Of a stretch of 64,000 bases of DNA, positions 1-64,000 are shown one piece after another. The stretch's first letter is position 1, and each line of letters starts with the position of its first letter. Source of the DNA: Tunturibacter empetritectus (GTDB taxonomy: Bacteria; Acidobacteriota; Terriglobia; Terriglobales; Acidobacteriaceae). The notes under the pieces are model-generated. The model searched no databases. It had not been told where the DNA came from and saw only the letters and a program-made list of their open reading frames with translations. Position numbers and translations under genes: made by a program. The stretch covers positions 1,426,001 through 1,490,000 of the forward strand of contig NZ_CP132932.1 in the NCBI RefSeq assembly GCF_040358985.1, read 5' to 3'.

Positions 1-681
1 AAATCACGTCCTCTTGAGAATGACCTTTGGTATCTCCGAGACAAAGGTCTCGTCGAAACCTCTCAGGTCAATCTGCGTCGCGACGGAAGGCGGCGCACGA
101 TTGAGCGCGTCGAGGTTGCCACCTTGACCCAGGACGGTCGCCGCTTGCTTCTCAAGCAGGGCGACCTGCCGAAAGACCAGAGGCTCTATGCAGGACTAGT
201 AAAGCCGCGCGAGGTGGAGCACGACTCCCAAATCTACCGCGCTTATCGGAAAGAGGTACAGAAGATCACGGAGAAGGGTGGCTCGAATCTTCGAGTGAAA
301 CTCGATTTCGAGATCAAGTCGCAGGTACAGAAGGCGATCCACGCCGAACGCAAAGCCGATCCCAAACGCGACATGGCCGAGATCAAGCACGAGGTCGCCG
401 AACGCCTGGAGTTGCCGTTCGTCGATGGAAAAATCCAGATCCCTGACGCTCGAATCGAATATGACCTTCCCCGCGATATGGAGCAGACCGTAGATGCGGA
501 CGACCGATCACGCACCGGCCACGAGGACATCGAAGTCCTAACCGCCGCCTACCATGCCGGCCATCTCCGATCCAAAGGCCAGGCTGGCTTCCGGAACTAT
601 GCCTCTGCCGCAGACCGAGCCACCATCATCTCCAGGATCGAAGACGAACACTATCCCCTGGGAGACATTCTGGAGCTATGA
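1..681 (+). CDS. Winged-helix / nuclease-like mobile-element protein (5' partial)
   Basis: The reading frame is open from the first base of the window, so the N terminus lies outside. The first visible residues look like the end of a winged helix (LWYLRDKGLVE, then LTQDGRRLLL). A charged helical stretch follows, then a C-terminal part with IPDARIEYD, DIEVLTAAYHAGHLRSKGQA and GFRNYA. The PD...E...K pattern recalls the PD-(D/E)xK-like domain of replication-relaxation family proteins of mobile elements. The stop overlaps the next start (ATGA), and the next protein seems to have the same architecture. It is probably DNA-binding and part of the mobilisation or replication module. Family assignment is by memory of motifs only. 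Confidence 0.6.
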   Translation, partial: KSRPLENDLWYLRDKGLVETSQVNLRRDGRRRTIERVEVATLTQDGRRLLLKQGDLPKDQRLYAGLVKPREVEHDSQIYRAYRKEVQKITEKGGSNLRVKLDFEIKSQVQKAIHAERKADPKRDMAEIKHEVAERLELPFVDGKIQIPDARIEYDLPRDMEQTVDADDRSRTGHEDIEVLTAAYHAGHLRSKGQAGFRNYASAADRATIISRIEDEHYPLGDILEL

Positions 682-1727
682 CCATGGACTACGATCCGAT
701 CTCATCACTCGAAGCCATCGGCTACCTGGAAAGGGAGGCTTCATTTCTGTATCTGGTTGCCGTTCACTCCGGCTACTTCCTGCGCCGTCAGTACAACCGC
801 TTCGCTTGTCGCGACGGCGGTACTGCGCTTGATCGGATGCTCCGCAAAGCGGATCGACATAACCATATTCAGGTCATCGAATGCGGTCGGGGCTGGCACA
901 TTTACCACCTGAAATCGAAGACTCTTTACGCCGCCATCGAACGGCCACACTCCCAGAATCGCCGCATCAAGGGCGACGCTCACATCAAATCGCGCCTCAT
1001 GGTGCTGGACTTCGTCCTCGCACACCTAAGCGCGAACATGCTCGTTGAAGAAGTCAACAAAGTTGACTTCTTCACTACGCAGTGTGGTGTCCGGTCGGAA
1101 CTGCTGCCTCGCAGTCACGCCGGACGCCTGATGTATTTCTCGGATGGGTTCCCCATCCTCGTCTCGAACGCTGGCATTCCACGCTTCGCCTTCTTCGACG
1201 AGGGACAGGCGACAACAGCTCGCTTCGAGCGCTACCTCAAACAGTACCAACTACTGTTTGGGGCGCTCGGCGAGTTCGAGTTGGTTTACGTCACCGCCAC
1301 CAACAGTAACTCCGCCAGAGCCAAAACCACCTTCAACCGCTTTCTGCCCGCAGACCGCCTGCGCGGAGTCACTGCCGTGACACCGCTCGGCGTCGATCAC
1401 TTCCTCGAATATCTCGCCGTCCGTCAGCAGTCCGAGATGGGTGGCCGCGGCGTTCTGTCGAGCGATCTGAAAACTCTGCGGGAGGGCGAATCACTCTACA
1501 CCTCGCTGGAGCACCAGGCTCTCTACTCGGCGTGGAAGGCGGGGAGCACCACAGTGGAGAAGGTCCGCCAACGGTTTCTCCAGACGTCCATGCGTGTGAC
1601 CTTCTCCACTCTGGTCCTCCTCTATCGCTACCCATTAGATCCGACGCAGCCCGAGTCTTTCTCTGTCGAGGATGACGATACCCATCACCATATCCACCAC
1701 AATACCCCCTTGTTGGAGGATAAGTGA
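678..1727 (+). CDS. Winged-helix / replication-relaxation-like protein
   Basis: This 349-residue protein is translationally coupled to the preceding gene by an ATGA overlap. Residues about 10-75 look like a winged helix (LYLVAVHSGYFLRRQY, then a strand-rich wing ending in LYAAI). The middle contains RLMVLDFVLAH, YFSDGFPILV and FAFFDEGQ, the order of motifs expected in the nuclease-like half of replication-relaxation proteins. The C terminus is His/Asp rich (DDDTHHHIHH). Two such genes in a row suggest a heteromeric DNA-binding pair serving the conjugative element, with the VirD4-type gene 600 bp downstream. No catalytic role can be proven from the sequence. Confidence 0.6.
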   Translation: MTMDYDPISSLEAIGYLEREASFLYLVAVHSGYFLRRQYNRFACRDGGTALDRMLRKADRHNHIQVIECGRGWHIYHLKSKTLYAAIERPHSQNRRIKGDAHIKSRLMVLDFVLAHLSANMLVEEVNKVDFFTTQCGVRSELLPRSHAGRLMYFSDGFPILVSNAGIPRFAFFDEGQATTARFERYLKQYQLLFGALGEFELVYVTATNSNSARAKTTFNRFLPADRLRGVTAVTPLGVDHFLEYLAVRQQSEMGGRGVLSSDLKTLREGESLYTSLEHQALYSAWKAGSTTVEKVRQRFLQTSMRVTFSTLVLLYRYPLDPTQPESFSVEDDDTHHHIHHNTPLLEDK

Positions 1728-1779
1728 CTTATATACAGAGATTTGCACTAGTGGATGGGGTCAGGGAGGGGTGTATGCA

Positions 1780-1848
1780 GGGGGTGGGAGCGACCCCAGT
1801 GCGCCGCACTTCCGCGTCGGCTTCGCCGCGCTGGTCGCTCCCACCCCC
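1780..1848. repeat. 16-bp perfect inverted repeat, candidate terminator or transfer-origin-type site
   Basis: Arms at 1780-1795 and 1833-1848 are perfectly complementary over 16 bases (gggggtgggagcgacc and its complement). The loop is 37 bases and G+C rich, and inner bases can extend the stem with a small bulge. It lies in the 298-bp gap between the two winged-helix genes and the small gene at 2026. No T-tract follows, so it is not a classical intrinsic terminator. Its place among mobility genes makes a DNA recognition site, such as an origin of transfer or replication, worth considering. Confidence 0.55.
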
Positions 1849-2025
1849 GACCTGCCGTTGTCCCAATCAGACACCACGTCAGGTCCAGAGTTGGTACCTC
1901 GTCCAGTCCGAAGCCTGTACCTGACTTGGCTGAGGTGAGTACCTGGCTCTGGCTAGAGGAGGTACCGGATTAGTCCGGTACAAGTTCAAAACGAGGCCGT
2001 ATCCCGGCCACGGAGGAAACTGCAA

Positions 2026-2334
2026 ATGAGTAGATTCAAGATCGAGCATGGTGCCAGTAAGGTTCGGCTCGTGCTCCTGAAGACCAATATCGAGGACAGC
2101 ATCTCAAACGACATCGACCTGATGTGTCAGTGGTCGGATAACGAACGCAAGTACATCATCAACGAGCTTCTGCGTTTCGCTCTGACACAGGAGGAGGACT
2201 TCCTCAAGTACAAAGGCAGCCAGTCCTCACGTCCTCCCAGCGAGCAAAAAATTCAGGCGACGCCGATCAAAGGCGCAACTGAACCGGTTCGCAAAATCGA
2301 TTCCACTCCAAACAGCAGCACGCCCCACGCTTAA
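2026..2334 (+). CDS. Small accessory protein of the conjugative element
   Basis: This 102-residue protein has a strong ribosome-binding site (cggagg, about 10 bases before the ATG). The N-terminal 60 residues are predicted strand-helix-helix (VRLVLLK, then NDIDLMCQWSDNERKYIINELLRFAL), compatible with a ribbon-helix-helix-like fold. The last 40 residues are polar, Pro/Ser/Thr rich and probably disordered. It sits directly before the coupling ATPase (8-bp gap), suggesting a relaxosome or copy-control accessory role. No family was recognised with certainty. Confidence 0.6.
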   Translation: MSRFKIEHGASKVRLVLLKTNIEDSISNDIDLMCQWSDNERKYIINELLRFALTQEEDFLKYKGSQSSRPPSEQKIQATPIKGATEPVRKIDSTPNSSTPHA

Positions 2335-2342
2335 GAGGAGAC

Positions 2343-4388
2343 GTGATCCGTATGCGTCTAAGCGCAACTTTTCAACAGATCGTCCGTCCCCTGGTCGAGT
2401 ACCGCATCCTGCTGTCGCTTGGACTCAGCGCAGCCTGCGGCATCGTCCTTAATAGTCTTTACCCGATCAATCAGGTGAACCCTTTACTGCGGTTGATCTC
2501 ACTCGAACGGTCATCAATCTATCTCGATCTGGTATGGAGCTATAACCTGTTCCTCTACAGCACACCGTTCCTAGTGTTCTCCATGATGTTCTCTCTGATC
2601 TATGTCCATATATATAGAAAAGAGCTGGAGCAGGCTGCCGGATCGCTGCCTCCATTCGTCGATCCACGCATCAGGCAGGAGCTATCGCTGGTACTTGGCG
2701 AGGTACATCGTCAGCTCGTTCCGCGACCCAGTCCGACCCCGCGATGGCTCTCCATCCCGGAACGGGGTCTCTATACCGGCATCGCCTCCTTCGGTTCCAT
2801 CGGCTCTGGCAAAACCCTCGGCCTGATCCTGCCGGCGATGCGCCAGTTATTCGCATACCGTGCCGACGATCCGGAAAGAAAGCTCTCGGGCATCGTCCTT
2901 GAGGTCAAAGGGGACCTATGCCGCCAACTCCAACGCATCCTTATGTGGTGCGGGCGAGAGACCGACTATGACGAAATTTCCCTCGATGGCGATCTGCGCT
3001 ATAACCCGCTAAATAATACTCTCGACGCCTACGCGCAGGCATTCAACATCGCCTCCATCATTACTTCGATATGGGGCAAGGGTAAGGAGCCCTTCTGGCA
3101 GCAGTCTTATACAGACCTTGTCCGGTACGTGATCCTGCTCCACCGCATCCGCGACGGATACCTGACGATGGTCGATATCTTCCGCACCGTCATCAGCGCC
3201 GGACGACTCGAAGAACTCATGATCGAAGTTGGAACGCGCTTCAGCACAACCAGCTATATCGGTATCGATAAGGAAGCATACCTGGAGCATGAGGGTCTGT
3301 TGTCCCCGCTGGGACTCGAGTGGCGCGAAGACGAGGAACTTTACCTCGTAGCCTGGACCGAGGCGTTGGAACAGTTGCTGATCCAACACACGTCAGCAGA
3401 ATTTGCTGTTTACACTCGAAGGCCATACCAAGCTGAACAGCGAGACCTTTTCGAGAGCGTCCAGTATTGGTACTGGGAACACTGGAAGTTCTTTCGCTCC
3501 GAGGTCAAGACTTCGATCGTGCAGGGTATTGTCGTCTTTCTGTCTCTCTTTGAGACCGACGCCAAGGTCCGTCGGGTCTTCTGTCCGCCCAAAGAGCTGT
3601 ACGAAGGCAAACCCTGTTCCTCCGACCTCAAAGGACGGGTACTTCCACCGTTCGACGAACTGATCGAATCCGGCAGAATCGTCGGCCTGAACTTCCCGGT
3701 GGCTCTCAACCCCGCGCTCGCCAAGACCATCGGCACCTTCATGAAGATCGACTACCAGCGTGCCGTTCAGCTACGCATCCCGATTATGGATGCTCACCCC
3801 GAACGGCACTTCCGTCCAACGGTATTCATCTGCGACGAGTACCAGAACTTCGCTACGGTCGGTGGTGACAATCCGACTGGCGATGAGCGCTTCTACTCGA
3901 TGTCCCGGCAACCGAAGTGCATTCCCATTGTCGCAACCCAGAGCGTCTCAAGCCTCAAAGAGGCTCTTCCCAACGAAGGAGTCATGACCCTGCTACAGGC
4001 TCTCCGTACCAAGGTCTTTCTGACAACGACAGACCCAGAGACGGCACGATACGCGTCTGAGTTGTGCGGCAAAGCAGACCGTACCCGGATCAGCTACACC
4101 GTCTCTGAATCCAACACCAATGCAAATGTTGGACTTTTGAGTGGCCGCACCTCGTCCAGTAAAGGTTCCGTCTCTGCCTCAAAGCAGTACCAGAAACATA
4201 AGGAACCACTCTTTGAAGAGAAGATCTTCTTCGACCTGAAGAATGCACAGTCCGTAGTCGTTGCGTTCGACGGCATCAGCCCTTTGCCACCAACCTATTG
4301 CTATCTCAAGCCTGATTTCCTGCCCAATAATATGAGCTGGTTCGAGCAGGCGCAGATCGGCTTCAATCCGGACAGGATTTCTATATGA
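2343..4388 (+). CDS. VirD4/TraG-type conjugative coupling ATPase
   Basis: This 681-residue inner-membrane ATPase is of the type that hands relaxase-bound DNA to a type IV secretion channel. Two hydrophobic segments lie at about residues 20-40 and 60-85. Walker A is GSIGSGKT near residue 150 and Walker B is FICDEYQNFA near residue 494. A TraG/TrwB-like C-terminal part follows (VATQSVSSLKEAL, then TTTDPETARYASELCG). The GTG start at 2343 lies very near the aggag motif. An in-frame ATG at 2352 is an alternative start with better spacing. It follows the small gene at 2026 by 8 bp and leads to the 51-residue ORF and the VirB11-type ATPase. The family call is firm, but its partners are missing in this window. 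Confidence 0.92.
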   Translation: MIRMRLSATFQQIVRPLVEYRILLSLGLSAACGIVLNSLYPINQVNPLLRLISLERSSIYLDLVWSYNLFLYSTPFLVFSMMFSLIYVHIYRKELEQAAGSLPPFVDPRIRQELSLVLGEVHRQLVPRPSPTPRWLSIPERGLYTGIASFGSIGSGKTLGLILPAMRQLFAYRADDPERKLSGIVLEVKGDLCRQLQRILMWCGRETDYDEISLDGDLRYNPLNNTLDAYAQAFNIASIITSIWGKGKEPFWQQSYTDLVRYVILLHRIRDGYLTMVDIFRTVISAGRLEELMIEVGTRFSTTSYIGIDKEAYLEHEGLLSPLGLEWREDEELYLVAWTEALEQLLIQHTSAEFAVYTRRPYQAEQRDLFESVQYWYWEHWKFFRSEVKTSIVQGIVVFLSLFETDAKVRRVFCPPKELYEGKPCSSDLKGRVLPPFDELIESGRIVGLNFPVALNPALAKTIGTFMKIDYQRAVQLRIPIMDAHPERHFRPTVFICDEYQNFATVGGDNPTGDERFYSMSRQPKCIPIVATQSVSSLKEALPNEGVMTLLQALRTKVFLTTTDPETARYASELCGKADRTRISYTVSESNTNANVGLLSGRTSSSKGSVSASKQYQKHKEPLFEEKIFFDLKNAQSVVVAFDGISPLPPTYCYLKPDFLPNNMSWFEQAQIGFNPDRISI

Positions 4389-4399
4389 AGGCGGTGGAA

Positions 4400-4555
4400 A
4401 TGACGGGCAGTGGAAAGCGTAAAAAGAACGCTGCCGTTTCCTCCCTTCTCACTGACCTTGGAAATCGCTTTGCGATTCCCACATTACCACCGCCACGACC
4501 GCGGCGATCGAATTTTGATTTCAGACATTCAACCAACAAGAGGTATCAACTATGA
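4400..4555 (+). CDS. Small basic ORF (51 aa) between coupling protein and VirB11-type ATPase
   Basis: The ORF starts with ATG at 4400, 12 bases after the coupling-protein stop, with aagg about 8 bases upstream. It ends with a TGA that overlaps the next ATG (TATGA at 4551-4555). The protein begins MTGSGKRKKN and ends in a basic Pro/Arg/Asn-rich tail. Overlap at both neighbours and the absence of another gene in the 163-bp gap support translation. No family was recognised. It could be a leader cistron for translational coupling or a small transfer factor. Confidence 0.5.
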   Translation: MTGSGKRKKNAAVSSLLTDLGNRFAIPTLPPPRPRRSNFDFRHSTNKRYQL

Positions 4556-5454
4556 GCTTCGACGTTATTATTCCGTTTCTCAAACCTATCGAGCATCTTC
4601 TGTCCAGCAAAACAGTCTCCGAGATCATGGTGAATCCTGACGGCTCCGTATGGATGGAAGAGAAGGGCCATATCGTTTTACAACCAAGCGTAGGATTTGA
4701 AGACGGCGCGCTGTTGACCAGCCTCGAAGTGATCGCCAACAGCTTTGGCAAAAAACTTGACGCCGATTCGCCCATCCTCAATCTCCGACTGCCGGACGGT
4801 AGTCGTATGGCTGCGCTCATTCCCCCCGTGGTCAATCCTCAGCCCATGATGACCATCCGCAAGTTCACCTCTCGCGATTTCACGATGGACGATTTGATCG
4901 AACGCAGAATGATCACAAGCGCACAAGGACAACGACTCTCGGACGCGATTGAACGCGGCGACAATCTTCTAATCTCAGGTAGTACCTCATCAGGTAAAAC
5001 CACATTGACCAACGTGCTGGCCTCGTTCATTCCTGATGGGGATCGTATCCTGATCCTCGAAGATGTCGCTGAACTCAACATTAAGAAGCCACATGTTATC
5101 TCCGCTGAAGCCCAGCTCGATACTCATAAGAGCGAGATCAGCTTTGCTGATCTCCTCAAGGCTGCGCTCCGTCACAGGCCGGACAGGATCATTGTTGGTG
5201 AAATTCGCGGCACAGAAGCGCGAACATTTTTGGACGCTCTGAACACTGGCCATCGCGGATCGCTCTCAACCATCCACGCCAACAGCGCCGGAGATGCGCT
5301 GCGGCGTCTCGCGCAACTCGCCATGCGCGGCTCCGGAGGTGTCCCGCTGGATGACGTCGAAGAGGAGTGTAGAAGGTCCATCGACATGATCGCGCACGTG
5401 ATGAATCACGACGGTTGGCGCCATCTCTCGGAGATTCGCACATCGAGGGAATGA
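4552..5454 (+). CDS. VirB11/TrbB-type conjugative transfer ATPase
   Basis: This 300-residue cytoplasmic hexameric ATPase belongs to the secretion ATPase superfamily. The N-terminal domain ends near residue 130. Walker A is STSSGKTTL near residue 143, and the Asp box is ILILEDVAEL. The Walker B-like segment is RPDRIIVGEIRGTEA, and the His box includes GHRGSLSTIHANS. Length and motifs fit TrbB/VirB11 well. The start is fixed by overlap with the 51-residue ORF. In complete systems this gene is normally followed by trbC onward. Here the next gene is a convergent LysR regulator, so the secretion cluster is cut off or lies elsewhere. Confidence 0.92.
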   Translation: MSFDVIIPFLKPIEHLLSSKTVSEIMVNPDGSVWMEEKGHIVLQPSVGFEDGALLTSLEVIANSFGKKLDADSPILNLRLPDGSRMAALIPPVVNPQPMMTIRKFTSRDFTMDDLIERRMITSAQGQRLSDAIERGDNLLISGSTSSGKTTLTNVLASFIPDGDRILILEDVAELNIKKPHVISAEAQLDTHKSEISFADLLKAALRHRPDRIIVGEIRGTEARTFLDALNTGHRGSLSTIHANSAGDALRRLAQLAMRGSGGVPLDDVEEECRRSIDMIAHVMNHDGWRHLSEIRTSRE

Positions 5455-5538
5455 TCCAAGGGGATGTATGCATAAACCCTCAGAAGTCAGGTGATCGGGA
5501 GCGATCCATACTTCGACCGCAGGACACCTATCTGACCC

Positions 5539-6465
5539 TCAATTGATTTCAATCCTGAGAGCCAAGAGTTGAGAGAGAAATCCATCTGCGATCTCTTTGA
5601 GTTTGCCGTACCGTTGATCGCGCCTCATGAAGAGCGCAATCTCAATTCCGAGATAGCGATCAGCAAGCGGCTTGAAAACAATTCCGGAATAGGAGATATG
5701 GGCCACAGAAGAACGGGGCAGCAAGGCGATACCAAAGCCATGAACAGTGAACTCAAGAGCGTGCGTCGTACTTTTGACCTCTTTGAATACCGGTCGTACA
5801 GACAGGCTGGCCATATATCTCATTACCCGTCCATAGAACCGTGGCTGCAACGATCGCGGCATCCAGAAGATCATTTCGCGGTCCAGGTCATGTGCGGTCA
5901 CCGCTACCTTCTGAGCCAACCGGTGATTCCTTGGCAGGCAGACCGAGAATCCCTCCTGTCCAACGCGCTGTACCCATAGATCGCGGTCAACTATGGGGCC
6001 AACTCCCAAGGCGACGTGTAGACGGCCCTGAAGAACTCGCTCCACTAACTCTAGAGTATTCGCTGTCTCAAGGACGATTCCGGAAGGTTCATCGCCGGGA
6101 GGATGAGACGCCGGGCTCAGCCTGTTCAAAAGCGGTAGGAACGCATTGTGAGTGTAGGGAGAATACCCGATGCGATAGGGGCCGGTCTCAATCTGAGCCT
6201 GAAATCTGGCGAGATCCCAAGCACGTTCCGCATGGCTGATCGAGAGAGATGCCTCCTGAACGAAGAGCCTTCCTGCAGCGGTAAGATCCACCTTGCGCGT
6301 CGATCTGTCAAACAGCTTGACGCCGATGCTTTGCTCCAGCAACGTGACTCTTCTGGTGAGTGAGGGCGGAGTAATTCCCAGCTTCTTCGAGGCCCGGACG
6401 AAATTGCCCTCCTGAGCGATGATGACAATCATGATGGTGACTTCCAATGGATTCTTGCTCTGCAT
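5539..6465 (-). CDS. LysR-family transcriptional regulator
   Basis: This 308-residue protein has an N-terminal winged helix-turn-helix at residues 8-65 (MIVIIAQEGNFVRASKKLGITPPSLTRRV, LLEQSIGVKLFDRS). A typical substrate-binding domain begins near residue 95 (YRIGYSPYTHNAFLPLL, GFGIALLPRSSV). LysR regulators usually control a divergent neighbour, but the 1 kb beyond its start has no convincing gene, so its target is unknown. It is convergent with the VirB11-type gene, with an 84-bp gap between them. The two genes probably belong to different units, which makes this gap a likely edge of the conjugative remnant. Confidence 0.9.
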   Translation of the reverse strand: MQSKNPLEVTIMIVIIAQEGNFVRASKKLGITPPSLTRRVTLLEQSIGVKLFDRSTRKVDLTAAGRLFVQEASLSISHAERAWDLARFQAQIETGPYRIGYSPYTHNAFLPLLNRLSPASHPPGDEPSGIVLETANTLELVERVLQGRLHVALGVGPIVDRDLWVQRVGQEGFSVCLPRNHRLAQKVAVTAHDLDREMIFWMPRSLQPRFYGRVMRYMASLSVRPVFKEVKSTTHALEFTVHGFGIALLPRSSVAHISYSGIVFKPLADRYLGIEIALFMRRDQRYGKLKEIADGFLSQLLALRIEIN

Positions 6466-7482
6466 GGAGACCTGCCTTCAAAGTAGAGGTTATGATGAGT
6501 GGGAAATGCCTTTCTGCGTCAGCGATTCTGGAATAAAACGAAATGGAGGGGCTAGATATTGCGCAGCTCTGTTCCTACACTTGCGCCGACTAGACGTTCT
6601 TCCGTGGGATGGCACAGTAATCCCCATCGTTGGGGGAAAACTACACAAATTGGAGTCATTTTTGTGCAGAGCTCGGAACCTGCGAAACAGGCTCATATCC
6701 GCCTAGCAGGACACACCCAAATGCGACCGGGCAAGGGTAGTCAACGCAATCCTGGTTCCGGCAGGTCGGATACGACTCTTCTTCATTTTGTGGACGAGTC
6801 GGACTAAAACGCACCACTGCAGCCACCGCACATGGAGGATCAACTTCGACCGTGAGGTCTGCGGTTCCTCTGCAGCGACTCCGAACCCCTGTTTCTTGAG
6901 GATCGTAGGCAAATAATTGAAATGGCACAACTCGGCCCAATCGTACATAGCTCCCTACTCAGCGACAAAAAGAGCAATCAGTGCGACATTGGAGCCGGAC
7001 TGGCTCCGTGCCGCAAGCTTGGCAGTGAGATGGTGGACATGCAACAGAAATTATGCGATTGGCCAAATTTACTCTCTCAATGAAACTGGAGAGCCCGACT
7101 TGAAATGTGTCGGAGGCTGAGAGAGTAATGCTAGACGAGCAGAGCTACGGCGGATCAAAGTGACAGTCACGAAGGGCTGGATGATTGCCCAGGCGTCGAA
7201 GGGGGGTGCGGTAAGGAATTGAAGCTCACTGCGAAACATGTCTAAAACCGCTAATCGGACGGATTCTCGCGTTCGGCGACGAAGCCGAATATTTCCTGTT
7301 GCGTTACCTTATGTCGAGGCACAAAATTGCTCATATCGTCGGCTCGCGCCATATAGGCAATAGGCAAACTTTGAAGTAAATATTCTTTACATGGATTCTT
7401 TACGATCCTGCTGCTAAGGGCTCTCCTGTTCATTTCGTCCTTCCGACTCCCGTGCTGAGCTTCTTTGAGGAGGCTGCTCATT
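6466..7482. other. About 1 kb without a supported gene
   Basis: Only short ORFs with unconvincing translations are present on either strand. No family fragment was recognised. The segment separates the LysR gene from the lasso-associated regulator and presumably carries both promoters. No clear terminator or repeat was seen. Confidence 0.4.
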
Positions 7483-9042
7483 GTGTACAGTTTTGTCCCA
7501 CGCGAGCAAATCGCCGACACACTCATCCATCTCCGCGGGCTGTTTCGTAACGTTCCACCCGTCGACGAAAAGGAATATCGGGCGCAAGAGAGAAGAGAGC
7601 TTTTGACAAAGAACCTGCTTTCGAATCTCCGCCGCACCAAGGATCATCCCACTCTTCACTCCGTTCTTGAGGTTGCGAATGCCTTCTCGCTGACTCTTGA
7701 TGGCGCGCACCGACTCTTCGGATACGAGTTGGAGAGAATCAGAGAGTATGACCTCAGATTGAACGCCGGACGCACTCACATCATTGAAACTTACCCATTC
7801 GAGCGCGATCTTCTGGTTGACCTGCCCTCACAGTTGGGCGGCGATGAGATCTTTACCAGGAGTGCCACCCTACATGAACTTGTCCCGGAGTGGCAAGGCA
7901 ACGTTCCTATCCATGCCTTGGAGAATGCCGATTGGCGTCAGCCAGGCGCATTCTATGTGCACGTCGGAACAGAAGACAGCCTGGGCTCCAGCCTGCCGCC
8001 CGGTGCAATTGCTCTTGTAGTGCCGATAGACGAAGCAGAACAATCGCGTCCAAACCCAAGAGCAATCTATCTGCTTCAGTTCGGTAACGGATACCGTTGC
8101 AGTCGCTGTGTCGTCAGCCGAGGAAAGCTCATATTGCTAGTCTCCGGTCGAAGACATAACGGCCCTCATGAGTTCGCTTTTCCGAAAGACGTGCGGATTG
8201 TAGGAAGAATACGCATGTTCGCGTTGAGCCTTCCGCTGCCCGACTATTCGTTACTCCATTCTCTTCCAATGTCTGAGCACAACGCCCCGCTGGTCCTTCC
8301 CTGGGAGCATTCCTCAATGGATCGGCTGTTCGGGACGAAACATCGCCGGTTTCGGAGATCGCGTCAGGATCTTCCGCGCATTCAAGAGACGATGGAGTCA
8401 ATCTTCCATACGAAACTCAGCGGCAGGACGGAACGGCGCTATCGGCGCCATACGTCATCTATGCCCCATGTCGATGCACTGATCCGACTCTCCGTGATGC
8501 ATCTGACGCGTTACACCGATGCCCTCAGGGTGCTGCGGCCTATGCCCTCTGATCTAGGGAGGTATTCTCTCGATGCTCTTCTCAATGCAAGACACCTTGC
8601 GGATCTATCGGGAAAGTTTCGCCGACCGCATATGCCCGTTCCGAGGGATCGGTGGATGGAACTCCGCAAGAAATTTGCTGAATGGCCCATGCTGCTGTCG
8701 CTACGATTTCCGCAACTTCGCTCTTTGGACGATCGAGTGGTTCTACTTCCGCAGGGCAGCGCACTTCAGGGTGTCGATCCACCCATCTCTCCAGGCTCTC
8801 TCATTCTTTTGGAAGAAATACCCGGTATCTCTGAGATTCATAGCGACACGACAAAGGCCGGCTGGGGGCGCCGGCTCTATGCGTTTCGTAGAGGCACGGA
8901 TCTACGATGCGGCTACTTGGATAGAAATGAGGACCATTACACTCTTCTTGTCGGCTCTGACGGTGCCGGCGAAGCGATTTCGATTCGTCAGGACGAAATT
9001 CACCAGCTTAACCGCATCTCCGGCGTTGCTGTGCCGCTATAA
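7483..9042 (+). CDS. Putative XRE / S24-like regulator at the head of the lasso locus
   Basis: The GTG start at 7483 was chosen because gaggagg lies 9 bases upstream, giving about 519 residues. A longer TTG start at 7465 would overlap that site. Residues about 45-85 (LLSNLRRTKDHPTLHSVLEV, then ANAFSLTLDGAHRLFGYEL) resemble the second half of an XRE helix-turn-helix, with the recognition half poorly conserved. Two later stretches (around 150-260 and 430-515) look like the S24/LexA-like beta fold (for example LPPGAIALVVP, IVGRIRMF, SPGSLILLEEIPG). It is the first gene upstream of the lasso operon in the same direction, so cluster regulation is likely but inferred. The family is tentative. Confidence 0.5.
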   Translation: MYSFVPREQIADTLIHLRGLFRNVPPVDEKEYRAQERRELLTKNLLSNLRRTKDHPTLHSVLEVANAFSLTLDGAHRLFGYELERIREYDLRLNAGRTHIIETYPFERDLLVDLPSQLGGDEIFTRSATLHELVPEWQGNVPIHALENADWRQPGAFYVHVGTEDSLGSSLPPGAIALVVPIDEAEQSRPNPRAIYLLQFGNGYRCSRCVVSRGKLILLVSGRRHNGPHEFAFPKDVRIVGRIRMFALSLPLPDYSLLHSLPMSEHNAPLVLPWEHSSMDRLFGTKHRRFRRSRQDLPRIQETMESIFHTKLSGRTERRYRRHTSSMPHVDALIRLSVMHLTRYTDALRVLRPMPSDLGRYSLDALLNARHLADLSGKFRRPHMPVPRDRWMELRKKFAEWPMLLSLRFPQLRSLDDRVVLLPQGSALQGVDPPISPGSLILLEEIPGISEIHSDTTKAGWGRRLYAFRRGTDLRCGYLDRNEDHYTLLVGSDGAGEAISIRQDEIHQLNRISGVAVPL

Positions 9043-9885
9043 CGATCTGCGTGCGGGTTTCGCTTCAGACTTTTCCTTGGGGGATCGTGGTTTCAACATA
9101 ATCTGGGGTTCTTGACATGTGAGCCGGGCTATACGTCTTGGTTAGGACTGCTACAGATCATCCGAAGCCTTCGATGATCTGCCGACCAGATGAATAATCT
9201 GTGATTCGGTTAGAGGTTGTTTGGCTGATCGTGCTCAGGCGTAGCCGATGCACGTGCAGACTTACCGCAAGGATGATTATCCATACTTTAGTGGGGGCGT
9301 AGACGCGAATTGCATGTAGATAGAACCAACTCAGACAGTTGTTGCATCTCAGGATGAGACCTTTCCATCAGGCAACGCATCCTTTGCGATGCTTCGCAGA
9401 AGCTTGCGAGTGCCGGTTTTCTTCAGTTCCTACTCTGCTCGCCGTCCTTCCCCAATTCCCTTCCCACCAGCGCCAAGGTACAGAGTTCCCGCTTCTGAGT
9501 GCACACTCAAGCCCGCTGCCGTCGTCCTTTTGTTAGTGAACAAGTTCCACGCACTGGCTGACTGGACCTGGATCATCGCCTGTGATGACAGTTGCACTGG
9601 GATTATCAGCCTTTAATTTACATTTCGGCCAATTAGCCCTCAGGGAAAGTAAGTGACTTCCTCCGGGACCTATCGACGAGAAGTTTATACTTCGAGCTTC
9701 GACCGTTATTGCGTGTGAACCTACAGAATCTTGACAGAGCAGCGACCCAGCTATCCGATATGAGCCTGAGTTTTCGATTAAGTTTGGCCATGCGTCAGAT
9801 TTTTCAGGGTCAGTACTTGGTTTGAGGTTAAGCTCTTCTCCATTGTCCGCATCCTTGCGGGGTATAAAGCAGCTGGAGGAAGCCA
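9043..9885. other. Long leader / promoter region of the lasso operon, no supported gene
   Basis: These 843 bases between the putative regulator and the B1 gene hold only short ORFs without a plausible leader or product. A 28-base near-palindrome lies at 9154-9181. The B1 ribosome-binding site ggagga is at 9875-9880. A ttgaca motif at 9112 has no -10 box at usual spacing. The operon promoter should lie here but cannot be pinned down. Confidence 0.4.
9154..9181. promoter_or_regulatory. 28-base near-palindrome (operator or terminator)
   Basis: The arms cagatcat (9154-9161) and atgatctg (9174-9181) are perfectly complementary, and inner bases cgaag/cttcg extend the symmetry with one unpaired base. 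It lies about 110 bases after the putative regulator's stop and has no T-tract. An operator for that regulator or a transcript-end hairpin are both possible. Confidence 0.4.
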
Positions 9886-10155
9886 ATGAGCATCGGCAGC
9901 AATCATATTCATACGGTCACCGATCAGGATGGCGCCGCCATCCTCGATATCGAACACGGCACGGTCACTACGCTCAATTCCACTGGGGCCTTTGTTTGGC
10001 AACGACTTGAGCGAGGGGAAGGTCTGCAGATCATTGCCGCGAGTCTTTCGCGTGATACCGGCGAAGATGTCTTAACCGTCGAGCGTGACGTGCGCGAGTT
10101 TGTCGAATCACTCAAGCAAAACAACCTCTTGACTCGGCCTATGCGGAGGGCCTAA
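9886..10155 (+). CDS. Lasso peptide biosynthesis PqqD-like protein (B1, leader-binding RRE)
   Basis: This 89-residue PqqD-fold protein is the stand-alone RiPP recognition element that binds the precursor leader and presents it to the B2 protease and the cyclase. Visible PqqD features are a strand-rich N terminus (GAAILDIEHGTVTTLNSTG), the AFVWQRLERGE segment and a C-terminal helix (VERDVREFVESLKQNNLL). A good ribosome-binding site (ggagga) precedes the ATG by 5 bases. The stop is directly followed by the GTG of the next gene. In many proteobacterial clusters this domain is fused to the protease. Here it is separate, as in actinobacterial and firmicute types. Confidence 0.88.
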   Translation: MSIGSNHIHTVTDQDGAAILDIEHGTVTTLNSTGAFVWQRLERGEGLQIIAASLSRDTGEDVLTVERDVREFVESLKQNNLLTRPMRRA

Positions 10156-11526
10156 GTGTCAATCGCCGAAGCTACTATCGAGACGATCGAGTATCGGGTC
10201 ATCCTTGTGCGTTCTGACTCCCGCCAGCTGCTGGCGTTCGATGCAGTTGGAGGCTACTGTCTGCCGCGTGTTCGGATTCCGCTGTTTACCCGTCCAGCGG
10301 AGCAATTGCAGAAGGCTATCAAAGCCATAGTGGGACTGGCCGTTATCATTCTCGAGTTTCTCGCCGTGGAGAACGGTTGCTGCCGCTGCGCGGTTGCTGA
10401 GGTCCTTGCTCCCGATGCAAGCTCCGAACTCAGGCCGGTGACGCCCGAGAAGATTGCGGGTGCCGAGTTATCCGAACAGGAGCGTGCCCAACTTGCTTCC
10501 CTGCTTTCCGGCACCAGCCATTCCGCAGTATCCCAGATCGGCTGGATCGATCAGGCAATTGGATGGCTTGAGTGGGAGACTGCTGCGAAGCTCTCGTCCA
10601 AGAGCCAAATCGAACAGTACAACGCGGGTGGAGCTTTCTCCCTTATCCGTTTTCCTATGGACGATACGACGAATTACTGGCTGAAGGCGACGGGCGAGCC
10701 ATGTATACACGAACTCCCGATTACGAAGCATTTGTCCGAGCTGAGCGGTGATTGTCTCCCACACTTCGTCTCAGCACGGCCAGAATGGAACGCCTGGTTG
10801 ATGTCAGGTGGGCCCCAGGTCGAGGAGGTGACTACCGAGCCTTACAAGCTCTTCTGCTTTTTGGAAGGCGCCGCTGGATCCATAGCTGAACTTCAAATGA
10901 GAACTCAAGGACACAGCCAGAATCTGATGGACTCCGGCGTCTTCGATCAAGGCTTCGATGTCTTTCAAATGCATTCCGAAGCATTATTCGACTCTCTCGA
11001 AGAGGCCATGAGCCTGCAAACCTCATCCAGGGTTCCTCGTCTTGAACGATCACGTCTGCAGGAGATTCGCATAATATTCGATGATGTATGCAGTCGCATG
11101 GAGCGTCTCGATATACCCAAGACTATCGTGCATGGAGACATCAATTACGGCAATATCTTGTTCCGTTCCGGACGTTGTCAGTTCATTGACTGGTGCGAGG
11201 CATATATCGCTAGTCCACTCATTTCCCTACAGCACCTGTTGCTTCTTAACAAGACGAAGGATCCGGAGCTGAGGGGCTTCATGAGCCAGGGGATCACGGA
11301 CAGGTATCGAACGATCTGGTTGCGATCCTGCAATGCCGGCTCATTCGATAAGGGATTGATTTATATGCCGCTCCTTGCGGTTGTCTCGACCTTGTATGGA
11401 AGAGGCGATTGGCTGACTTCGCCCCAACGAAATGATCCCCGACGGCAGTCGTACGCACGCAGTCTTGCGCGACACATGGACAACGCAGCGCGCGAGCCGA
11501 AGCTGCTGGAGGCGCTATGCCACTAA
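10156..11526 (+). CDS. NUDIX-like / APH-type phosphotransferase fusion in lasso operon
   Basis: This protein has 456 residues and a GTG start immediately after the B1 stop. The first 130 residues resemble the NUDIX fold seen in lasso-associated proteins (YRVILVRSDSRQLLAFDAVG, YCLPRV) but lack a recognisable NUDIX box. The C-terminal half is an aminoglycoside/choline-kinase-like domain with the catalytic-loop motif VHGDINYGNILF and the metal-binding-type FIDWCEAY. These residues suggest an active kinase. Kinases that phosphorylate the lasso tail are known (paeninodin HPr-kinase type), but this is a different kinase fold. Modification of the precursor or product is therefore inference. It overlaps the prolyl oligopeptidase start by 10 bases. 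Confidence 0.78.
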   Translation: MSIAEATIETIEYRVILVRSDSRQLLAFDAVGGYCLPRVRIPLFTRPAEQLQKAIKAIVGLAVIILEFLAVENGCCRCAVAEVLAPDASSELRPVTPEKIAGAELSEQERAQLASLLSGTSHSAVSQIGWIDQAIGWLEWETAAKLSSKSQIEQYNAGGAFSLIRFPMDDTTNYWLKATGEPCIHELPITKHLSELSGDCLPHFVSARPEWNAWLMSGGPQVEEVTTEPYKLFCFLEGAAGSIAELQMRTQGHSQNLMDSGVFDQGFDVFQMHSEALFDSLEEAMSLQTSSRVPRLERSRLQEIRIIFDDVCSRMERLDIPKTIVHGDINYGNILFRSGRCQFIDWCEAYIASPLISLQHLLLLNKTKDPELRGFMSQGITDRYRTIWLRSCNAGSFDKGLIYMPLLAVVSTLYGRGDWLTSPQRNDPRRQSYARSLARHMDNAAREPKLLEALCH

Positions 11527-13546
11527 CCAACTCAATTCATACTCCGGTCGAAGAACTCATCCACGGCGTTGTGGTACGTGACCCTTATCGCTGGCTTGAA
11601 GATCGGAATCTTCCCGAAACGGAAGAATGGCTCCGCGATCAGCACTTGAGGTGCGAAGAATATTTCGCAGACTGCATCGATCTCGACGGGCTTCGAAAGC
11701 GTGCACGTGAGTATCTGGATATCGAAGTCGTCGATCAGCCGGCAAGAGTGGCAGGCCGATACTTTTACCGTCGGCGCGATAGAGGGCAGGAACAGGCAAG
11801 CATCTACATTCGAGACATGACATCGGGACTCGAGCGGCTACTCGTCGACCCTGCGGCGATGGGACCCTTCACAAGCGTCGGCATCCATCAGGTCGCCGAC
11901 GACGGATCGCTGCTCGCTTATGAGCTCAAACGGGATGGCGGAGATCGGAAAGCCATCCGCATTGTAGATGTTGTGAGTGGTTACATCTTGCCCGACAGCA
12001 TCGAGACCGGCTATGCGAGGGGCTTCTGCTTCACTTCGGATCTTCGGGGGTTTTATTATTGCCACGAAGTGCTGGAATCACCGGAAGAGCATTTGATCTG
12101 CGTCCACCTGTTTGGAGAGCCAGCCGAGGATCAGGTATGTTTTCGCGCTCCACGCACGCGTGGAAGCCGCTTGCTCCTGAGAGCCGATGAGATCCATTTG
12201 GGTGCGTTGTACGTACACGAGCTCGATGGGGAGTTCGTTGTCGATTTCTGGGTCGCCCGGCGCGATGAGACGAAGATCTGGAATTGTGTGTTCGCAAATC
12301 GCACCCTCCCATTTGGCCCCATTTTGAAACAAGGTCGTCTTTTCGCTCTCAGCTACGAACATGCCTCCCGGGGAAGCTCGTGGAGCTCGATCTCGCGGGA
12401 ACTGAGATCCGGACGGTCATTGCGGAGCAGGCAGGGACAATCCGTGAGCTCATCATGCTCGGCGACAGAATCTTTATCAACTATCTGGATCAACTGGAAC
12501 ATTCGGTCCGTTGCTGGAATCTCGCTGGGAAAGATATGGGCCGTGTACCCATTCCCCCGAATGGAACAGTTCAACTGCTGGCTCACCATGGCGACCATGG
12601 AAATAGTGTCTTCTACACATTTGAATCGTTCACGCAGCCGCTCGTCTTGTTTGAGTATGAGATTGACGCCGACGAGCCGCACCTCTGGCACCGGAGATGC
12701 ACACCAATAGCGCCTTTGTGTACTATTCGTGAGGCCTATTACCCCTCCGGAGACGAAAAGAGCATTCCGATAACCCTCGTGACTCCCAAAGGAGTTGGTT
12801 TGAGCGCTGGATTGCCAGTGTTGATGACAAGCTATGGAGGCTTCGGTGTGTCGATGACGCCACAGTTCTCCGTTCTCGTGTCCATCATGATGGAGCTGGG
12901 CTGTACCTTCGTGCTGCCCCACATCCGCGGCGGCGGGGAGTTCGGAAAGGATTGGCACGAAGCTGGCCGAGGAAGAAATCGCCAGGTAGCTTTCAGCGAT
13001 TTCATAGCCGCCGCGGAGTGGCTGAACAGGGAAAGTTTGACTTCGCCTCGGCTTGCCATCTTTGGCGGATCGAACTCGGGGCTATTGGTCTGCGCAGGGA
13101 TGACGCAGCGGCCAGATCTGTTCACCGCTGTACTCTGCATTGCTCCGCTTCTGGACATGGTGCGTTACGAATTTTTCGACCAAGCCGCGAAGTGGCGGAA
13201 GGAGTATGGGACTGTCAACGATCCGCAGGACTTCTCCGCTCTGTACGCATCTTCTCCGTACCACCATATTGGGGACCATATGAACTATCCGTCCTTATTG
13301 TTTGTAGCCGGAGACAGCGATGATCGCTGTAATCCCGCTCATGTCAGGAAGATGGCGGCTCGTCTGCAGAACCGCGCGGCCCAACGTTCTCCCATCATCG
13401 TGGACTACTGCGGAGAACGAGGACATTCCCCGGTTCTGCCTTTGTCTGTTCGCATCGAGGCCTTAGCAAGGAGAATCGCTTTTCTGTGCAAGGAGCTCAA
13501 CCTGCCTGTCGTCTTCGGAGACTGTCATGAAACGGCTTGTGCTTGA
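11517..13546 (+). pseudogene. Prolyl oligopeptidase (S9A) interrupted by one frameshift
   Basis: The first part, in frame from ATG 11517, begins like prolyl oligopeptidases (DPYRWLEDRNLPETEEWLRDQ). The family's sequence continues in the -1 frame from about 12371 to the stop at 13546. The break falls at a run of four Gs (12370-12373), where a fifth G would restore one frame of about 676 residues, near the usual length. The C-terminal part has the catalytic Ser in FGGSNSGLL, the Asp region GDSDDRCNP and the His in ERGHSP. Apart from this one base the gene looks sound, so a recent mutation or a sequencing error is likely. It is distinct from the isopeptidase at 16083. Its role in the lasso operon is unknown. 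Confidence 0.85.
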
Positions 13547-13904
13547 AAGCTGGTTATTGTTGCTCTATTTCGAATTAATCTTACGCGTCTGCGGCTTCAA
13601 ACACCTTCATCGCACTGTCCGAGAGATGAAGGTACGACCCGTTGGCGAGCAGGATTGCCTGACAAGCACCGGCCTGTGTCATGCCGTCGATCTGGCCTGC
13701 GTCTTTTATTTCAAGCGAGTGATGTGCTTGCAACGTTCAGCCGCAACGACGCTTCTGTTGCGTCGTCATGGGTGGGCAGCAGAGATGGTCATCGGAGCCC
13801 AGATAATGCCGTTCCGCTCGCACGCGTGGGTGGAGATCAAGGGTGTTGTCGTGAATGACAAACCGTACATGCTGGATACGTACCGGGTACTGGAGCGCTG
13901 CTGA
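13527..13904 (+). CDS. Lasso peptide biosynthesis B2 protein (transglutaminase-like leader peptidase)
   Basis: This 125-residue cysteine protease cuts the leader from the precursor. The family pattern is complete: the nucleophile in CLQRSAATTLLLRRHG, the His in FRSHAWVEIKG and the Asp in VVNDKP. The N terminus is hydrophobic (LESWLLLLYFELILRVCG), as usual for B2. The start overlaps the end of the prolyl oligopeptidase frame by 20 bases, with ggag 5 bases before the ATG. The cyclase starts 13 bases after its stop. Function is inferred from family and position, but both are strong. Confidence 0.92.
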   Translation: MKRLVLESWLLLLYFELILRVCGFKHLHRTVREMKVRPVGEQDCLTSTGLCHAVDLACVFYFKRVMCLQRSAATTLLLRRHGWAAEMVIGAQIMPFRSHAWVEIKGVVVNDKPYMLDTYRVLERC

Positions 13905-13917
13905 TCTGAGGTAGGTC

Positions 13918-15762
13918 ATGAGTGTTATTTTCGGAATCAGAAAGACCGAAGGAGCGTTGGTCGAGGGGCGGCAACTACTCGACCTAGCTCACGCGACTAA
14001 TCGCTATGCGCTGGATGGGACCTTTGTACGAGCCAAGGGAAGCGTCGGGATGGGCTTTCAGTCGTACCGTACTCATCAGCGTGCTGATCTGGAATCCCAG
14101 CCATTCCTCGATGACTTCGGCAATATGGTCTCGTTGGATGGCCGCCTCGATAATCACAAAGAACTTCGTGAATTGCTGGACATTCCTGGGACGGATACGG
14201 CGGATTCGCTGATCATTCTAACGGCTTTCCGTTGCTGGGGGGAGGAGTGCTTTGCTAGATTTGTGGGAGACTGGGCGCTCGCTCTTTGGATACAAGAGAA
14301 CAGCTCGCTTTACCTCGCTAGAGATCATGCCGGTACGCGGACGCTATATTTTGAAGAAACAAACGGCCATCTTGTATGGTCGACCTTCTTGGAGACCTTC
14401 TTTGCCGATAGAAGGTCGAGGCCTCTGGATGAAACTTATGCGGCACGCTACCTGTCGTGCCACCCAATCGGCGACCTGACACCCTTCGCCAATATTGCTG
14501 CGGTGACCCCCGCGCACTATTTCATCTTCTCTAAGGGAACCATTGTTCGCAGACCGCACTGGCAATGGATGGTCAAAGACCGGATCACCTACAACCAGGA
14601 CAGTGAATATGAGGAGCATTTCCTGAAGCTCTTTGCACAGGCTGTCGATCGTCGCACCGGTCCCGGGGCCCCGATTCTCGCGCACCTCAGCGGTGGGATG
14701 GACTCCAGCGCAATTGTTTGCATGTCCGACACCCTCAGGCTGCATCAGGGGCGACAAATAGAGCAACTGCTCGATACGGTTTCGTTTTACGACGACTCCG
14801 AGCCAGCCTGGGATGAAAAACCTTATTTTACGGCTGTGGAGTCCCAGCGAGGCAAAGTGGGTTTACACGTTGACGTATCTTCAACACGCCCAACATTCAC
14901 TCCGCTGTCTTGTCCTCCAGGGGGATATCCCCTACTGCCGGGGAACGATGGGGGCTCCTACGAACAAAGGGAGCACTTTGAAGAAATCTTGGCATCGCGG
15001 GGATATCGAGTCCTCTTGTCCGGAGTCGGAGGAGATGAGCTCTTGGGGGGCGTGCCGACGCCTCTGCCCGAGCTGTCCGATTATCTCTTGACCTGCAATC
15101 TCGCTGCTTTGTTTCAGAAGACGCTTCCTTGGTGCCTGAGTTTGCGCACCTCGCTCCTACATCTGGTTCGGGATACTGTTAGGTTCTCAAAGCGCGCCTA
15201 TTGGAGCGGTTCATCCGGCAAGATACACCTGCCGCCATGGGCCTCCCCCCGCTTGGAACCGAACGAGGCTGATGCCAAACAAGAAGGAGGTTTGCTCCTG
15301 CCGAGTAGGGTCATGAACGGAAGAACGTGGTGGTCGATACTGGAGACCCTTCCCAGCCCCCACCTTGCATCTTCGAGAAGAGAATACCGTTTTCCTTACC
15401 TTGACCGAGATCTGGTGGATTTCCTCCTTCGCATCCCCAATGATCAGCTCGTTCGCCCAGGCCGAAGACGCGCTCTCATGCGTAGAGCGCTCTCGGGCAT
15501 TCTTCCCTCCATTGTATTGGAGCGGCGCAGGAAGGCCTATATCGATCGAGGACCAGCTGTCACACTTGCCCTCTCTACAGACACAATTCTGGACTCCGTG
15601 GCGAACTCACTCCTGGCCAGGCATGGATATATCGACATTCCTAAATTCGAAAGCTTTCTTCGTCAAGTGGGATCCCAAGATCAGAGCAGGTGGGGATTGT
15701 CTCTCATGAGGACATCCCTCTTTGAAATCTGGTTGAAGTCAGGATGGGCCACCATTCCTTAG
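13918..15762 (+). CDS. Lasso macrolactam synthetase (asparagine-synthetase-like C protein)
   Basis: This 614-residue enzyme adenylates a side-chain Asp/Glu of the core and closes the isopeptide bond with the core N terminus. The N-terminal glutaminase-like domain starts MSVIFGIRKTEG and lacks the catalytic Cys2 of true glutamine-dependent synthetases. That loss is the rule for lasso cyclases. The PP-loop SGGMDSSAIV is near residue 260 and the ATP/acid site GVGGDELLGG near residue 370. The start has a gaggtagg site. It follows B2 directly and precedes the precursor. The family assignment is firm. Confidence 0.93.
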   Translation: MSVIFGIRKTEGALVEGRQLLDLAHATNRYALDGTFVRAKGSVGMGFQSYRTHQRADLESQPFLDDFGNMVSLDGRLDNHKELRELLDIPGTDTADSLIILTAFRCWGEECFARFVGDWALALWIQENSSLYLARDHAGTRTLYFEETNGHLVWSTFLETFFADRRSRPLDETYAARYLSCHPIGDLTPFANIAAVTPAHYFIFSKGTIVRRPHWQWMVKDRITYNQDSEYEEHFLKLFAQAVDRRTGPGAPILAHLSGGMDSSAIVCMSDTLRLHQGRQIEQLLDTVSFYDDSEPAWDEKPYFTAVESQRGKVGLHVDVSSTRPTFTPLSCPPGGYPLLPGNDGGSYEQREHFEEILASRGYRVLLSGVGGDELLGGVPTPLPELSDYLLTCNLAALFQKTLPWCLSLRTSLLHLVRDTVRFSKRAYWSGSSGKIHLPPWASPRLEPNEADAKQEGGLLLPSRVMNGRTWWSILETLPSPHLASSRREYRFPYLDRDLVDFLLRIPNDQLVRPGRRRALMRRALSGILPSIVLERRRKAYIDRGPAVTLALSTDTILDSVANSLLARHGYIDIPKFESFLRQVGSQDQSRWGLSLMRTSLFEIWLKSGWATIP

Positions 15763-15787
15763 ACCTGAGAAAAACGCTAGACAGTTT

Positions 15788-15834
15788 GCCTTCTCTGGAA
15801 GGCTACAAGTTCCGGATGGATCACCCATACGGAA
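15788..15834 (+). promoter_or_regulatory. Two small hairpins before the precursor gene
   Basis: The stem gccttc/gaaggc lies at 15788-15793 and 15798-15803 with a 4-base loop. A second stem ttccg/cggaa lies at 15810-15814 and 15830-15834, with some inner pairing. They sit in the 92-bp gap between cyclase and precursor. They may stabilise or process the short precursor message, but this is unproven. Confidence 0.3.
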
Positions 15835-15854
15835 GTCACAAAAGGAGTAATTCT

Positions 15855-16004
15855 ATGCGCTACACGGAACCAGTTGTTTTGTCCTACTCCATGGCTAGTT
15901 CTTCCGTCATGGGCTCTCCGAAGGCAACCAGAAACCCTGACAACATTGAAGGTGGCATGCCTGCTTTCCTCAGTTCCGTCGGAGCATATGAGGCGGACGA
16001 GTAA
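15855..16004 (+). CDS. Candidate lasso peptide precursor (49 aa)
   Basis: This short gene is preceded by a perfect-looking ribosome-binding site, aaaggag, 7 bases before the ATG. It lies 92 bp after the cyclase and ends just before a convergent-gene terminator. The leader has the Y-x-x-P motif bound by PqqD-like proteins (Tyr3, Pro6, then VVL). If Tyr sits at -17 as in fusilassin, the core begins at Gly20 (GSPKATRNPD...) with Val at -2, and Asp29 is position 10. Starting at Ser21 gives a 9-residue Ser1-Asp9 ring, reminiscent of paeninodin (P8-D9). Ala24-Glu32 is a third possibility. The tail is long and ends acidic (AYEADE). Precursor identity is likely, but the ring is unresolved. Confidence 0.75.
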   Translation: MRYTEPVVLSYSMASSSVMGSPKATRNPDNIEGGMPAFLSSVGAYEADE

Positions 16005-16020
16005 CCTTCATGCTTTCCAT

Positions 16021-16061
16021 ACAGGAGTTGATTGCCGGAAATCTGGACACTCAACTCCTGT
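16021..16061. terminator. Bidirectional hairpin between convergent lasso arms
   Basis: Perfect 11-bp arms acaggagttga (16021-16031) and tcaactcctgt (16051-16061) enclose a 19-base loop. It lies in the 78-bp gap between the precursor stop and the isopeptidase stop. There is no strong T-tract, but the position fits transcript ends for both arms. Confidence 0.6.
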
Positions 16062-16082
16062 GTGATATGAAAATCGTTCACA

Positions 16083-18389
16083 CTAGTGTGGCGAATCCAG
16101 CCGGCGTTCTGCATTAACTGCGCTCCGCAATTCACGCCATCGCTGGTATTGCTGAGGGTCCATCGCTGTAGGTCGCTCTTGGTCTCTTAGCCAGAACAGA
16201 TACCAATCCAGATTGCGTTCTAGCGATGCCAGGCGGGCCAAGGGATGACCGGGCTGGTGCGACTCCAGAGGATAGTAGTACATCTCGACAGGTTTTCCTA
16301 GGCGACTGAGTCCGACAAACACCTCCCACTTTAGAGCGAGATTGCTTGGAGGTGCCCCATCGTTGTCATACGCCACGCCGTTACCCATTACCTCCATCAA
16401 CAATGGAGTCTGAACCCTTGGAAGGTTGAACGAGATGGAATAGTCCAGCCACGATCTCAGTGTCGCGCCATAGGGCGGCCCTCCGTACATCGCATCCCAA
16501 GCGCGTAGAACCCCATCCGTGTGGATCATCCAATACTCGCCCAAGCTGTATTGTGTATTATCTGCGACGGTCGCTGCAGCATAGTTTGTTTTGCCGTGTG
16601 TAAGCGCAAATTCGGTATACCAGCCGGAACGGCTGAAGCCTATGATTCCAACTCTGTTCCGGTCAATGAGGCCGTCCTTCGCAAGATGGTCGATGGCACT
16701 ATCCCAGACATCCGCCTGAAATGCTACTTGTCCCAAAAGTCCAGGGAGGCCTTTGGGATAGTGGGTTTGTTCCTCCGCTGTCTGCGGTCCTTCGGGCAAA
16801 AAACGAATCAAATACATGATTCCGGCATTTGCAATCGGCTGGGGAGCAAATGAGGGCTCGTGATTCAAGCCACTATCGCAAAAGAAATTACCCGCTGCTG
16901 GATATGAGTGGATCACCAAGGGATAGCGTGTGCCTGGCTTGTAGTCCGGAGGTAGAAGGAGAATGCCGGAGGCACGATAGCCGGTCGAAGTCTCCCACTG
17001 CACTTCTTTGATTGGTGCCAGAGTCAGTTCGTCGAACTGCGGATTGAGCTTGGCCAGGATCTGCACCTGTTCTTCGTCCTCTTTGTAAGAAAACAGCTCC
17101 GGCGGAGTTGCCGGTGATTCATAGTCTCCTACGACAGATTTTCCATCGCTCGCAAGCCCTGCATTCCTGAAGAGCCCCTGAAGGGGAAGATGGATCTGCG
17201 ACGACTCCTCCCACTTCTGATGCTTATACTGAAACCGCGAAACGATGTTGTCTCCTGTACGAAGGACAAGATCGTCATCGGATCTCCACGACAAGGGACG
17301 ATCGTAGATTCCATTAAGTTCAGAACGAACCTGTATGACCGAGCCGGACGCAACGTTGACTTCGAATAAGTGAACTGCCTCGCTGGCTCCTCGATGCTCT
17401 CGCAGGTCTTGCTGCTCCCACACGCTATTGACTGGAGAGACAGAGGCGATCATGAACGACTTGCTGTCGCGCGACCAGAAGGGAATGCTCCATGCCCATG
17501 GGCCCTCAAATGGAAGATGTGTTTCGCCGTCCGATAAATCGACCACTACAGTAACCTGCGCTACTCCAATGCTGGAAAGGATGTCCCGAACTACCGGGCT
17601 TTTCTTCCAGGCGTTTGAAATCCGGCTGGAATTTTCAAGATATGTTAACGCCAGCGACTCTCCATTTGGAGAGAGGCTTAGCCGCAGATTGAGGGCGTAG
17701 GAAAGAGACGTGAGAGTTCCCTTGGTAAATGGCGACTGCACGTTCAAGGCCTGTGGTGCGGTCCACCCTCCCGTACCGCGTCTCCGGGTAACGAAGATCT
17801 TTCGCCGAAAGAAGAGCGCTACCTGCTCTCTCTGAAAGGGGATTCTATAGCCTTGCGCGAGGTCGCTGGCACTTTTTAGCTTGTTCCGGGTTTGGTCCGG
17901 CTCTTCCATCGCAAAGACAATGGTTTTACCATCTTCGGCGACGCTGTATTCGGAGATATCCTGAGACGCTCGCGCTAAGACCTGGACGCGTCCTGAAGGG
18001 ATCTCAACCTGTTTAACAACGGTGTGGCCGTCATCCTTCGCCAAGACAATGACGGCCGTGCCATCGTTCAGCCACTGCAAGCCGGAGATATCCGCACCGG
18101 CGAGTAAGTGTTGCACTTGCCCCTGCGGCGCACCAAGCTGTTTCAGCTCGAGGAGAATATCGTTCTGATTTGACTGAAGATTAGGGGCCTGAACCAGGTA
18201 CGCAACAGCAGTCCCTTGGGAATTGGTCTGAATGGAAGAACGAAAATCGTCCTCGAGAAAGTGCCGGACAGTAACGCAATCTGCCGGAACGATTGCCCTC
18301 CGCAACTCAGCCTGAAGACTTCCCGCGAAGACGCATAGGGTGAATATCAAGAACTTGTTGTGGCGCTTCCACATCTTCTGTTGGGTCAT
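16083..18389 (-). CDS. Atxe2-type lasso peptide isopeptidase (S9 family)
   Basis: This 768-residue serine hydrolase is of the kind that opens the lasso isopeptide bond and linearises the peptide. A signal peptide is evident (FLIFTLCVFAGSLQA), indicating the periplasm. After it comes CVTVRHFLEDD, the typical start of the Atxe2 family, then a beta-propeller. The hydrolase domain has the catalytic Ser in GIIGFSRSGW near residue 590 and the His in ESHQPGHPLARLASLE near residue 715, both family hallmarks. It is last in a minus-strand operon with the receptor (15-bp gap), anti-sigma and sigma factors. This arrangement is known from proteobacterial lasso loci, where the isopeptidase is specific for the cognate peptide. 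Confidence 0.92.
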   Translation of the reverse strand: MTQQKMWKRHNKFLIFTLCVFAGSLQAELRRAIVPADCVTVRHFLEDDFRSSIQTNSQGTAVAYLVQAPNLQSNQNDILLELKQLGAPQGQVQHLLAGADISGLQWLNDGTAVIVLAKDDGHTVVKQVEIPSGRVQVLARASQDISEYSVAEDGKTIVFAMEEPDQTRNKLKSASDLAQGYRIPFQREQVALFFRRKIFVTRRRGTGGWTAPQALNVQSPFTKGTLTSLSYALNLRLSLSPNGESLALTYLENSSRISNAWKKSPVVRDILSSIGVAQVTVVVDLSDGETHLPFEGPWAWSIPFWSRDSKSFMIASVSPVNSVWEQQDLREHRGASEAVHLFEVNVASGSVIQVRSELNGIYDRPLSWRSDDDLVLRTGDNIVSRFQYKHQKWEESSQIHLPLQGLFRNAGLASDGKSVVGDYESPATPPELFSYKEDEEQVQILAKLNPQFDELTLAPIKEVQWETSTGYRASGILLLPPDYKPGTRYPLVIHSYPAAGNFFCDSGLNHEPSFAPQPIANAGIMYLIRFLPEGPQTAEEQTHYPKGLPGLLGQVAFQADVWDSAIDHLAKDGLIDRNRVGIIGFSRSGWYTEFALTHGKTNYAAATVADNTQYSLGEYWMIHTDGVLRAWDAMYGGPPYGATLRSWLDYSISFNLPRVQTPLLMEVMGNGVAYDNDGAPPSNLALKWEVFVGLSRLGKPVEMYYYPLESHQPGHPLARLASLERNLDWYLFWLRDQERPTAMDPQQYQRWRELRSAVNAERRLDSPH

Positions 18390-18404
18390 TGGCTTTTCCT
18401 CGCT

Positions 18405-21400
18405 CTAAAATTGAATCTTCAATGCAAATTGAAGAGAGCGAGGACCGCCCTGTTGGTATTGCGAACCTAAGGTAGCGAGACTTTGATTCAGCGTCTGAGT
18501 AGCCTGTCCAAACGTAGCATCGGACAGCGTCGAATCGATCAGACCGAACATCGGATGGTTGAGGAGATTGAACGCTTCCGCTCTGAACTGCACTGTTGCG
18601 CTACCCGCCAGGGGGAAGGTGCGGCGTGCGGCGAGGTTGATCTGCGAAGCATCGAATCCTCTTACGAAGTTGCGCGGGGCATTCCCTGTCTTCTCCGCTG
18701 CCGGAAGCTGGAAAGCAACCTGATTGATCGAACGTCCACCTGGATATTGGGAACCATAGAGATAGACAGGTTGAGTTGCGATCAGGTCGACATTGCTATA
18801 GTAACGGCTACCTGTTGCCGGATCGGTAAGCAGGTCGCCTCCCAAAGTGACGGGGAAAGCAGTCCGTGCTATGAGGCGGCCATCGAGCGCCCACCCTCCA
18901 AGGATCGCTTCCGCACTCTTCCTCTGGTACTCGCCTGGCAGCTCCCAACTCACCCCTCCCTGAAGATTATCTCTGACGTCGAAGTCGGAGTTCCCTCGAG
19001 TCAGTGGCAGAGAAGCGTTGTTTGAACCGAAGTCTAACGAGTGAGACCAGGTGTAGGAGGCAAGCGCCTGAATGCCGTGGGTCACTGTGCGCTGGAACTG
19101 TATCTGCAAGGCCTGGTAGTTCGATGTGGTTCCCGTTTGGACGACATCCACGGTGCTGAAGTTCGGATTCAACGCTGTCAGAGAGAGCTGCTGCATCTGC
19201 AATAGCCGCCGGCCGTTCGATCCGACATAGGAGACTGTCAGAGCCTGAGGCCGCCCCAATGCCTGTTGCAGGCTCACATTCCATTGCAGCGTATATGGCA
19301 GTTGCAGATGCGGGGGAAAAGCAACTACTGCGGTGCTGGTGTAGGGAGCGGTGGTGGAAGGCGAGAAAGCCAACTGTGCTGGAATTACCGGGAATGCCTG
19401 GCCCGTTCCGATTTGAATTGCGGAGAAACCGAGATACTGATAGCCCGTTGTGGCGATTTGGTTTCCGCTGTCGAAGAACACGCCAGCCCCTGTCCTCAAA
19501 ATCGTCTCCCAATCCGGCTGATCCCGAGCCGTCCATGCAGCTCCAAGTCTCGGAGCGAAGTTGTACCAACTTGTCTTCCACAATGGTGTCCCTCGTGGTG
19601 CGACTGTAAGCGAACTAGGGTCGGCTAGATCGCCGAGAAGGGTGAAGGCGTCGTTCCCGTGCTCTTCGGTTGGCGGGGGATCGATCTCCCACCGAATCCC
19701 ACCGGAGATGGTCAGCCTTGGAAGCGAATGCCATTCGTCCTGCAAGAACACCGCGGTTTCGTTAAATATTGGCGTGGCTGGCAGAACCTTCGAGAGAATA
19801 CCGATATCCGCGCTGTTATTGAGAACCGAGGATTGATCGAGATAGATGCCCGAGACATAGGGAGATGATGGATACAGTGGAGATTTGATCCTCCGGTAGT
19901 CGATGCCGAGCTTGAGCTGGTGCTTCCCGAGGCTCAGACCGGCTGTATCGACGATATTCCATTGTCGGCTCTGATTCACACTGCCGATTGCCTGCAAGAT
20001 CGATGTTCCCGTACCGAAAAAGCTCAGTTGAAAAGCGCTGCCGGCAGTTTTAGACGCTTCATTCCCAAGCGCGCTTCCGAGGTCAACGGACGTAGCTCCT
20101 CCAAAGGAATCCAACGCCGTTTGCGTTCTCGAGTCGCTACGGGAGTAGCCAAGTCGGAACTCATTTGTGAACCGATTTGATAATTGGCTGGTTGCGCCAA
20201 CAGTGTAGGTCTGTGTGTCAAATGAAGTCTGCGTTAGAGCAGAGAGCACGCGGGTGCTGGTGGAGCTGGGTGTATCGCTAAAGCGAAAGAAGACGCTCGA
20301 CTTGGGTGAGACGACGTAATCGATCCGGCCGCTGATGGAGTCGATCTTGCTCGGGAGAGAGAAAGGCTCGATGAACTGCGCAAGACCGCTAGCGTAGTCG
20401 ATGCCGCCGATGCTTGGAAGAGGAAAAGCGCTAAGTATGGACTTCATGGCAGGAGGAGCATTCTGCCTCATGGCAGCGTCAGGAACATACTGAATTGAAG
20501 CAGCTTGAGGTTGGGTAAGCCGAAGCCCCTCGTAGGAAGCAAAGAAGTAGCTTGGGTGCGAAGGCGGACCAAGATACGGAAGGTGGATTGGGCCTCCGAG
20601 TGTTCCCCCAAAGTCGTTCTGGCGTAAAGGGGTGATCGCTCTTCCGTAATGGTCGTTAAACCAGTTGTTCGCGTCGAAGTAATTGTTGCGAAGATAGTCG
20701 AATGCGCTCCCATGAAATTTCTTTGTGCCCGACCGGGTAAGTAGTGAGAACTGTCCTCCAGGGGAGCGCCCGTACTCCGCAGAATAGGTTGATCCGGATA
20801 CACGGAACTCTTGCAGCGCATCGACCGAAACCAGGCTTTGCGTCGTGCCAAGGGCGGTTGTAGCTCCGATCCCTCCGCTGGTCGCCGCTTGAGGACCTCC
20901 CGTTGCTGCTCCGGCGCCGACGTTCGCGCTCACACCGTCGACCGCGTAGTAATTGCTCTCGGTTCGCTGGCCATTCACACTGAAATCACCGCTCGCGCCC
21001 ACAGCTTGAGACGACTGCGGGCTCTGAGTCACGATGCCTGGCGTCATTGAGATGAGATCCTGAAAACTGCGGCCGTTGAGGGGGATATTCGCAACAAATT
21101 TGCGGTCAATCACCGTACTGACCGAAGCGTCCGCTGTATTGAGCAAGGACGACCCAGCTTCCACCGTGATGCTCTGCGACGTCGCCCCCACGGGCAGAAC
21201 AAAGTTCAGCGCGATAGCCCCTTGCACATTCAGAACCACGTCAGGCTTGATGATGGTCTTGAAGCCCTGCTTCGAGACCTGCACATGGTAGTGTCCCGGA
21301 GGCAGGATGGGAACGAAGTACATTCCTGAGGTGTTCGTCTGGTCGGAATACCGCACGCCGGTCTCATCATTGGCAATCTCCACCGCGGCGCCCGTGATAA

Positions 21401-21554
21401 AACGGCCTGTGGGATCGGTGACTCCTCCGCTGATCGTGGCACTCGTCGACTGGGAAAACACCGCCGTGGAGACGAACCAGAGGGAGGACAGGAGAAGGCA
21501 AGCAAGTAGCTTCATACGACGATGCTCCGGAAATCTAGGATGAAAGGTGTTCAT
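18405..21554 (-). CDS. TonB-dependent receptor with carboxypeptidase-regulatory domain (lasso locus)
   Basis: This 1,049-residue outer-membrane protein is of the Oar-like acidobacterial type. The signal peptide is LACLLLSSLWFVSTAVFSQS. A CarboxypepD_reg-like beta-sandwich follows at about 30-125 (ATISGGVTDPTGRFITGAAV). The plug includes IPLNGRSFQDLISMTPGIV, and the remainder is barrel, ending in LQFALKIQF with the terminal aromatic residue expected for barrel insertion. It sits between the anti-sigma gene (49-bp gap) and the isopeptidase (15-bp gap), so import of the lasso peptide or a lasso-bound ligand is a reasonable inference. Such receptors are also used for glycans, so substrate is unproven. 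Confidence 0.88.
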   Translation of the reverse strand: MNTFHPRFPEHRRMKLLACLLLSSLWFVSTAVFSQSTSATISGGVTDPTGRFITGAAVEIANDETGVRYSDQTNTSGMYFVPILPPGHYHVQVSKQGFKTIIKPDVVLNVQGAIALNFVLPVGATSQSITVEAGSSLLNTADASVSTVIDRKFVANIPLNGRSFQDLISMTPGIVTQSPQSSQAVGASGDFSVNGQRTESNYYAVDGVSANVGAGAATGGPQAATSGGIGATTALGTTQSLVSVDALQEFRVSGSTYSAEYGRSPGGQFSLLTRSGTKKFHGSAFDYLRNNYFDANNWFNDHYGRAITPLRQNDFGGTLGGPIHLPYLGPPSHPSYFFASYEGLRLTQPQAASIQYVPDAAMRQNAPPAMKSILSAFPLPSIGGIDYASGLAQFIEPFSLPSKIDSISGRIDYVVSPKSSVFFRFSDTPSSTSTRVLSALTQTSFDTQTYTVGATSQLSNRFTNEFRLGYSRSDSRTQTALDSFGGATSVDLGSALGNEASKTAGSAFQLSFFGTGTSILQAIGSVNQSRQWNIVDTAGLSLGKHQLKLGIDYRRIKSPLYPSSPYVSGIYLDQSSVLNNSADIGILSKVLPATPIFNETAVFLQDEWHSLPRLTISGGIRWEIDPPPTEEHGNDAFTLLGDLADPSSLTVAPRGTPLWKTSWYNFAPRLGAAWTARDQPDWETILRTGAGVFFDSGNQIATTGYQYLGFSAIQIGTGQAFPVIPAQLAFSPSTTAPYTSTAVVAFPPHLQLPYTLQWNVSLQQALGRPQALTVSYVGSNGRRLLQMQQLSLTALNPNFSTVDVVQTGTTSNYQALQIQFQRTVTHGIQALASYTWSHSLDFGSNNASLPLTRGNSDFDVRDNLQGGVSWELPGEYQRKSAEAILGGWALDGRLIARTAFPVTLGGDLLTDPATGSRYYSNVDLIATQPVYLYGSQYPGGRSINQVAFQLPAAEKTGNAPRNFVRGFDASQINLAARRTFPLAGSATVQFRAEAFNLLNHPMFGLIDSTLSDATFGQATQTLNQSLATLGSQYQQGGPRSLQFALKIQF

Positions 21555-21603
21555 CCTGTCTACGGTTGGAGGTCGAGGTTATGTATCAGCTGCTGGTGCT
21601 ATT

Positions 21604-22836
21604 TTATGGGTGGTTGGGTTGAATCTGAAGGTAGGCGAGCAGAAGCGGCTTGCCGGTTGGCTTGGCGCTTCCTCCCTGCGGCTCTGCCGTGACAAAGACC
21701 TTGTTCAAATGCGCCAGCGTCTTGATGTCGTTAAACCTGAGGACCCATCGCTTGTGCGTATCGTCTTGATAAAAGATGCCGAGACTGACGTCCTGTCTGT
21801 CGTCACTGCTGCCCCACGCCTGGAAGGCAACTGACTGCTTCAAGCCGGACTGCTTATCCAGATCATAGCCATAAAACACTAGCGACTTGTCTTTCGTATA
21901 GAAGAGCCGGCCGAAAGGCTTGTTTGTCTTTCCAGTCTGCGCCACATCAAAGATATCGGCGATGTAAAGATCTCTCGCCCCGATCAGGTCTCGGATCTCC
22001 CGGTCATGGGCAAGGAACTCCTTGTCGAGCGCCAGCATCCGGTCCTTCTCCTCGAGAGCCAGGTTTGCCTCGCGAAGTTTCGCCTTTAGACTTTCTGCTT
22101 GAACCGCTTGCTGCGAGGAAGCCACATCGAAGGTTGTGGATCGGCTGCGCAGAGATTCGAGTTCGGTCTGCGCGGCGGCAAGCTGTTGGCTAAGAGTGTC
22201 TCGCTCATCGCTGATCTTAACCCGCTGGCTCTTCTCAGCCTCCAGTTGCTGCTCCGTGTTGGTCGCAGTAGACGTTGATTGCCGATAGAGGTCTTTGGTT
22301 GAGTTAATCTGCTGTTGAAGCTCTGTCACTTCATTTTGGGTGGCCTCCAATTGAGCTCTGAGCTCGCTATTGGCTCCAGACTTCCCCTCTGGCCGTGTTC
22401 TCTCATCCACACTGCTTGTAGAGACAGGCCGCACGGCAGGTCGAATCCCTGAGTGATGCAGACTAAGGCCAATCAGGCCGGACAGGATCGCGACGCAGGC
22501 CGCAATCAGGGCTAGCGGAAGCCTCCAGCTCCTGCTCTGTGGTTTGTGTGTACTGTCGGCTGGGCCGTCGGAGTTCAACCGGCTCATCAGCCGTTGCTCA
22601 GCCTCTTCCAGAAAAAACGACGCCGGTCCTGGCGGCCCGTCCAGCTCTGAAGCCGCGCTGGCGGCCATCACCGGAATCACATCCTTGGCAAGCTGTTGGT
22701 ACTCATCGAACACCATACGGCAGGAATTACAGTAGGCGAGGTGCACCTGCAGGAGAGCCCACTCCTCCTCTGTCAGTTCACCCGAAGGGAAGAGGGCGCA
22801 AAGGGCAACGAACTCGTCATGCCATTGAGGGTTCAC
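21604..22836 (-). CDS. Membrane anti-sigma factor with zinc-finger-type N terminus
   Basis: This protein has 410 residues. The N-terminal anti-sigma domain shows H-x3-C-x2-C (HLAYCNSCRMVFDEY, around residues 32-46), the zf-HC2 zinc-binding pattern. A single membrane span follows near 105-127 (LALIAACVAILSGLIGLSLHH). A long coiled coil then covers about 150-275 (LRAQLEATQNEVTELQQQ and repeats). The C-terminal periplasmic domain resembles RskA-type anti-sigma factors (SVAFQAWG, DVSLGIFYQDD). It follows the sigma gene by 40 bp. It should hold the sigma factor inactive and respond to a periplasmic signal, perhaps through the receptor. Confidence 0.82.
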   Translation of the reverse strand: MNPQWHDEFVALCALFPSGELTEEEWALLQVHLAYCNSCRMVFDEYQQLAKDVIPVMAASAASELDGPPGPASFFLEEAEQRLMSRLNSDGPADSTHKPQSRSWRLPLALIAACVAILSGLIGLSLHHSGIRPAVRPVSTSSVDERTRPEGKSGANSELRAQLEATQNEVTELQQQINSTKDLYRQSTSTATNTEQQLEAEKSQRVKISDERDTLSQQLAAAQTELESLRSRSTTFDVASSQQAVQAESLKAKLREANLALEEKDRMLALDKEFLAHDREIRDLIGARDLYIADIFDVAQTGKTNKPFGRLFYTKDKSLVFYGYDLDKQSGLKQSVAFQAWGSSDDRQDVSLGIFYQDDTHKRWVLRFNDIKTLAHLNKVFVTAEPQGGSAKPTGKPLLLAYLQIQPNHP

Positions 22837-22876
22837 CGGCTCGGCTCCCGCTTGGAGCTATTGTGTACCAATTCTC

Positions 22877-23578
22877 TCACTTCGTGATTCTTTTTCCCGG
22901 GAAGATGTGGGACCGGAGCCGCTCCAGTCCACGGTAGTAATGGTTTCTGACACTCCCGAACGTTCGGCCGGTCTTTTCGGCGATCTCATGGAAGCTATAT
23001 CCTTCAAAGAAGTGGAGCTCCATCGTCTGAATCTGCTCCGGCGAGAGCTCCCTGCGAAGCTTCTCCAACAGCGCTCTCCCAGCAAGTCCGTCAATCGATA
23101 TCCGCCCCTGATGACCTGTCAAGCGGTCCTCATCAAGCTCCTCACCATTGTAGTGCTGGCGAAAGCTCAGATACCTTCGGCGATCAATAGCTCGGCAGTA
23201 AGCCATTTGAATGATCCAGGAGGCACCCGAACCCTTTGCCGCGTCGAAGATGCTTGCCTTCTGGAAGATAAAGAGGAAGAGCTCTTGTAAGAGATCTTCT
23301 GCCTCGCAGTCGTCTCTCAGAATGCGGCGGGCGATGCTGAGGACGGCCCGGGCGTGTCTCTGAAACAGAACAGACAGCGCTTCCTTGCTTCCCTTCCCCA
23401 CCTGAACCAAAAGATCTTCATCAGTGCTCTCTCGGAGAGGACTATAGATCGCAATGGCCGGTGAAGCTGATCCGCTGTTGGGCTGGACCATGACGGGAGA
23501 CGATGCAGAAGCAGGCGCGTCGACGTCTGAGGCACTCGCAAGAGTATCCGGGAAATAGGCGGCGGCGTCGAGACTCAT
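22877..23578 (-). CDS. ECF-type sigma-70 factor
   Basis: The preferred start is the ATG at 23578 (233 residues). A TTG 15 bases earlier is possible. Region 2 (EALSVLFQRHARAVLSIARR, DCEAEDLLQELFLFIF) and region 4 (LRRELSPEQIQTMELHFFEG, then YSFHEIAEKTGRTFGSVRNH) are clear, and region 3 is absent, as in ECF factors. The first 55 residues are a low-complexity Ala/Ser/Pro extension. It leads the minus-strand operon with anti-sigma factor, receptor and isopeptidase, so it probably activates these genes and itself. A near-perfect palindrome stands about 75 bp upstream, shared with the divergent XRE gene. Confidence 0.9.
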   Translation of the reverse strand: MSLDAAAYFPDTLASASDVDAPASASSPVMVQPNSGSASPAIAIYSPLRESTDEDLLVQVGKGSKEALSVLFQRHARAVLSIARRILRDDCEAEDLLQELFLFIFQKASIFDAAKGSGASWIIQMAYCRAIDRRRYLSFRQHYNGEELDEDRLTGHQGRISIDGLAGRALLEKLRRELSPEQIQTMELHFFEGYSFHEIAEKTGRTFGSVRNHYYRGLERLRSHIFPGKRITK

Positions 23579-23652
23579 TCGGTTGCGCCCCAAACATTCA
23601 GCGGTGCGCTGCTAAAAACAACATTATCGAAGAAATGTCTAGCCACACACTT

Positions 23653-23683
23653 GTCGGTAATTACCCGTTGGGCAATTACCGAC
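23653..23683. promoter_or_regulatory. 31-bp near-perfect palindrome, candidate XRE operator
   Basis: Arms of 14 bases (gtcggtaattaccc and gggcaattaccgac) match at 13 of 14 positions around the 3-base centre gtt. The site lies between the divergent sigma-factor gene (start 23578) and the XRE gene (start 23707). It is placed 24 bases before the XRE start, as expected for autoregulation. It could also control the sigma operon. Confidence 0.7.
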
Positions 23684-23706
23684 ATAAACAGACCATAAAA
23701 GTCGTG

Positions 23707-23979
23707 ATGGCTAAGCGTAAACAAATTCAACCTCGGGCGGGCGTTGAGCGAGCTTTTGGGGATGAGATGCGTAAGGCTAGATTGAAGAAAAAGATGTCGC
23801 AGATGGCCTTATATGAGGCCACGGGTTTAGATCGAACGTTCATCAGTGATTTGGAGCGGGGCATACAAGGTCCAAGTCTAAGAACTGTCCTTCGTGTCGC
23901 CAGAGGAGTAGAAGTCGAACCCCAAGCTCTCATTGAAAGAACCGTGAAGTCTCGTTTTTTTGTCTTTCCTACCGACTAG
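23707..23979 (+). CDS. Small XRE-family regulator
   Basis: The ATG at 23707 gives 90 residues. The frame is open further upstream, but that stretch runs through the palindromic operator and the sigma promoter region. A Cro/CI-type helix-turn-helix covers about residues 17-72 (FGDEMRKARLKKKMSQMALY, then EATGLDRTFISDLERGIQ, then PSLRTVLRVARGVEVEP). There is no effector domain. Its position next to a 31-bp palindrome, and divergent to the lasso-linked ECF sigma gene, suggests an autorepressor that may also gate that operon. Confidence 0.85.
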   Translation: MAKRKQIQPRAGVERAFGDEMRKARLKKKMSQMALYEATGLDRTFISDLERGIQGPSLRTVLRVARGVEVEPQALIERTVKSRFFVFPTD

Positions 23980-24089
23980 CTCTTCCGGAAACATGCAGAA
24001 TAACTACACTAGTCCAAATTGCTCACTAACTTGGTTACGTCCCCATATTGGCGTAAACGGTACAATCAGTCAACCATATTGTAGTTGTT

Positions 24090-24134
24090 ATGTACTTCAA
24101 GTCATTCGTAAGATTCAGGATGCTTGAGGTACAT
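24090..24134 (+). promoter_or_regulatory. Inverted repeat covering the start of the second XRE gene
   Basis: Arms atgtacttcaag (24090-24101) and cttgaggtacat (24123-24134) match at 11 of 12 positions with a 21-base loop. The right arm covers the gagg motif and runs into the start codon at 24133. It could be an operator or an RNA hairpin hiding the ribosome-binding site. Confidence 0.5.
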
Positions 24135-24471
24135 GAGCCTTCATCCTCTCGATGGAAAACAGTTTCGAGCTCGACTGGTATTGCTTCGCAATGCCAAGGG
24201 GCTGAAGCAGGAGCAGTTGTCAGAGAGAATTGGACGTGCCTACAACTACATTAGTCGAGTGGAGACGGGACGCGTTAAGACCGTACCTTTTGATGTCCTT
24301 GCGAAATTGGCGCTCGCTTTGGACGTGACTATTGACGATCTATTGTTTATCGACGGATTGGCAGAAAGTGCAGACGACATAAAGTTCCGGATCAAAACGT
24401 TACTTGAAACTTCGGACGTTAAAAAGCTTCGTAAATTCTATCGTTTACTTCTGGTGATAGTTGAAGAATGA
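24133..24471 (+). CDS. XRE-family regulator with C-terminal helical tail
   Basis: The ATG at 24133 gives 112 residues. A TTG 9 bases upstream is less likely. The helix-turn-helix lies at about residues 10-65 (RLVLLRNAKGLKQEQLSERI, then GRAYNYISRVETGR, then VLAKLALALDVTIDDLLF). A helical tail (VKKLRKFYRLLLVIVEE) probably dimerises. It follows the first XRE gene by 153 bp. The two are too different to be a recent duplication. The target is unknown. The start codon is embedded in an inverted repeat that suggests autoregulation. Confidence 0.83.
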   Translation: MSLHPLDGKQFRARLVLLRNAKGLKQEQLSERIGRAYNYISRVETGRVKTVPFDVLAKLALALDVTIDDLLFIDGLAESADDIKFRIKTLLETSDVKKLRKFYRLLLVIVEE

Positions 24472-24523
24472 TGAACGACAGCGTATTGCTTACAAAACGC
24501 CTGGAGTATGCTCAGAAAATCAT

Positions 24524-24554
24524 TCTGACTAGAAATGCTATATTTATAGTCAGA
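24524..24554. promoter_or_regulatory. Inverted repeat before the toxin-antitoxin operon
   Basis: Arms tctgacta (24524-24531) and tagtcaga (24547-24554) are perfect over 8 bases with an A/T-rich 15-base spacer. The site ends 15 bases before the antitoxin ATG and overlaps the likely promoter, the usual place for antitoxin autoregulation. A ggggggag ribosome-binding site follows. Confidence 0.5.
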
Positions 24555-24569
24555 TAGTCCGGGGGGAGA

Positions 24570-24815
24570 ATGGCGAAATGGCAGGTTCAGGAAGCGAAAA
24601 CTCGTTTAAGCGCACTGATCGAGGAAGCCAACAAAAAAGGCCCCCAGGTCATCACCCGTCACGGCTCCGAACACGCCGTGGTGCTCTCGATCACTGACTA
24701 TCGCGCGCTTACTGATCAGAGAGCGAATCTGAAGGACTATCTGTTAGGCGGCCCAAAGGTGGACGACTTCGAGGTCAAGCGCAGTCGCGATAGAGGACGA
24801 AAGATCCGCCTGTGA
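24570..24815 (+). CDS. Phd/YefM-type antitoxin
   Basis: This 81-residue protein has the Phd/YefM N-terminal fold (WQVQEAKTRLSALIEEANKK, then GPQVITRHGSEHAVVLSITD, then YRAL). A short basic C-terminal tail is expected to wrap the toxin. It overlaps the toxin start by 4 bases. It should neutralise the PIN toxin and, together with it, repress the operon through the inverted repeat just upstream. Confidence 0.92.
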   Translation: MAKWQVQEAKTRLSALIEEANKKGPQVITRHGSEHAVVLSITDYRALTDQRANLKDYLLGGPKVDDFEVKRSRDRGRKIRL

Positions 24816-25240
24816 CCGGTCGAAGCCGATATCTCCTGGACACAAACGTGTTGTCCGAGACTCGCAAGAAGAGGCCGGATGAGCGGGTCTTGGCATTCCT
24901 CTCGAATGCGGCTCCCACTGCGTTGTATCTTAGCTGCCTCTCCGTTGGAGAACTCAGGAAGGGTGTGGCCCTCAAGCGGAACTCCGACCCGTCGGCAGCC
25001 AAGGCAATTGCGGGGTGGGTCGATGGCCTTGAGATGAACTTTGCAGACCGGATCTTGAGTGTGGACACTGCCAGCGCGAAGCTCTGGGGTGAGTGGTCGG
25101 TCCAGAGGCCCCGGCCCGTCATCGATACACTTCTCGCCGCAACCGCCGTAGTACACGGCCTAGTCTTCGTCACGCGCAACGAAAGCGATGTTCAAGATCT
25201 TCCTATCAAGCTGTTAAACCCCTGGCGGAGCGACTCGTGA
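24812..25240 (+). CDS. vapC: VapC-type PIN-domain toxin
   Basis: This 142-residue PIN-domain ribonuclease has a GTG start overlapping the antitoxin stop. Acidic active-site residues are in place: Asp in YLLDTNVLSE, Glu in CLSVGELRKG, and Asp in VIDTLLAATAVVHG followed by VTRNESD. Length is normal. The pairing of a Phd-type antitoxin with VapC is common. Such toxins cleave tRNA or rRNA when freed. Location next to the lasso locus suggests a local stabilising module. Confidence 0.92.
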   Translation: MTGRSRYLLDTNVLSETRKKRPDERVLAFLSNAAPTALYLSCLSVGELRKGVALKRNSDPSAAKAIAGWVDGLEMNFADRILSVDTASAKLWGEWSVQRPRPVIDTLLAATAVVHGLVFVTRNESDVQDLPIKLLNPWRSDS

Positions 25241-25392
25241 ACCATCGTCGCCGGGAGATGATTCCTCATGTACTTTTTCTGTCTTTGAATTCGGCATAGC
25301 GCAAACTAGAGCGGATAGACCAACGGATCGGTCCAGTGAAAATGCAGAAATAAGGATTCACTATCCCTTTCTGCTCGAAGCGGTCGCCCGCC

Positions 25393-25596
25393 GTGCGATC
25401 TCTCATCGAGCGAACTTTCGCGTACCTACGGAATCGTGCAACCGACAATCCCGACGCCGAGATTCGCCCAGCCATGCTCGCGCAAGCTATCGGCGAAAAC
25501 GAAATGGTCGCGTTGACTGCCCTAAGCATCTTGGAAGACGCGGGTGTTACGAAGGCCCACATCGGCCTGTACTGCTACGGGCAGTCCAGCCATTAG
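25393..25596 (+). CDS. Small hypothetical protein
   Basis: This possible 67-residue protein has a GTG start and no clear ribosome-binding site. Two helices resemble a winged-helix core (AMLAQAIGENEMVALTALSILEDAG). It resembles small acidobacterial hypotheticals that I recall only vaguely. It may also be a remnant. The 150 bp before it contain nothing recognisable. Confidence 0.4.
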   Translation: MRSLIERTFAYLRNRATDNPDAEIRPAMLAQAIGENEMVALTALSILEDAGVTKAHIGLYCYGQSSH

Positions 25597-25693
25597 GGGA
25601 TTCGTCGTCAATTTCAAGAGTTTGATGCGGATATGCCCGTATGCCTCTACAATCCCTACTTACGTGTGAACACGTAGATTGAAAGGACGAAAA

Positions 25694-26041
25694 GTGGCTG
25701 AGAAGACAATAGTTGAAAAGGTTGCTGAAGCAGTTGGGTTTGGAATGGCAATGGCGGAAGATGCAGCTGGCAAGGTCAAAACGGCAGCTGGCGCGGCTGT
25801 AACCACGGTAACGGACGTGCTGAAGAAGGAGCCTTCCAAAGCGGTTGCGAGAAATAAAGCTGTCAGGAAGGTGCCCGTTGCGAAGGCTCCGAAAAAAAAC
25901 GCGGCCAAAAAGGCAACTATGAAGAAGACCACTATAAAAGCCGCGACCAAGAAAGCCGTCAAGAAGGCACCCGATAAGAAGACTTTCAAGAAAGCTGCTT
26001 CCAAAAAACACCAGCAAAGAAAGCTGCGAAAAAAATCGTAA
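25694..26041 (+). CDS. Histone H1-like Lys/Ala-rich protein, 3' end probably frameshifted
   Basis: The GTG at 25694 has aaagga 6-7 bases upstream and gives about 115 residues. The first half is amphipathic (KTIVEKVAEAVGFGMAMAED). The second half is KK/A/T-rich like the C-terminal domain of histone H1, suggesting a nucleoid-binding protein. The frame ends abruptly as HQQRKLRKKS. One additional A in the run at 26003-26008 would continue the Lys/Ala pattern (KKTPAKKAAKK...) to a stop at 26076. A one-base loss is therefore likely. It is followed closely by another lysine-rich gene. Confidence 0.7.
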   Translation: MAEKTIVEKVAEAVGFGMAMAEDAAGKVKTAAGAAVTTVTDVLKKEPSKAVARNKAVRKVPVAKAPKKNAAKKATMKKTTIKAATKKAVKKAPDKKTFKKAASKKHQQRKLRKKS

Positions 26042-26091
26042 AGAAGGCCGCGAAGGAAGCTGCGCGTCGTCAGTAATAACTGTGAGGGATT

Positions 26092-26280
26092 ATGGCAAAC
26101 AACAAAGCTAAGAAGAAGGCAGTGAAGAAAGTCGAAAAAGCGGTCAGGAGAGCAGTAAAAAGAGGTGTCACCGAGGGCGCGGTCGACAAAGCGGTCTCGC
26201 TGGGTATTGTCACGGCAGACTCCAAGAAGCCCGCTCGAAAAGCTGCTGCTGAAGACGCGCGGGAATTAAAGTCGGCCTGA
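26092..26280 (+). CDS. Small lysine-rich protein
   Basis: This 62-residue protein begins ANNKAKKKAVKKVEKAVRRA after Met and ends with an Asp/Glu/Lys mixture. A gaggg site precedes the ATG. It is basic at the N terminus with an amphipathic helical pattern repeated every 7-8 residues. It probably works with the histone-like protein just upstream in nucleic-acid binding, but no family is certain. Confidence 0.6.
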   Translation: MANNKAKKKAVKKVEKAVRRAVKRGVTEGAVDKAVSLGIVTADSKKPARKAAAEDARELKSA

Positions 26281-26591
26281 GTAGTCGAGCGAAAAACGAT
26301 GGAGTAACCGTGACTGTGTCGGGTCGTGTCTGCAATGACCGTCACGCCCAGTTTGCGATTGTCAGAAGTTCACCCATAAGGCCGAGGGCTTATACATGCC
26401 TTCGATTAAGTCATATGCCACGCCTTCGCCTGGCTGACGCAGCGATTGTGGGCGCCGTATCACTACCATCTTGCTTCATGGATGCGCGCAATGCTGAGCG
26501 TAACAGAGTCGGCGCGCTGAGAAAATTCTGCCGGTGTTTCGCGCTTTGGCTTTGGGCCCGAGGTCATTTCAACAAATGATCCCGGTGGGGC
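26281..26591. other. Gene-free stretch
   Basis: About 310 bases lie between the lysine-rich gene and the SRAP gene, which ends here on the other strand. One ORF of 89 codons on the plus strand has no recognisable content and no ribosome-binding site. Nothing else was seen. Confidence 0.4.
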
Positions 26592-27374
26592 CTAAGCACT
26601 ATTGAGCATCTCTGGCCCATTATTTTTAACGTTGCCTACCAGCTGATTTGCTGGAGTCATACTCATGCCTTCCGACTCGAAAGGCCGCAGTAGATCAATG
26701 GGCGGCCGCGATTCATCATAGTCGTTTAGCCAGCGGTCATAGTCGCGCTCGTGGAGGATTACCGGCATCCGGTCATGGATCGCCGTCATCATCTCATTCG
26801 CTTCCGTCGTGACGATGGAAAATGTATCCAGCGGCTCCTGCATATCACCCGGACGTGGTCGCCATTGTGAATACAGGCCACCCATTGCAAATGGCGTATG
26901 GCCCTTCATCTCGAATTTATAAACAGGCTTCGAGGCCGACTTGGGTTTTGGCGTCTTCATCCGTGGTGGTGGCGCTCCTGGAAACAGGCCGTGTTCGCCG
27001 GGCTCTATAGCAGGAGGCTGAGGGAGACCGGGGCGTTGCAGCCATTCATAAAAACCGTCGATCGGTATCAGGCAACGTGTGTGGAGGAAAGGCCCTCTCC
27101 AGATAGGCTTATCAAGTATCGATTCGGCGCGGGCGTTGGAGGTGGTGTAAATCTTAAATGCTTTCGGGTCGGCGACTTTGGCGGGAACCAATCCCCATCT
27201 CATCGGCACCAGTTCCCTTTCCCTCGTTTCCCGGTCCGGACGGATGACTGGCTGGTAGGTGCTGGGAGCGATATTGTAATCCGCAGGCAAATGATAGCCG
27301 GGCGGCATCTTGCCCACCTTGAAAGCTTCCGCAATACGCTGTTTGTCGCCTTGGCTGTAGTAACGGCCGCACAT
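26592..27374 (-). CDS. SRAP/HMCES-type protein (SOS response-associated, YedK-like)
   Basis: This 260-residue protein forms a covalent thiazolidine link with abasic sites in single-stranded DNA. Cys2 (MCGRYYSQ) is the catalytic residue after Met removal. Further hallmarks are MRWGLVP, NARAESI, RCLIPIDGFYEW and HDRMPVIL. The insert around GLFPGAPPPRMKTPKPKS is longer than in Escherichia coli YedK. It sits downstream of a small conserved-looking gene (2-bp gap) and divergent from the translesion cassette, a grouping that suggests joint induction by DNA damage. Confidence 0.92.
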   Translation of the reverse strand: MCGRYYSQGDKQRIAEAFKVGKMPPGYHLPADYNIAPSTYQPVIRPDRETRERELVPMRWGLVPAKVADPKAFKIYTTSNARAESILDKPIWRGPFLHTRCLIPIDGFYEWLQRPGLPQPPAIEPGEHGLFPGAPPPRMKTPKPKSASKPVYKFEMKGHTPFAMGGLYSQWRPRPGDMQEPLDTFSIVTTEANEMMTAIHDRMPVILHERDYDRWLNDYDESRPPIDLLRPFESEGMSMTPANQLVGNVKNNGPEMLNSA

Positions 27375-27376
27375 AG

Positions 27377-27592
27377 CTATTCCTCGGTCTCGTCAATTGC
27401 TGTTTCGCCGCCGCGGTCAATTTCGGCCTTTCGCATTTCGATGTACTCAGTCGAGAAATCCGCTTTACGAAACATCTGTTCGATGGGATCCCAGTTTAGG
27501 TAAACAGCGATACTGACGCCATCGGAGCCCGTGAGTTCATAAGCGATATCCACTCGTTTGATTATGATTTTTTCTAATGCATCGCTGATCAT
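27377..27592 (-). CDS. Small hypothetical protein upstream of SRAP gene
   Basis: This 71-residue acidic protein has a predicted alpha-beta-beta-alpha order (IKRVDIAYELTG, VSIAVYLNW, EYIEMRKAEID). Its stop is 2 bases before the SRAP start, so the two are co-transcribed. No family was recognised. A DNA-damage role is suggested only by its neighbour. Confidence 0.55.
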   Translation of the reverse strand: MISDALEKIIIKRVDIAYELTGSDGVSIAVYLNWDPIEQMFRKADFSTEYIEMRKAEIDRGGETAIDETEE

Positions 27593-28005
27593 GTGGTGCT
27601 CCGGGCTGGGATTTGGGAATCGGGTTTAGCTAACTCAAGCTTCATTGCATCTGTTGACAGCCGTCACCATGGTCCACTAGAGCCAGGTAACACGGTTTCA
27701 TAATTTCTGCAGCAGTTTGAACGCTTCTCTGCCCCTAGACGGTCCACTACCAAACTCTTTGACTTTTCTGTTGGATGCAAATCGGCGTTTATTCGGCGGA
27801 AATTGCTATCCAGAGTGAACCTCTGTCTACGGTTATTCCATAAATCACGCCCAACCTGCTTCAGCTCCTATACCGACAGTACATTTTTTGCCTTAAATAA
27901 TCGGCATAGAATCAATTACCTAAATGATTTGTTGCCCAATTTTGGAGGCAAGGGCGGTTGCGTTTTCAAATGTAATAGGCGAAGATTTGGCGAAGGTTGT
28001 TCACG
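27593..28005. promoter_or_regulatory. Divergent promoter region of SRAP and imuA units
   Basis: About 410 bases hold both promoters. ggtccacta occurs twice (near 27672 and 27750), and tgcc...ggca symmetry occurs around 27889-27906. No confident LexA site or -10/-35 pair could be fixed by eye. The 90-codon ORF at 27803 has no recognisable content. Confidence 0.4.
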
Positions 28006-29037
28006 ATGCCGTCATCCTCTGCCCTCCGTATTCAAGTCGAAAGTACCCTCGCCAATAAGATCCCTTCTGCCCTGACTCCGGTTGCGAAGATGGTCCGACC
28101 CGTAGTCTCTTCAGGGGTTGCGCCGGTAGATGATCTCTTACAAGGTGGTTTCCGGATCGGATCAGTCAGCGAGATCACCGGTCCAGATTGTTCCGGCCGG
28201 ACCTCCCTGGCGCAATCCCTTATTGCGCGGGTCGTCGAAAGTGGCAAAGTTGCCGCCTGGATAGATGTATCGGACACCTTCGACCCGGCCTCTGCTGCTG
28301 CAGCCGGCATCGATCTGCGGCGGCTTCTTTGGGTACGTTGCGGGGTACCGGAAAATTCTAATCCGGAACAGGCCCGCGATTTCGCGCTTCCAAACGCATA
28401 CCTGATTCCTGGAACACCAAAGAAAGGTATTCATGGAGGCGGCTGTGGCACTCATCCTCGGCATGAAGCCAAGGGCCTCTCTTTGGCTGTCAGCGGTCTG
28501 CTTCAGACCGAGGCGCTGAATCCACGGTGTGCGGAACCGCAACGAAAGACGCGCCCTATTCAGGTCACCTATGCTCCGGCTTCTCAGCCTGTGGTATCTC
28601 CAGTGCGGAGGCGATCCGCACTCGGCCAGTACCAGCGGATTGAACAGGGTCTGAAGAGCGCCGACTTGATCCTGCAGGCCGGCGGATTCGGTGCCATCGT
28701 GCTCGATCTTGGAAGCATCGCGCCAGAGTTCGTGTCGCGCGTAGAGCTAGGGACATGGCATCGGTATCGCGTAGCGGCAGAACGGACGCAGTCGAGCATC
28801 GTTCTTTTGACCCAGTATGTCTGTGCCAAGAGTAGCGCAGAACTCTTGTTGCGTCTGCATACTCCAAGGATGCTCCGCGAGGAGACAACCGTGTTCTCCG
28901 GAACACAGCCGAAGGCAGAGGTCACGCGGCATCGCTTCCAAGAGCGAGGAAGTAATATCCTCCCGATTCGTAAGCCTCCCCAGAACGTCACGACAGCTTG
29001 CTGGCAAAACCGCGTGACCTGGGCAGGTCAGCGATGA
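28006..29037 (+). CDS. imuA: ImuA, RecA-like accessory of the mutasome
   Basis: The ATG at 28006 (343 residues) is preferred over an upstream TTG. The N-terminal RecA-like core has VSSGVAPVDDLLQGGFRIGS, the P-loop-like GPDCSGRTSL and VAAWIDVSDTFDPASA, as in ImuA/SulA-related proteins. ImuA is required, with ImuB, to bring the error-prone polymerase DnaE2 to damaged DNA. It overlaps imuB by 4 bases (ATGA). The segment around residues 125-165 (GTPKKGIHGGG and following) is Gly/Lys-rich and looks like a loop insertion. Confidence 0.88.
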   Translation: MPSSSALRIQVESTLANKIPSALTPVAKMVRPVVSSGVAPVDDLLQGGFRIGSVSEITGPDCSGRTSLAQSLIARVVESGKVAAWIDVSDTFDPASAAAAGIDLRRLLWVRCGVPENSNPEQARDFALPNAYLIPGTPKKGIHGGGCGTHPRHEAKGLSLAVSGLLQTEALNPRCAEPQRKTRPIQVTYAPASQPVVSPVRRRSALGQYQRIEQGLKSADLILQAGGFGAIVLDLGSIAPEFVSRVELGTWHRYRVAAERTQSSIVLLTQYVCAKSSAELLLRLHTPRMLREETTVFSGTQPKAEVTRHRFQERGSNILPIRKPPQNVTTACWQNRVTWAGQR

Positions 29038-30548
29038 CAAACGAAGCTTCTCTCTACGCCTGCCTCTATGTGCGGGAGTTTCCCGCACAGTCGCTCCTAC
29101 GGCTGAGACCGGAATTACGTGGTGCAGCCTGCGTCGTCATGACTGGCGAAGTGCCCAGCGAAAAGGTCTGCTCGCTAAACACCAAGGCCCGGCTTGCTGG
29201 CATGAAGCACCGCATGTCTCGCGTCGAAATAGAAACGTTCGCCAATCCAATCATCATGCGTCGGTCCACTGTCGCGGAAAGCATGACGAAGGCTGCGTTG
29301 CTTGAGGTAGCCGGAAGCTTCTCGCCGCAGGTGGAGGACCGAAGCGAAGATACAGCGTTCCTCTGTGGCATCGACATTACGGGAACGCGAAGTTTGTTCG
29401 GACCACCTGAGCAATTAGGCAGAAGCCTCATCACACAGATCCGAGCCAGCGGCATGTCCGCGAGCGTCGCAGTCAGCACGAACTTCCATACGGCTGTGAG
29501 CCTCGCGAAGGGATTCTCACGGCGAGCCTCGGTGCAGGTTGTCGCGTTGGGTGAGGAAGCGGCCGCGTTGTCATCTTTACCGCTGACTGTTCTTGCAGTG
29601 TCTGACACTCAATTGGAAACCTTCGCATCGTGGGGCATCTACAGACTTGGAGAGTTGGCAACCCTTCCTGAGAAAGAACTGATCTCCCGTATGGGCCAGG
29701 ACGGCAAGCGACTCCGGCAGATGGCAGCAGGATCGCTGCCCCACCTCTTCCAAGCGGCGGAGCCAGTGTTTCGGCTTGAAGACAGACTGGAACTGGATTC
29801 GCCACTCGATGTCCTGGAATCGCTCCTCTTTGGTATCGCGATGATGCTGGATCAACTCATCGCGCGTGTGTCAGCGCGCGTTCTCGCGTTGGCTTCTGTG
29901 ACTGTTACGTTGGACCTCGAAGGCAGCGGCACTCATGAGCGGACGGTACGTCCCGCATTGCCAACAAATGACAAGCAACTCTGGATCAAACTGCTCCACC
30001 TTGATCTTGAGGCCCATCCACCACGGGCAGCGATTCTCGCTGTCGGACTGCGTGCGGACTCCGGCTCTACCAGCAAGGTTCAGCTCGGACTGTTTTCTCC
30101 TCAGTTGCCGGAAGCAGGCCGGCTGGATATCACGCTAGCGCGTCTGTCGGCGCTCGTGGGAGAAGGCAATGTCGGATCTCCGGCTCTCCCCGATCAACAT
30201 CTCCCGGGTAGCTTCCGTATCGAGCCATTCACCCTGCCGTCAGGAGACGCAACTATCACGGCATCCCCGATGTCGCGAGTCTCCCTTCGGCAACTGCGTC
30301 CACCCGAGCCGATAGCCGTCATGTTGAAGGATGCGCGGCCCAAGAGTCTACGCTTTCGCACCCGGCGCTATGTGGTCGAGCATCTCTATGGGCCGTGGTT
30401 CGCAAGCGGCGCATGGTGGAGTCGAGATCGTTACGGAATGGAACAGTGGGATCTCGATGCGCGTAGTGAGGATGGATCACTCCTGTGCTGCTGCGTGGTG
30501 CGGGACAGGGTAAGAAATCGATGGCAGATGGAGGCACTCTATGACTAA
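29034..30548 (+). CDS. imuB: ImuB, Y-family polymerase-like protein
   Basis: The ATG at 29034, overlapping the imuA stop, gives 504 residues. The N-terminal Y-family domain is recognisable (YACLYVREFPAQSLLRLRPE, AACVVM, CGIDITGTRSLFGPPEQLG). ImuB lacks the catalytic acidic residues of true polymerases and serves as the clamp-binding hub for DnaE2. A little-finger-like part and a C-terminal ImuB-type tail (WWSRDRYGMEQWDLDARSED) follow. It overlaps dnaE2 by 8 bases, so the three genes are translationally coupled. Confidence 0.92.
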   Translation: MTNEASLYACLYVREFPAQSLLRLRPELRGAACVVMTGEVPSEKVCSLNTKARLAGMKHRMSRVEIETFANPIIMRRSTVAESMTKAALLEVAGSFSPQVEDRSEDTAFLCGIDITGTRSLFGPPEQLGRSLITQIRASGMSASVAVSTNFHTAVSLAKGFSRRASVQVVALGEEAAALSSLPLTVLAVSDTQLETFASWGIYRLGELATLPEKELISRMGQDGKRLRQMAAGSLPHLFQAAEPVFRLEDRLELDSPLDVLESLLFGIAMMLDQLIARVSARVLALASVTVTLDLEGSGTHERTVRPALPTNDKQLWIKLLHLDLEAHPPRAAILAVGLRADSGSTSKVQLGLFSPQLPEAGRLDITLARLSALVGEGNVGSPALPDQHLPGSFRIEPFTLPSGDATITASPMSRVSLRQLRPPEPIAVMLKDARPKSLRFRTRRYVVEHLYGPWFASGAWWSRDRYGMEQWDLDARSEDGSLLCCCVVRDRVRNRWQMEALYD

Positions 30549-33500
30549 CCCCTATGTCGAACTCCATAGCGCGAGCGCGTTCTCGTTCCTTCAGGGAGCC
30601 TCCCAACCCGAAAAGTTGGTAGAGCGTGCAGTTGGAATAGAGATGCCTGCAATGGCGTTGCTCGATCATAACGGCGTCTATGGCTCAGCCCGCTTCCACA
30701 CCTCTGCGAAACGAAATAGCATTCGAGCCCATGTTGGGGCTGAGATCGCGGTTCCTAACCTCGGTACTCGTCTTACCCCTCCGAAATGGCTCCCGCACCA
30801 ACACATTGCGGAGCCTGTGCGACTGCCTCTCCTATGCGAGTCACGGGAGGGGTATCAGAATCTTTGCCAGCTCATCACACGCTTCAAAATGAGAGAGAAG
30901 AGCAAGGGAGATGGGTCAGCGAAGCTCGAAGAAATGCAGGATTACTCGCGTGGTCTGGTCTGCCTGACAGGTGGCGATGAAGGGCCGCTCGCCTCGGCCT
31001 TGGCGCGCGGCGGCGAGACCGCTGGGCGCGATGTGGTTGAGCGTATGGTCCGCGTCTTTGGTCCCCAGAATGTCTACGTGGAATTGCAACGACATCACGA
31101 GCGCGAGGAAGAGTGGCGCAATCAAGCAGCGATTCGTATTGCTAGTTCTCTGAAGCTGCCACTGCTGGCCACAAATGGAGTGCGCTATGCGCACGCCTAT
31201 GACCGCGAAATTCTTGACCTCTTCACATCGATTCGGAACCACACAGAACTTGATCTCGCGGGGCGACTCTTATCCGAGAACAGCCAACGCCATCTCCGTT
31301 CGGCCTCCGAGATGGCGACGCTTTTCGCTGATTTGAATTGTGCTGTGGCTAACACTGTCGAATTATCCAATCGTCTTGAATTTCAGTTGGGTGACCTGGG
31401 ATACGAGTTTCCGCGCTATCCGGTGCCGGACGGCGAGACAATGGACAGCTTTCTCCGGAAACGTGTGTCCGAGGGAGTTACGAAGCGTTACGGGGCAAAA
31501 AGCAATTCGGGACTTTTCGAACGTGCGAAGAAGCAAGTCGAGCATGAACTTGCATTGATTGCAAAGCTTGGTTTTGCAGGATATTTCCTTATTGTCTGGG
31601 ACATCGTCTGCTTCTGTAAGCGGAACAATATTCTCATTCAGGGGCGCGGGAGCGCGGCTAACTCCGCGGTCTGTTATGCCTTGGAGATCACGGCGGTCGA
31701 TCCGGTTGGAATGGAACTGCTCTTTGAGAGATTCCTGAGCGAGAGTCGCGGCGAGTGGCCGGACATTGATCTCGATCTGCCTTCGGAAGACAAACGGGAA
31801 CAAGCCATTCAGCATGTTTACCAACGGTACGGTGAACTGGGTGCAGCCATGTGCGCTAACGTGATTACCTATCGCGGAAAGTCGTCAGCGCGTGAAGTCG
31901 GGAAGACGCTCGGGTTTGATCGTGAATCACTTCAGAGGCTATCGAGTCTCGTTAGCCACTTCGAGTGGCGTGGACCAACCGACACGATGGCGCACTCGTT
32001 TCGCAATGCTGGCTTCGATATCAAGCATCCGCGTATCGCGAAATATCTTGAACTCTGTATGCGCATCCAGGATCTTCCGCGTCATCTGGGGCAACACTCG
32101 GGCGGCATGATTATCTGCCAGGGGCAACTAGATCGCGTGGTTCCGCTGGAGCGAGCCTCCATGCCGGGCCGCACCGTCGTGCAGTGGGACAAGGAAGACT
32201 GCGCCGACCTCGGCATCATCAAAGTCGATCTGCTCGGGCTCGGCATGATGGCCGTGCTCAAGGATTGCGTCGAGCTAATCCCTGAGCACTATGGTGACCC
32301 CGTAGATCTTTCCGACTTGCCCGAAGATACGGAAGTGTATCGGGCATTGCAGAGGGCCGACACGATCGGTATGTTTCAGGTTGAGAGCCGTGCACAGATG
32401 GCGTCTCTACCTCGAAACAAGCCAGAGAAGTTCTATGACGTAGTGGTGCAGGTTGCCATCATTCGCCCTGGGCCCATCGTCGGCAAGATGATGCATCCCT
32501 ACATGCGGAGACGACAGAAGAAAGAAGAGATCACCTATCCTCACCCCTCCCTCGAAAGCACACTAAAACGCACTCTAGGGGTGCCGCTTTTTCAGGAACA
32601 ATTGCTCCGCATGGCGATGACGGTTGCGAACTTCACAGGTGCGGAGGCAGAAGAATTACGCCGCGCAGTAGGAATGCGCCGATCCTGGGAGCGCATGAAG
32701 AATCTTGAAGGCAAGCTCCGGGCCGGAATGACCGCAAACGGCCTCGACACGGCAACCCAGGAAAACATCATCCAGAACATCAGTTCCTTCGCGCTCTATG
32801 GATTTCCTGAGTCGCACGCGGCGAGCTTCGCTCTGATCGCGTACGCTTCGGCGTACCTCAAGATAAAGTATCTCGCTGCCTTCACTTGCGCGATTCTGAA
32901 TAACCAGCCGATGGGCTTTTATAGTCCAGCCGTCTTGATCGAAGATGCTCGGCGTCATGGGCTCCGTGTTAAACCAATAAATATTCAGGTATCGGGATGG
33001 GCTTGTACGCTGGAACGCGAACCGGACTATTCGCTCTCGCTTAGGCTTGGTCTGGGCTATGCGAAAGGTCTTCGGCGACATGCTGCGGAAGCGGTTGTCA
33101 GCGCCCGCGACGCAAGTCGATTCAGTTCTGTCGAGGATGTTGCTTTACGTGTACCTGTTTTGAACCGGAAGGAGCTGGCTTTGCTCGCGCGTGTGGGCGC
33201 GATGAATGGTATTGACGGAGTGCAGCATCGGCGCGACGCACTCTGGCAAGTAGAACGGGCTGGCAAGCTGGAAGGACCTTTGCTCAGTCAGCAAAGCGAT
33301 TGGCTCCAGGAAAACAGCAAAAGTCTTCCATTACGAGAGATGACCTCAGAAGAACGCTTGGTTGCCGATTATGCTGGAACGAGTGTGACCACCGGCCCGC
33401 ATCCTATGCACTTTCGCAGGCAGGAACTTAACAAGCAGGGATATCTCACTGCCATTGAATTGAGGAAGCGACGGAACGGAGAGTTCGTAAGGACAGCGGG

Positions 33501-33756
33501 TTTGGCCATCGTAAAACAGAGGCCAGGTACAGCGAAGGGTACGGTCTTCCTGTCCGTCTCGGATGAGACAGGGATTTTTAACGTCATCGTTACCAAGGAA
33601 TTCTTTGAGCGAAATCGTAGCGCAATCTCGAACGCTAAGTTCATTTCGGTGGAAGGGCCGCTTCAGAACGAAGACGGCACGATTCATGTCAAAGCCTCAC
33701 GAATCAAAGCTCTACTGACACGAGTGTTAGAGGTGACGTCGCATGACTTCCACTAA
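30541..33756 (+). CDS. dnaE2: DnaE2 error-prone DNA polymerase III alpha
   Basis: This protein has 1,071 residues, the usual length. The N-terminal PHP domain starts YVELHSASAFSFLQGAS. The polymerase active site includes GRGSAANSAVCYAL and EWPDIDLDLPSEDKREQ with the catalytic aspartates. HLGQHSGGMIIC and FPESHAASFALIAYASAYLK follow, then helix-hairpin-helix and OB-fold parts near the C terminus. It is the catalytic member of the ImuA-ImuB-DnaE2 mutasome for damage-induced mutagenesis. It overlaps imuB and the next small gene. Confidence 0.95.
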   Translation: MTNPYVELHSASAFSFLQGASQPEKLVERAVGIEMPAMALLDHNGVYGSARFHTSAKRNSIRAHVGAEIAVPNLGTRLTPPKWLPHQHIAEPVRLPLLCESREGYQNLCQLITRFKMREKSKGDGSAKLEEMQDYSRGLVCLTGGDEGPLASALARGGETAGRDVVERMVRVFGPQNVYVELQRHHEREEEWRNQAAIRIASSLKLPLLATNGVRYAHAYDREILDLFTSIRNHTELDLAGRLLSENSQRHLRSASEMATLFADLNCAVANTVELSNRLEFQLGDLGYEFPRYPVPDGETMDSFLRKRVSEGVTKRYGAKSNSGLFERAKKQVEHELALIAKLGFAGYFLIVWDIVCFCKRNNILIQGRGSAANSAVCYALEITAVDPVGMELLFERFLSESRGEWPDIDLDLPSEDKREQAIQHVYQRYGELGAAMCANVITYRGKSSAREVGKTLGFDRESLQRLSSLVSHFEWRGPTDTMAHSFRNAGFDIKHPRIAKYLELCMRIQDLPRHLGQHSGGMIICQGQLDRVVPLERASMPGRTVVQWDKEDCADLGIIKVDLLGLGMMAVLKDCVELIPEHYGDPVDLSDLPEDTEVYRALQRADTIGMFQVESRAQMASLPRNKPEKFYDVVVQVAIIRPGPIVGKMMHPYMRRRQKKEEITYPHPSLESTLKRTLGVPLFQEQLLRMAMTVANFTGAEAEELRRAVGMRRSWERMKNLEGKLRAGMTANGLDTATQENIIQNISSFALYGFPESHAASFALIAYASAYLKIKYLAAFTCAILNNQPMGFYSPAVLIEDARRHGLRVKPINIQVSGWACTLEREPDYSLSLRLGLGYAKGLRRHAAEAVVSARDASRFSSVEDVALRVPVLNRKELALLARVGAMNGIDGVQHRRDALWQVERAGKLEGPLLSQQSDWLQENSKSLPLREMTSEERLVADYAGTSVTTGPHPMHFRRQELNKQGYLTAIELRKRRNGEFVRTAGLAIVKQRPGTAKGTVFLSVSDETGIFNVIVTKEFFERNRSAISNAKFISVEGPLQNEDGTIHVKASRIKALLTRVLEVTSHDFH

Positions 33757-34036
33757 TGTTGGTTCTCGGGTGGGCGGCTATCGTCGGGAGGTGGACTTTC
33801 AAAAGCTTGGGTCGGCACTGCTCATCGCCTCCAGTCTTGTCCTCGCGATTCGCACATCACGTTGGGACCCAACGCAGAGCGACGGGCTCGCAAACGTGGA
33901 GTGGGAAAAAGAAGTTGAGCATAGCGTCCGCATCGCGAAGATTGTGCTTTCTCATCTGACTTCCCGGCATCCTGATCTCTTTCAATCGAGAGATGTCGCC
34001 TGGTATGTCGCGACAGATGAAGAAACTCCGAGATAG
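33743..34036 (+). CDS. Small hypothetical protein at the end of the mutasome operon
   Basis: This 97-residue protein starts inside the last codons of dnaE2 (14-base overlap), so translational coupling is likely. It has a hydrophobic helix (LGSALLIASSLVLAI) in the first half and a helical, charged second half (EWEKEVEHSVRIAKIVLSHL). No known family. A small transcript-end hairpin (agacac/gtgtct) follows at 34047-34062. Confidence 0.6.
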   Translation: MTSTNVGSRVGGYRREVDFQKLGSALLIASSLVLAIRTSRWDPTQSDGLANVEWEKEVEHSVRIAKIVLSHLTSRHPDLFQSRDVAWYVATDEETPR

Positions 34037-34223
34037 GTTTTTTGGGTAGACACAAGCGTGTCTTACAAGACCAATATTCCTAAACTTGCTCCATGAGGGC
34101 ATTGACTGATATCGCCAATTGAAATAAGTGTCCTGACCAGCATGTCCGCGAATAAAAAGAGAGTTACTGCGAAAATCACTGAGCCGGTCGAGGCGGAGAT
34201 GCTCGGACACGTAAAGCCACCGA

Positions 34224-34660
34224 TCAGCGGGCACCACTGGCCAAAATCATCCCAAAGCCGGAGACAGACGCTAGCATACGAGTCAGCGCAAGCTGGAAAC
34301 ACACTATGAGCAGAGCCGCACAGGAGAAGAGAAGACCAACCCCCGATCCCGTAAGTGTTTCAGCATTATGGGCATAAAGTGGTAAAACGGACTCCACCCA
34401 GTTGCCTGCGACCTCCAGCACCAAAAACCAGAGCAGCAGCACTGCTAGACGGCTATCCAGAAGGCAGGCAATAGATTGCCAGTGGACACCAAGGTCTCGG
34501 GTAGGAGGACAAAGGTCGCCAAGGCTGCGATCAGCAACGCAGCTTCGCTCAGAAGAACACTGCATCAAGAAACAAATTTGCCAGGAAGGCTCCGCAAAGA
34601 GGCCCCAGAACTCGCCCTGAATTCAAAATGCGACTCGCCTGCGACCAAACAGGCGGCGCT
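34224..34660 (-). pseudogene. Decayed MFS transporter fragment
   Basis: Read on the minus strand, three frames are needed to follow one major-facilitator-like protein. ILNSGRVLGPLCGAFLANLF comes first, then LSEAALLIAALATFVLLPET, then LAVLLLWFLVLEVAGNWVES and VGLLFSCAALLIVCFQLALT. Both ends are missing and no start codon or ribosome-binding site fits. This is a remnant with several frameshifts. Confidence 0.65.
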
Positions 34661-34664
34661 GCTG

Positions 34665-34965
34665 TTCTGCGGGAGTGCCGGATCATCATTGGCATCGTCG
34701 CAGGCTGGCTTACGAGCAAAATCATGAAAGGATCTAGCTTCGGAGCCGTGATGGATATAGTGTCGGGGTCATCGGTGCCCTGACCGGAGGGTTCATCTCC
34801 TCGCATATTGGTCTCGGCGGCGTCGGAGATCATGGCGTCATTACGAGCATGTGATCGCGGTTGTCGGAGATGTGATTCTCACCTTGCTTGTTCGGCTCGT
34901 CACGGGAAACAATCGGTATAGCTTTAGTCCCTTGAAGCGGCTAAGAGCATGCATTCAGTTAGGCT
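34665..34965 (+). pseudogene. Decayed GlsB/YeaQ/YmgE-type membrane protein
   Basis: Translated pieces in successive frames match the transglycosylase-associated (GlsB/YeaQ/YmgE) family: IIIGIVAGWLTSKIMKGSSF, then GVIGALTGGFISSHIGLGG, then VIAVVGDVILTLLVRLVTG. At least two frameshifts break the frame, and a start is not evident. It abuts the MFS remnant on the other strand. Confidence 0.65.
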
Positions 34966-35112
34966 GAAACGCGAGATGCTCCCCTTTAGTTCCGTCAGAC
35001 CTAGTCTCGACAACACTTAATAGAACTGGCCGTTTTCCTAGCTCAGGCGGGAGTATGGATTGCGGAAAACAGTTGAGAAACGGTCAACGAAAGGAGCTGG
35101 CCTCGGGCTCGG

Positions 35113-35589
35113 CTAGTGTGTTTCGTTGACACTAGATCGTTCTTCACGAATTCTCAATATGAGATAGACAGCGATGGCAATGTTGAGCAGGAGCACGATG
35201 ACCTTCGTGGCAGTTGGATGGCGGTAAATCTCGAAAATCTCTAGTGGCACAAGTGAGCTCGTGGTAATCGTCGTGAACCACTCCGCCCATGGCTTCGCAA
35301 GCCAGAGCCCAATACCCTCGGTGAGAAAGAGGGCGGCATAGACGAAGCTGCCGATGCCAAGATCCTTGAAGTCCTTGGGCGGAATATTCGATAATTTGCC
35401 AAGGGCAAGGTCGACGTAGTGCCCCCCAGGATTGAAGCCGAACTTGGCGATCAAGAGAGTCACTGAGTCCCCAGGAACGCCATCGTGAAACAAATGCAAG
35501 GCGCCAAAGCCCACCGCGATAAGAGCGATCGCTTTGAATAATTTGAAGATCGCTATTAGTTTTAGCAGACCAGAATTTTTTTTGTTCAT
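35113..35589 (-). CDS. DUF2127 family membrane protein
   Basis: This 158-residue integral membrane protein has about four spans (IAIFKLFKAIALIAVGFGAL, FVYAALFLTEGIGLWLA, WFTTITTSSLVPLEIFEIY, VIVLLLNIAIAVYLIL). The pattern and the GLWLAKPWAEWFT motif fit DUF2127. Function in this family is unknown. The gene is intact, monocistronic and flanked by decayed genes. Confidence 0.82.
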   Translation of the reverse strand: MNKKNSGLLKLIAIFKLFKAIALIAVGFGALHLFHDGVPGDSVTLLIAKFGFNPGGHYVDLALGKLSNIPPKDFKDLGIGSFVYAALFLTEGIGLWLAKPWAEWFTTITTSSLVPLEIFEIYRHPTATKVIVLLLNIAIAVYLILRIREERSSVNETH

Positions 35590-35742
35590 TGGACCGTTCG
35601 CCTTCAGAGGACTTTAGCATTGCCATTGGATGCTAACCGAAGTCTCTAAGAGATACCCCAGTGGCACCTGGGGCGGCATCTCTGCCGCCCCCTTACAATC
35701 TCGATTGTCTGCGTTTGCCACGCTTCCTATCTCCGGTGGATC

Positions 35743-36231
35743 TCACTCGCGGGCCGACCGGCCGAATCCGGGGATGGGAGTACGGGTGAACATAGACCCC
35801 CGGTTTACCCAACTATGTTCCCACGGATTCCCTCCGATCACAATCGTGTGAGCTGGCCAGAAGAACGCCGGACCGGTCCACCAGCCCCATGTCCCGAAGG
35901 TGGCGGAGATGGTGACTGCGGGTCCAAATCGGATCGCGGTGCCAACTACGAAGCCTGGCCGAGGGCGAGCGAACACGATGACCGGATCGTAGTAAGGTAC
36001 GTAGAATACCGCAGGGTTTAGAAGTCGGATCTCAATGGAGCCTCCCGTCTCGACCATATTCACGTAGCTGTTAGGAGCCCGATCGCCATAGCTGCGTGCC
36101 TTCTGCCGCATCGGCTGCACAGCATCCATCACCTCGGCGCGCTGGCTAAGAACGGCGTTGTCGAGCTGCTGCGTCCATGTGGGATCTTGCGCCAGCCGAT
36201 CTGAGCCGTTCCACGCGGGCACACATGACAA
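35743..36231 (-). pseudogene. 5'-truncated DUF3300 protein
   Basis: The 162 residues correspond to the middle of a DUF3300 protein: DPTWTQQLDNAVLSQRAEVM, DAVQPMRQKARSYG, NPAVFYVPYYDPVIVF, then RPGFVVGTAIRFGPAV and a Trp/Gly-rich tail. The signal peptide and the usual first 100 or so residues are missing, and an in-frame stop lies directly upstream. It is probably not translated. Confidence 0.7.
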
Positions 36232-36273
36232 CCATTGTTAGCGCTTGCGCTTCAAACCAAGTGAGGTGCTCCC

Positions 36274-36720
36274 ATGGCTGAAGGCTACTCACTAGTGAAG
36301 ACAATTGTGCAGGTACTCCACGACGGACAAACAGGGTTTGCAGATCTTGGAGAGAAACTGAAGAGACCAGATCTAAGAGAATTCTTTCTGGCAGAGTCCA
36401 CTAACCGCGGCAAGTTTGCTACAGAACTTGAGGCTGAACTCGCGCTCGCAAAGGGCGATACGAAAGATATAGGCGGGACGGCTACGGGAGCGATTCACCG
36501 CACTTGGGCCGACCTGAAAGCCAGTCTTGGCGGTGGCGATCATTCCCTGCTCGAGACCGCGGAGCAAGGCGAAGACGTTGCGAAGAAGGTTTACAAAGAA
36601 GCTTTAGAGGCGAAGGATCTACCCTCCTCAGCGACACGCGAGCTGCTTACGCGTCAGCAGGCCCACATTACGGCTTCACATGACAAAGTGAAGGCGTTCC
36701 GCGACAGCACTGCTTCGTAG
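36274..36720 (+). CDS. DUF2383 / PA2169-type four-helix-bundle protein
   Basis: This 148-residue soluble protein is made of four predicted helices, like the ferritin-like PA2169/DUF2383 family. Typical pieces are LVKTIVQVLHDGQTGFADLG, LREFFLAESTNRGKFATELE, AIHRTWADLKASLGGGDHSL, and LLTRQQAHITASHDKVKAFR. Such proteins are often stress-induced, with no proven reaction. A strong G+C-rich hairpin follows the stop. It is a single-gene unit. Confidence 0.88.
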   Translation: MAEGYSLVKTIVQVLHDGQTGFADLGEKLKRPDLREFFLAESTNRGKFATELEAELALAKGDTKDIGGTATGAIHRTWADLKASLGGGDHSLLETAEQGEDVAKKVYKEALEAKDLPSSATRELLTRQQAHITASHDKVKAFRDSTAS

Positions 36721-36735
36721 AGCACAAACGCAAGT

Positions 36736-36763
36736 TCGGGTCGCGGCCTCGGCCGCGGCCCGA
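36736..36763 (+). terminator. Terminator-like hairpin after the DUF2383 gene
   Basis: Arms tcgggtcgcggcc and ggccgcggcccga pair over 13 positions with one G-T wobble and a 2-base loop. It begins 15 bases after the stop codon. A short t-rich run follows a few bases later. Confidence 0.65.
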
Positions 36764-36904
36764 GCAAGTTTAAGACCGATTAAAGATCTTAGCGCAGATT
36801 ATTGGCAGGCACGCTAATCCTCTCAGTGACGAGCCAATCCGCATAGGATACCCTCGTCGACAATTGCAGACTTAAAAGAGCGAGATCTATAGCACCAATT
36901 ACCA

Positions 36905-37414
36905 TCAGATTTGAGCCACTGTTTCCCTTTGCTCTAATTCGTTAATGAGCACTCTGCAACGCACAAGAGGAATGTGCTGCGAAGACGCCAAAGCTGCAGT
37001 CAATGAGTCGCCTGAGAGAGGAATGCCACGAACATCGCCCGCAATCAGAGCGAGCGGAATCACTCCTCCGCAGGCCATCAAACCAAACGTGATGATCCAT
37101 TTGTTGCGCACGGGATCGCGGTAGGGCCCTATAGACAAAACAACGAGCACTAGGTGGGCAAAAGCCAGCCAGTCCGTTCCATATGCGAGGAATGGATACT
37201 GCGCATTTGTTTCGGAGAGCGCATGATGCACGCGAGCGATCCAGGGCAGCAGATGAGTAGCTTTAGCGGTTCGTCGAACGGGCGGGGTCTCGAGAATAGA
37301 CAACAGCCAATGGAGTTCGGTTTGTAACGGAAAGGCCGTGACTCCGCTGAGAAACAAACCAGTCATAAAAATGACAAGCCAGAATCGGATCGCTCGCAGA
37401 TGGTTATGCGCCAA
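36905..37414 (-). CDS. Membrane protein, C-terminal part altered by two compensating shifts
   Basis: This 169-residue protein has spans at FWLVIFMTGLFLSGVTAF, FLAYGTDWLAFAHLVLVVLS and IITFGLMACGGVIPLALIAG. It resembles a hypothetical acidobacterial membrane family known to me only by motif (YGTDWLAFAHL, GPYRDPVRNKW). After GIPL the frame reads an unusual stretch, while the +2 frame gives RRLIDCSFGVF, which fits the family better. The original frame is regained by IPLVRC. The product may be non-functional at its last span. Confidence 0.6.
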   Translation of the reverse strand: MAHNHLRAIRFWLVIFMTGLFLSGVTAFPLQTELHWLLSILETPPVRRTAKATHLLPWIARVHHALSETNAQYPFLAYGTDWLAFAHLVLVVLSIGPYRDPVRNKWIITFGLMACGGVIPLALIAGDVRGIPLSGDSLTAALASSQHIPLVRCRVLINELEQRETVAQI

Positions 37415-37578
37415 AGACTAAACTTCTTTCCCAAAAGCCGGTCTGCATGTTGTTGAACTGCTCATACCGTAGTAACTAGCTTATTTGCTTTCCGATTGGC
37501 GTTAGGGCGACCTTATTGCCCCTTACAGTCCCAGTCCTCGCATAGGAGGCGGTGGTGCCGGTGGGACGGCGGCCTTCA

Positions 37579-38877
37579 TCAATCCGAACCACTCTTGTAC
37601 CAATCTACCTTCCGCGTCACCACCATCACCACGGCCAGTACTGCGAACAAGAGTAGGGATCCCAGAATGAGCGCGTTGTCCTCGCTGATGAGCAGTCCGT
37701 AGACCGCAGCATAAAGGGAAGTGAGCATCGCTCCAAACCCGACGCCGCGCGTCACGCTTCGCAAGACATACGATAGATAGAACGTCAGCAACCCGATACA
37801 AGCTGCGCTGGCAACCAGGTAGGACAGCGCAAACGCCATATGTTCCGAGAAGCTGACGAGCAGCAAAAAGAAGATCGCTAGCCCGAACCCGACCAGTAGA
37901 TACTGAACTGGATGAATCGGCAACTCCTTAATCATCTCGAATAGGAAGAACCCACCGAACGTCAGCACTACAAATAAAATTCCATACTTCGTCGCCCGAT
38001 CGCTCAATTTGTACGAATCGATCGGCGTCAACAGGCTCACATTCATCAGATCGATCGGCTTCGCGGGGTTCGACTCCATCTGTACCTGCGTCCCTGTTGC
38101 CAAGGAAGAAATATCCCATGCGGCTGAAAACCCATTTCCTCCCACCTGCCTTGTCCGCGGAAGAAAGCGTCCAGCAAACAGCGGTGAACGCCAAGTCGAA
38201 CTCAGCTCAACATGATTCGAATCGCCCACAGGCGCCACGCTCAGCTGTTCTGTCCCTGCCAGATCCATATCGATAGCAAACTCCATATGACCTTTCAGCT
38301 CCCTCACCCATCGTAATGGCACTCGCAGATTGGGCTGCCAACCCATCGTAGATTCAGCCCCCTGAAACATCGTCTGAGGAATCCCATTTACCACGACCGT
38401 CGGCGTCCCTACGATACCGCGCACGTCCTCAACAGACATCGCCAGATATGGCTCACCCCACTCCACCTGTCCCGTCGTGTGTAGCGGTACAATATCCACC
38501 GATCCTTTTAGGTGCCCCGCAAACTCGTAGACTGTCACCGTATATAGCCCATGCTGCCGTTCCGTCGGTGTCAGCCTTCCACGCACATCCAGCACATGGG
38601 GAAACGACGTTGCGGTCAGCTTAGCGACATGCTCAACTCTCTTCTTCACGCCCTTCTCGCCATCCTCCATCGTCACAGTCGTCTGTGTATACGGCCTCAC
38701 CAATACAGGACCGATCACCGTTTGTGGACCAGCGTAGCTCGCCTCGATACTCTGCACCGCCTCGTCCCGGTACTTCTGTCGATCGGTGATCGCACCGTTC
38801 ACCATCGCCAAGGCAATCAAGATAACTCCTGTCACCACGCCAATGACCAGCAGCTTAAACGTTAACTTAAGGTTCAT
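37579..38877 (-). CDS. creD: CreD-type inner-membrane protein
   Basis: The start at 38877 (MNLKLTFKLLVIGVVTG) is preferred because agaggag lies 7 bases upstream. This gives 432 residues. An N-terminal membrane span is followed by a large periplasmic domain with YAGPQTVIGPVLVRPYT and a C-terminal block of about five spans (YGILFVVLTFGGFFLFEMIK, YLLVGFGLAIFFLLLVSFSE). This matches CreD. It is the last gene of a minus-strand set with a regulator and another membrane protein, as often found for creD outside enterobacteria. It is thought to act in envelope integrity. Confidence 0.9.
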   Translation of the reverse strand: MNLKLTFKLLVIGVVTGVILIALAMVNGAITDRQKYRDEAVQSIEASYAGPQTVIGPVLVRPYTQTTVTMEDGEKGVKKRVEHVAKLTATSFPHVLDVRGRLTPTERQHGLYTVTVYEFAGHLKGSVDIVPLHTTGQVEWGEPYLAMSVEDVRGIVGTPTVVVNGIPQTMFQGAESTMGWQPNLRVPLRWVRELKGHMEFAIDMDLAGTEQLSVAPVGDSNHVELSSTWRSPLFAGRFLPRTRQVGGNGFSAAWDISSLATGTQVQMESNPAKPIDLMNVSLLTPIDSYKLSDRATKYGILFVVLTFGGFFLFEMIKELPIHPVQYLLVGFGLAIFFLLLVSFSEHMAFALSYLVASAACIGLLTFYLSYVLRSVTRGVGFGAMLTSLYAAVYGLLISEDNALILGSLLLFAVLAVVMVVTRKVDWYKSGSD

Positions 38878-39002
38878 CTCATTCTCCTCTTTGAATCCCT
38901 GTCCGTTCAATGCTTCAATACGTTTCGAGAATTAACTTTGCAATACAAAGTAGGTGGACGCGGCGAGGAAGCTTTGCATCGTAAAGTTATCTCCGAAAAA
39001 GG

Positions 39003-39392
39003 TTAAGCGCGAGAGGGGGCCAGACCGCGCAATAGATTGGGGGAAGTTACCTCTTTGCTTCCATTTGTCGCGTCCTTCACTACACGTTCGAGCGTCGAAA
39101 GATATTCAAGATAACGCTTCCGCCCTTCGGGCGTGATGCGGCAGATCGTTTGTGGACGATTGCGGTCATGGCCTTTCAGAATCTCAACCATCCCTTCCGT
39201 CTCCAGAACTCGCAGATGACGACTCAAATTTCCGTCCGTCAGCGAGCAAAGCTGCTTGAGATCATTGAAGATCAGGCCCTTTGAATTTGTAATCAGAGAC
39301 GTCAGAACGCTGAGACGTGCACGCTCATGAATCACTCGATCAAGGCCTTCATATGCAAAGCGCCCTTCGCTTGACGGAGCTTTAGTTTTCAT
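39003..39392 (-). CDS. Winged-helix regulator upstream of creD
   Basis: The ATG at 39392 overlaps the end of the upstream gene and has a gagga site, giving 129 residues. It is a MarR/ArsR-like single-domain winged helix (RLSVLTSLITNSKGLIFNDL, then TDGNLSRHLRVLETEGMVEI, then RPQTICRITPEGRKRYLEYL). Regulators of this type commonly precede creD in Acidobacteria and Bacteroidetes. Control of creD and the adjoining membrane gene is likely. Confidence 0.88.
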   Translation of the reverse strand: MKTKAPSSEGRFAYEGLDRVIHERARLSVLTSLITNSKGLIFNDLKQLCSLTDGNLSRHLRVLETEGMVEILKGHDRNRPQTICRITPEGRKRYLEYLSTLERVVKDATNGSKEVTSPNLLRGLAPSRA

Positions 39393-39996
39393 CTGCATCC
39401 TCCTGCGAGGCAACGAATAGGATGCCAGCTACCAGAAACTGGCCCGCCCCAAAGGCAAGACCCATGGTCCAGGGAGCGAGTACGCGGCTATCTCCGAGCG
39501 CAATACAGACCAACCCGGTGAGCAGGTACCAAGTACCGGCAGCAATCATGGGGCGTGGGAGAAAGCGGCAAGACGAAAAGATCCCCAGACTAAAAATCAC
39601 CTGCCAGAGTGCGGGCAGCATCCAGACGACCGAAGGGACAAAGCGTACGAAAACAACGGTGATAAGTATTCCCGCGCCGACCGCTGGGAGGAACTGCTCT
39701 ACGGCCATACGGATCATCTCATTGGATAGACCAGAATGAATGCGTCGGGTCCGCGTATACATCTGTACTCCGGTCAGTGCAGCTGATAGCGCAGCGGTGC
39801 TGACCCAAATGCTGAGGTATGCCGGAATGTGGTTGGCTGGATCCTTCAGCCATGTCGATTGGAACGACGCAGCCAGCAATGCGAATATCCCCGTGGCGGC
39901 AAGCGTTGCAGGCCCATAACCCCGAAACTGAGTACTATGGGCCATCTGCCTGCGTATGCTGCTGATATCACCAAGCGCCTCATGAAGTTCACTCAT
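39382..39996 (-). CDS. Multi-span membrane protein of the creD operon
   Basis: The ATG at 39996 (MSELHEALGD) gives 204 residues. A cytoplasmic helix (ISSIRRQMAHSTQFRGYGPA) is followed by about six membrane spans (LAATGIFALLAASFQST, AYLSIWVSTAALSAALTG, FLPAVGAGILITVVFVRFVP and others). The family is common next to winged-helix regulators in Acidobacteria, but I know no function. It overlaps the regulator gene by 11 bases and heads the operon. Confidence 0.75.
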   Translation of the reverse strand: MSELHEALGDISSIRRQMAHSTQFRGYGPATLAATGIFALLAASFQSTWLKDPANHIPAYLSIWVSTAALSAALTGVQMYTRTRRIHSGLSNEMIRMAVEQFLPAVGAGILITVVFVRFVPSVVWMLPALWQVIFSLGIFSSCRFLPRPMIAAGTWYLLTGLVCIALGDSRVLAPWTMGLAFGAGQFLVAGILFVASQEDADEN

Positions 39997-40309
39997 GCTG
40001 GTAACTTTACACTGCAAAGTAATTTTGTGGAACAATAATTTTTACAGTTGAACGTTGTGAGTACCTTCCAAGTGGACGCACTGACAAAAAGGCATTTACT
40101 GCGACTAGTCCCCAATGGTTACTCAGATTACAAGGGACTCAACAAAATTGACTTGGGTGGACACACCAACTTCCGCTTCGAGAGCCAATCTTCAGTCACT
40201 GGAGCTATGTCTATTTAAGCACGATCAGAGCGTCAATCAATTTAGATTGTTGGGTTCAGCAGCGGATAGTTGCTAGGGCAGCTTCGCTACTGCTGCTTTT
40301 GGGAGTCTC

Positions 40310-40759
40310 ATGTTCACTTCGGGCCGGCTCGCTCTTTTTCTGCTTCTGTTCTCCACCAGCTATTTCACTGCAGCTTCTACGCCAAAGGTGCCCGGCAGTT
40401 CCGTTCCAGGCGCAACGGCGGATGCGTCCCTCGATAACGTCGACGACTATAAGATTGGGCCGAGTAAATTGGCGCCCCACGCGGTTCCCGCTTCCGTAAA
40501 GCTTCCTCTCGTCTTCCAGGGGAATCGGAGACAGTTTGATCCGAAGGTACGCTTTCTCGCTCACACAAAAGATGGGTTCATACTTCTCGAAAAGGACCGC
40601 ATCGTTCTTCCGAGCAGCCGAGGTAAGGAGTCGCTCGTACTGCGACTTCCAACTTCCTCGGGTCTGTTGTCGATCCGCGGTGAGCAGCCGACAGGCGGTG
40701 TTGCAAACTATTACAGCGGCAACGACCCCTCACAACCACATGGAGACTCGCTGCATTAA
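40310..40759 (+). pseudogene. N-terminal remnant of an SBBP-repeat (beta-propeller) secreted protein
   Basis: The frame has a signal peptide (LALFLLLFSTSYFTAAS) and then the entry motif of acidobacterial SBBP-repeat proteins (LPLVFQGNRRQFDPKVRFLA, then GFILLEKDRIVL, then VANYYSGNDPSQ). Intact members continue for hundreds of residues with propeller repeats. Here the frame ends at residue 149, right after the GNDP motif. It could still be secreted as a stub, but decay is more likely. Confidence 0.6.
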
Positions 40760-41063
40760 CCTACGATACAGAATCTTGCGAGTGCTCGTTACTCGCCGTA
40801 AAATGCGCTTCTATTGAGCAATGGACCGCTGCTGATAAGGCGGCTTATGTGAGTCCAGTTCAAACGACTTTGTGGCACACATAGCCGCTAATGCTAAGCC
40901 GCCTCAGCACACCGCGCTCCGACTTGATAGCGCTCATCGCGCGCATCTCGCCATCTGACCTTCTATTTCGTTTAAGATGATTTATCGGTAGTATTTCGCG
41001 CGCTGGCAAGGTGTGGAATCGAATCGATTCCGCGGCCATCTAAAAGATTAACTTGGAGAACTC
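40760..41063. other. Gene-free stretch before the MDR dehydrogenase
   Basis: About 300 bases with no supported ORF. The dehydrogenase ribosome-binding site (ttggaga) is at the right end. No clear promoter motif or repeat was found. Confidence 0.4.
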
Positions 41064-42068
41064 ATGAAAGTCATAGAGCTAGCGGCACCACGTGTCGATG
41101 CACTGCATTCCAGCACTTATCCTGATCCCGTCCCAGGCCCGGCTGAGGTGTTAGTTCGTCTGCGGGCTGCTTCGTTGAACTTTCTTGATATCGCCGTTGC
41201 CACCGGTAAGTATCCCATCAACAATTTTCCGATCATCCCCGTTACAGACGGAGCAGGCGAGATCGCGGCTTTCGGCGCGGCTGTGACCGACTGGACTGTT
41301 GGAGAACGGGTCATCCCGCATTTCATTCCCAACTGGCAGGATGGCCGGATGCCCACCGCCGGCGGCGGCCCACGTCGTGGCATCGATCTTCCCGGCAGCC
41401 TCGCGGAGTATGTGGTGGTTCCTGCGCACTCGCTGGTCCATACACCGGCGCACCTATCGCACGCTGAAGCGGCCACCTTACCGATAGCAGCGACCACGGC
41501 CTGGCGCGCCGTTCGCAGCGCCGGACTGGGACCGCACAAGACGGCTCTCGTGCTCGGCACCGGCGGCGTATCGCTTTTTGCAATGCAGTTTGCAAAGGCG
41601 CACGGGGCGCGGGTTCTTGTTACATCGTCCTCTGACGAAAAGCTGGAGCGCGCCCGTAAACTGGGCGCTGATGGAATTATCAATTACAAATTCACTCCCA
41701 AGTGGGCGGATGAGGTGCTTCGCCTGACTGATGGAAGAGGCGCTGATCTTGTGCTTGAGACAGGCGGTGCGGCGACCTTTCCGCAATCGATCGAAGCTGC
41801 GGGTCTTGATAGCACAGTGTTCATCATCGGCTTCCTGTCCGGGACGGAGGTCTCGATCAACGTGGTCCCCGTGATGGAGAGGCGCATTCGCCTGCAGGGC
41901 AACAATACAGGCCCTGTGGCTGATTTTGCCGACGCCGCAGCTGCGATGACCGCCCATGGAATCAAACCCGTTCTCGACGCTACGTTCCCCATGGATCAGG
42001 CGCAGGCAGCCTACAGACATCTGGCTGAAGGCGGGCACTTTGGCAAGATCGCGATCAGCATCCCTTAG
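41064..42068 (+). CDS. Zinc-independent MDR alcohol dehydrogenase / quinone oxidoreductase
   Basis: This 334-residue medium-chain dehydrogenase/reductase has a GroES-like domain at 1-130 (GPAEVLVRLRAASLNFLDIA, VGERVIPHFIPNW) and a Rossmann domain with VLGTGGVSLFAMQFAKAHGA near residue 160. VLETGGAATFPQSIEAAGLD follows. The Cys cluster for structural zinc is absent. It should reduce or oxidise an aldehyde, alcohol or enone with NADP(H), but the substrate is unknown. It is a single gene flanked by decayed SDR genes. Confidence 0.92.
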   Translation: MKVIELAAPRVDALHSSTYPDPVPGPAEVLVRLRAASLNFLDIAVATGKYPINNFPIIPVTDGAGEIAAFGAAVTDWTVGERVIPHFIPNWQDGRMPTAGGGPRRGIDLPGSLAEYVVVPAHSLVHTPAHLSHAEAATLPIAATTAWRAVRSAGLGPHKTALVLGTGGVSLFAMQFAKAHGARVLVTSSSDEKLERARKLGADGIINYKFTPKWADEVLRLTDGRGADLVLETGGAATFPQSIEAAGLDSTVFIIGFLSGTEVSINVVPVMERRIRLQGNNTGPVADFADAAAAMTAHGIKPVLDATFPMDQAQAAYRHLAEGGHFGKIAISIP

Positions 42069-42140
42069 CTCTCAATTCCAAGGGCGGCACGCTCACTGGA
42101 AGACTAAAGGCCGTCGTTCGTGCTGGTGAGAAAGGCTCGA

Positions 42141-42240
42141 AGCTCGGCTATACGCCGCCGCCGATTCGCACAATGACTCCGGAGACATATCTTGCCAGCG
42201 GACTAGCCAGAAAGGCGACTGCAATGGCAATGTGTCAAGC
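42141..42240 (-). pseudogene. C-terminal fragment of an SDR gene
   Basis: Read on the minus strand this gives IAVAFLASPLARYVSGVIVR followed by IGGG. It aligns at DNA level with the 3' end of the intact SDR gene at 43274 (same run of bases around gactagccagaaa). It appears to be the leftover of a second SDR copy. No full frame exists. Confidence 0.7.
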
Positions 42241-42385
42241 GACTTGGCTTGCAGAGTCGCTATCAAGCTGGACAAAGTTTTTTTACTCCAGTCCTAGAGT
42301 GGAGGGAGTGCGAATTAGCAATGGACCCGGTCTTGTTCGGAACCTCGGCCTTGAATTGTGAATCTAATAACTAGGAGATCTTCTC

Positions 42386-43042
42386 ACGACAAAAGTTTGG
42401 TTAGTTACAGGAAGTGGCAACGGACTAGGGCGGGACATTTTGGAAGCGGCGTTGGCTGCAGGTGACAACGTAGTCGCCGGGGCTCGCAAGACTGCGCAAC
42501 TCGATGATTTGGTGCGACAGTATGGAGAGCGAATCAAACCGGTCTCGCTCGAAGTCCGCGATGAAGCAGCTGCGAAAGATGCAGTCGCGACGGCCGTATC
42601 TGAGTATGGGCGGCTCGATGGTTTACACAACGCGTGCTGCAGTTCCGGTCATGCGCAGTCAGCGTAGCGGGAGCATTTTTCAGGTGTCCTTGATCGGCGG
42701 CCGGATGGCGATACCTGGCAACTCTCCCTACCATGCTGCCAAATGGGGCCGCCGGCGGCTCTAGCCACTCGGTGGCCGCAGAGGTGGCGCCCTTTGAAGT
42801 CCAGGTATAACAGTTGAACCCGGAGGCATTCGCACCAACTGGATGGAGCGCTTTCGCGAGGACATGCCGGAGCTTCTGCCAGTTACGAAGCCTCTGTTTG
42901 GCAAAATAGTCGATACGACGAAACAGTACTCCGCAAGCAGGAAGGCGACCCGAAACGGATCGCGCAACTAGTAGTGAAGCTCGCGAACGAGGACAAGATC
43001 CTTCTCCGGCTTATCCTCGGCGTCACACCGAGAAACGCGTAG
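42386..43042 (+). pseudogene. Decayed SDR oxidoreductase
   Basis: The NAD-binding start is clear: KVWLVTGSGNGLGRDILEAA, then VVAGARKTAQLDDLVRQYG. The start codon appears changed to ACG at 42386 behind a ggag site. A frameshift near 42640 moves the protein to another frame (VMRSQRSGSIFQVSLIGGRM, then PYHAAKW). Further shifts and a stop occur before the tail (LANEDKILLRLILGVTPRNA). The gene therefore has at least three lesions. Confidence 0.8.
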
Positions 43043-43273
43043 AAGCTTTTTGAATCGGCGCGCCGCGATGAAGCTGCGAAGTGGAGCGATTTGGGGCATT
43101 CAACCGTCTTCGAAAATTCAGAAGAGGTGCCAGTACTCACAAAGTAATCTGCAGACAGAGAAGGCAGTAGCAATCCGGGCGTCCTTCTCTGTGTTTTTTC
43201 TGACTGACTTCATTAATATTTTTTACCAGAGCGCCACTTAGTCGCTGCCGATTCAACCGTTGTCGAGAGAGAA

Positions 43274-44086
43274 CTAAAGGCTCGGCGACGCGCCGCCGTC
43301 TATCCGTAGATTGACTCCGGTGATATAGCCTGCCAGGGGACTAGCCAGAAAAGCGACTGCGTTGGCTATGTCATCAAGCTGCCCGACTCTGCCGAGAGGA
43401 ACTGGAGCGAACATAGGCAGGACGGCATGTTCGATCTCCTTCCATGGCGTATCCGGCCCCCCTAGGCCTCGCTCTTCCGCGAACTGCCTGAACCGTGCTT
43501 CGAGGGTGGGGCTAAAAATCGTTCCCGGTGAAATGGCGTTGGCCATAATGCCTTCTGCAGCAACCGCCTTCGCTAAGGACACGGTCATCGCATTCATAGC
43601 AGCCTTGCATGCGGAATAATCCGGCCCGCTTGCTGGGGGCATCGTCCCCGCCAGACTCGAAATGTTAACGATGCGCCCCCACCTGGCCTGCCGCATCTTC
43701 GGCAGAACGCGCGCTATGACTCGAAGCGCGGCCAGAACGTTCCGGTCATAGGCAGAAGCCCATGTCGAGGGCTGAGTCGTCTCCCAACTTTCCTTTGGAC
43801 CAGAACCTCCAGCGTTGTTCACGAGGATATCAACGGAACCGACGATATCCTCGGCTGCCGTGATGAGCCGTTTGACGGCACGATCGTCCGTCAAGTCCCC
43901 GGTGACAGGATGAGCCTGGCCTCCATGACCGACGATGCTGGCGACGACGTGTTCTGTCATCTCCCGATCCCGGCCATGAACGAGCACGATCGCGCCCTCG
44001 ACCGCGAGAAAACGCGCAATCGCCTCGCCGATTCCTTTGCTGCTGCCCGTGACTAAGGCACGTTTGCCATGCAATTGCAATTCCAT
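43274..44086 (-). CDS. Short-chain dehydrogenase/reductase
   Basis: The start at 44086 (MELQLHGKRALVTGSSKGIG) gives 270 residues, the normal length. It has a TGSSKGIG cofactor motif, NNAGG, the catalytic Ser in IVNISSLAGTMP, the Tyr-x3-Lys in PDYSACKAAMNA and a C-terminal GVNLRIDGG. The reaction is NAD(P)H-dependent oxidation or reduction of an unknown substrate. It is a single intact copy beside two decayed SDR remnants, one of which shares its 3' sequence. Confidence 0.93.
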   Translation of the reverse strand: MELQLHGKRALVTGSSKGIGEAIARFLAVEGAIVLVHGRDREMTEHVVASIVGHGGQAHPVTGDLTDDRAVKRLITAAEDIVGSVDILVNNAGGSGPKESWETTQPSTWASAYDRNVLAALRVIARVLPKMRQARWGRIVNISSLAGTMPPASGPDYSACKAAMNAMTVSLAKAVAAEGIMANAISPGTIFSPTLEARFRQFAEERGLGGPDTPWKEIEHAVLPMFAPVPLGRVGQLDDIANAVAFLASPLAGYITGVNLRIDGGASPSL

Positions 44087-44421
44087 GTGTCCAAGGCTAG
44101 GCTCAATTCCGGTGAATAACAAGAACTCGCAAAGAAGCAACAGACACTCCAGCAAAGAAGCACTCAACCCTCATGCACGCGACCGGACTCCGGTGAGTAG
44201 ATTTGATCAACAGCCTAGCTCATTACGGCAGGCTTCAAGACTTCCTCGCACCAATCGCTGAAGCTGGTCGGAGTCGTATTGTGAGCGGTGCGCAGTTCGG
44301 CGTTGTCTAATCCCTGTCCTTGGAGATCAGCATGTCTACGATTCCTTCTGCAAAGACCGAATTCGCTCGATACTGGATGAACTGCGCCTTATAGGATCCG
44401 CCTGTACTTGCTCGTTGTTGT
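44087..44421. other. Gene-free stretch
   Basis: About 335 bases lie between the SDR start and the permease remnant. No supported ORF, repeat or hairpin was seen. The SDR promoter must be here. Confidence 0.4.
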
Positions 44422-45213
44422 TTGCAAACGAGGGAGGTACAACCAGGAATCCGCTCTCTGCGCTTTCGAAAGCCTGTTTTAATTCGCGAGCAGATGACCG
44501 AAAGCCTGCTGATCTGCATGGCGGGTGGCGGGCTCGCCCTGATGCTATCGCTCGCTTCGACGCGATGGCTAGCTGCCAACTGGCGCAATCTACCCCGGGC
44601 CGACTCCGTGCACATCGATGGATGGGTTTTCACTTTTGCCGCAGGGCTGGTCGTGATTACAGGATTGCTGGCTGGTCTCGCGCCGGCAGTCACATCCACT
44701 GGCAGTCGGCTACTCACAGCGCTGCAGGAGTCCTCACGATCGGCCAGCACCAGCACCTCGCGGGCGCAGCTTCACAAGACGATGCTTACAGTTGAAATCG
44801 CGCTCACGGTCATGCTGCTCTTCTCAGCCGGACTGCTTTTCAAGAGCTTCATGCACCTGCGCATGGCGGACCTAGGCTGCGGTATCGATCACGTGATGAC
44901 CATGAAATTCGGTTTGCCGGAAATCCAATACGATACGCGCGACAAAGTGATGCTCTTCCACCAGTCACTGCTTGAGCGCGTGCGCCGGCTTCTCCTGGCC
45001 GCGGTAGGCCTGTATGGAGTGCTTTCCTACTTGGTGACCCAGCGAGTGTCGGAAATTGGCATTCGCATCGCCCTCGGCGCGCAACGTGATCAGATATTGC
45101 GTCTTATTTTGTTCGACGGGCTGCAGCCGCGCTCCTCGGGCTGTTAGCCAGCGCAGGCGCAACGCAACTTATCCGATCGATGCCCCACGCGGATGTCTCG
45201 CGAATAGGATTTT
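44422..45213 (+). pseudogene. ADOP-type ABC permease remnant with internal deletion
   Basis: The frame shows pieces of an acidobacterial duplicated orphan permease (FtsX/MacB-like): [60 protein letters not shown]. It then jumps from QSLLERVR directly to [20 protein letters not shown], which belongs to the C-terminal permease block. The second periplasmic domain is lost. The 5' half is missing, and the last part is in a different frame ([17 protein letters not shown]). It is not functional. Confidence 0.78.
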
Positions 45214-45596
45214 AGGGGTACCCGAATTCAGACGCACGCCTCGAGGGCAGGGGGCGAATTTGAGGCGGTACAGACTCGGTGAAGGGAGCGCGTGGCAATC
45301 GAGACCTCGCAGTCTTTGGGTGCGGACGCGGGGGGTTGTCGTCACCCTACCCCCCGCCAAAAGGTATAGACGACTTTTAGAGTCGCAGTTTTTTTTGAGA
45401 AGGGCGGATCGTTCCGGGAGGTCGTCGGAATAGCACAACAAAAAAACCGTCCTTTATTCATACCGCGACATACGCGAGACAATTGTCACCGCCGTTTAAC
45501 ATTTGATCCCTAGCCTCATCAACAAAGGCCACAACTGAACCATAGGCCCTAATTTCACTACTACATACCTGCTTTGTTTACTGAAAGGTAGAGCCA
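45214..45596. other. Upstream region of the second TonB-dependent receptor
   Basis: About 380 bases without a supported gene, following the permease remnant. The receptor's ribosome-binding site (gaaagg) is near 45583. T- and A-runs near 45390 and 45440 are the only notable features. Confidence 0.4.
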
Positions 45597-48500
45597 ATGA
45601 CGCCACGTAGAGCGATACTTATCGCCCTGATCATCCTGAGTGCGATTATTCTTCAATCCGCAAACGCGCAACAAACACTGGGTTCGGTGTCCGGCGTCAT
45701 CAGCGACGCGACCGGAGCAATCATCTCCGGAGCAAGTGTCGTGCTCGTCAACGATCAAACTGCAGCGAGCCGTACTACTTCCACGAACGGAAGCGGCGCC
45801 TACCAGGTGCAAGGTCTGCCGATCGGTCTGTACACGGTGACTATCACAGCCAATGGCTTTGATACGGAAAAGCTTAGCGGCTTCCAGATTCAGGCCGATC
45901 GCACTGCCGCGCTGGTTGTGCGCCTCAAGGCCGGCCAGGTCTCCTCCACTATCGACGTTGCAGCGACGCCTCAGCTCGACACAGTGGATACCACCAACGG
46001 TTACATTCTCGACGCGGCGCAGATTGAAAAGATTCCGCTCGGCACCGGCAGCTTCACGCAACTGGCAACGCTTAGTCCGGGAGTTCACGCTGACCTGCTT
46101 GCCGACACCGGCACCAACACCGGCCTTGGCAACCAGAACATCTATGCCAACGGACAGCGCCTCAGCAGCAACACCTTCACTTTTAACGGAGTCATGACTA
46201 ACAACCTGTTCAACGGCGCCTCTTCCAGTCAGGTCACCGAAAGCCGCGCCGTTCTGAACACTGGCGAGTCATTCCAGTCGAATGGCACCATCCGCACCAA
46301 CACCTCGATCTTCGACGCTATCGGCGAAGCTCTTCCCTCTCCCCCGCAGCAGACTATTGCAGAGGAGCGCGTCAACACGTCCATGTTCGACGCTGCGCAG
46401 GGAGCCACTGCGGGCGCCCACATCGACGTAACTACAAAAACCGGCACCAACGCGCTTCATGGGTCCGCTTATGGCAACTGGGAGACCTCCGCGCTCAACG
46501 CCAATCCGTTCTTCAACAAACAGACCGGCAACCCTACTCCAGATCTTCACCGCTATGTCGCGGGTGCGGAACTCGGTGGCCCCATCCGGCACGACAAGCT
46601 CTTCTTCTACGCCAGCTATCAGTACACCCGCGCGCGCGACCAACTCAATTCGCTCAGTAGCTACTTCGCGCCCCTTGGCATTACCGACGACCGCAGTGTG
46701 GCTGGCCTGCAGCCTGTATTAGCCGCGGCAAACCTTCCTCCCGGCACGCCCATCGACCCCGTCGCACTCGCGTTTCTCCAAGCCAAACTGCCCGGCGGCC
46801 GGCTTCTGATTCAGTCGCCTGCCGATCCTGCCGGGAAGGTATCGTTCATTGGCCCGGCTTCAAAGTTTCAGGCGGATCAAGCTAATTTGAATATCAGCTA
46901 TGTGCTCTCTCACAAAGACACGCTTACCGGCAGGTACTACTTCCAACAAGACCCCAGCGAGAGTCCTTTTTCCAGCACCAACCTGCTCGGATTTCCGCAG
47001 AAGTACACTGCCGGCAGCCAGGTCTTCTCGCTTGAGAACACGGTTGTTCTCTCGCCGCGGCTTACGTGGGAGCAGAAGGGGGGCTTCGTTCGCATGAAGG
47101 TGGACTCTTTTACCGGGCAGCCCTTTGGTCCTTCTGCGGTGGGCATCAATCTCTTCGGCAGCCCGCTGCTTCCCGGTATCGCCATTCGCAATGCAAACGG
47201 CTTCAATAGTCTTAATATCGGCCCAACCTCCAACTTTGCCAACACTGGCTTCTCTCAGAACACGTTCGAGGGAACCTCGACGCTGAACTACGTGGTCGGA
47301 AACCACTCCTTCGCCTTCGGCGGCAACTACGACTTCACCCAACTCAACATCATCAACCGCGCCAACCAGGTTGCCACGCTCTCCTATAACAGCATCGGCA
47401 ACTTCCTCACCGGCGGGCCGCTTCGCAACAGCGCTGGAACCTCGGTCTACTTCCAGGGCGCAAGCAACCGCTACTACCGCTCGCCTCAGGTTGGCGGGTA
47501 TGCCCAGGATCAGTGGCGTGCGACCCCGCACCTGACCATCACTGCCGGCATACGCTACGACTACGACGGCGGCCTCTACGAGAAGTACGGCAATCTGGTC
47601 AACTTCAGTCCAAGGCAGTACTCCTACGACCTCGCCAGCGATACGATCATCAACAGTGGGCTGGTCGTAGCGGGCAACAACAAGCTTTATGCCTCGCCGG
47701 GCGCGTCGAAGTCCACGCTGACCAACCGGCAATGGGGTATCGGTCCGCGCATCGGTCTCGCTGACAGCCTGACAGACAGGCTGGTGCTGCGGGCAGGCTT
47801 CGGGCTTTACTACGATCGCGGCGAATACTTCACCGAGTTCTCACCCTCTGCCGGTAATGGCTTCAACGGGCCCTTCGGCGTTACGCTGCAGCCGCCGTTT
47901 GTGCAGGGTGTGATTCCCGCTAAGGGTGCGACGTCGGAGAATCCGTTCGGAACCGTGCGCCCGCCAATCGACACCAATCCTGCTGACTTCATCAAGAATC
48001 TCTCCAATCAGGCAGCCCTGATTAATGGAGCCAACCCCTATCTGTTCGGTGCTTACGCGGCCAACAACAGCCTTCCGTACACCGAGAACTGGAGCCTCGA
48101 CCTCCAGTACCAAGCTACGCGTAGTATCGTGGCCACGCTCGGATACACGGGCAATCACGGGGTCCACCAGACCGTGCCTGTCCCGTTCAATCAGCCGCAG
48201 GTGGCTACGCCGGATCACCCGGTTAACGGGCAGAGCTATAGCTACGGGTATAACGCCACGTATCCTAACGGAGCTACGCTTCTCACCGAGCCATACAACA
48301 CCAGTACCGGAGGCAACACCGATCTGCGTGTGCCTTACATCGGCTACAGTCCCAACTCCGTGGCCTGGACGACGGTAGGCTGGTCCCACTACGACGCTTT
48401 ACTGGCCTCGATTCGGCAGACGAATTGGCATGGATTCGACTTTCTTCTGTCGTACACCTGGTCGCACTCCCTGGATGCTGCAAGCGGCTTCGGGCTCTTT

Positions 48501-49295
48501 TACAACGGCAACAATCCTCAGAATCTCGCCTCCGGCTATGCCTCTTCGGACTACGATCGCACCCACGTCACCAGCTTCAGCTTCAACTACCAGGTACCCG
48601 ATCTTAAAACTGGAAACCGCTTTGCCGACAAGGCGGGAAGTGGATGGGGCCTTAGTGGCGTCGCCACGTTCCAGAGCGGCCAGCCTTATAACGTGTACGA
48701 CTTCTCCGGAACCGTCGGCAGCATCTTCTTCGCATCGAACGACTTCCTTACCAACCCTGTGCTACCGCTCGCGCCCGGCTTCAATCCGAAGAGTGCGCGC
48801 ACCAAGCACAGCGGAGCCTTCGTGAACCCGAATGCACCCAACGGCACCTCCTCCAACTTCAACGATGTCGCTTTCACCCCGTCTGCCTTCGCCTATCCTT
48901 CCTTGCAGCCCGGAGAGTCCGGCGTTCCACCTTGCGGCGGGACTACCAGCGGCGGTTATCTCTGCGATACCTTCGAGTCGACCTTTGCAACCGGCCAGCG
49001 CAACATCTTCCGCAGCGCCTTCCAGAAGCGGGCCGACATCGCCCTCTTCAAAGAGACCAAGCTACACGAACAGTACCGCCTCCGCATCGCCATGGAGGTC
49101 TTCAACGTCACCAACACCCCCAGCTTCGATACGCCCGGCAACAACTTCAGCGGCAGCGACTTCAACAACCCGCCGGGAATCACTCCGCTACCCAACAGCG
49201 ACCCCACAGTCTTCTCCAGTCAGGGAGTAGGCGCCATCACCAACCCCATTGGAAGCCCACGACAGGTTCAGTTCTACGGCATCTTCAGCTTCTGA
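45597..49295 (+). CDS. TonB-dependent receptor, Oar-like, with carboxypeptidase-regulatory domain
   Basis: This 1,232-residue outer-membrane receptor has a signal peptide (AILIALIILSAIILQSANAQ), a CarboxypepD_reg domain at about 25-110 (TLGSVSGVISDATGAIISGA), and a plug with IPLGTGSFTQLATLSPGVHA. A long barrel follows and ends in VQFYGIFSF with the terminal Phe expected for assembly. It has no sigma or hydrolase neighbour, unlike the receptor in the lasso locus. Its ligand is unknown, with oligosaccharides typical for this family. The frame is intact. Confidence 0.9.
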   Translation: MTPRRAILIALIILSAIILQSANAQQTLGSVSGVISDATGAIISGASVVLVNDQTAASRTTSTNGSGAYQVQGLPIGLYTVTITANGFDTEKLSGFQIQADRTAALVVRLKAGQVSSTIDVAATPQLDTVDTTNGYILDAAQIEKIPLGTGSFTQLATLSPGVHADLLADTGTNTGLGNQNIYANGQRLSSNTFTFNGVMTNNLFNGASSSQVTESRAVLNTGESFQSNGTIRTNTSIFDAIGEALPSPPQQTIAEERVNTSMFDAAQGATAGAHIDVTTKTGTNALHGSAYGNWETSALNANPFFNKQTGNPTPDLHRYVAGAELGGPIRHDKLFFYASYQYTRARDQLNSLSSYFAPLGITDDRSVAGLQPVLAAANLPPGTPIDPVALAFLQAKLPGGRLLIQSPADPAGKVSFIGPASKFQADQANLNISYVLSHKDTLTGRYYFQQDPSESPFSSTNLLGFPQKYTAGSQVFSLENTVVLSPRLTWEQKGGFVRMKVDSFTGQPFGPSAVGINLFGSPLLPGIAIRNANGFNSLNIGPTSNFANTGFSQNTFEGTSTLNYVVGNHSFAFGGNYDFTQLNIINRANQVATLSYNSIGNFLTGGPLRNSAGTSVYFQGASNRYYRSPQVGGYAQDQWRATPHLTITAGIRYDYDGGLYEKYGNLVNFSPRQYSYDLASDTIINSGLVVAGNNKLYASPGASKSTLTNRQWGIGPRIGLADSLTDRLVLRAGFGLYYDRGEYFTEFSPSAGNGFNGPFGVTLQPPFVQGVIPAKGATSENPFGTVRPPIDTNPADFIKNLSNQAALINGANPYLFGAYAANNSLPYTENWSLDLQYQATRSIVATLGYTGNHGVHQTVPVPFNQPQVATPDHPVNGQSYSYGYNATYPNGATLLTEPYNTSTGGNTDLRVPYIGYSPNSVAWTTVGWSHYDALLASIRQTNWHGFDFLLSYTWSHSLDAASGFGLFYNGNNPQNLASGYASSDYDRTHVTSFSFNYQVPDLKTGNRFADKAGSGWGLSGVATFQSGQPYNVYDFSGTVGSIFFASNDFLTNPVLPLAPGFNPKSARTKHSGAFVNPNAPNGTSSNFNDVAFTPSAFAYPSLQPGESGVPPCGGTTSGGYLCDTFESTFATGQRNIFRSAFQKRADIALFKETKLHEQYRLRIAMEVFNVTNTPSFDTPGNNFSGSDFNNPPGITPLPNSDPTVFSSQGVGAITNPIGSPRQVQFYGIFSF

Positions 49296-49307
49296 CAACC
49301 TACCCAG

Positions 49308-49339
49308 CCGCGCCGTTCGAACCCGGTCGGATGGCGCGG
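49308..49339 (+). terminator. Hairpin after the TonB-dependent receptor
   Basis: Stem ccgcgcc (49308-49314) with ggcgcgg (49333-49339) and an 18-base loop, 13 bases after the stop codon. It lacks a clear T-tract, so it is only a candidate. Confidence 0.45.
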
Positions 49340-50389
49340 TTATCACTTCCCGTTACCCTCGACGCTTGGAAGGCTATCCGCTTTACTTCCGATAGCAATA
49401 TCCCTCACTGTGGGCTGATTTGCAGTAATCGTCCCGCGCCACCATATATTGCGGATGCAACGTATTCAATGACTTTGGACTCTCTGAAGCTCCTGACTAT
49501 GCCCCTAGCCAGTTGATAATACGATTTGTTACGTCACTCCAAGCCCGAAGTCACAAGGCTGAACTACCCCATCAAGCTGCGATTTTGCGTCGTGGGTCCA
49601 GCACCCTACAATCGTCGGTATTTGAAAGGGTATGTGCATCACTGAACGAAGCCGTTTCTGGCCAGCATCACCATTACACACCGCTACAAATTTCAGTTGT
49701 CGGGCTGAGTTTACGGACCGCGACTTGAGACATTCGTTTACCAGTGGGCCAACGGCAGCCGCTCCGGACCGCGCAATTGCCGACCATGCCTCCGGTTGGG
49801 ATTCCTCATCCGCCCTGCGCGACTCCTTACGCACCGCGTCCAGACGCTCTCGCGCCCCGCTACATCTTTCCCCGTCGGCTCGATCAGGCCGCGCATCTCC
49901 GCTTCGGCTATAGGCTCCCTTTCGCCGTCCGAAAGGGGAGACTCAAGGGCAGCGACCGCAGAGGCAACACGTCGGCCAGCACCACCTCGCCGCCTCCGGC
50001 CCTGGCTCTGCCGGAGCCGATAGCAACACGCTGTGCAGCATCCCTTCTAAGGTGACGGATCGCTGCCAGTTTGTCTTCCACGTCCGGCCGGGATACATTT
50101 GCGATCTTGGCGACGTGGACTCCTAACGTGCCCCGCAGCTCCCAAGGGCACTGCCGAACGTCCAGCTATGAACATTGCTGCCGATGGCGTACCGGATGCC
50201 CTCGTGTCCATCTTTGCCTAACCCGGTCAAGGAACTTCCGAGATACTGCACGCATCGCTCGCAAGCCCGCGGCTAGGCCGGTGCAAACTTCCAGGCTTGC
50301 CTACCTCCTCGGTGAGTTATTGGCGGATTTCGATCACTGACCGCACGTAGTGGTCGGGCACCTCCATCTCTCAATCGTCATACAGCACC

Positions 50390-50640
50390 CGGCGACCTTC
50401 TAGGAAGGCGATCTCCCGAAGCGCTCCAACAACTACGGCAAAACGTGTAGGGACCACCGTCACCGTATGCACTGACGACGACTGCCCCGTGCACGACCCA
50501 CGAGCAGCGGCAGAACAAGCGGCCAATCCAGCCCCGACGATGACACCCGCTTCAGAGGCCGAAGACAGAGGAAGAGGCCGAGGAGCGACAGCGGATCTAC
50601 GACCAACAGCGAAAGGAGCAGACCGCATAAGTTGACATAA
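50390..50640 (+). pseudogene. Possible ParB-like partition protein remnant
   Basis: One plus-strand frame gives VTVCTDDDCPVHDPRAAAEQ followed by a Pro/Ala/Glu-rich stretch. This resembles the CxxxxCPVHxP linker I recall from plasmid-type ParB proteins of Acidobacteria. The ParB nuclease and helix-turn-helix parts are not visible. The call rests on one motif. Confidence 0.35.
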
Positions 50641-51041
50641 ATCCACATTAGAACAAAGCTCATCTGTGACTGCGACCTCATCGGATAGATGGGGGAATAG
50701 TGATCTAGACAGTCGAGCGTTCCCAATCGTGCACACCCTCTAACGGATCAACCGGGAAGCCCAATGCGTTATAAAGTCTTGGGAAGTCGAACGGGTCTCA
50801 ATGTATTAGAGTTCGCGCAGGGTACAGGGATGCTGGGTAAGGCCTATGGCTACGGGACCTAGCCAGACGAAGCTCGAAGGATATGCGGACGCAGGCGAAA
50901 ATCTAGTTGATTTGTCGGGCGCGCACCAAAGAGGGAATACGAACGCCACATCGGAATGTTTGTTGGGAAATCGCGACGATTTTCTACTCGTCTCCAAGTA
51001 CAGCCGAAGTGCGAAAGCTATTCCGCCGTTTGAGGCGAGTG

Positions 51042-51677
51042 TCACTTCGTGTAGCCGTGCAAGAACACATCAACCGCGGATTTGACTATGCGTTGTTGTG
51101 CATCTTTATTTGGCTTTGGAGAAACGCCGAGCGTCACTTTCAGCATTGTCTCGGAGATGATGAGACCGAGAAAATGGTGCGCGGCAGCTTCTGAATTGAG
51201 TTCCCGAAGTTTGCTTTGAGAAACCTGCTGTTCGAGATAGCGACTTAGAGCACCTATCATCCGCGCCGGTCCTAACTCATAGAACATTCTCCCCAGCTCT
51301 GGGAATTTACCTCTGTCCAAGGAGAGCGTTCGTTGGAGTGTAATGGTGTCGTCCGCCATGAACCGCGCTAGAAATCCTTCCCCAAATGAAGTTAATGTGA
51401 CCGCTATAGGGGCATCAGATATGAACAGCGCACTCATCTTGCCTGACATGTGGTCGGTCTGCCGTTGAATCACCGCACGGAAGAGATCTTCTTTGGTTGG
51501 AAAGCGGCTATAAAACGATTCCTTCGAAGCACGCGCCTCACGCGCAATCTGGGTAACGCTCGACCCTGCAAATCCGTTCTTTAGGAAAAAGGAGGCGGCG
51601 ACATCCAGCAAGTGTTCGGTTAGGGCCTCAGACTTGTCGGTCGGTGCAGATGTTAAGGCCTTTTTGCTTTTCGCCAT
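51042..51677 (-). CDS. TetR/AcrR-family regulator of the RND operon
   Basis: This 211-residue protein has an N-terminal TetR helix-turn-helix (HLLDVAASFFLKNGFAGSSV, then TQIAREARASKESFYSRFPT, then KEDLFRAVI). The rest is an all-helical ligand domain. It is divergent from the efflux operon, with a palindrome in the 102-bp gap. By analogy with AcrR it should repress the pump until an inducer binds. The Lys/Ser/Thr-rich first 15 residues are an extension. Confidence 0.92.
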   Translation of the reverse strand: MAKSKKALTSAPTDKSEALTEHLLDVAASFFLKNGFAGSSVTQIAREARASKESFYSRFPTKEDLFRAVIQRQTDHMSGKMSALFISDAPIAVTLTSFGEGFLARFMADDTITLQRTLSLDRGKFPELGRMFYELGPARMIGALSRYLEQQVSQSKLRELNSEAAAHHFLGLIISETMLKVTLGVSPKPNKDAQQRIVKSAVDVFLHGYTK

Positions 51678-51736
51678 AATTTCTCCTAAGGTATTTTGAA
51701 TCCCTAAACCGCTCCACTCAGTCTAAAATATAGTAC

Positions 51737-51752
51737 GGAACGGTTCGGTTCC
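51737..51752. promoter_or_regulatory. Palindrome in the TetR-RND divergent promoter
   Basis: The 16-base sequence ggaacggttcggttcc has perfect 5-base arms (ggaac/gttcc) around a 6-base centre. It lies between the TetR gene and the RND adaptor and is the best candidate for the TetR operator. Confidence 0.55.
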
Positions 51753-51779
51753 AGTATAGCCGGAAAGGATCTGTAATCA

Positions 51780-53063
51780 ATGGACGACTCGACACAGAGG
51801 ACTGAAGGCTCAAAGAAGGTGAGCGCCGGCAAAGTCGATACGCAAGCGCCAGACCATTCTTCTCCAGAAACTGCATCGTCACCGCACCGACACCGCCTCT
51901 GGGCATGGCTTCTAGGCGTGGGCGTGCTTCTTGCGCTGATCATCGTTGCTGTCGTGCGTAAGCCAAAGTCTACAACCACTTCTGTCGATACAACTCAACC
52001 AGCTGTTGCGAACATTATGGCCTCTCAGGCGCGCCTCGGCGATATGGGGACATATATTGAAGCACTGGGCACGGTGACGCCGCTCGCGACGGTCAATCTT
52101 TACAGCCAAGTCAATGGCAAGGTGGATGCCGTGCATTATGTCGAAGGCCAGATGGTGCGTCGTGGAGATCCGTTGATCGATATCGACCCCCGCCCCTACG
52201 AGGCGCAACTCCTGGAGGCCCAAGGTACGCTAGCTCATGATCGTGCCGTCCTCGCGCAGGCGGAGATGGACCTTGCGCGTTACAAGGATGCTTCCAGCCA
52301 ACAGGCTATAGCCCGGCAGACCTACGAGGACCAGGTGCACACCGTGGACCAGAATCGCGGGACGGTGCAGAACGATGAAGGTCAAGTCAAATACGCTCAG
52401 GTGCAATTGAGCTACTGCCACATCAACTCACCGATCTCTGGACGGGTCGGGCTGCGCCTCGTCGATCCTGGGAACACCGTTTTCTCCGGCAGCTCAACTG
52501 CCATCGTCGTCATTACACAGCTCCAGCCGATCACGGTCGTCTTCAATGTGTCGGAAGACAGTTTAGGACAGGTCCACGATCAGATTCTTCGGCGCAAGAC
52601 CTTACCGGTGGACGTGCTGGACCGCTCGCAAATGACGAAGATCGCCTCCGGAAAACTTCTTACTCTGGACAATCAGGTCGATACATCGACGGGCACTGTG
52701 CGTTTCCGCGGCCAATTCGACAACGACGCATTAACGCTCTATCCGAACCAGTTTGTAAATGCGCGCCTGCTGGTAAAGACGCTCAGGGGCGTCGTTCTAA
52801 TTCCTACGGCGGCGGTGCAACGGAACGGTGCGCAGGCGTTCGTTTACATCATCGATAACGGCACCGCAAAGATCAGAAACGTCACGGAGGCTTCCACCGA
52901 GGACAATGTGGCTGCCGTCAACGGTATCAACGCCGGCGATGTTGTGTCCGTCACAGGCTTCGACAAGCTCCTTGACGGCTCGAAGGTCAACGTGCAGGGC
53001 ATCGTTCCCTTTGGCAACAGCGACAACCTCCCGAATGCTTCGGCGAAGACGGCGGGCAGGTAG
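51780..53063 (+). CDS. RND efflux periplasmic adaptor (MdtA-like)
   Basis: This 427-residue membrane-fusion protein has a cytoplasmic N-terminal tail and a membrane anchor (AWLLGVGVLLALIIVAVV) near residue 45. The biotinyl-lipoyl half motif is LATVNLYSQVNGKVDAVHYV, and ARQTYEDQVHTVDQNRGTVQ forms the helical hairpin. The second lipoyl half is YCHINSPISGRVGLRLVDPG, followed by a beta-barrel. It links the inner-membrane pump to the outer-membrane channel. It is the first gene of the operon and is 3 bp from the pump gene. The Asn/Ser/Ala tail is short. Confidence 0.93.
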   Translation: MDDSTQRTEGSKKVSAGKVDTQAPDHSSPETASSPHRHRLWAWLLGVGVLLALIIVAVVRKPKSTTTSVDTTQPAVANIMASQARLGDMGTYIEALGTVTPLATVNLYSQVNGKVDAVHYVEGQMVRRGDPLIDIDPRPYEAQLLEAQGTLAHDRAVLAQAEMDLARYKDASSQQAIARQTYEDQVHTVDQNRGTVQNDEGQVKYAQVQLSYCHINSPISGRVGLRLVDPGNTVFSGSSTAIVVITQLQPITVVFNVSEDSLGQVHDQILRRKTLPVDVLDRSQMTKIASGKLLTLDNQVDTSTGTVRFRGQFDNDALTLYPNQFVNARLLVKTLRGVVLIPTAAVQRNGAQAFVYIIDNGTAKIRNVTEASTEDNVAAVNGINAGDVVSVTGFDKLLDGSKVNVQGIVPFGNSDNLPNASAKTAGR

Positions 53064-53066
53064 GCC

Positions 53067-56000
53067 ATGAGTCCATCGCGAATCTTTATTCTTCGGCCTG
53101 TAGCGACCGCACTGCTGATGACAGCGATCTTAGTAGTTGGGATCGCGGCGTATTTCACGTTGCCCGTGTCCGCGCTGCCGGAGGCAGACTACCCGACGAT
53201 CCAGGTACAGACCTTCTATCCCGGTGCAAGCCCCGATGTGATGTCATCTGCGGTGACCGCCCCATTGGAGCGGCAGTTCGGGCAGGTTGCCGGGCTTACG
53301 CAGATGACATCCACAAGCTCCGACGGTAGCTCCGTGATCGTCCTGCAGTTCGCGCTGACACTCAATATCGATGTGGCGGAGCAAGAGGTGCAAGCGGCTA
53401 TCAACGCCGCGCAAGCTTATCTCCCGACAGACCTTCCGGTCCCACCGGTATACAGCAAATCGAATCCGGCCGACGCTCCCGTGTTGACGCTTGCACTTAC
53501 GTCTTCAACGATTCCGCTTTCCAAAGTGGAAGACCTCGTCGATACACGCCTTGCTCCCAAAATCTCTCAGTTGAGCGGTGTCGGTCTCGTGACGATCAGC
53601 GGAGGCCAGAAGCCAGCGGTCCGCATCCAGACGAATCCAGTGGCGCTTGCTTCTTACGGGCTTAACCTCGAAGATCTGCGGAACGCACTGACTGCCACTA
53701 CGGTCAACTCCGCAAAGGGCAGCTTCGATGGGCAGTCGCAGGCATTTCAGATCAATGCGAACGATCAGCTCCTCTCCAGCGCCGGTTATCGGGATGTGCT
53801 CGTGGCCTATAAAAACGGTGCCCCCGTGATGCTCACCGATGTCGCAAAGATCAGCGATGGCGTGGAAAACGAGAAGCTCGCCGCGTGGATGAATCAAACG
53901 CCCGCAATCCTCCTGAACATTCAACGGCAGCCGGGAGCGAACACCATCGCCGTGGTGGATGAGGTGGAAAAACTTCTGCCCAAGCTCCAGGCGACGCTTC
54001 CCTCGGCCGTGAACGTAAAGATTCTGACCGATCGCACGACTACGATCCGTGCGTCGGTCAAGGACGTCCAGTTTGAGCTCATGCTCACCATTGCGCTTGT
54101 TGTGATGGTCATCTTTATCTTTCTCAGAAACTTTGCAGCCACCATCATCCCCAGTGTTGCCGTGCCGCTGTCGTTGGTCGGAACGTTGGCCGTGATGCAC
54201 TTTCTGGGCTATAGCATCAACAATCTCACCATGATGGCGTTCACCATCTCGACAGGGTTCGTGGTGGATGATGCCATCGTCATGATCGAAAACATCTCGC
54301 GTTTTCTCGAAGAGGGCATGAATCCGATGGAGGCGGCACTCAAGGGCGCTGAGCAAATTGGATTCACGATCATCTCTTTGACGATTTCGCTCATCGCGGT
54401 GCTCATTCCGCTGCTGTTCCTGGGCGAAGTGGTGGGTCGTCTCTTCCGGGAGTTTGCAGTGACTCTTGCGGTGACCGTTTTGATCTCCGCTGTAGTTTCC
54501 TTGACGCTCACTCCCATGATGAGTTCGCGTATTCTGCGGCATAAAGCAGAGTCCGAACAGAACGGCTTCTACCGCTGGACCGAAGGTATCTTCAAGCGCA
54601 TCATCGCGGCTTACGGACGCAGTCTACAGTGGGTGCTGAGACACGAGACACCCGCGCTTCTGGTCGCGCTGGCCACACTCCTGCTCACCGTCTTCCAGTA
54701 CATCGAGATCCCGAAGGGGTTCTTTCCGACCCAGGACACGGGCATTATTCAAGCCGTATCGCAGGCCCCGGAGTCGATCTCATTTGCGGCAATGTCTCGC
54801 AAGCAGCAAGAGCTATCCACAGAGATTCTGAAAGATCCTGCGGTGGAAAGTATCTCTTCGTTCATTGGAGCCGACGGAATCAACACAACATTGAACAGTG
54901 GCCGCATTCAAATCAATCTGAAGCCACAGCAGACACGACACATCAGTGCGACAGACGTTATACAGCGCTTACAAAAAAGATTGCGGAACGTGCAGGGGAT
55001 TCAGGTGTACATGCAACCGGTACAGGATCTGACCGTGGACGACCGTGTGAGCCGAACCGAATATCAGTACACGCTTGAAGATCCGGACACTCTGGAGTTG
55101 AACCAATGGACTTCCAGGCTGGTCACAGAACTTCACAAGTTGCCGCAGATCACCGATGTGGCTACCGACCAGCAGACAAATGGAGTGAGCGCGAACCTCA
55201 CCATTGACAGGGCGACCGCGTCCCGTCTGAACATCACACCGGACCAGATCGATTCCACACTTTACGATGCCTTCGGACAGCGGCAGATCAGCACTCTTTA
55301 CACGCAGTCAAATCAGTACCACGTCATCCTCGAAACCCTGCCCCAGTTTCAGCAGAGCCCCGGCAAGCTCAACGACATCTACATACAGGGCTCAACGTCC
55401 TCGTCCAGTTCTTCGGCGCAGAGTACGTCAGGGCGCACGTCGTCCGGCTCAAACGGTACGCCGACAACGCTTACGCCTTCCTCCAACGAGAGCTTAGCTT
55501 CGACCACGCCGACGAGTGTTTTGGCCTCGAGTTCGTCCGGTTCAAATGGCTCTTCGGGAAATATGGCTTCGAGCGGCCAGGGCACCGGGGGCAGCTCTCC
55601 AAATTCATCGAGTTTGCAGAGTAGTTCGGGCTCATCGAACTCCTCCTCCACACAGCCGACACCCGTGCCACTGAGCGCTATCAGCCACTTCGGGACAGCG
55701 CCGTCGCCGCTGACAATTGCCCATCAAGGCCAGTTCCCGGTGGTCACCATATCGTTCAATGTGGCAACAGGTTACTCGCTTGGCCAGGCCGTCGAAGCAG
55801 TGGAGAAGGCACAAGAACGATTGCACATGCCCGCGAGCGTGCAGGCTGACTTTCAGGGGACAGCCGCCGCTTATAAGGGCATCGGCTCCAACGAGGCTAT
55901 CTTGATCCTCGCTGCGCTACTGGCCGTGTATATCGTGCTTGGAGTACTTTACGAAAGCTTCGTTCATCCCCTCACGATCTTATCGACGCTGCCTTCCGCG

Positions 56001-56438
56001 GGTGTCGGGGCTTTGTTAGCGCTTCGGCTTTTCCATCAGGACCTCGGGATCATCGCCGTCATCGGGATCATTCTTCTGATCGGAATCGTCAAGAAGAACG
56101 GAATCATGATCGTCGACTTTGCGCTCGAAGCAGAACGGGTCCGCGGACTGAACTCTGTGGACGCTATTTTCGAGGCGTCGCAGCTTCGGTTCCGGCCGAT
56201 CCTGATGACGACTCTATGCGCGCTCTTTGCAGGAATTCCGCTTGCTTTCGGTTCCGGGATCGGATCAGAGTTACGCCGCCCACTCGGCATCGCGATGGTG
56301 GGCGGCCTGCTCGTCAGTCAGGTGCTTACGCTTTACACCACGCCTGTGATCTATGTCTTCTTCGATCGCATTGCGCAACGATTCGGTCGCCGCACCAAAC
56401 CCGCGTTTGACCAGTCAGTAGCAGCGGAGCAGGCATGA
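53067..56438 (+). CDS. RND efflux pump, MdtB-like, with Ser-rich insertion
   Basis: This 1,123-residue inner-membrane proton-driven pump starts [20 protein letters not shown]. The span-4 proton-relay motif [13 protein letters not shown] is present, with the usual twelve spans in two repeats. Compared with typical members of about 1,040 residues it carries an additional stretch at about 773-866. That stretch is almost entirely Ser, Thr, Gly, Asn and Pro and lies in the periplasmic docking region of the second half. It overlaps the next pump gene by 4 bases (ATGA). MdtB-MdtC pairs form heterotrimers, so these two are probably partners. Confidence 0.93.
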
Positions 56439-59400
56439 ACATCTCTTCTCCATTTATCCAAAGGCCCGTCGCGACGACGCTCCTCGCCATAGCCATGGCC
56501 ATCGCGGGAGCGATCGCCTTCGAAGAGCTTCCTGTTGCCTCGTTGCCCCAGGTCGACTTTGCCACGATTACGGTGGCCGCGACGCTGCCCGGCGCCAGCC
56601 CCGAGGTAATGGCTTCTTCAGTGGCAACTCCACTCGAACGCCAGTTCGGACATATCGCCGGTGTCGCTCAGATGACCTCCTCAAGCACTCTTGGCATCAC
56701 CTCCGTCACGCTGCAGTTCGACTTGAGCCGTGATGTCGATGGCGCTGCCAGGGACGTTGAGGCGGCGATCAATGCCGCTCGGACCTATCTGCCGGCGAAC
56801 CTGCCCTCAAACCCAACGTACAGGAAGATCAACTCCGCTGTTGCGCCCATGATGGTGCTGAGCCTCACGTCTGATGTCTATGACACAGGAACTCTCTACG
56901 ATACGGCCTCATCGATCATCGAGCAGAAAATTTCGCAGTTGCAGGGCGTCGGGCAGGTGCAGGTGGTCGGCAGCTCGCTGCCTGCTGTACGAATCGAGTT
57001 GAACCCGACCCAGCTCAATAGCTATGGCATCGGCCCACAGAACGTCGCACAAACAATCTCGGTACAGAACTCCAACCGTCCCAAGGGACAGATCAGCGAC
57101 CAGTACACAACTGCGGACATCAAGGCCAACGATCAGATCTCGAAGGCGAAAGACTATGCTCCGTTAGTCATCGGTTCGAGTAAAGGGAAAGTAGTTCATC
57201 TCAGCGATGTAGCCAACGTTTATGACTCGGTGCAAACGCTGCGGTCGGCAGGCTACGTCAATGGGAAACCGAGTGTCATTTTGCTGGTCTATCGGCTACC
57301 CAACGCCAACGTGATCGAGACATCTGACCGCGTCAAAAAGGAACTGCCGTCCATACGCGCCTCCATCCCAACCGGCGACCAGCTGGGTATCGTGAACGAT
57401 CTCACGACGACGATTCGCGCGTCTGTCAACGATGTGGAAAGAACACTCGTGCTCTCGATCGTGCTGGTGATTGCTGTCGTCTTCGTCTTTCTGCGAAGCC
57501 CGCGTGCGACGCTCATTCCTGGTGTTGCCGTTACCGTCTCGCTCATCGGCACATTCGCCGTCATGTATTTTTGCGGCTATACGCTTGATAACCTGTCGTT
57601 GATGGCGCTAACAGTCTCGACGGGGTTTGTCGTCGATGACGCGATCGTCGTAATGGAAAACATTACGCGGCTCATCGAATTAGGCGTTTCGCCCATGCGG
57701 GCGGCTTTTGATGGAGCAAAGGAGGTTGGCTTTACAGTGATTTCGATGAGCCTATCGCTCACTGCAGTCTTTGTCCCAATCCTCTTCATGGGTGGTCTTC
57801 CAGGACGGCTCTTTCATGAATTCGCCGTGACGCTTTCGGCGTCGATCGCCATCTCCATGGTCGTTTCGCTTACGCTGACGCCAACGATGTGCGCCTATAT
57901 CCTTAAACCTCACAACAGTGAACGGCATGGTCGTCTCTATCGATTCAGCGAACGCGCTTTTGACGGTTTACTCGCGTTCTACCGTCGCACTCTGGTGTGG
58001 GCGCTTCGCCATCCCGCGCTGATCGCGCTCACTCTTCTGGTTACTCTTGCGCTCAATGTTGTGCTTGCTGTTCGAGTGCCGAAAGGACTGTTCCCGCTAC
58101 AGGATACTGGGACCATCTTCGGCGGTTTTCAAGGATCTCAGGACGCATCCTTCCAGTCGATGAATCGCTCTCTCCTGGCGATCCAATCCGTCATCAGCGC
58201 AGATCCTGCGGTCAGCAAGGTCGCAGGCTTCACAGGCGGACAAGGTGGACCGGGCGGGGGCGCGAGCAACACGGGATTTGCATTCGTCAGCCTAAAGCCT
58301 CTAGCCGAACGAAAGATTAGCGCGGGTGAGGTGGTCGACCGCCTGCGCCCTAAACTCGCCGCGCTTACCGGGGCTTCGACATTCCTTCAGGCTGCGCAGG
58401 ACATCAGTGTCGGCGGCAGGCAGAGCAACGCACAGTATCAATATCAGCTATCGGCAGACTCTGTAGAGACTCTCAGCCAATGGGCACCTGTCCTCTATCA
58501 CCAAATGCTGAAGATGCCGCAGATCAAGGACGTTACGACCGACCAGCAGAATGGCGGCCTGCAGATGCTGCTCAACTATGACCGCGCCACAGCCGCCCGA
58601 CTCGGCATAACTCCGCAACTGATCGACAATTCCCTTTACTACGAGTTCGGCGAGTCGCAAGTCTCGACCATCTACACCTCACTAAACCAGTATTACGTAG
58701 TGATGGAAGCTGCTCCGCATCTGCTCACTTCGCCTTCCGCATTGAACTCAACCAATGTTCACTCCACAGGCAAGGGTTCGGCCCCTCTGAGCACGTTTGC
58801 GCACATGCAAGCTTCTACGTCGCCGCTGTCAGTCAATCACTCCTCTTTCTTCCCGTCAGCCACCATATCGTTCAATCTTGCTCCCGGTGTCTCGCTTGGG
58901 GAGGTCACGAAATTGATCACCGATATGCAACAGCGGGCAGGCACACCGACAACAATCACGAGCCAATTTGCGGGCACCGCACAGGCCTTCCAAAGTTCAC
59001 TCGCCACGGAGCCGTTTCTCATTCTTGCGGCCATCGTTGCCATTTATATCGTGCTTGGCATTCTCTACGAAAGCCTCATTCATCCCGTCACGATTCTCAC
59101 AACGCTTCCGTCGGCGAGCGTCGGCGCAATGTTCGCTTTGCAGTTCTTCAAGAGCGAGCTCGATGTCATCTCCCTCATTGGAATATTGCTGCTCATCGGC
59201 ATTGTAAAAAAGAATGCCATCCTGATGATCGATTTTGCGCTGCAGGCGGAACGGCTGGAGGGCAAGAGCACAGAGGATTCCATCTTCGAGGCCTGCCTAC
59301 TGCGCTTCCGCCCCATTTTGATGACGACGTTGGCCGCACTCTTCGGAGCGCTGCCACTCGCCTTTGGTCGCGGCGTGGGCTCGGAGCTTCGCCGTCCGCT

Positions 59401-59551
59401 GGGAATTGCCATTGTTGGCGGTCTTATCTTCAGCCAGGCGCTCACACTCTACACCACGCCAATCATCTACCTGTATTTCAACCGAGTTAGTCAGTGGTTC
59501 AAACGTCGTCGCGGTACGACAACGAACCTCACGAGCGGCGCAACAGCCTAG
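56435..59551 (+). CDS. RND efflux pump, MdtC-like
   Basis: This 1,038-residue RND protein has normal length without the insertion of its partner. It has [20 protein letters not shown] at the start and the span-4 motif [13 protein letters not shown]. The two periplasmic loops are standard ([20 protein letters not shown]). It begins inside the previous stop and ends 14 bp before the outer-membrane channel gene. It is probably the second subunit of a heteromeric MdtBC-like pump. The substrates cannot be read from the sequence. Confidence 0.93.
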
Positions 59552-59564
59552 AAAGGCGAAGGAA

Positions 59565-61070
59565 ATGGACATCATGAAACGCTTCAGACCTCTTCCCATC
59601 ACTCGCAAATCCATCCTTTTGTGCTTTGCTTGTCTGCCACTGCTGCAAGGCTGCATGGTAGGACCCAAGTACGTAAGGCCCACCGTTCAGGCTCCGCCTG
59701 CGTTCAAGGAGACGACAGACCAGACCGCTCCCGACGGTACGACATGGACTACAGCGAAGCCGCAGGACACGACGTTGCGCGGCAAATGGTGGGAAATCTA
59801 TCAGAAGCCAGAACTGAACGGTCTTGAAGACAAGCTGAACGACTCGAACCAAAACATCGCTCAGGCGTTCCACAACCTTATGGCCGCACGCGCCCAAGTC
59901 CGCGAAGCCCGATCTAGTTATTCGCCGACCGTCTCTACAACGCCTTCCTACACCCGGTCACGGACCTCCGCGAACGTCGTCGGCCAGGCTCCAGCAAATA
60001 CGAACCTCAACAGCAACAACTTCGATCTGCCCTTCGATGTCTCTTGGGAGCCGGACGTTTGGGGACGCGTTCGCAACACCGTCAAAGAGTACGCAAATGC
60101 CGCCCAGGTAAGCGCGGCTGATCTCGCGAATGAAAAGCTGACAGAACAAGCCAATCTGGCCGAGTACTACTTCGAGCTTCGCGGTCAGGATCAGCTCATA
60201 GAACTCTACAAACAGACGATTGAAACATACCAGAAGAGTCTTGAATTGACACGCGTACTTGGCAGGACTGGTATAGACAGCGATCAGGCCGTCGCGCAAG
60301 CTGAGCTGAACCTGAAAACAGCACAAGCCGCAGCCACCAATTTGGGCGTCGCCCGCGCGCAATACGAACACGCGATCGCGCTGCTGATCGGCCAACCTGC
60401 ATCATCTTTCTCTATGCCAATGCACCCGCTGACGACAGCGGTTCCGGGAATACCGCTTGGTGTGCCTTCACAACTGCTACAGCGTCGTCCTGACATTGCG
60501 GCAGCCGAGCGCACGATGTCTCAGGCCAATGCCCTTATCGGTGTCGAAACTGCCGCTTTTTATCCCAGCTTCAGCATCTCATTTGAGGGTGGCCTTGAGA
60601 GCTCGAACGTCAAGAATTGGTTCACCTGGCCCAGCCGCTTCTTCTCCCTCGGGCCATCGGCGTCGCAGACGCTCTTCGATGCAGGCCTCCGCCGCAATAC
60701 GGTCGCACAGTACAAGGCACAGTACGACGCAGATGTTGCCAGTTATCGGCAGACCGTACTCACCGCATTTCAGCAGACCGAAGACTCGCTTGCGTCAGAA
60801 CGCATCCTTGCTAAGCAGTTGCAGCAAGAGCAGGAAGTGATTGCGGCGGCACAGCGCTATTATGATCTGTCTGTAGTCCGCTATCGCACTGGAGTCGACA
60901 CCTATCTGAACGTATTTACGGCCCAAAATACGCTGCTAGCCGACCAGCAGACACAGGTCAACTTGCGAGTACAGCAAATGACAAGCAGTGTTCAGCTTAT
61001 CGAGGCGCTCGGTGGCGGATGGGACACAACGCAGCTCCCAACGGAAAAGGAAGTGGCTGCAAAGAAGTAA
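59565..61070 (+). CDS. Outer-membrane efflux lipoprotein (NodT/OprM-type TolC family)
   Basis: The ATG at 59565 with gaagga upstream gives 501 residues. A longer frame to 59364 lies inside the previous gene and is rejected. The lipobox LLQGC near residue 31 gives an acylated Cys. Two TolC-type repeats follow (WWEIYQKPELNGLEDKLNDS, NIAQAFHNLMAARAQVREAR, then RRPDIAAAERTMSQANALIG). RTGVDTYLNVFTAQNTLL is the NodT-family signature. It supplies the outer-membrane exit for the RND pump encoded just before it. Confidence 0.93.
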   Translation: MDIMKRFRPLPITRKSILLCFACLPLLQGCMVGPKYVRPTVQAPPAFKETTDQTAPDGTTWTTAKPQDTTLRGKWWEIYQKPELNGLEDKLNDSNQNIAQAFHNLMAARAQVREARSSYSPTVSTTPSYTRSRTSANVVGQAPANTNLNSNNFDLPFDVSWEPDVWGRVRNTVKEYANAAQVSAADLANEKLTEQANLAEYYFELRGQDQLIELYKQTIETYQKSLELTRVLGRTGIDSDQAVAQAELNLKTAQAAATNLGVARAQYEHAIALLIGQPASSFSMPMHPLTTAVPGIPLGVPSQLLQRRPDIAAAERTMSQANALIGVETAAFYPSFSISFEGGLESSNVKNWFTWPSRFFSLGPSASQTLFDAGLRRNTVAQYKAQYDADVASYRQTVLTAFQQTEDSLASERILAKQLQQEQEVIAAAQRYYDLSVVRYRTGVDTYLNVFTAQNTLLADQQTQVNLRVQQMTSSVQLIEALGGGWDTTQLPTEKEVAAKK

Positions 61071-61080
61071 AACGCGTTAG

Positions 61081-61200
61081 GGAGGCTCTGATTAAGTCCT
61101 ATTTCCTGCTGCTGGACGCTTCTTTTGTTTGTCATTCCCGAAGGGAATCTGCGTCTTCCGTGCTCACGACAAGGGTCATATGGACTTAATTAGAGTCTCC
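61081..61200. repeat. 120-bp MITE-like element with 19-bp terminal inverted repeats
   Basis: The ends ggaggctctgattaagtcc (61081-61099) and ggacttaattagagtctcc (61182-61200) are inverted repeats matching at 17 of 19 positions. Inside, attccc gaa gggaat forms a second perfect hairpin at 61134-61148. There is no coding capacity. The internal gtcattcc...ggaatctgc pattern resembles an interspersed repeat I recall from Acidobacteria genomes. Confidence 0.55.
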
Positions 61201-61465
61201 TAAGAGCTGCTTATCTACCTAGGAACCTTTTCTGAAACCTTTCGGTTTCTCCAGAGTCTGATATTCATGCCGAACGGGTCGGTACGGTACTATTTTCAAG
61301 TCGCCCGTAGATAGTGCAAAGCACTCACAGGAGACGGCAAAGCAATCTTTATCGCTCACACTGCTGTAGCAGGTGTGCCGTTGTTCCGAGCCATTTTTGT
61401 TGTCCGTCATCATTTCTCCATTAAGTGCAGATGCTATTCAGAAATTATTTGAGGACAAGCCCCTT

Positions 61466-62647
61466 ATGCAGCAACGCACCTTTAGCGCAACTTTGTTGGG
61501 CTTGACCGCTTTTTTCACTGAGCCCTCTTACGGCAACAATCGCGCTTTGAGTGGCGGCTTCGGGACTCTTTCGCGCGCCTGCGTCGTATGTTCTTTGTTG
61601 CTAGTCACCGGCATCGCATCTGGTCAACAAGAGTCACGGGCTTCAGAGAGGAGGAGCAGTTCGCTCCCAGAAGCACCTTTGCCTCAATCGAACTCTCAAA
61701 ACTCATCTGAGCAGGTGCCTAGCCCGGTGGGAGCAGCCACTGTCTCAGGCACCGTGCTAGACGCAAGCGGGGCAGCCATTCCAGGAGCACGAGTCAATGT
61801 AACGCGCAGAGACAAAACACTGTTCGGCAGTATCAAGTCCGGCGGGGCTGGTGAGTTCTCATTTAGAAGCGTCCCGGCAGGTTCGTATGTCGTGACGATT
61901 TACGCAAAGGGATTTCAGCCGTTTGTATCGACGGAATTTGTGGTGACGTCCAAACAAGACTATGCAATTCCTGCCATCGCCCTTTCGGTCGCAGCGACCG
62001 ATACAGAAATCACCGTTCGTCCCACTGACGTGATTGCCGCTGAACAGATTAAAGCGGAGGAAAAGCAGCGTGTGTTCGGTATCGTGCCCAACTATCTCAC
62101 AAGCTACACCTGGGACGCTGCCCCTCTAACGACGAAGCAGAAGTTTTCGCTTGCCACACACGACACCCTCGATCCGGTTTCACTTATAGGAGTTGGTCTC
62201 GGTGCCGGCATTCAACAAGCGCTTAACACCCATCCCGGCTATGGGCAAGGCGCGGCGGGATACGGCAAACGTTCCGCAGCTCTATTCGCCGATGGACGAA
62301 CCAGTGACTATCTCAGCAATGCGGTGTTTCCCTCGCTGTTCCATCAGGACCCGCGCTATTTCTATCAAGGGAGCGGTTCTACAACGTCCCGCCTAAGCCA
62401 CGCTCTCAGCAGCACAGTGATCGCACGGAGCGACACCGGGAAACCTATGCCCAACTACTCTTATTTTTTAGCGCTTCTGTGCTCGGGAGCCATCTCCAAC
62501 GCATACTATCCCCACGGTGACCGGGGAGTCGGCCTAGTCTTCAGCACTGCGGCATTTGGTATGTTGGGAAAAGCTGGAGGAACTGTCATTCGAGAGTTCG
62601 TTTCGAAGCACGTTACCACAAATATCCCCGGTGAAGGCAAGCCATAG
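61466..62647 (+). CDS. Secreted/outer-membrane protein with carboxypeptidase-regulatory domain
   Basis: The ATG at 61466 with gagga upstream gives 393 residues. A signal peptide (ACVVCSLLLVTGIASGQ) lies unusually far in (about 30-50), then a low-complexity linker. A CarboxypepD_reg beta-sandwich follows at about 90-165 (ATVSGTVLDASGAAIPGARV). The C-terminal half has FGIVPNYLTSYTWDAAPLTT, LFHQDPRYFYQGSG and NAYYPHGDRGVGLVFSTAAF, typical of a common acidobacterial family of unknown function. It is not a TonB-dependent receptor because no barrel follows. Confidence 0.8.
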   Translation: MQQRTFSATLLGLTAFFTEPSYGNNRALSGGFGTLSRACVVCSLLLVTGIASGQQESRASERRSSSLPEAPLPQSNSQNSSEQVPSPVGAATVSGTVLDASGAAIPGARVNVTRRDKTLFGSIKSGGAGEFSFRSVPAGSYVVTIYAKGFQPFVSTEFVVTSKQDYAIPAIALSVAATDTEITVRPTDVIAAEQIKAEEKQRVFGIVPNYLTSYTWDAAPLTTKQKFSLATHDTLDPVSLIGVGLGAGIQQALNTHPGYGQGAAGYGKRSAALFADGRTSDYLSNAVFPSLFHQDPRYFYQGSGSTTSRLSHALSSTVIARSDTGKPMPNYSYFLALLCSGAISNAYYPHGDRGVGLVFSTAAFGMLGKAGGTVIREFVSKHVTTNIPGEGKP

Positions 62648-62724
62648 GAAGATCGAAAGATGATTCGCGTTCATCTCCCATTAAATGGTGGTGACTGACC
62701 AAGGCCTCTTAGGGGATGCACACT

Positions 62725-63732
62725 ATGAACCTGTCGACACAGCTCACGTATCCGGGAATTGGCATTGCAGTGTTTGCCCAACAACTCTGCCTGCCGGTTC
62801 CGTCGATGGTGCTGCTCGTCACTGTCGGAGCATTGGCTGCGCACGGTCAGGAAGCTCTGCATATCTGGCTCGTCATTCTCGCGGGAGTAACCGGATGCCT
62901 GCTTGCCGATAGCTTTTGGTTTTGGTTGGGCAGGCGATGGGGTAGCGGGGTCATCCGGCTGGTGTGCAGCTTTACGGCAGATCCTCAAAGCAGTCGCGAG
63001 AACTCACATCGCATCTTCGAAAAATGGGGCCTATGGTTGCTCACGGTTGCGAAGTTCGTGCCGGGGTTGGACGGCGTGGCACCACCTTTGGCCGGCGCTG
63101 AGGGCTCGACTGTCCATGGATTTCTGTCTTATGACGCGATCGGATCTCTCTTATGGACGTCCACCTATGTGCTCGTCGGCTTTCTGTTTGCTGATGAAGT
63201 GAACAGTGTAATGCGCGTTATTCAACGCTTTGGAGTGTCGCTGGGGATCATCGTTGGCGTTCCGTTGTTGCTCTATGTCATCTGGAAGGCTGTTCGTGTG
63301 GGAAGGATGATCCGCCATCTAAGGCTACGACGCATCAGCCCCGCGATGCTTCAGAGAAAACTGGACGATCAGGAAAAAGTAATGGTCGTCGATCTTTTGA
63401 ACTACGAGGCGCAGGATAGCGAGATCAAAGGAATTCCCGGTGCATTCCGTGCGAAGCCCTCAAGGCTGAGCAAGGTGAAGAAACTGTTCGTACCTGCGGA
63501 CGTGGAGATAGTGCTGTACTGCTCTTCCAGGAACGAATTTGTTAGCGCTCGTGTTGCGGACGCCCTGCAAAAAAGAGGCGTGCACAACGTGTGGGTATTG
63601 GAAGGTGGCCTCGAGGCCTGGGTGGGCGATGGACGGCTTGTCACGACCGAATTGGACACGGGCGAACGCGTGGCAGCTCGGATGGGTGTTGTGCTGCCTA
63701 CGGATGTTGGGCTGAAGGAACCAGGACCGTAA
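62725..63732 (+). CDS. DedA-family membrane protein fused to a rhodanese-like domain
   Basis: The ATG at 62725 is 9 bases after agggg and gives 335 residues. An ATG at 62716 is possible. The first 200 residues are DedA/VTT-type, with FAQQLCLPVPSMVLLVTVGA, ADSFWFWLGRRWG and the VAKFVPGLDGVAPPLAGAEG motif, thought to move lipids across membranes. Residues about 215-325 are a rhodanese-like domain with the potential active Cys in IVLYCSSRNEFVSARVADAL near residue 265. A converged terminator follows. Similar fusions are known, and their reaction is not established. Confidence 0.88.
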   Translation: MNLSTQLTYPGIGIAVFAQQLCLPVPSMVLLVTVGALAAHGQEALHIWLVILAGVTGCLLADSFWFWLGRRWGSGVIRLVCSFTADPQSSRENSHRIFEKWGLWLLTVAKFVPGLDGVAPPLAGAEGSTVHGFLSYDAIGSLLWTSTYVLVGFLFADEVNSVMRVIQRFGVSLGIIVGVPLLLYVIWKAVRVGRMIRHLRLRRISPAMLQRKLDDQEKVMVVDLLNYEAQDSEIKGIPGAFRAKPSRLSKVKKLFVPADVEIVLYCSSRNEFVSARVADALQKRGVHNVWVLEGGLEAWVGDGRLVTTELDTGERVAARMGVVLPTDVGLKEPGP

Positions 63733-63755
63733 TCAAGCAGGCCTAGCGTGTGCAT

Positions 63756-63791
63756 TCCCTTTGCCAGCAGGGCGGCTTGCCGACAAAGGGA
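63756..63791. terminator. Bidirectional terminator hairpin
   Basis: Arms tccctttgccagca and tgccgacaaaggga match at 12 of 14 positions, with the others being wobble pairs, around an 8-base loop. It lies between the convergent DedA-rhodanese and amidohydrolase genes. Confidence 0.7.
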
Positions 63792-63810
63792 TTATGCCCG
63801 CGTTGTCGGA

Positions 63811-64000
63811 CTAGACCTTGGGAGCCAATCTTGGATAAAGCGATAGAGCATTCTTGCTGAAGATGTCTTCCTTATCTCCTTTGCTGAACTCGTCGTAGCT
63901 TTCTACGGCGTCAATGGCATGGGGGATTGATTGCGCCGGCATAAAGGGAAAGTCGAAGCCGGTCAGCAACTGCGAAGTTGAGGCCACTTGCTTAAGCGCC
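63811..64000 (-). CDS. Amidohydrolase family protein (C-terminal end only)
   Basis: The minus-strand frame is open to the window edge and ends at 63811. It reads LLTGFDFPFMPAQSIPHAID, then KEDIFSKNALSLYPRLAPKV. This is the end of the metal-dependent amidohydrolase-2 fold, where the Asp in GxDFPF is a metal or catalytic residue. About 62 residues are visible, and the rest lies outside the window. Confidence 0.75.
   Translation of the reverse strand, partial: ALKQVASTSQLLTGFDFPFMPAQSIPHAIDAVESYDEFSKGDKEDIFSKNALSLYPRLAPKV

Follow-up and report, generated by a model that had tools for sequence, protein, structure and literature searches.

How is the ring closed in a lasso-type peptide whose core carries no acidic residue at the positions where such a ring is expected to end? 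Known lasso rings comprise 7-9 residues, and in the precursor encoded within a 64,000-nucleotide stretch of the Tunturibacter empetritectus genome (NZ_CP132932.1:1426001-1490000; hereafter the window, meaning the whole stretch that was analyzed) core positions 7-9 read R7, N8 and P9, the first acid being found at position 10. In the lasso peptide reviews consulted the ring is always closed from the N-terminal amine, and a June 2026 review likewise has the ring closing at the N-terminus and assigns isopeptidases mainly to alpha-proteobacteria. This misfit of the precursor to the canonical ring rule is the most interesting feature of the locus, and was absent from the first-pass annotation of this DNA.

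Analysis of the window with Pfam and NCBIfam models bore out the earlier description. The lasso-type locus of this acidobacterium is real and complete and consists of two arms that converge, each gene being recovered at the coordinates given below. The biosynthetic arm encodes, in order, B1, an APH-type kinase, a prolyl oligopeptidase, B2, C and the precursor, so that B1 and B2 (a B-type peptidase with its RRE) stand beside an AsnB-like cyclase and a small precursor, as in other lasso clusters. The convergent arm comprises an ECF sigma factor, a zf-HC2/RskA-type anti-sigma factor, an Oar-type TonB receptor and an AtxE2-type isopeptidase. This is the single locus of its lasso kind in the source genome, and its features are as follows:

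9886..10155 (+), B1, a PqqD-like RiPP recognition element of 89 aa (Pfam PqqD, 1.7e-14; NCBIfam lasso_PqqD_Strm, 9e-12, below cut-off)
10156..11526 (+), APH-type kinase of 456 aa with an intact HGDxxxxN motif (Pfam APH, 3e-5)
11517..13546 (+), prolyl oligopeptidase (S9), frameshifted (Pfam S9_N, 3.8e-33, and S9, 6.6e-41, in two frames)
13527..13904 (+), B2, a transglutaminase-like leader peptidase of 125 aa (NCBIfam lasso_biosyn_B2, 79.9 bits against a cut-off of 33; Pfam Transglut_core3)
13918..15762 (+), C, an asparagine-synthetase-like macrolactam synthetase of 614 aa (NCBIfam lasso cyclase model, 8e-72, below cut-off; GATase_7 and Asn_synthase)
15855-16004 (+), A, the precursor peptide MRYTEPVVLSYSMASSSVM / GSPKATRNPDNIEGGMPAFLSSVGAYEADE, 49 aa (good RBS; homologues in ~70 loci); full precursor sequence MRYTEPVVLSYSMASSSVMGSPKATRNPDNIEGGMPAFLSSVGAYEADE
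15855..15911 (+), precursor leader with Y(-17)xxP and V(-2) (the I/V(-2) register of the homologues)
15921..15923 (+), core Lys4, the proposed ring-closing amine (Lys-acid register)
15939..15941 (+), core Asp10 (Lys + 6), the proposed ring-closing acid (Lys-acid register)
15975..15977 (+), core Ser22 (position -9 relative to the C-terminus), a candidate substrate residue of the kinase (in the relatives, S/T at -9/-10 goes along with an APH gene)
15984..16001 (+), conserved C-terminal AYEADE (the sole genome-wide match for the coding of this ending)
16083..18389 (-), AtxE2-type isopeptidase of 768 aa with a signal peptide by eye, Ser586 and His711 (Pfam S9; NCBIfam and PDB relatives)
18405..21554 (-), TonB-dependent Oar-type receptor of 1049 aa (Pfam OMP_b-brl_4, 1.7e-140; CarboxypepD_reg; weak Plug)
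21604..22836 (-), anti-sigma factor with a weak zf-HC2 domain, a coiled coil and RskA_C (Pfam)
22877..23578 (-), ECF sigma factor with an ATG start (sigma-70 r2/r4 domains); a longer ORF with a TTG start extends to 23593

The N-terminal domain of the APH-type kinase (~140 aa) gave no Pfam hit, and the cyclase has the LSGGMDS loop with Ser in place of Cys2. The locus yielded no ABC transporter, and the ORFs scanned within it and nearby include no GntR regulator.

Several other gene groups are encoded in the window. Upstream of the lasso locus, positions 2343-5454 encode a TraG/TraD-like coupling protein and a VirB11-type ATPase, and because of these genes the locus may belong to an integrated conjugative element or adjoin one. 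A 525-aa ORF with a TTG start and no Pfam match (7465-9042) separates the secretion genes from the lasso locus. On the other side of the locus are two XRE-like regulators identified by eye (23503-24471), a likely VapBC-type toxin-antitoxin pair, in which a small ORF precedes a PIN-domain protein (24570-25240), a mutagenesis cassette composed of a RecA/ImuA-like ORF (by eye), an ImuB-type Y-family protein and a DnaE2-type polymerase (27997-33756), and an RND efflux operon with a TetR regulator, a HlyD-type fusion protein, two AcrB-type pumps and an outer-membrane factor (51042-61070).

The gene content of the locus was compared with that of known lasso clusters. In the classical version, found on proteobacterial plasmids, a sigma-FecR-receptor-isopeptidase arm faces C-B-A-GntR, and the first-pass annotation noted that the sigma/receptor/isopeptidase grouping is known from Proteobacteria, where such an arm facing C-B-A is the rule (PMC9266682). 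The alphaproteobacterial isopeptidase clusters (astexin, benenodin and sphingopyxin) share with the window this arrangement of sigma factor, anti-sigma factor, TonB receptor and AtxE2-type isopeptidase, and usually have no ABC transporter either (PMC9266682). The window differs from them in its split B1/B2, in the order B1..C-A with the precursor last, in its APH kinase and oligopeptidase, in having an RskA-type rather than a FecR anti-sigma factor, an Oar-type receptor and no GntR, and in the Ile/Val(-2) and Lys-acid registers of its precursor. Clusters of related gene content have also been reported from soil. BGC 482.1 of soil Acidobacteria (Negri 2022, PMC9064862) shares the order B1, APH-type kinase, B2, C and A, with two A genes instead of one; its authors propose a canonical Gly/Asp ring and a core start that gives Leu/Ser at -2, and the accessible text of the paper does not describe a Lys register. 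Three of the Group II split-B soil clusters have an intervening prolyl oligopeptidase (Negri 2025, PMC12670498). The earlier view that the mixture of genes in the window was not known as described was therefore too strong, since the same order recurs in dozens of relatives and its parts are published (PMC9064862, PMC12670498, PMC9266682).

To place the locus among its relatives, a B2 model was searched against 397 genomes of the order, which identified B2 genes in 112 of them, and 100 B2 neighbourhoods were retrieved for comparison of layout and precursors. Loci in which B1-APH-(oligopeptidase)-B2-C-A faces isopeptidase-receptor-anti-sigma-sigma occur across the Acidobacteriaceae. Counted over those members of the window's cyclase group whose flanking sequence sufficed, B1 was present in 60/62, APH in 53/62, the oligopeptidase in 41/62 and B2 in 59/62; for the convergent arm the counts were 25/27 (isopeptidase), 27/27 (receptor), 20/27 (anti-sigma) and 21/27 (sigma). 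The NCBIfam isopeptidase model has matches in every genome of the order that was searched, and is by itself not specific. Parts of this architecture had been described before, and it is widespread as an acidobacterial form of the isopeptidase-type lasso cluster. Some relatives depart from it: L118 and L120 have two tandem C genes per lasso locus and no APH, with precursors ending in AYEDWE or AYQDWE, and one genome (G196) has an unusually large number of lasso-type loci, with eight lasso B2 matches in a single assembly.

What the window's precursor shares with its relatives became apparent from an alignment on Y(-17)xxP of 92 precursors from ~70 loci of the order. Residue -2 is Ile in 73 and Val in 16 of these (89/92), and would mark a fixed leader cut; the cut in the Ile(-2) register has been proven for BsfA (PMC10368454). 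The window peptide has the YxxP motif and Val at -2, and so belongs to the Ile/Val kind and not to the Thr kind. When positions are counted from this cut, 57/86 precursors of the Lys-type clade have no Asp or Glu at core positions 7-9. Instead, a Lys occurs anywhere from position 2 to 9 and an acid from 8 to 15, and the two move together: an Asp or Glu lies exactly at Lys+6 or Lys+7 in 82/85 Lys-bearing precursors, and the positions correlate at 0.95 when computed on the 82 fitting precursors alone. Shuffling of residues gave a fit in 13.4 +/- 3.2 precursors (maximum 24), and combining the Lys position of one precursor with the acid position of another gave 37.3 +/- 4.1 (maximum 53), against the 82 observed. 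When residue types were compared for their spacing to the acid, Lys scored 83/86 and the next best, Gly, 37/86. A single locus, L124, encodes three precursors with Lys3/Asp10, Lys7/Asp14 and Lys7/Asp14, in which the overhang before Lys differs and the spacing is the same. Four precursors were found after the rule had been formed; three fit it, and the fourth comes from the L087/L156 subclade, which lacks the Lys or its spacing as well as the conserved tail motif and looks canonical. The other exception is L066, with a spacing of 8.

Taking these results together, we favor, with moderate confidence, the reading of this locus as a lasso-type RiPP locus with a biosynthetic and an uptake/linearization arm, in which a predicted bridge from a Lys side chain to Asp/Glu closes the ring. 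By homology, B1 would bind the YxxP leader and B2 would cut after V(-2)-M(-1), leaving GSPKATRNPDNIEGGMPAFLSSVGAYEADE. C would adenylate and thereby activate the core acid, which the spacing statistics suggest to be Asp10, and from the same statistics the attacking amine would be the side chain of Lys4 and not the N-terminal amine of Gly1. Closure between Lys4 and Asp10 would give a 26-atom ring with a free N-terminal overhang, GSP. Counted by hand, the predicted rings have 26/27 atoms (Asp/Glu) at Lys+6 and 29/30 at Lys+7, as compared with 25/26 for a canonical 8-residue and 28/29 for a 9-residue ring, and the Lys rings are thus one atom larger. The Lys-anchored register is, provisionally, the new element of this locus; a literature search in which coverage of subscription papers was limited yielded no precedent for a Lys-closed lasso peptide and nothing more on acidobacterial lasso peptides. 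Graspetides would share the side-chain amide between Lys and Asp/Glu, if Lys is indeed the nucleophile, but are made by ATP-grasp ligases, whereas the enzyme here is asparagine-synthetase-like and none of the ten proteins scanned from the locus has an ATP-grasp domain. Set against closure by Lys is the result that the tested split-B soil clusters, some with an oligopeptidase, gave no product in E. coli from constructs that omitted the peptidases (PMC12670498).

The same spacing would also arise if the core started at the conserved Lys, with the overhang trimmed by B2 or by another peptidase, of which the prolyl oligopeptidase is a possible candidate, and the Lys alpha-amine closing a 7- or 8-residue ring. 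Lys+6 and Lys+7 would then correspond to ring positions 7 and 8, both known lasso ring sizes, and overhangs do measure 2-8 residues in loci with the oligopeptidase as against 1-5 (mostly 1-3) in loci without it (Mann-Whitney p=2e-6). This association, strong by raw count, is not significant on independent pairs from the tree, and the oligopeptidase as overhang trimmer was accordingly demoted to a rival; moreover, 21 precursors from loci without the oligopeptidase still have overhangs. The constant distance of Ile/Val(-2) from YxxP and the proven cut of BsfA also argue against a start at Lys, as does the finding that Lys is never residue 1 in any precursor, although its direct exposure by B2 would be simplest. 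In addition, the residue preceding Lys is unconstrained, and such a start would give no 9-residue rings. On balance we consider this reading unlikely. Slightly more doubtful still is a canonical lasso that starts at Gly or Ser with a ring of 8-15 residues, or with a shifted start, Lys being conserved for another reason, e.g., binding to C or to the receptor. Gly or Ser is indeed residue 1 in 61/92 precursors, and in the window peptide a ring from Ser2 to Asp10 would have 9 residues, but two thirds of the Lys-type clade described above have no acid within the known ring range, variable starts contradict the fixed Ile/Val(-2), and the joint movement of acid and Lys would be left unexplained.

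The distribution of the Lys-acid register was followed on a cyclase tree (a quick IQ-TREE search with SH-aLRT support only). The Lys-type precursors map to one cyclase clade of 70 with a support of 100 (73 in the first tree); the sole Lys-type precursors outside that clade are the two of L109, one distant locus. Because related sequences are not independent, changes were counted on this tree: the Lys position changed at least 29 times and the acid position at least 32 times, and among the fitting rows the spacing swapped between 6 and 7 alone. Clades with canonical G1-D8/E8 cores adjoin the Lys-type clade. Outside it are the canonical Ile(-2) loci L086, L155 and L157, with G1-D8/E8 cores, L121 with A1-D8, and the Thr(-2) loci of other acidobacterial families, with the acid at 8 or 9 (L173, L174, L184, L176, L179 and L183). 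Since both registers fit the Lys2/Asp8 precursors of L109, outside the clade, and of L147, inside it, these precursors suggest how the switch could have begun.

A second feature of the precursors is the tail consensus [ST]-x-[APG]-[AG]-Y-[EQD]-x-D-E. Ser or Thr occurs at -9 or -10 in 63/63 precursors of APH-bearing loci, and the 13 precursors of loci scored as APH-negative comprise 9 without Ser/Thr, 3 in the fusion locus L103 and 1 exception (L128, in which Thr is kept). The APH gene changes only about 4 times on the cyclase tree, so that this association cannot reach significance by independent pairs. From the association of gene and residue, the conserved tail Ser/Thr (Ser22 in the window) is the predicted target of the kinase, which would phosphorylate it. 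According to Duan 2023, all Ile/Val(-2) clusters found, including listed Acidobacteriaceae relatives, carry a kinase or phosphotransferase. The BsfA-type Ile(-2) phosphorylated lassos of Bradymonas (Duan 2023) share with the window the split B1/B2, Ile/Val(-2) and a kinase in the cluster; in Bradymonas an HPr-type kinase acts on core Ser3 and the ring is Gly1-Asp8, whereas here the kinase is of the APH type, the conserved Ser/Thr is in the tail and the acid follows Lys. In L103 the APH kinase and the prolyl oligopeptidase are fused in one 1154-aa ORF (14086-17547, -), and this fusion suggests that the two proteins may act together.

As the first-pass annotation had reported, the prolyl oligopeptidase is the only broken gene, and all others are intact with intact counterparts in the sister strain L062 (Edaphobacter lichenicola M8UP22, now Tunturiibacter lichenicola, Acidobacteriaceae). 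The break is the loss of one nucleotide from a G run (12369/12370); the sister strain has an intact copy. The frameshift may be a recent event or a sequencing error; homopolymer indels are a common assembly error. Were it instead the first step in the loss of the locus, this strain would make no product, and about one third of related loci do lack the oligopeptidase. However, many of these relatives retain the remaining genes, and in the window the remaining genes are under purifying selection between the two strains (dN/dS 0.09-0.61). Since these genes are also intact in both strains, the locus is kept, and we regard its decay as very improbable. A signal peptide was read by eye on the isopeptidase and none on the oligopeptidase, from which the former is predicted to be periplasmic and the latter cytosolic, where it probably trims or degrades the peptide.

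On the convergent arm, the TonB receptor would re-import the product and the periplasmic isopeptidase would open its ring, while the chain of receptor, anti-sigma factor and sigma factor would tune expression. The best NCBIfam model for the isopeptidase is the Atxe2 family NF033523 (E=1.3e-57; the score of 196 bits falls below the curated cut-off, 400 bits), and its best PDB relatives are AtxE2 (5txc, 6e-25) and 5jrk (2e-16). All 67 proteins compared, 3 of them proteobacterial, share Ser586 and His711; the acid of the catalytic site is not assignable from the alignment. A shared ECF promoter upstream of B1 and the sigma gene was considered and rejected: the candidate motif, CCGAAC-N15-TGGC, precedes B1 in some members of the clade (L118, L120, L158, L113, L154, L159 and L082), and is absent from the window and from the regions upstream of sigma genes.

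Overall, with slightly better than even confidence, we propose that in an Acidobacteriaceae cyclase clade an internal Lys side chain has taken the place of the N-terminal alpha-amine as nucleophile, which would keep the ring size and leave the N-terminus free. The products would form a lasso (or lasso-like) class closed from side chain to side chain, phosphorylated on the tail by an APH-type kinase and served by a receptor and an isopeptidase of their own. If this is true, Lys side-chain closure would add a chemistry new to this enzyme family and would break the N-terminal-amine rule by which mining tools call precursors, and it might explain the odd annotated cores of acidobacterial clusters. 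Its cyclases would yield products with an available N-terminus, of use in fusions or display, and because canonical and Lys-type clades adjoin, the switch is amenable to direct tests in vitro. Finally, the receptor/sigma/isopeptidase arm, in a common soil phylum, offers a second, non-proteobacterial system for asking what isopeptidase-type lasso peptides do.

Follow-up and report, generated by a model that had tools for sequence, protein, structure and literature searches.

An internal lysine may close the ring of lasso-type peptides in a large acidobacterial cyclase clade

Introduction

Lasso peptides are defined by a ring made with the N-terminal amine, and the tools that mine genomes for them seek core residue 1 together with an acid at position 7 to 9. 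We analyzed a 64,000-nucleotide stretch of the Tunturibacter empetritectus genome (hereafter the window), in which an earlier note had read a 49-codon open reading frame at 15855-16004 (+) as a lasso precursor that departs from these rules. With Tyr3 of the Tyr3-x-x-Pro6 leader placed at -17, the core starts at Gly20, Val18 rather than Thr stands at -2, and the first acid, Asp29, falls at position 10; the ORF, the residue numbering, and these assignments all hold on reexamination. Which two residues, then, would close the ring? Comparison with relatives suggests that in more than a hundred related genes a Lys closes it in place of the first residue.

The cluster and its precursor gene

The precursor, 49 amino acids long, is the last gene of a same-direction lasso-type cluster that runs in the order RRE/B1, APH-like kinase, S9 peptidase, B2, cyclase, and precursor, followed by a convergent isopeptidase and an outer-membrane receptor. 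B1, a PqqD-like RiPP recognition element (9886..10155, +), matches PF05402 (E 1.7e-14) and scores 45 bits against NCBIfam lasso_PqqD_Strm, under the cut-off of 70. Next comes a 456-aa APH/RIO-type kinase-like gene (10156..11526, +; PF01636, 24.4 bits, cut-off 23.2), found in most relatives, not all. The prolyl-oligopeptidase/oligopeptidase-B-like S9 peptidase (11517..13546, +; PF02897/PF00326) has the oligopeptidase B model as its best NCBIfam match, at 97.3 bits with a cut-off of 1313. A one-base frameshift, located in a G run near 12369, divides this gene between two ORFs; genome G209 of the same species has an intact copy, and the frameshift may reflect either a true loss or an error of sequencing. 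B2, a transglutaminase-like leader peptidase (13527..13904, +), matches NF033537 lasso_biosyn_B2 at 79.9 bits (cut-off 33), and C, an asparagine-synthetase-like lasso cyclase (13918..15762, +; PF00733), matches NF033535 lass_lactam_cya at 242.7 bits, under the cut-off of 525. On the opposite strand lie an AtxE2-like lasso isopeptidase of the S9 family (16083..18389, -; NF033523 lasso_peptidase, 196 bits, under the cut-off of 400), a gene present in 67 of 84 loci scanned, and a TonB-dependent-receptor-like outer-membrane beta barrel (18405..21554, -; PF25183 E 1.7e-140, PF07715), which is the probable uptake partner.

B1, B2, and an AsnB-like C thus adjoin the precursor, and this gene order recurs across relatives, as in a lasso cluster. 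A phosphorylated lasso of the paeninodin type finds no match here, as the kinase is of the APH/RIO and not the HPr type and the precursor has Glu rather than Ser as its C-terminal residue. Nine cluster ORFs were scanned for the ATP-grasp ligase that makes the Lys-acid lactams of graspetides, and none matched. Upstream of the cluster, at window positions 2343-5454, are conjugation-type genes (a TraG/TraD-like coupling protein and a VirB11-like ATPase), and the cluster may therefore lie close to an integrated mobile element.

The precursor gene sits between the cyclase and isopeptidase genes, with a ribosome-binding site, AAAAGGAG, before its ATG (15840..15847, +). Its leader comprises residues 1-19 (15855..15911, +), including Tyr3 at -17, Pro6 at -14, Val18 at -2, and Met19 at -1, and the junction that follows is fixed in relatives. 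If cut there, as the relatives and the accessible text of PMC10368454 suggest, the core would be residues 20-49 (15912..16001, +), ending in the conserved motif AYEADE with Tyr45 (15984..16001, +). The precursor matched no Pfam or NCBIfam model, and models from both collections likewise missed the related precursors described below. The same core occurs at the same place in G209, and less similar homologues were found at L127 (51% identity) and L134 (40%).

Relatives and the fixed leader junction

Relatives were collected from cyclase matches at E <= 1e-30, obtained in 68/398 genomes sampled from the window's family, and B2 matches at E <= 1e-5, obtained in 27/396 genomes of the phylum. Wide regions around the matches were taken, the cluster genes were located, and small ORFs downstream of the cyclase were read out; by this ORF rule, one or more precursors came from 78 of the 84 regions scanned. 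Named genomes were scanned as well and supplied 80 more loci, among them L144 of Edaphobacter lichenicola M8UP22 with a 98% identical cyclase, and only unseen precursors were added, for a total of 146. ORF matches dropped as spurious before counting were L114 at 125, L124 at 1234, and six in the added set, and some F-start ORFs in the added and held-out sets were disregarded as chance. The rule found no precursor in six loci of the first set (L090, L097, L102, L129, L139, and L140), of which L090 lies at a contig end while L102 and L129 have a truncated or broken cyclase. Nor did it find any in the added loci L151, L176, L197, L201, L202, L210, L212, L216, L218, and L221, although L151 and L176 do hold precursors that the filter missed. 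Every homologous locus with a precursor conserves the same ORF, and the different small ORF that the earlier note had named as a possible refutation did not appear. L129 (G117 C1) is a degenerate lasso cluster with a TAG stop inside the cyclase frame, and searches there for B1 and the isopeptidase gave no match.

The relatives fall into two classes. One, which we call the Lys class, was first drawn as the 112 precursors with a C-terminal Tyr tail; the same cyclase clades hold L119, L130, and L177, which were then included by hand. Among these 115, Tyr is present at -17 in 114, Pro at -14 in 113, Ala at -6 in 107, and Gln at -1 in 69. Position -2 is Ile or Val in 111 (Ile in 93, Val in 18, as at Val18 of the window), and +1 is Gly or Ser in 81. 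Ile/Val at -2 in Acidobacteriaceae has already been described by alignment in the accessible text of PMC10368454, which also reports, for a Bradymonas cluster, leader removal by an Ile(-2)-type B2 and an effect of Ile(-2) on this step.

The tail of the Lys class is of the Tyr-x-x-acid type (AYEADE, YDLDE, YxDWE), with an acid-to-Tyr distance between 8 and 17. Although AYEADE is expected within the product, it is strongly conserved, and it might have a role in export, in uptake by the receptor, or for the kinase. We considered the kinase as the cause of the Tyr tail and rejected it, as no kinase match was found in the Tyr-tail loci L068, L073, L091-L095, and L101; the same-strand gap of L093 holds only one ORF of at least 150 codons.

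Lys and the acid move together

Measured from the junction, the window's core has its first acid at position 10 and none at 7-9, and this departure, correctly recorded in the earlier note, turned out to be common to the whole family. We took the first Asp or Glu at position 7 or later as the acid, ignoring Lys in the choice. Among 95 unique family cores, 36 have this acid at 7-9 and 59 at 10-17; in those 59, an ordinary ring from the junction is therefore impossible. Lys stands 6 or 7 residues before this acid in 76 of the 95, a count independent of the class definition, compared to 22.1 +/- 4.0 (maximum, 38) in 5000 shuffles of the junction-to-acid residues. Most of the 19 misses have a Lys at the same spacing from a second acid. 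When any acid is allowed, Lys-x5/6-acid occurs in 106/115 Lys-class precursors, a count that takes in two identical-core pairs (window/L108 and L065/L125); shuffles gave 19.8 +/- 3.9 (maximum, 36), and offsets 3-5 were not enriched. The Lys-x7-acid spacing is found in eight more, L122 and seven members of the DWE-tail group. In L119 the spacing is Lys-x4-Glu (Lys + 5), and Gly1-Glu9 is a possible ring there.

In the window, the pair consists of Lys23 (15921..15923, +), the proposed nucleophile, and Asp29 (Lys + 6; 15939..15941, +), the proposed ring acid. In the alignment of cyclase-linked precursors, a check that the earlier note had suggested, the Gly20, Ser21, and Ala24 starts it had listed were not supported, and Lys23, which it had not considered, is conserved at a near-fixed distance from Asp29. 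The Lys position, compared across 35 path-disjoint neighbor pairs, differs in 18 of them (mean change, 0.89 residues), and the Lys-acid spacing differs in 13 (mean change, 0.37 residues). The sequences are related, and neighbor pairs deal with phylogenetic dependence only partly. Since the Lys-acid distance is kept while both residues drift from a fixed junction, the internal Lys is likely to be half of the ring, and in the window we consider it probable that Lys23 and Asp29 close it, by one amine of the Lys or the other.

The other class behaves differently. In its 31 precursors, the first qualifying acid is at 7-9 in 31/31, residue 1 is Gly in 24, and the Lys-x5/6-acid pair is present in 3. 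This ordinary Gly1-acid(7-9) type is that of the more distant acidobacterial precursors and of those from cyanobacteria.

Cyclase Gly378 and a held-out prediction

The two classes are also separated by their cyclases. In a quick cyclase tree of 105 rows, of whose inner branches 35/102 were drawn weak, the 18 canonical rows form one supported clade, cyanobacteria included, and a small canonical group (L088, L098, and L184) sits beside Lys-class rows. Precursors of this nested group have an acid at position 8 after Gly1, a different Lys spacing, and no Tyr tail; the kinase and the S9 peptidase were searched for in L088 and L098, and neither was found.

The residue aligned to Gly378 of the window's cyclase, which comes after the SGxGGDE motif, is Gly in 84/84 Lys-class cyclases and in 0/18 canonical ones (mostly Ser, Asn, Cys, or His), this being the best of several hundred alignment columns. 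Gly stands there in 0/3 of the nested canonical cyclases too (Gln, Asn, or Met instead), a subclade that counts as one event. Escherichia coli AsnB and beta-lactam synthetase align a Gly in this column too, and Gly may be the old state. Since the column was chosen as the best and Gly recurs in these two enzymes, Gly378 alone is only an association. We sought a solved lasso cyclase on which to map it, and the search returned only AsnB, beta-lactam synthetase, and hydroxyamidotransferase structures.

A prediction was written before 35 further regions were fetched, many of which carried precursors already seen. Each of the 21 new precursors beside Gly378 cyclases has an acid 6-8 residues after a Lys; the spacing is +8 in 5 and +6 or +7 in 16 (judged by eye, some positions computed). 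These come from L226, L229, L231, L232 (two), L234 (two), L235, L236 (two), L244 (two), L242 (three), L243 (three), and L252 (three). The two new precursors beside cyclases without Gly378 (L247 and L251) start the core with Gly1, have the acid at 8, and lack the Lys-x5/6 pair; in L251, not one Lys precedes the acid. A Tyr tail had been predicted too, and the three L252 precursors, for which Gly1-Glu9 is also a possible ring, do not have it. No precursor was found in the held-out loci L254-L257.

Ring closure and competing explanations

We infer the cleavage site, the bond, and the threading from sequence evidence. In the scheme that we propose, B1 and B2 would cut off the leader behind residue 19, where the fixed junction lies, and Lys23 and Asp29 would close the ring of a lasso-type peptide. 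Closure through the Lys side chain would give a 26-atom ring, the size of an ordinary Gly1-Glu8 ring, and a product with a free Gly-Ser-Pro tail before the ring and a 20-residue C-terminal tail ending in AYEADE. By this route, spacings of 6 and 7 to Asp correspond to 26 and 29 ring atoms, as in Gly1-Glu8 and Gly1-Glu9, and +6, +7, and +8 together would span 26-33 atoms, which at the top end is beyond known rings.

In the main rival explanation, the core starts at Lys and the same pair is joined by an alpha-amine. A cut before Lys23, or trimming back to it, would leave Lys1 to form a 7-residue ring to Asp7, and spacings of +6, +7, and +8 would correspond to ring sizes of 7, 8, and 9, all well established for lassos. 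This coincidence keeps the explanation alive, and residue 1 does vary among lasso peptides, with asparagine 1 reported for metanodin in the accessible text of PMC12670498. The leader junction argues the other way, as -2, -1, and +1 are kept at a fixed distance from the Tyr even when Lys is far off. When Lys lies at position 5 or beyond, as in 62 precursors, -2 is Ile or Val in 60 and -1 is Gln, Lys, or Glu in 50, and Gly, Ser, Ala, or Asn occupies +1 in 49, compared to 21 at +2 and 23 at +3. The residues directly before Lys, where a second cut would fall, are unconserved (0.54 bits at Lys-1 and 0.75 bits at Lys-2), and Lys-1 is Pro in 9/115. In the 104 precursors with the pair, Lys occurs at positions 2-9, and core residue 1, where no second cut would be needed, is never Lys, which argues against the Lys alpha-amine. 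Finally, no second protease is common to all clusters, and the S9 peptidase is missing from many. Since the junction is kept when Lys lies at position five or later, since the residues before Lys are unconserved and Lys is never at position 1, and since a common second protease is lacking, we favor the side chain and regard a core starting at Lys as unlikely. The chance that the window's ring is closed by the Lys side chain, with the N-terminal tail left free, seems to us about even.

Oligopeptidase B cleaves after basic residues, and we also considered cutting by the S9 peptidase after Lys. This was rejected, as the peptidase is missing from many Lys-class loci and Lys+1 is Pro in 10/115. A comparison by eye of S9 peptidase presence with prolines showed nothing clear.

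Ordinary alpha-amine closure from the junction with a relaxed ring size is a poorer candidate. It would join Gly20 to Asp29 in a ring of 10 here and make other sizes elsewhere, and Lys would have another role, such as pairing with the acid in folding or cyclase recognition. The conserved junction and the Gly/Ser at +1 fit this explanation, and L252 and some others could form Gly1-Glu9 with Lys3 inside the ring. On the other hand, it requires rings of 8 to 17 residues while the other class keeps to 7-9 throughout, and the joint movement of Lys and acid is left unexplained. The 10-residue ring raised in the earlier note is only one case within that range, and the window's peptide probably does not contain it; the explanation as a whole appears improbable.

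We consider it comparably improbable that the product is not a lasso and that the AsnB-like enzyme makes an unthreaded Lys-Asp/Glu lactam bridge or modifies the acid otherwise. A Lys-acid pair would also suit a simple bridge, and the cyclase scores below the NCBIfam lasso cut-off. Against this stands the presence of B1 and B2, a leader of the lasso type, and an AtxE2-like isopeptidase, and isopeptidases recognize threaded lassos only, according to the accessible text of a review (PMC13352647).

A normal 9-residue ring from Ser21 to Asp29 or from Ala24 to Glu32 satisfies the size rule in the window's sequence taken alone and is very improbable, as neither start is conserved in relatives or follows the conserved junction: the position equivalent to Ser21 (Lys-2) holds Gly in 20, Ser in 15, Thr in 14, Leu in 11, and Gln in 11 of 115, and that of Glu32 (acid+3) carries 0.42 bits (n=115).

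Comparison with known systems

No lasso ring with a side-chain amine as its nucleophile is known to us. Literature searches, with preprints, supplements, and most subscription papers outside their scope, turned up no Lys-closed lasso ring that we recognized, and the accessible text of a 2026 review describes lasso closure by the N terminus only (PMC13352647).

Several described clusters resemble the window in layout. The bsf cluster of Bradymonas sediminis shares with it a split B1/B2, a kinase gene, a YxxPxL leader, and Ile/Val at -2, but its core is described as Gly1-Asp8 with a phosphorylated Ser3, whereas the window's class has a Lys-acid pair at a variable distance from the junction; its kinase is described as HPr-kinase-like (at low identity), whereas that of the window is APH-like (PMC10368454, accessible text). 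In the main text of that paper, words beginning with "Lys" occur twice, in unrelated contexts. An acidobacterial soil-metagenome cluster, BGC 482.1, has the order B1, aminoglycoside-phosphotransferase-like kinase, B2, C, and A, as in the window, but its authors assigned a ring between an Asp and a Gly suitably spaced from it, whereas the window's class has the Lys-acid pair (PMC9064862, accessible text). The "group II" clusters of PMC12670498 are described in its accessible text as having a split B, tailoring genes, and, in three cases, a prolyl oligopeptidase, like the window; eight clusters were chosen for expression there, and no product peak was seen except for BGC 89 (group I). The accessible text of PMC9064862 and PMC12670498 yielded no discussion of a Lys partner for the ring.

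Astexin/benenodin-type clusters (AtxE2) have a convergent S9-type isopeptidase and a TonB-type receptor beside the precursor, as does the window, but they are alpha-proteobacterial, have a fused B, and make rings of 8-9 through the alpha-amine. In the lasso peptide lariocidin B, the side chain of Lys2 does take part in an isopeptide bond, but this bond makes a second ring, to the C-terminal carboxyl, after Ser1-Asp8 closure, and a clostripain-family peptidase is implicated (PMC11451635, accessible text).

Whether a large acidobacterial cyclase clade uses the side-chain amine of an internal Lys and not the N-terminal amine is, in our judgment, a question poised between yes and no. If it does, each product would be a lasso with a tail at either end and with the N terminus as a free handle, the rule for finding them would be Lys-x5,6(,7)-Asp/Glu at any distance from the leader, and comparing Lys-class with nested canonical cyclases would reveal how the nucleophile is chosen. 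Lys-class products predicted by residue-1 tools would carry the wrong connectivity, which could be one reason for undetected products in published expression attempts. Even if Lys is residue 1, about a hundred precursors now have testable core predictions.

Locus architecture

Two further features recur among the loci. Tandem pairs of lasso cyclase genes are present at L068, L073, L178, L181, L187, L241, L243-L246, L249, and L254, and most of these loci have DWE-tail precursors with Lys-acid spacings that are mostly 7-8. Up to three precursor genes stand in a row beside one cluster at L089, L164, L187, L242, L243, and L252, and these serial precursors differ in their cores while keeping the leader and the tail.
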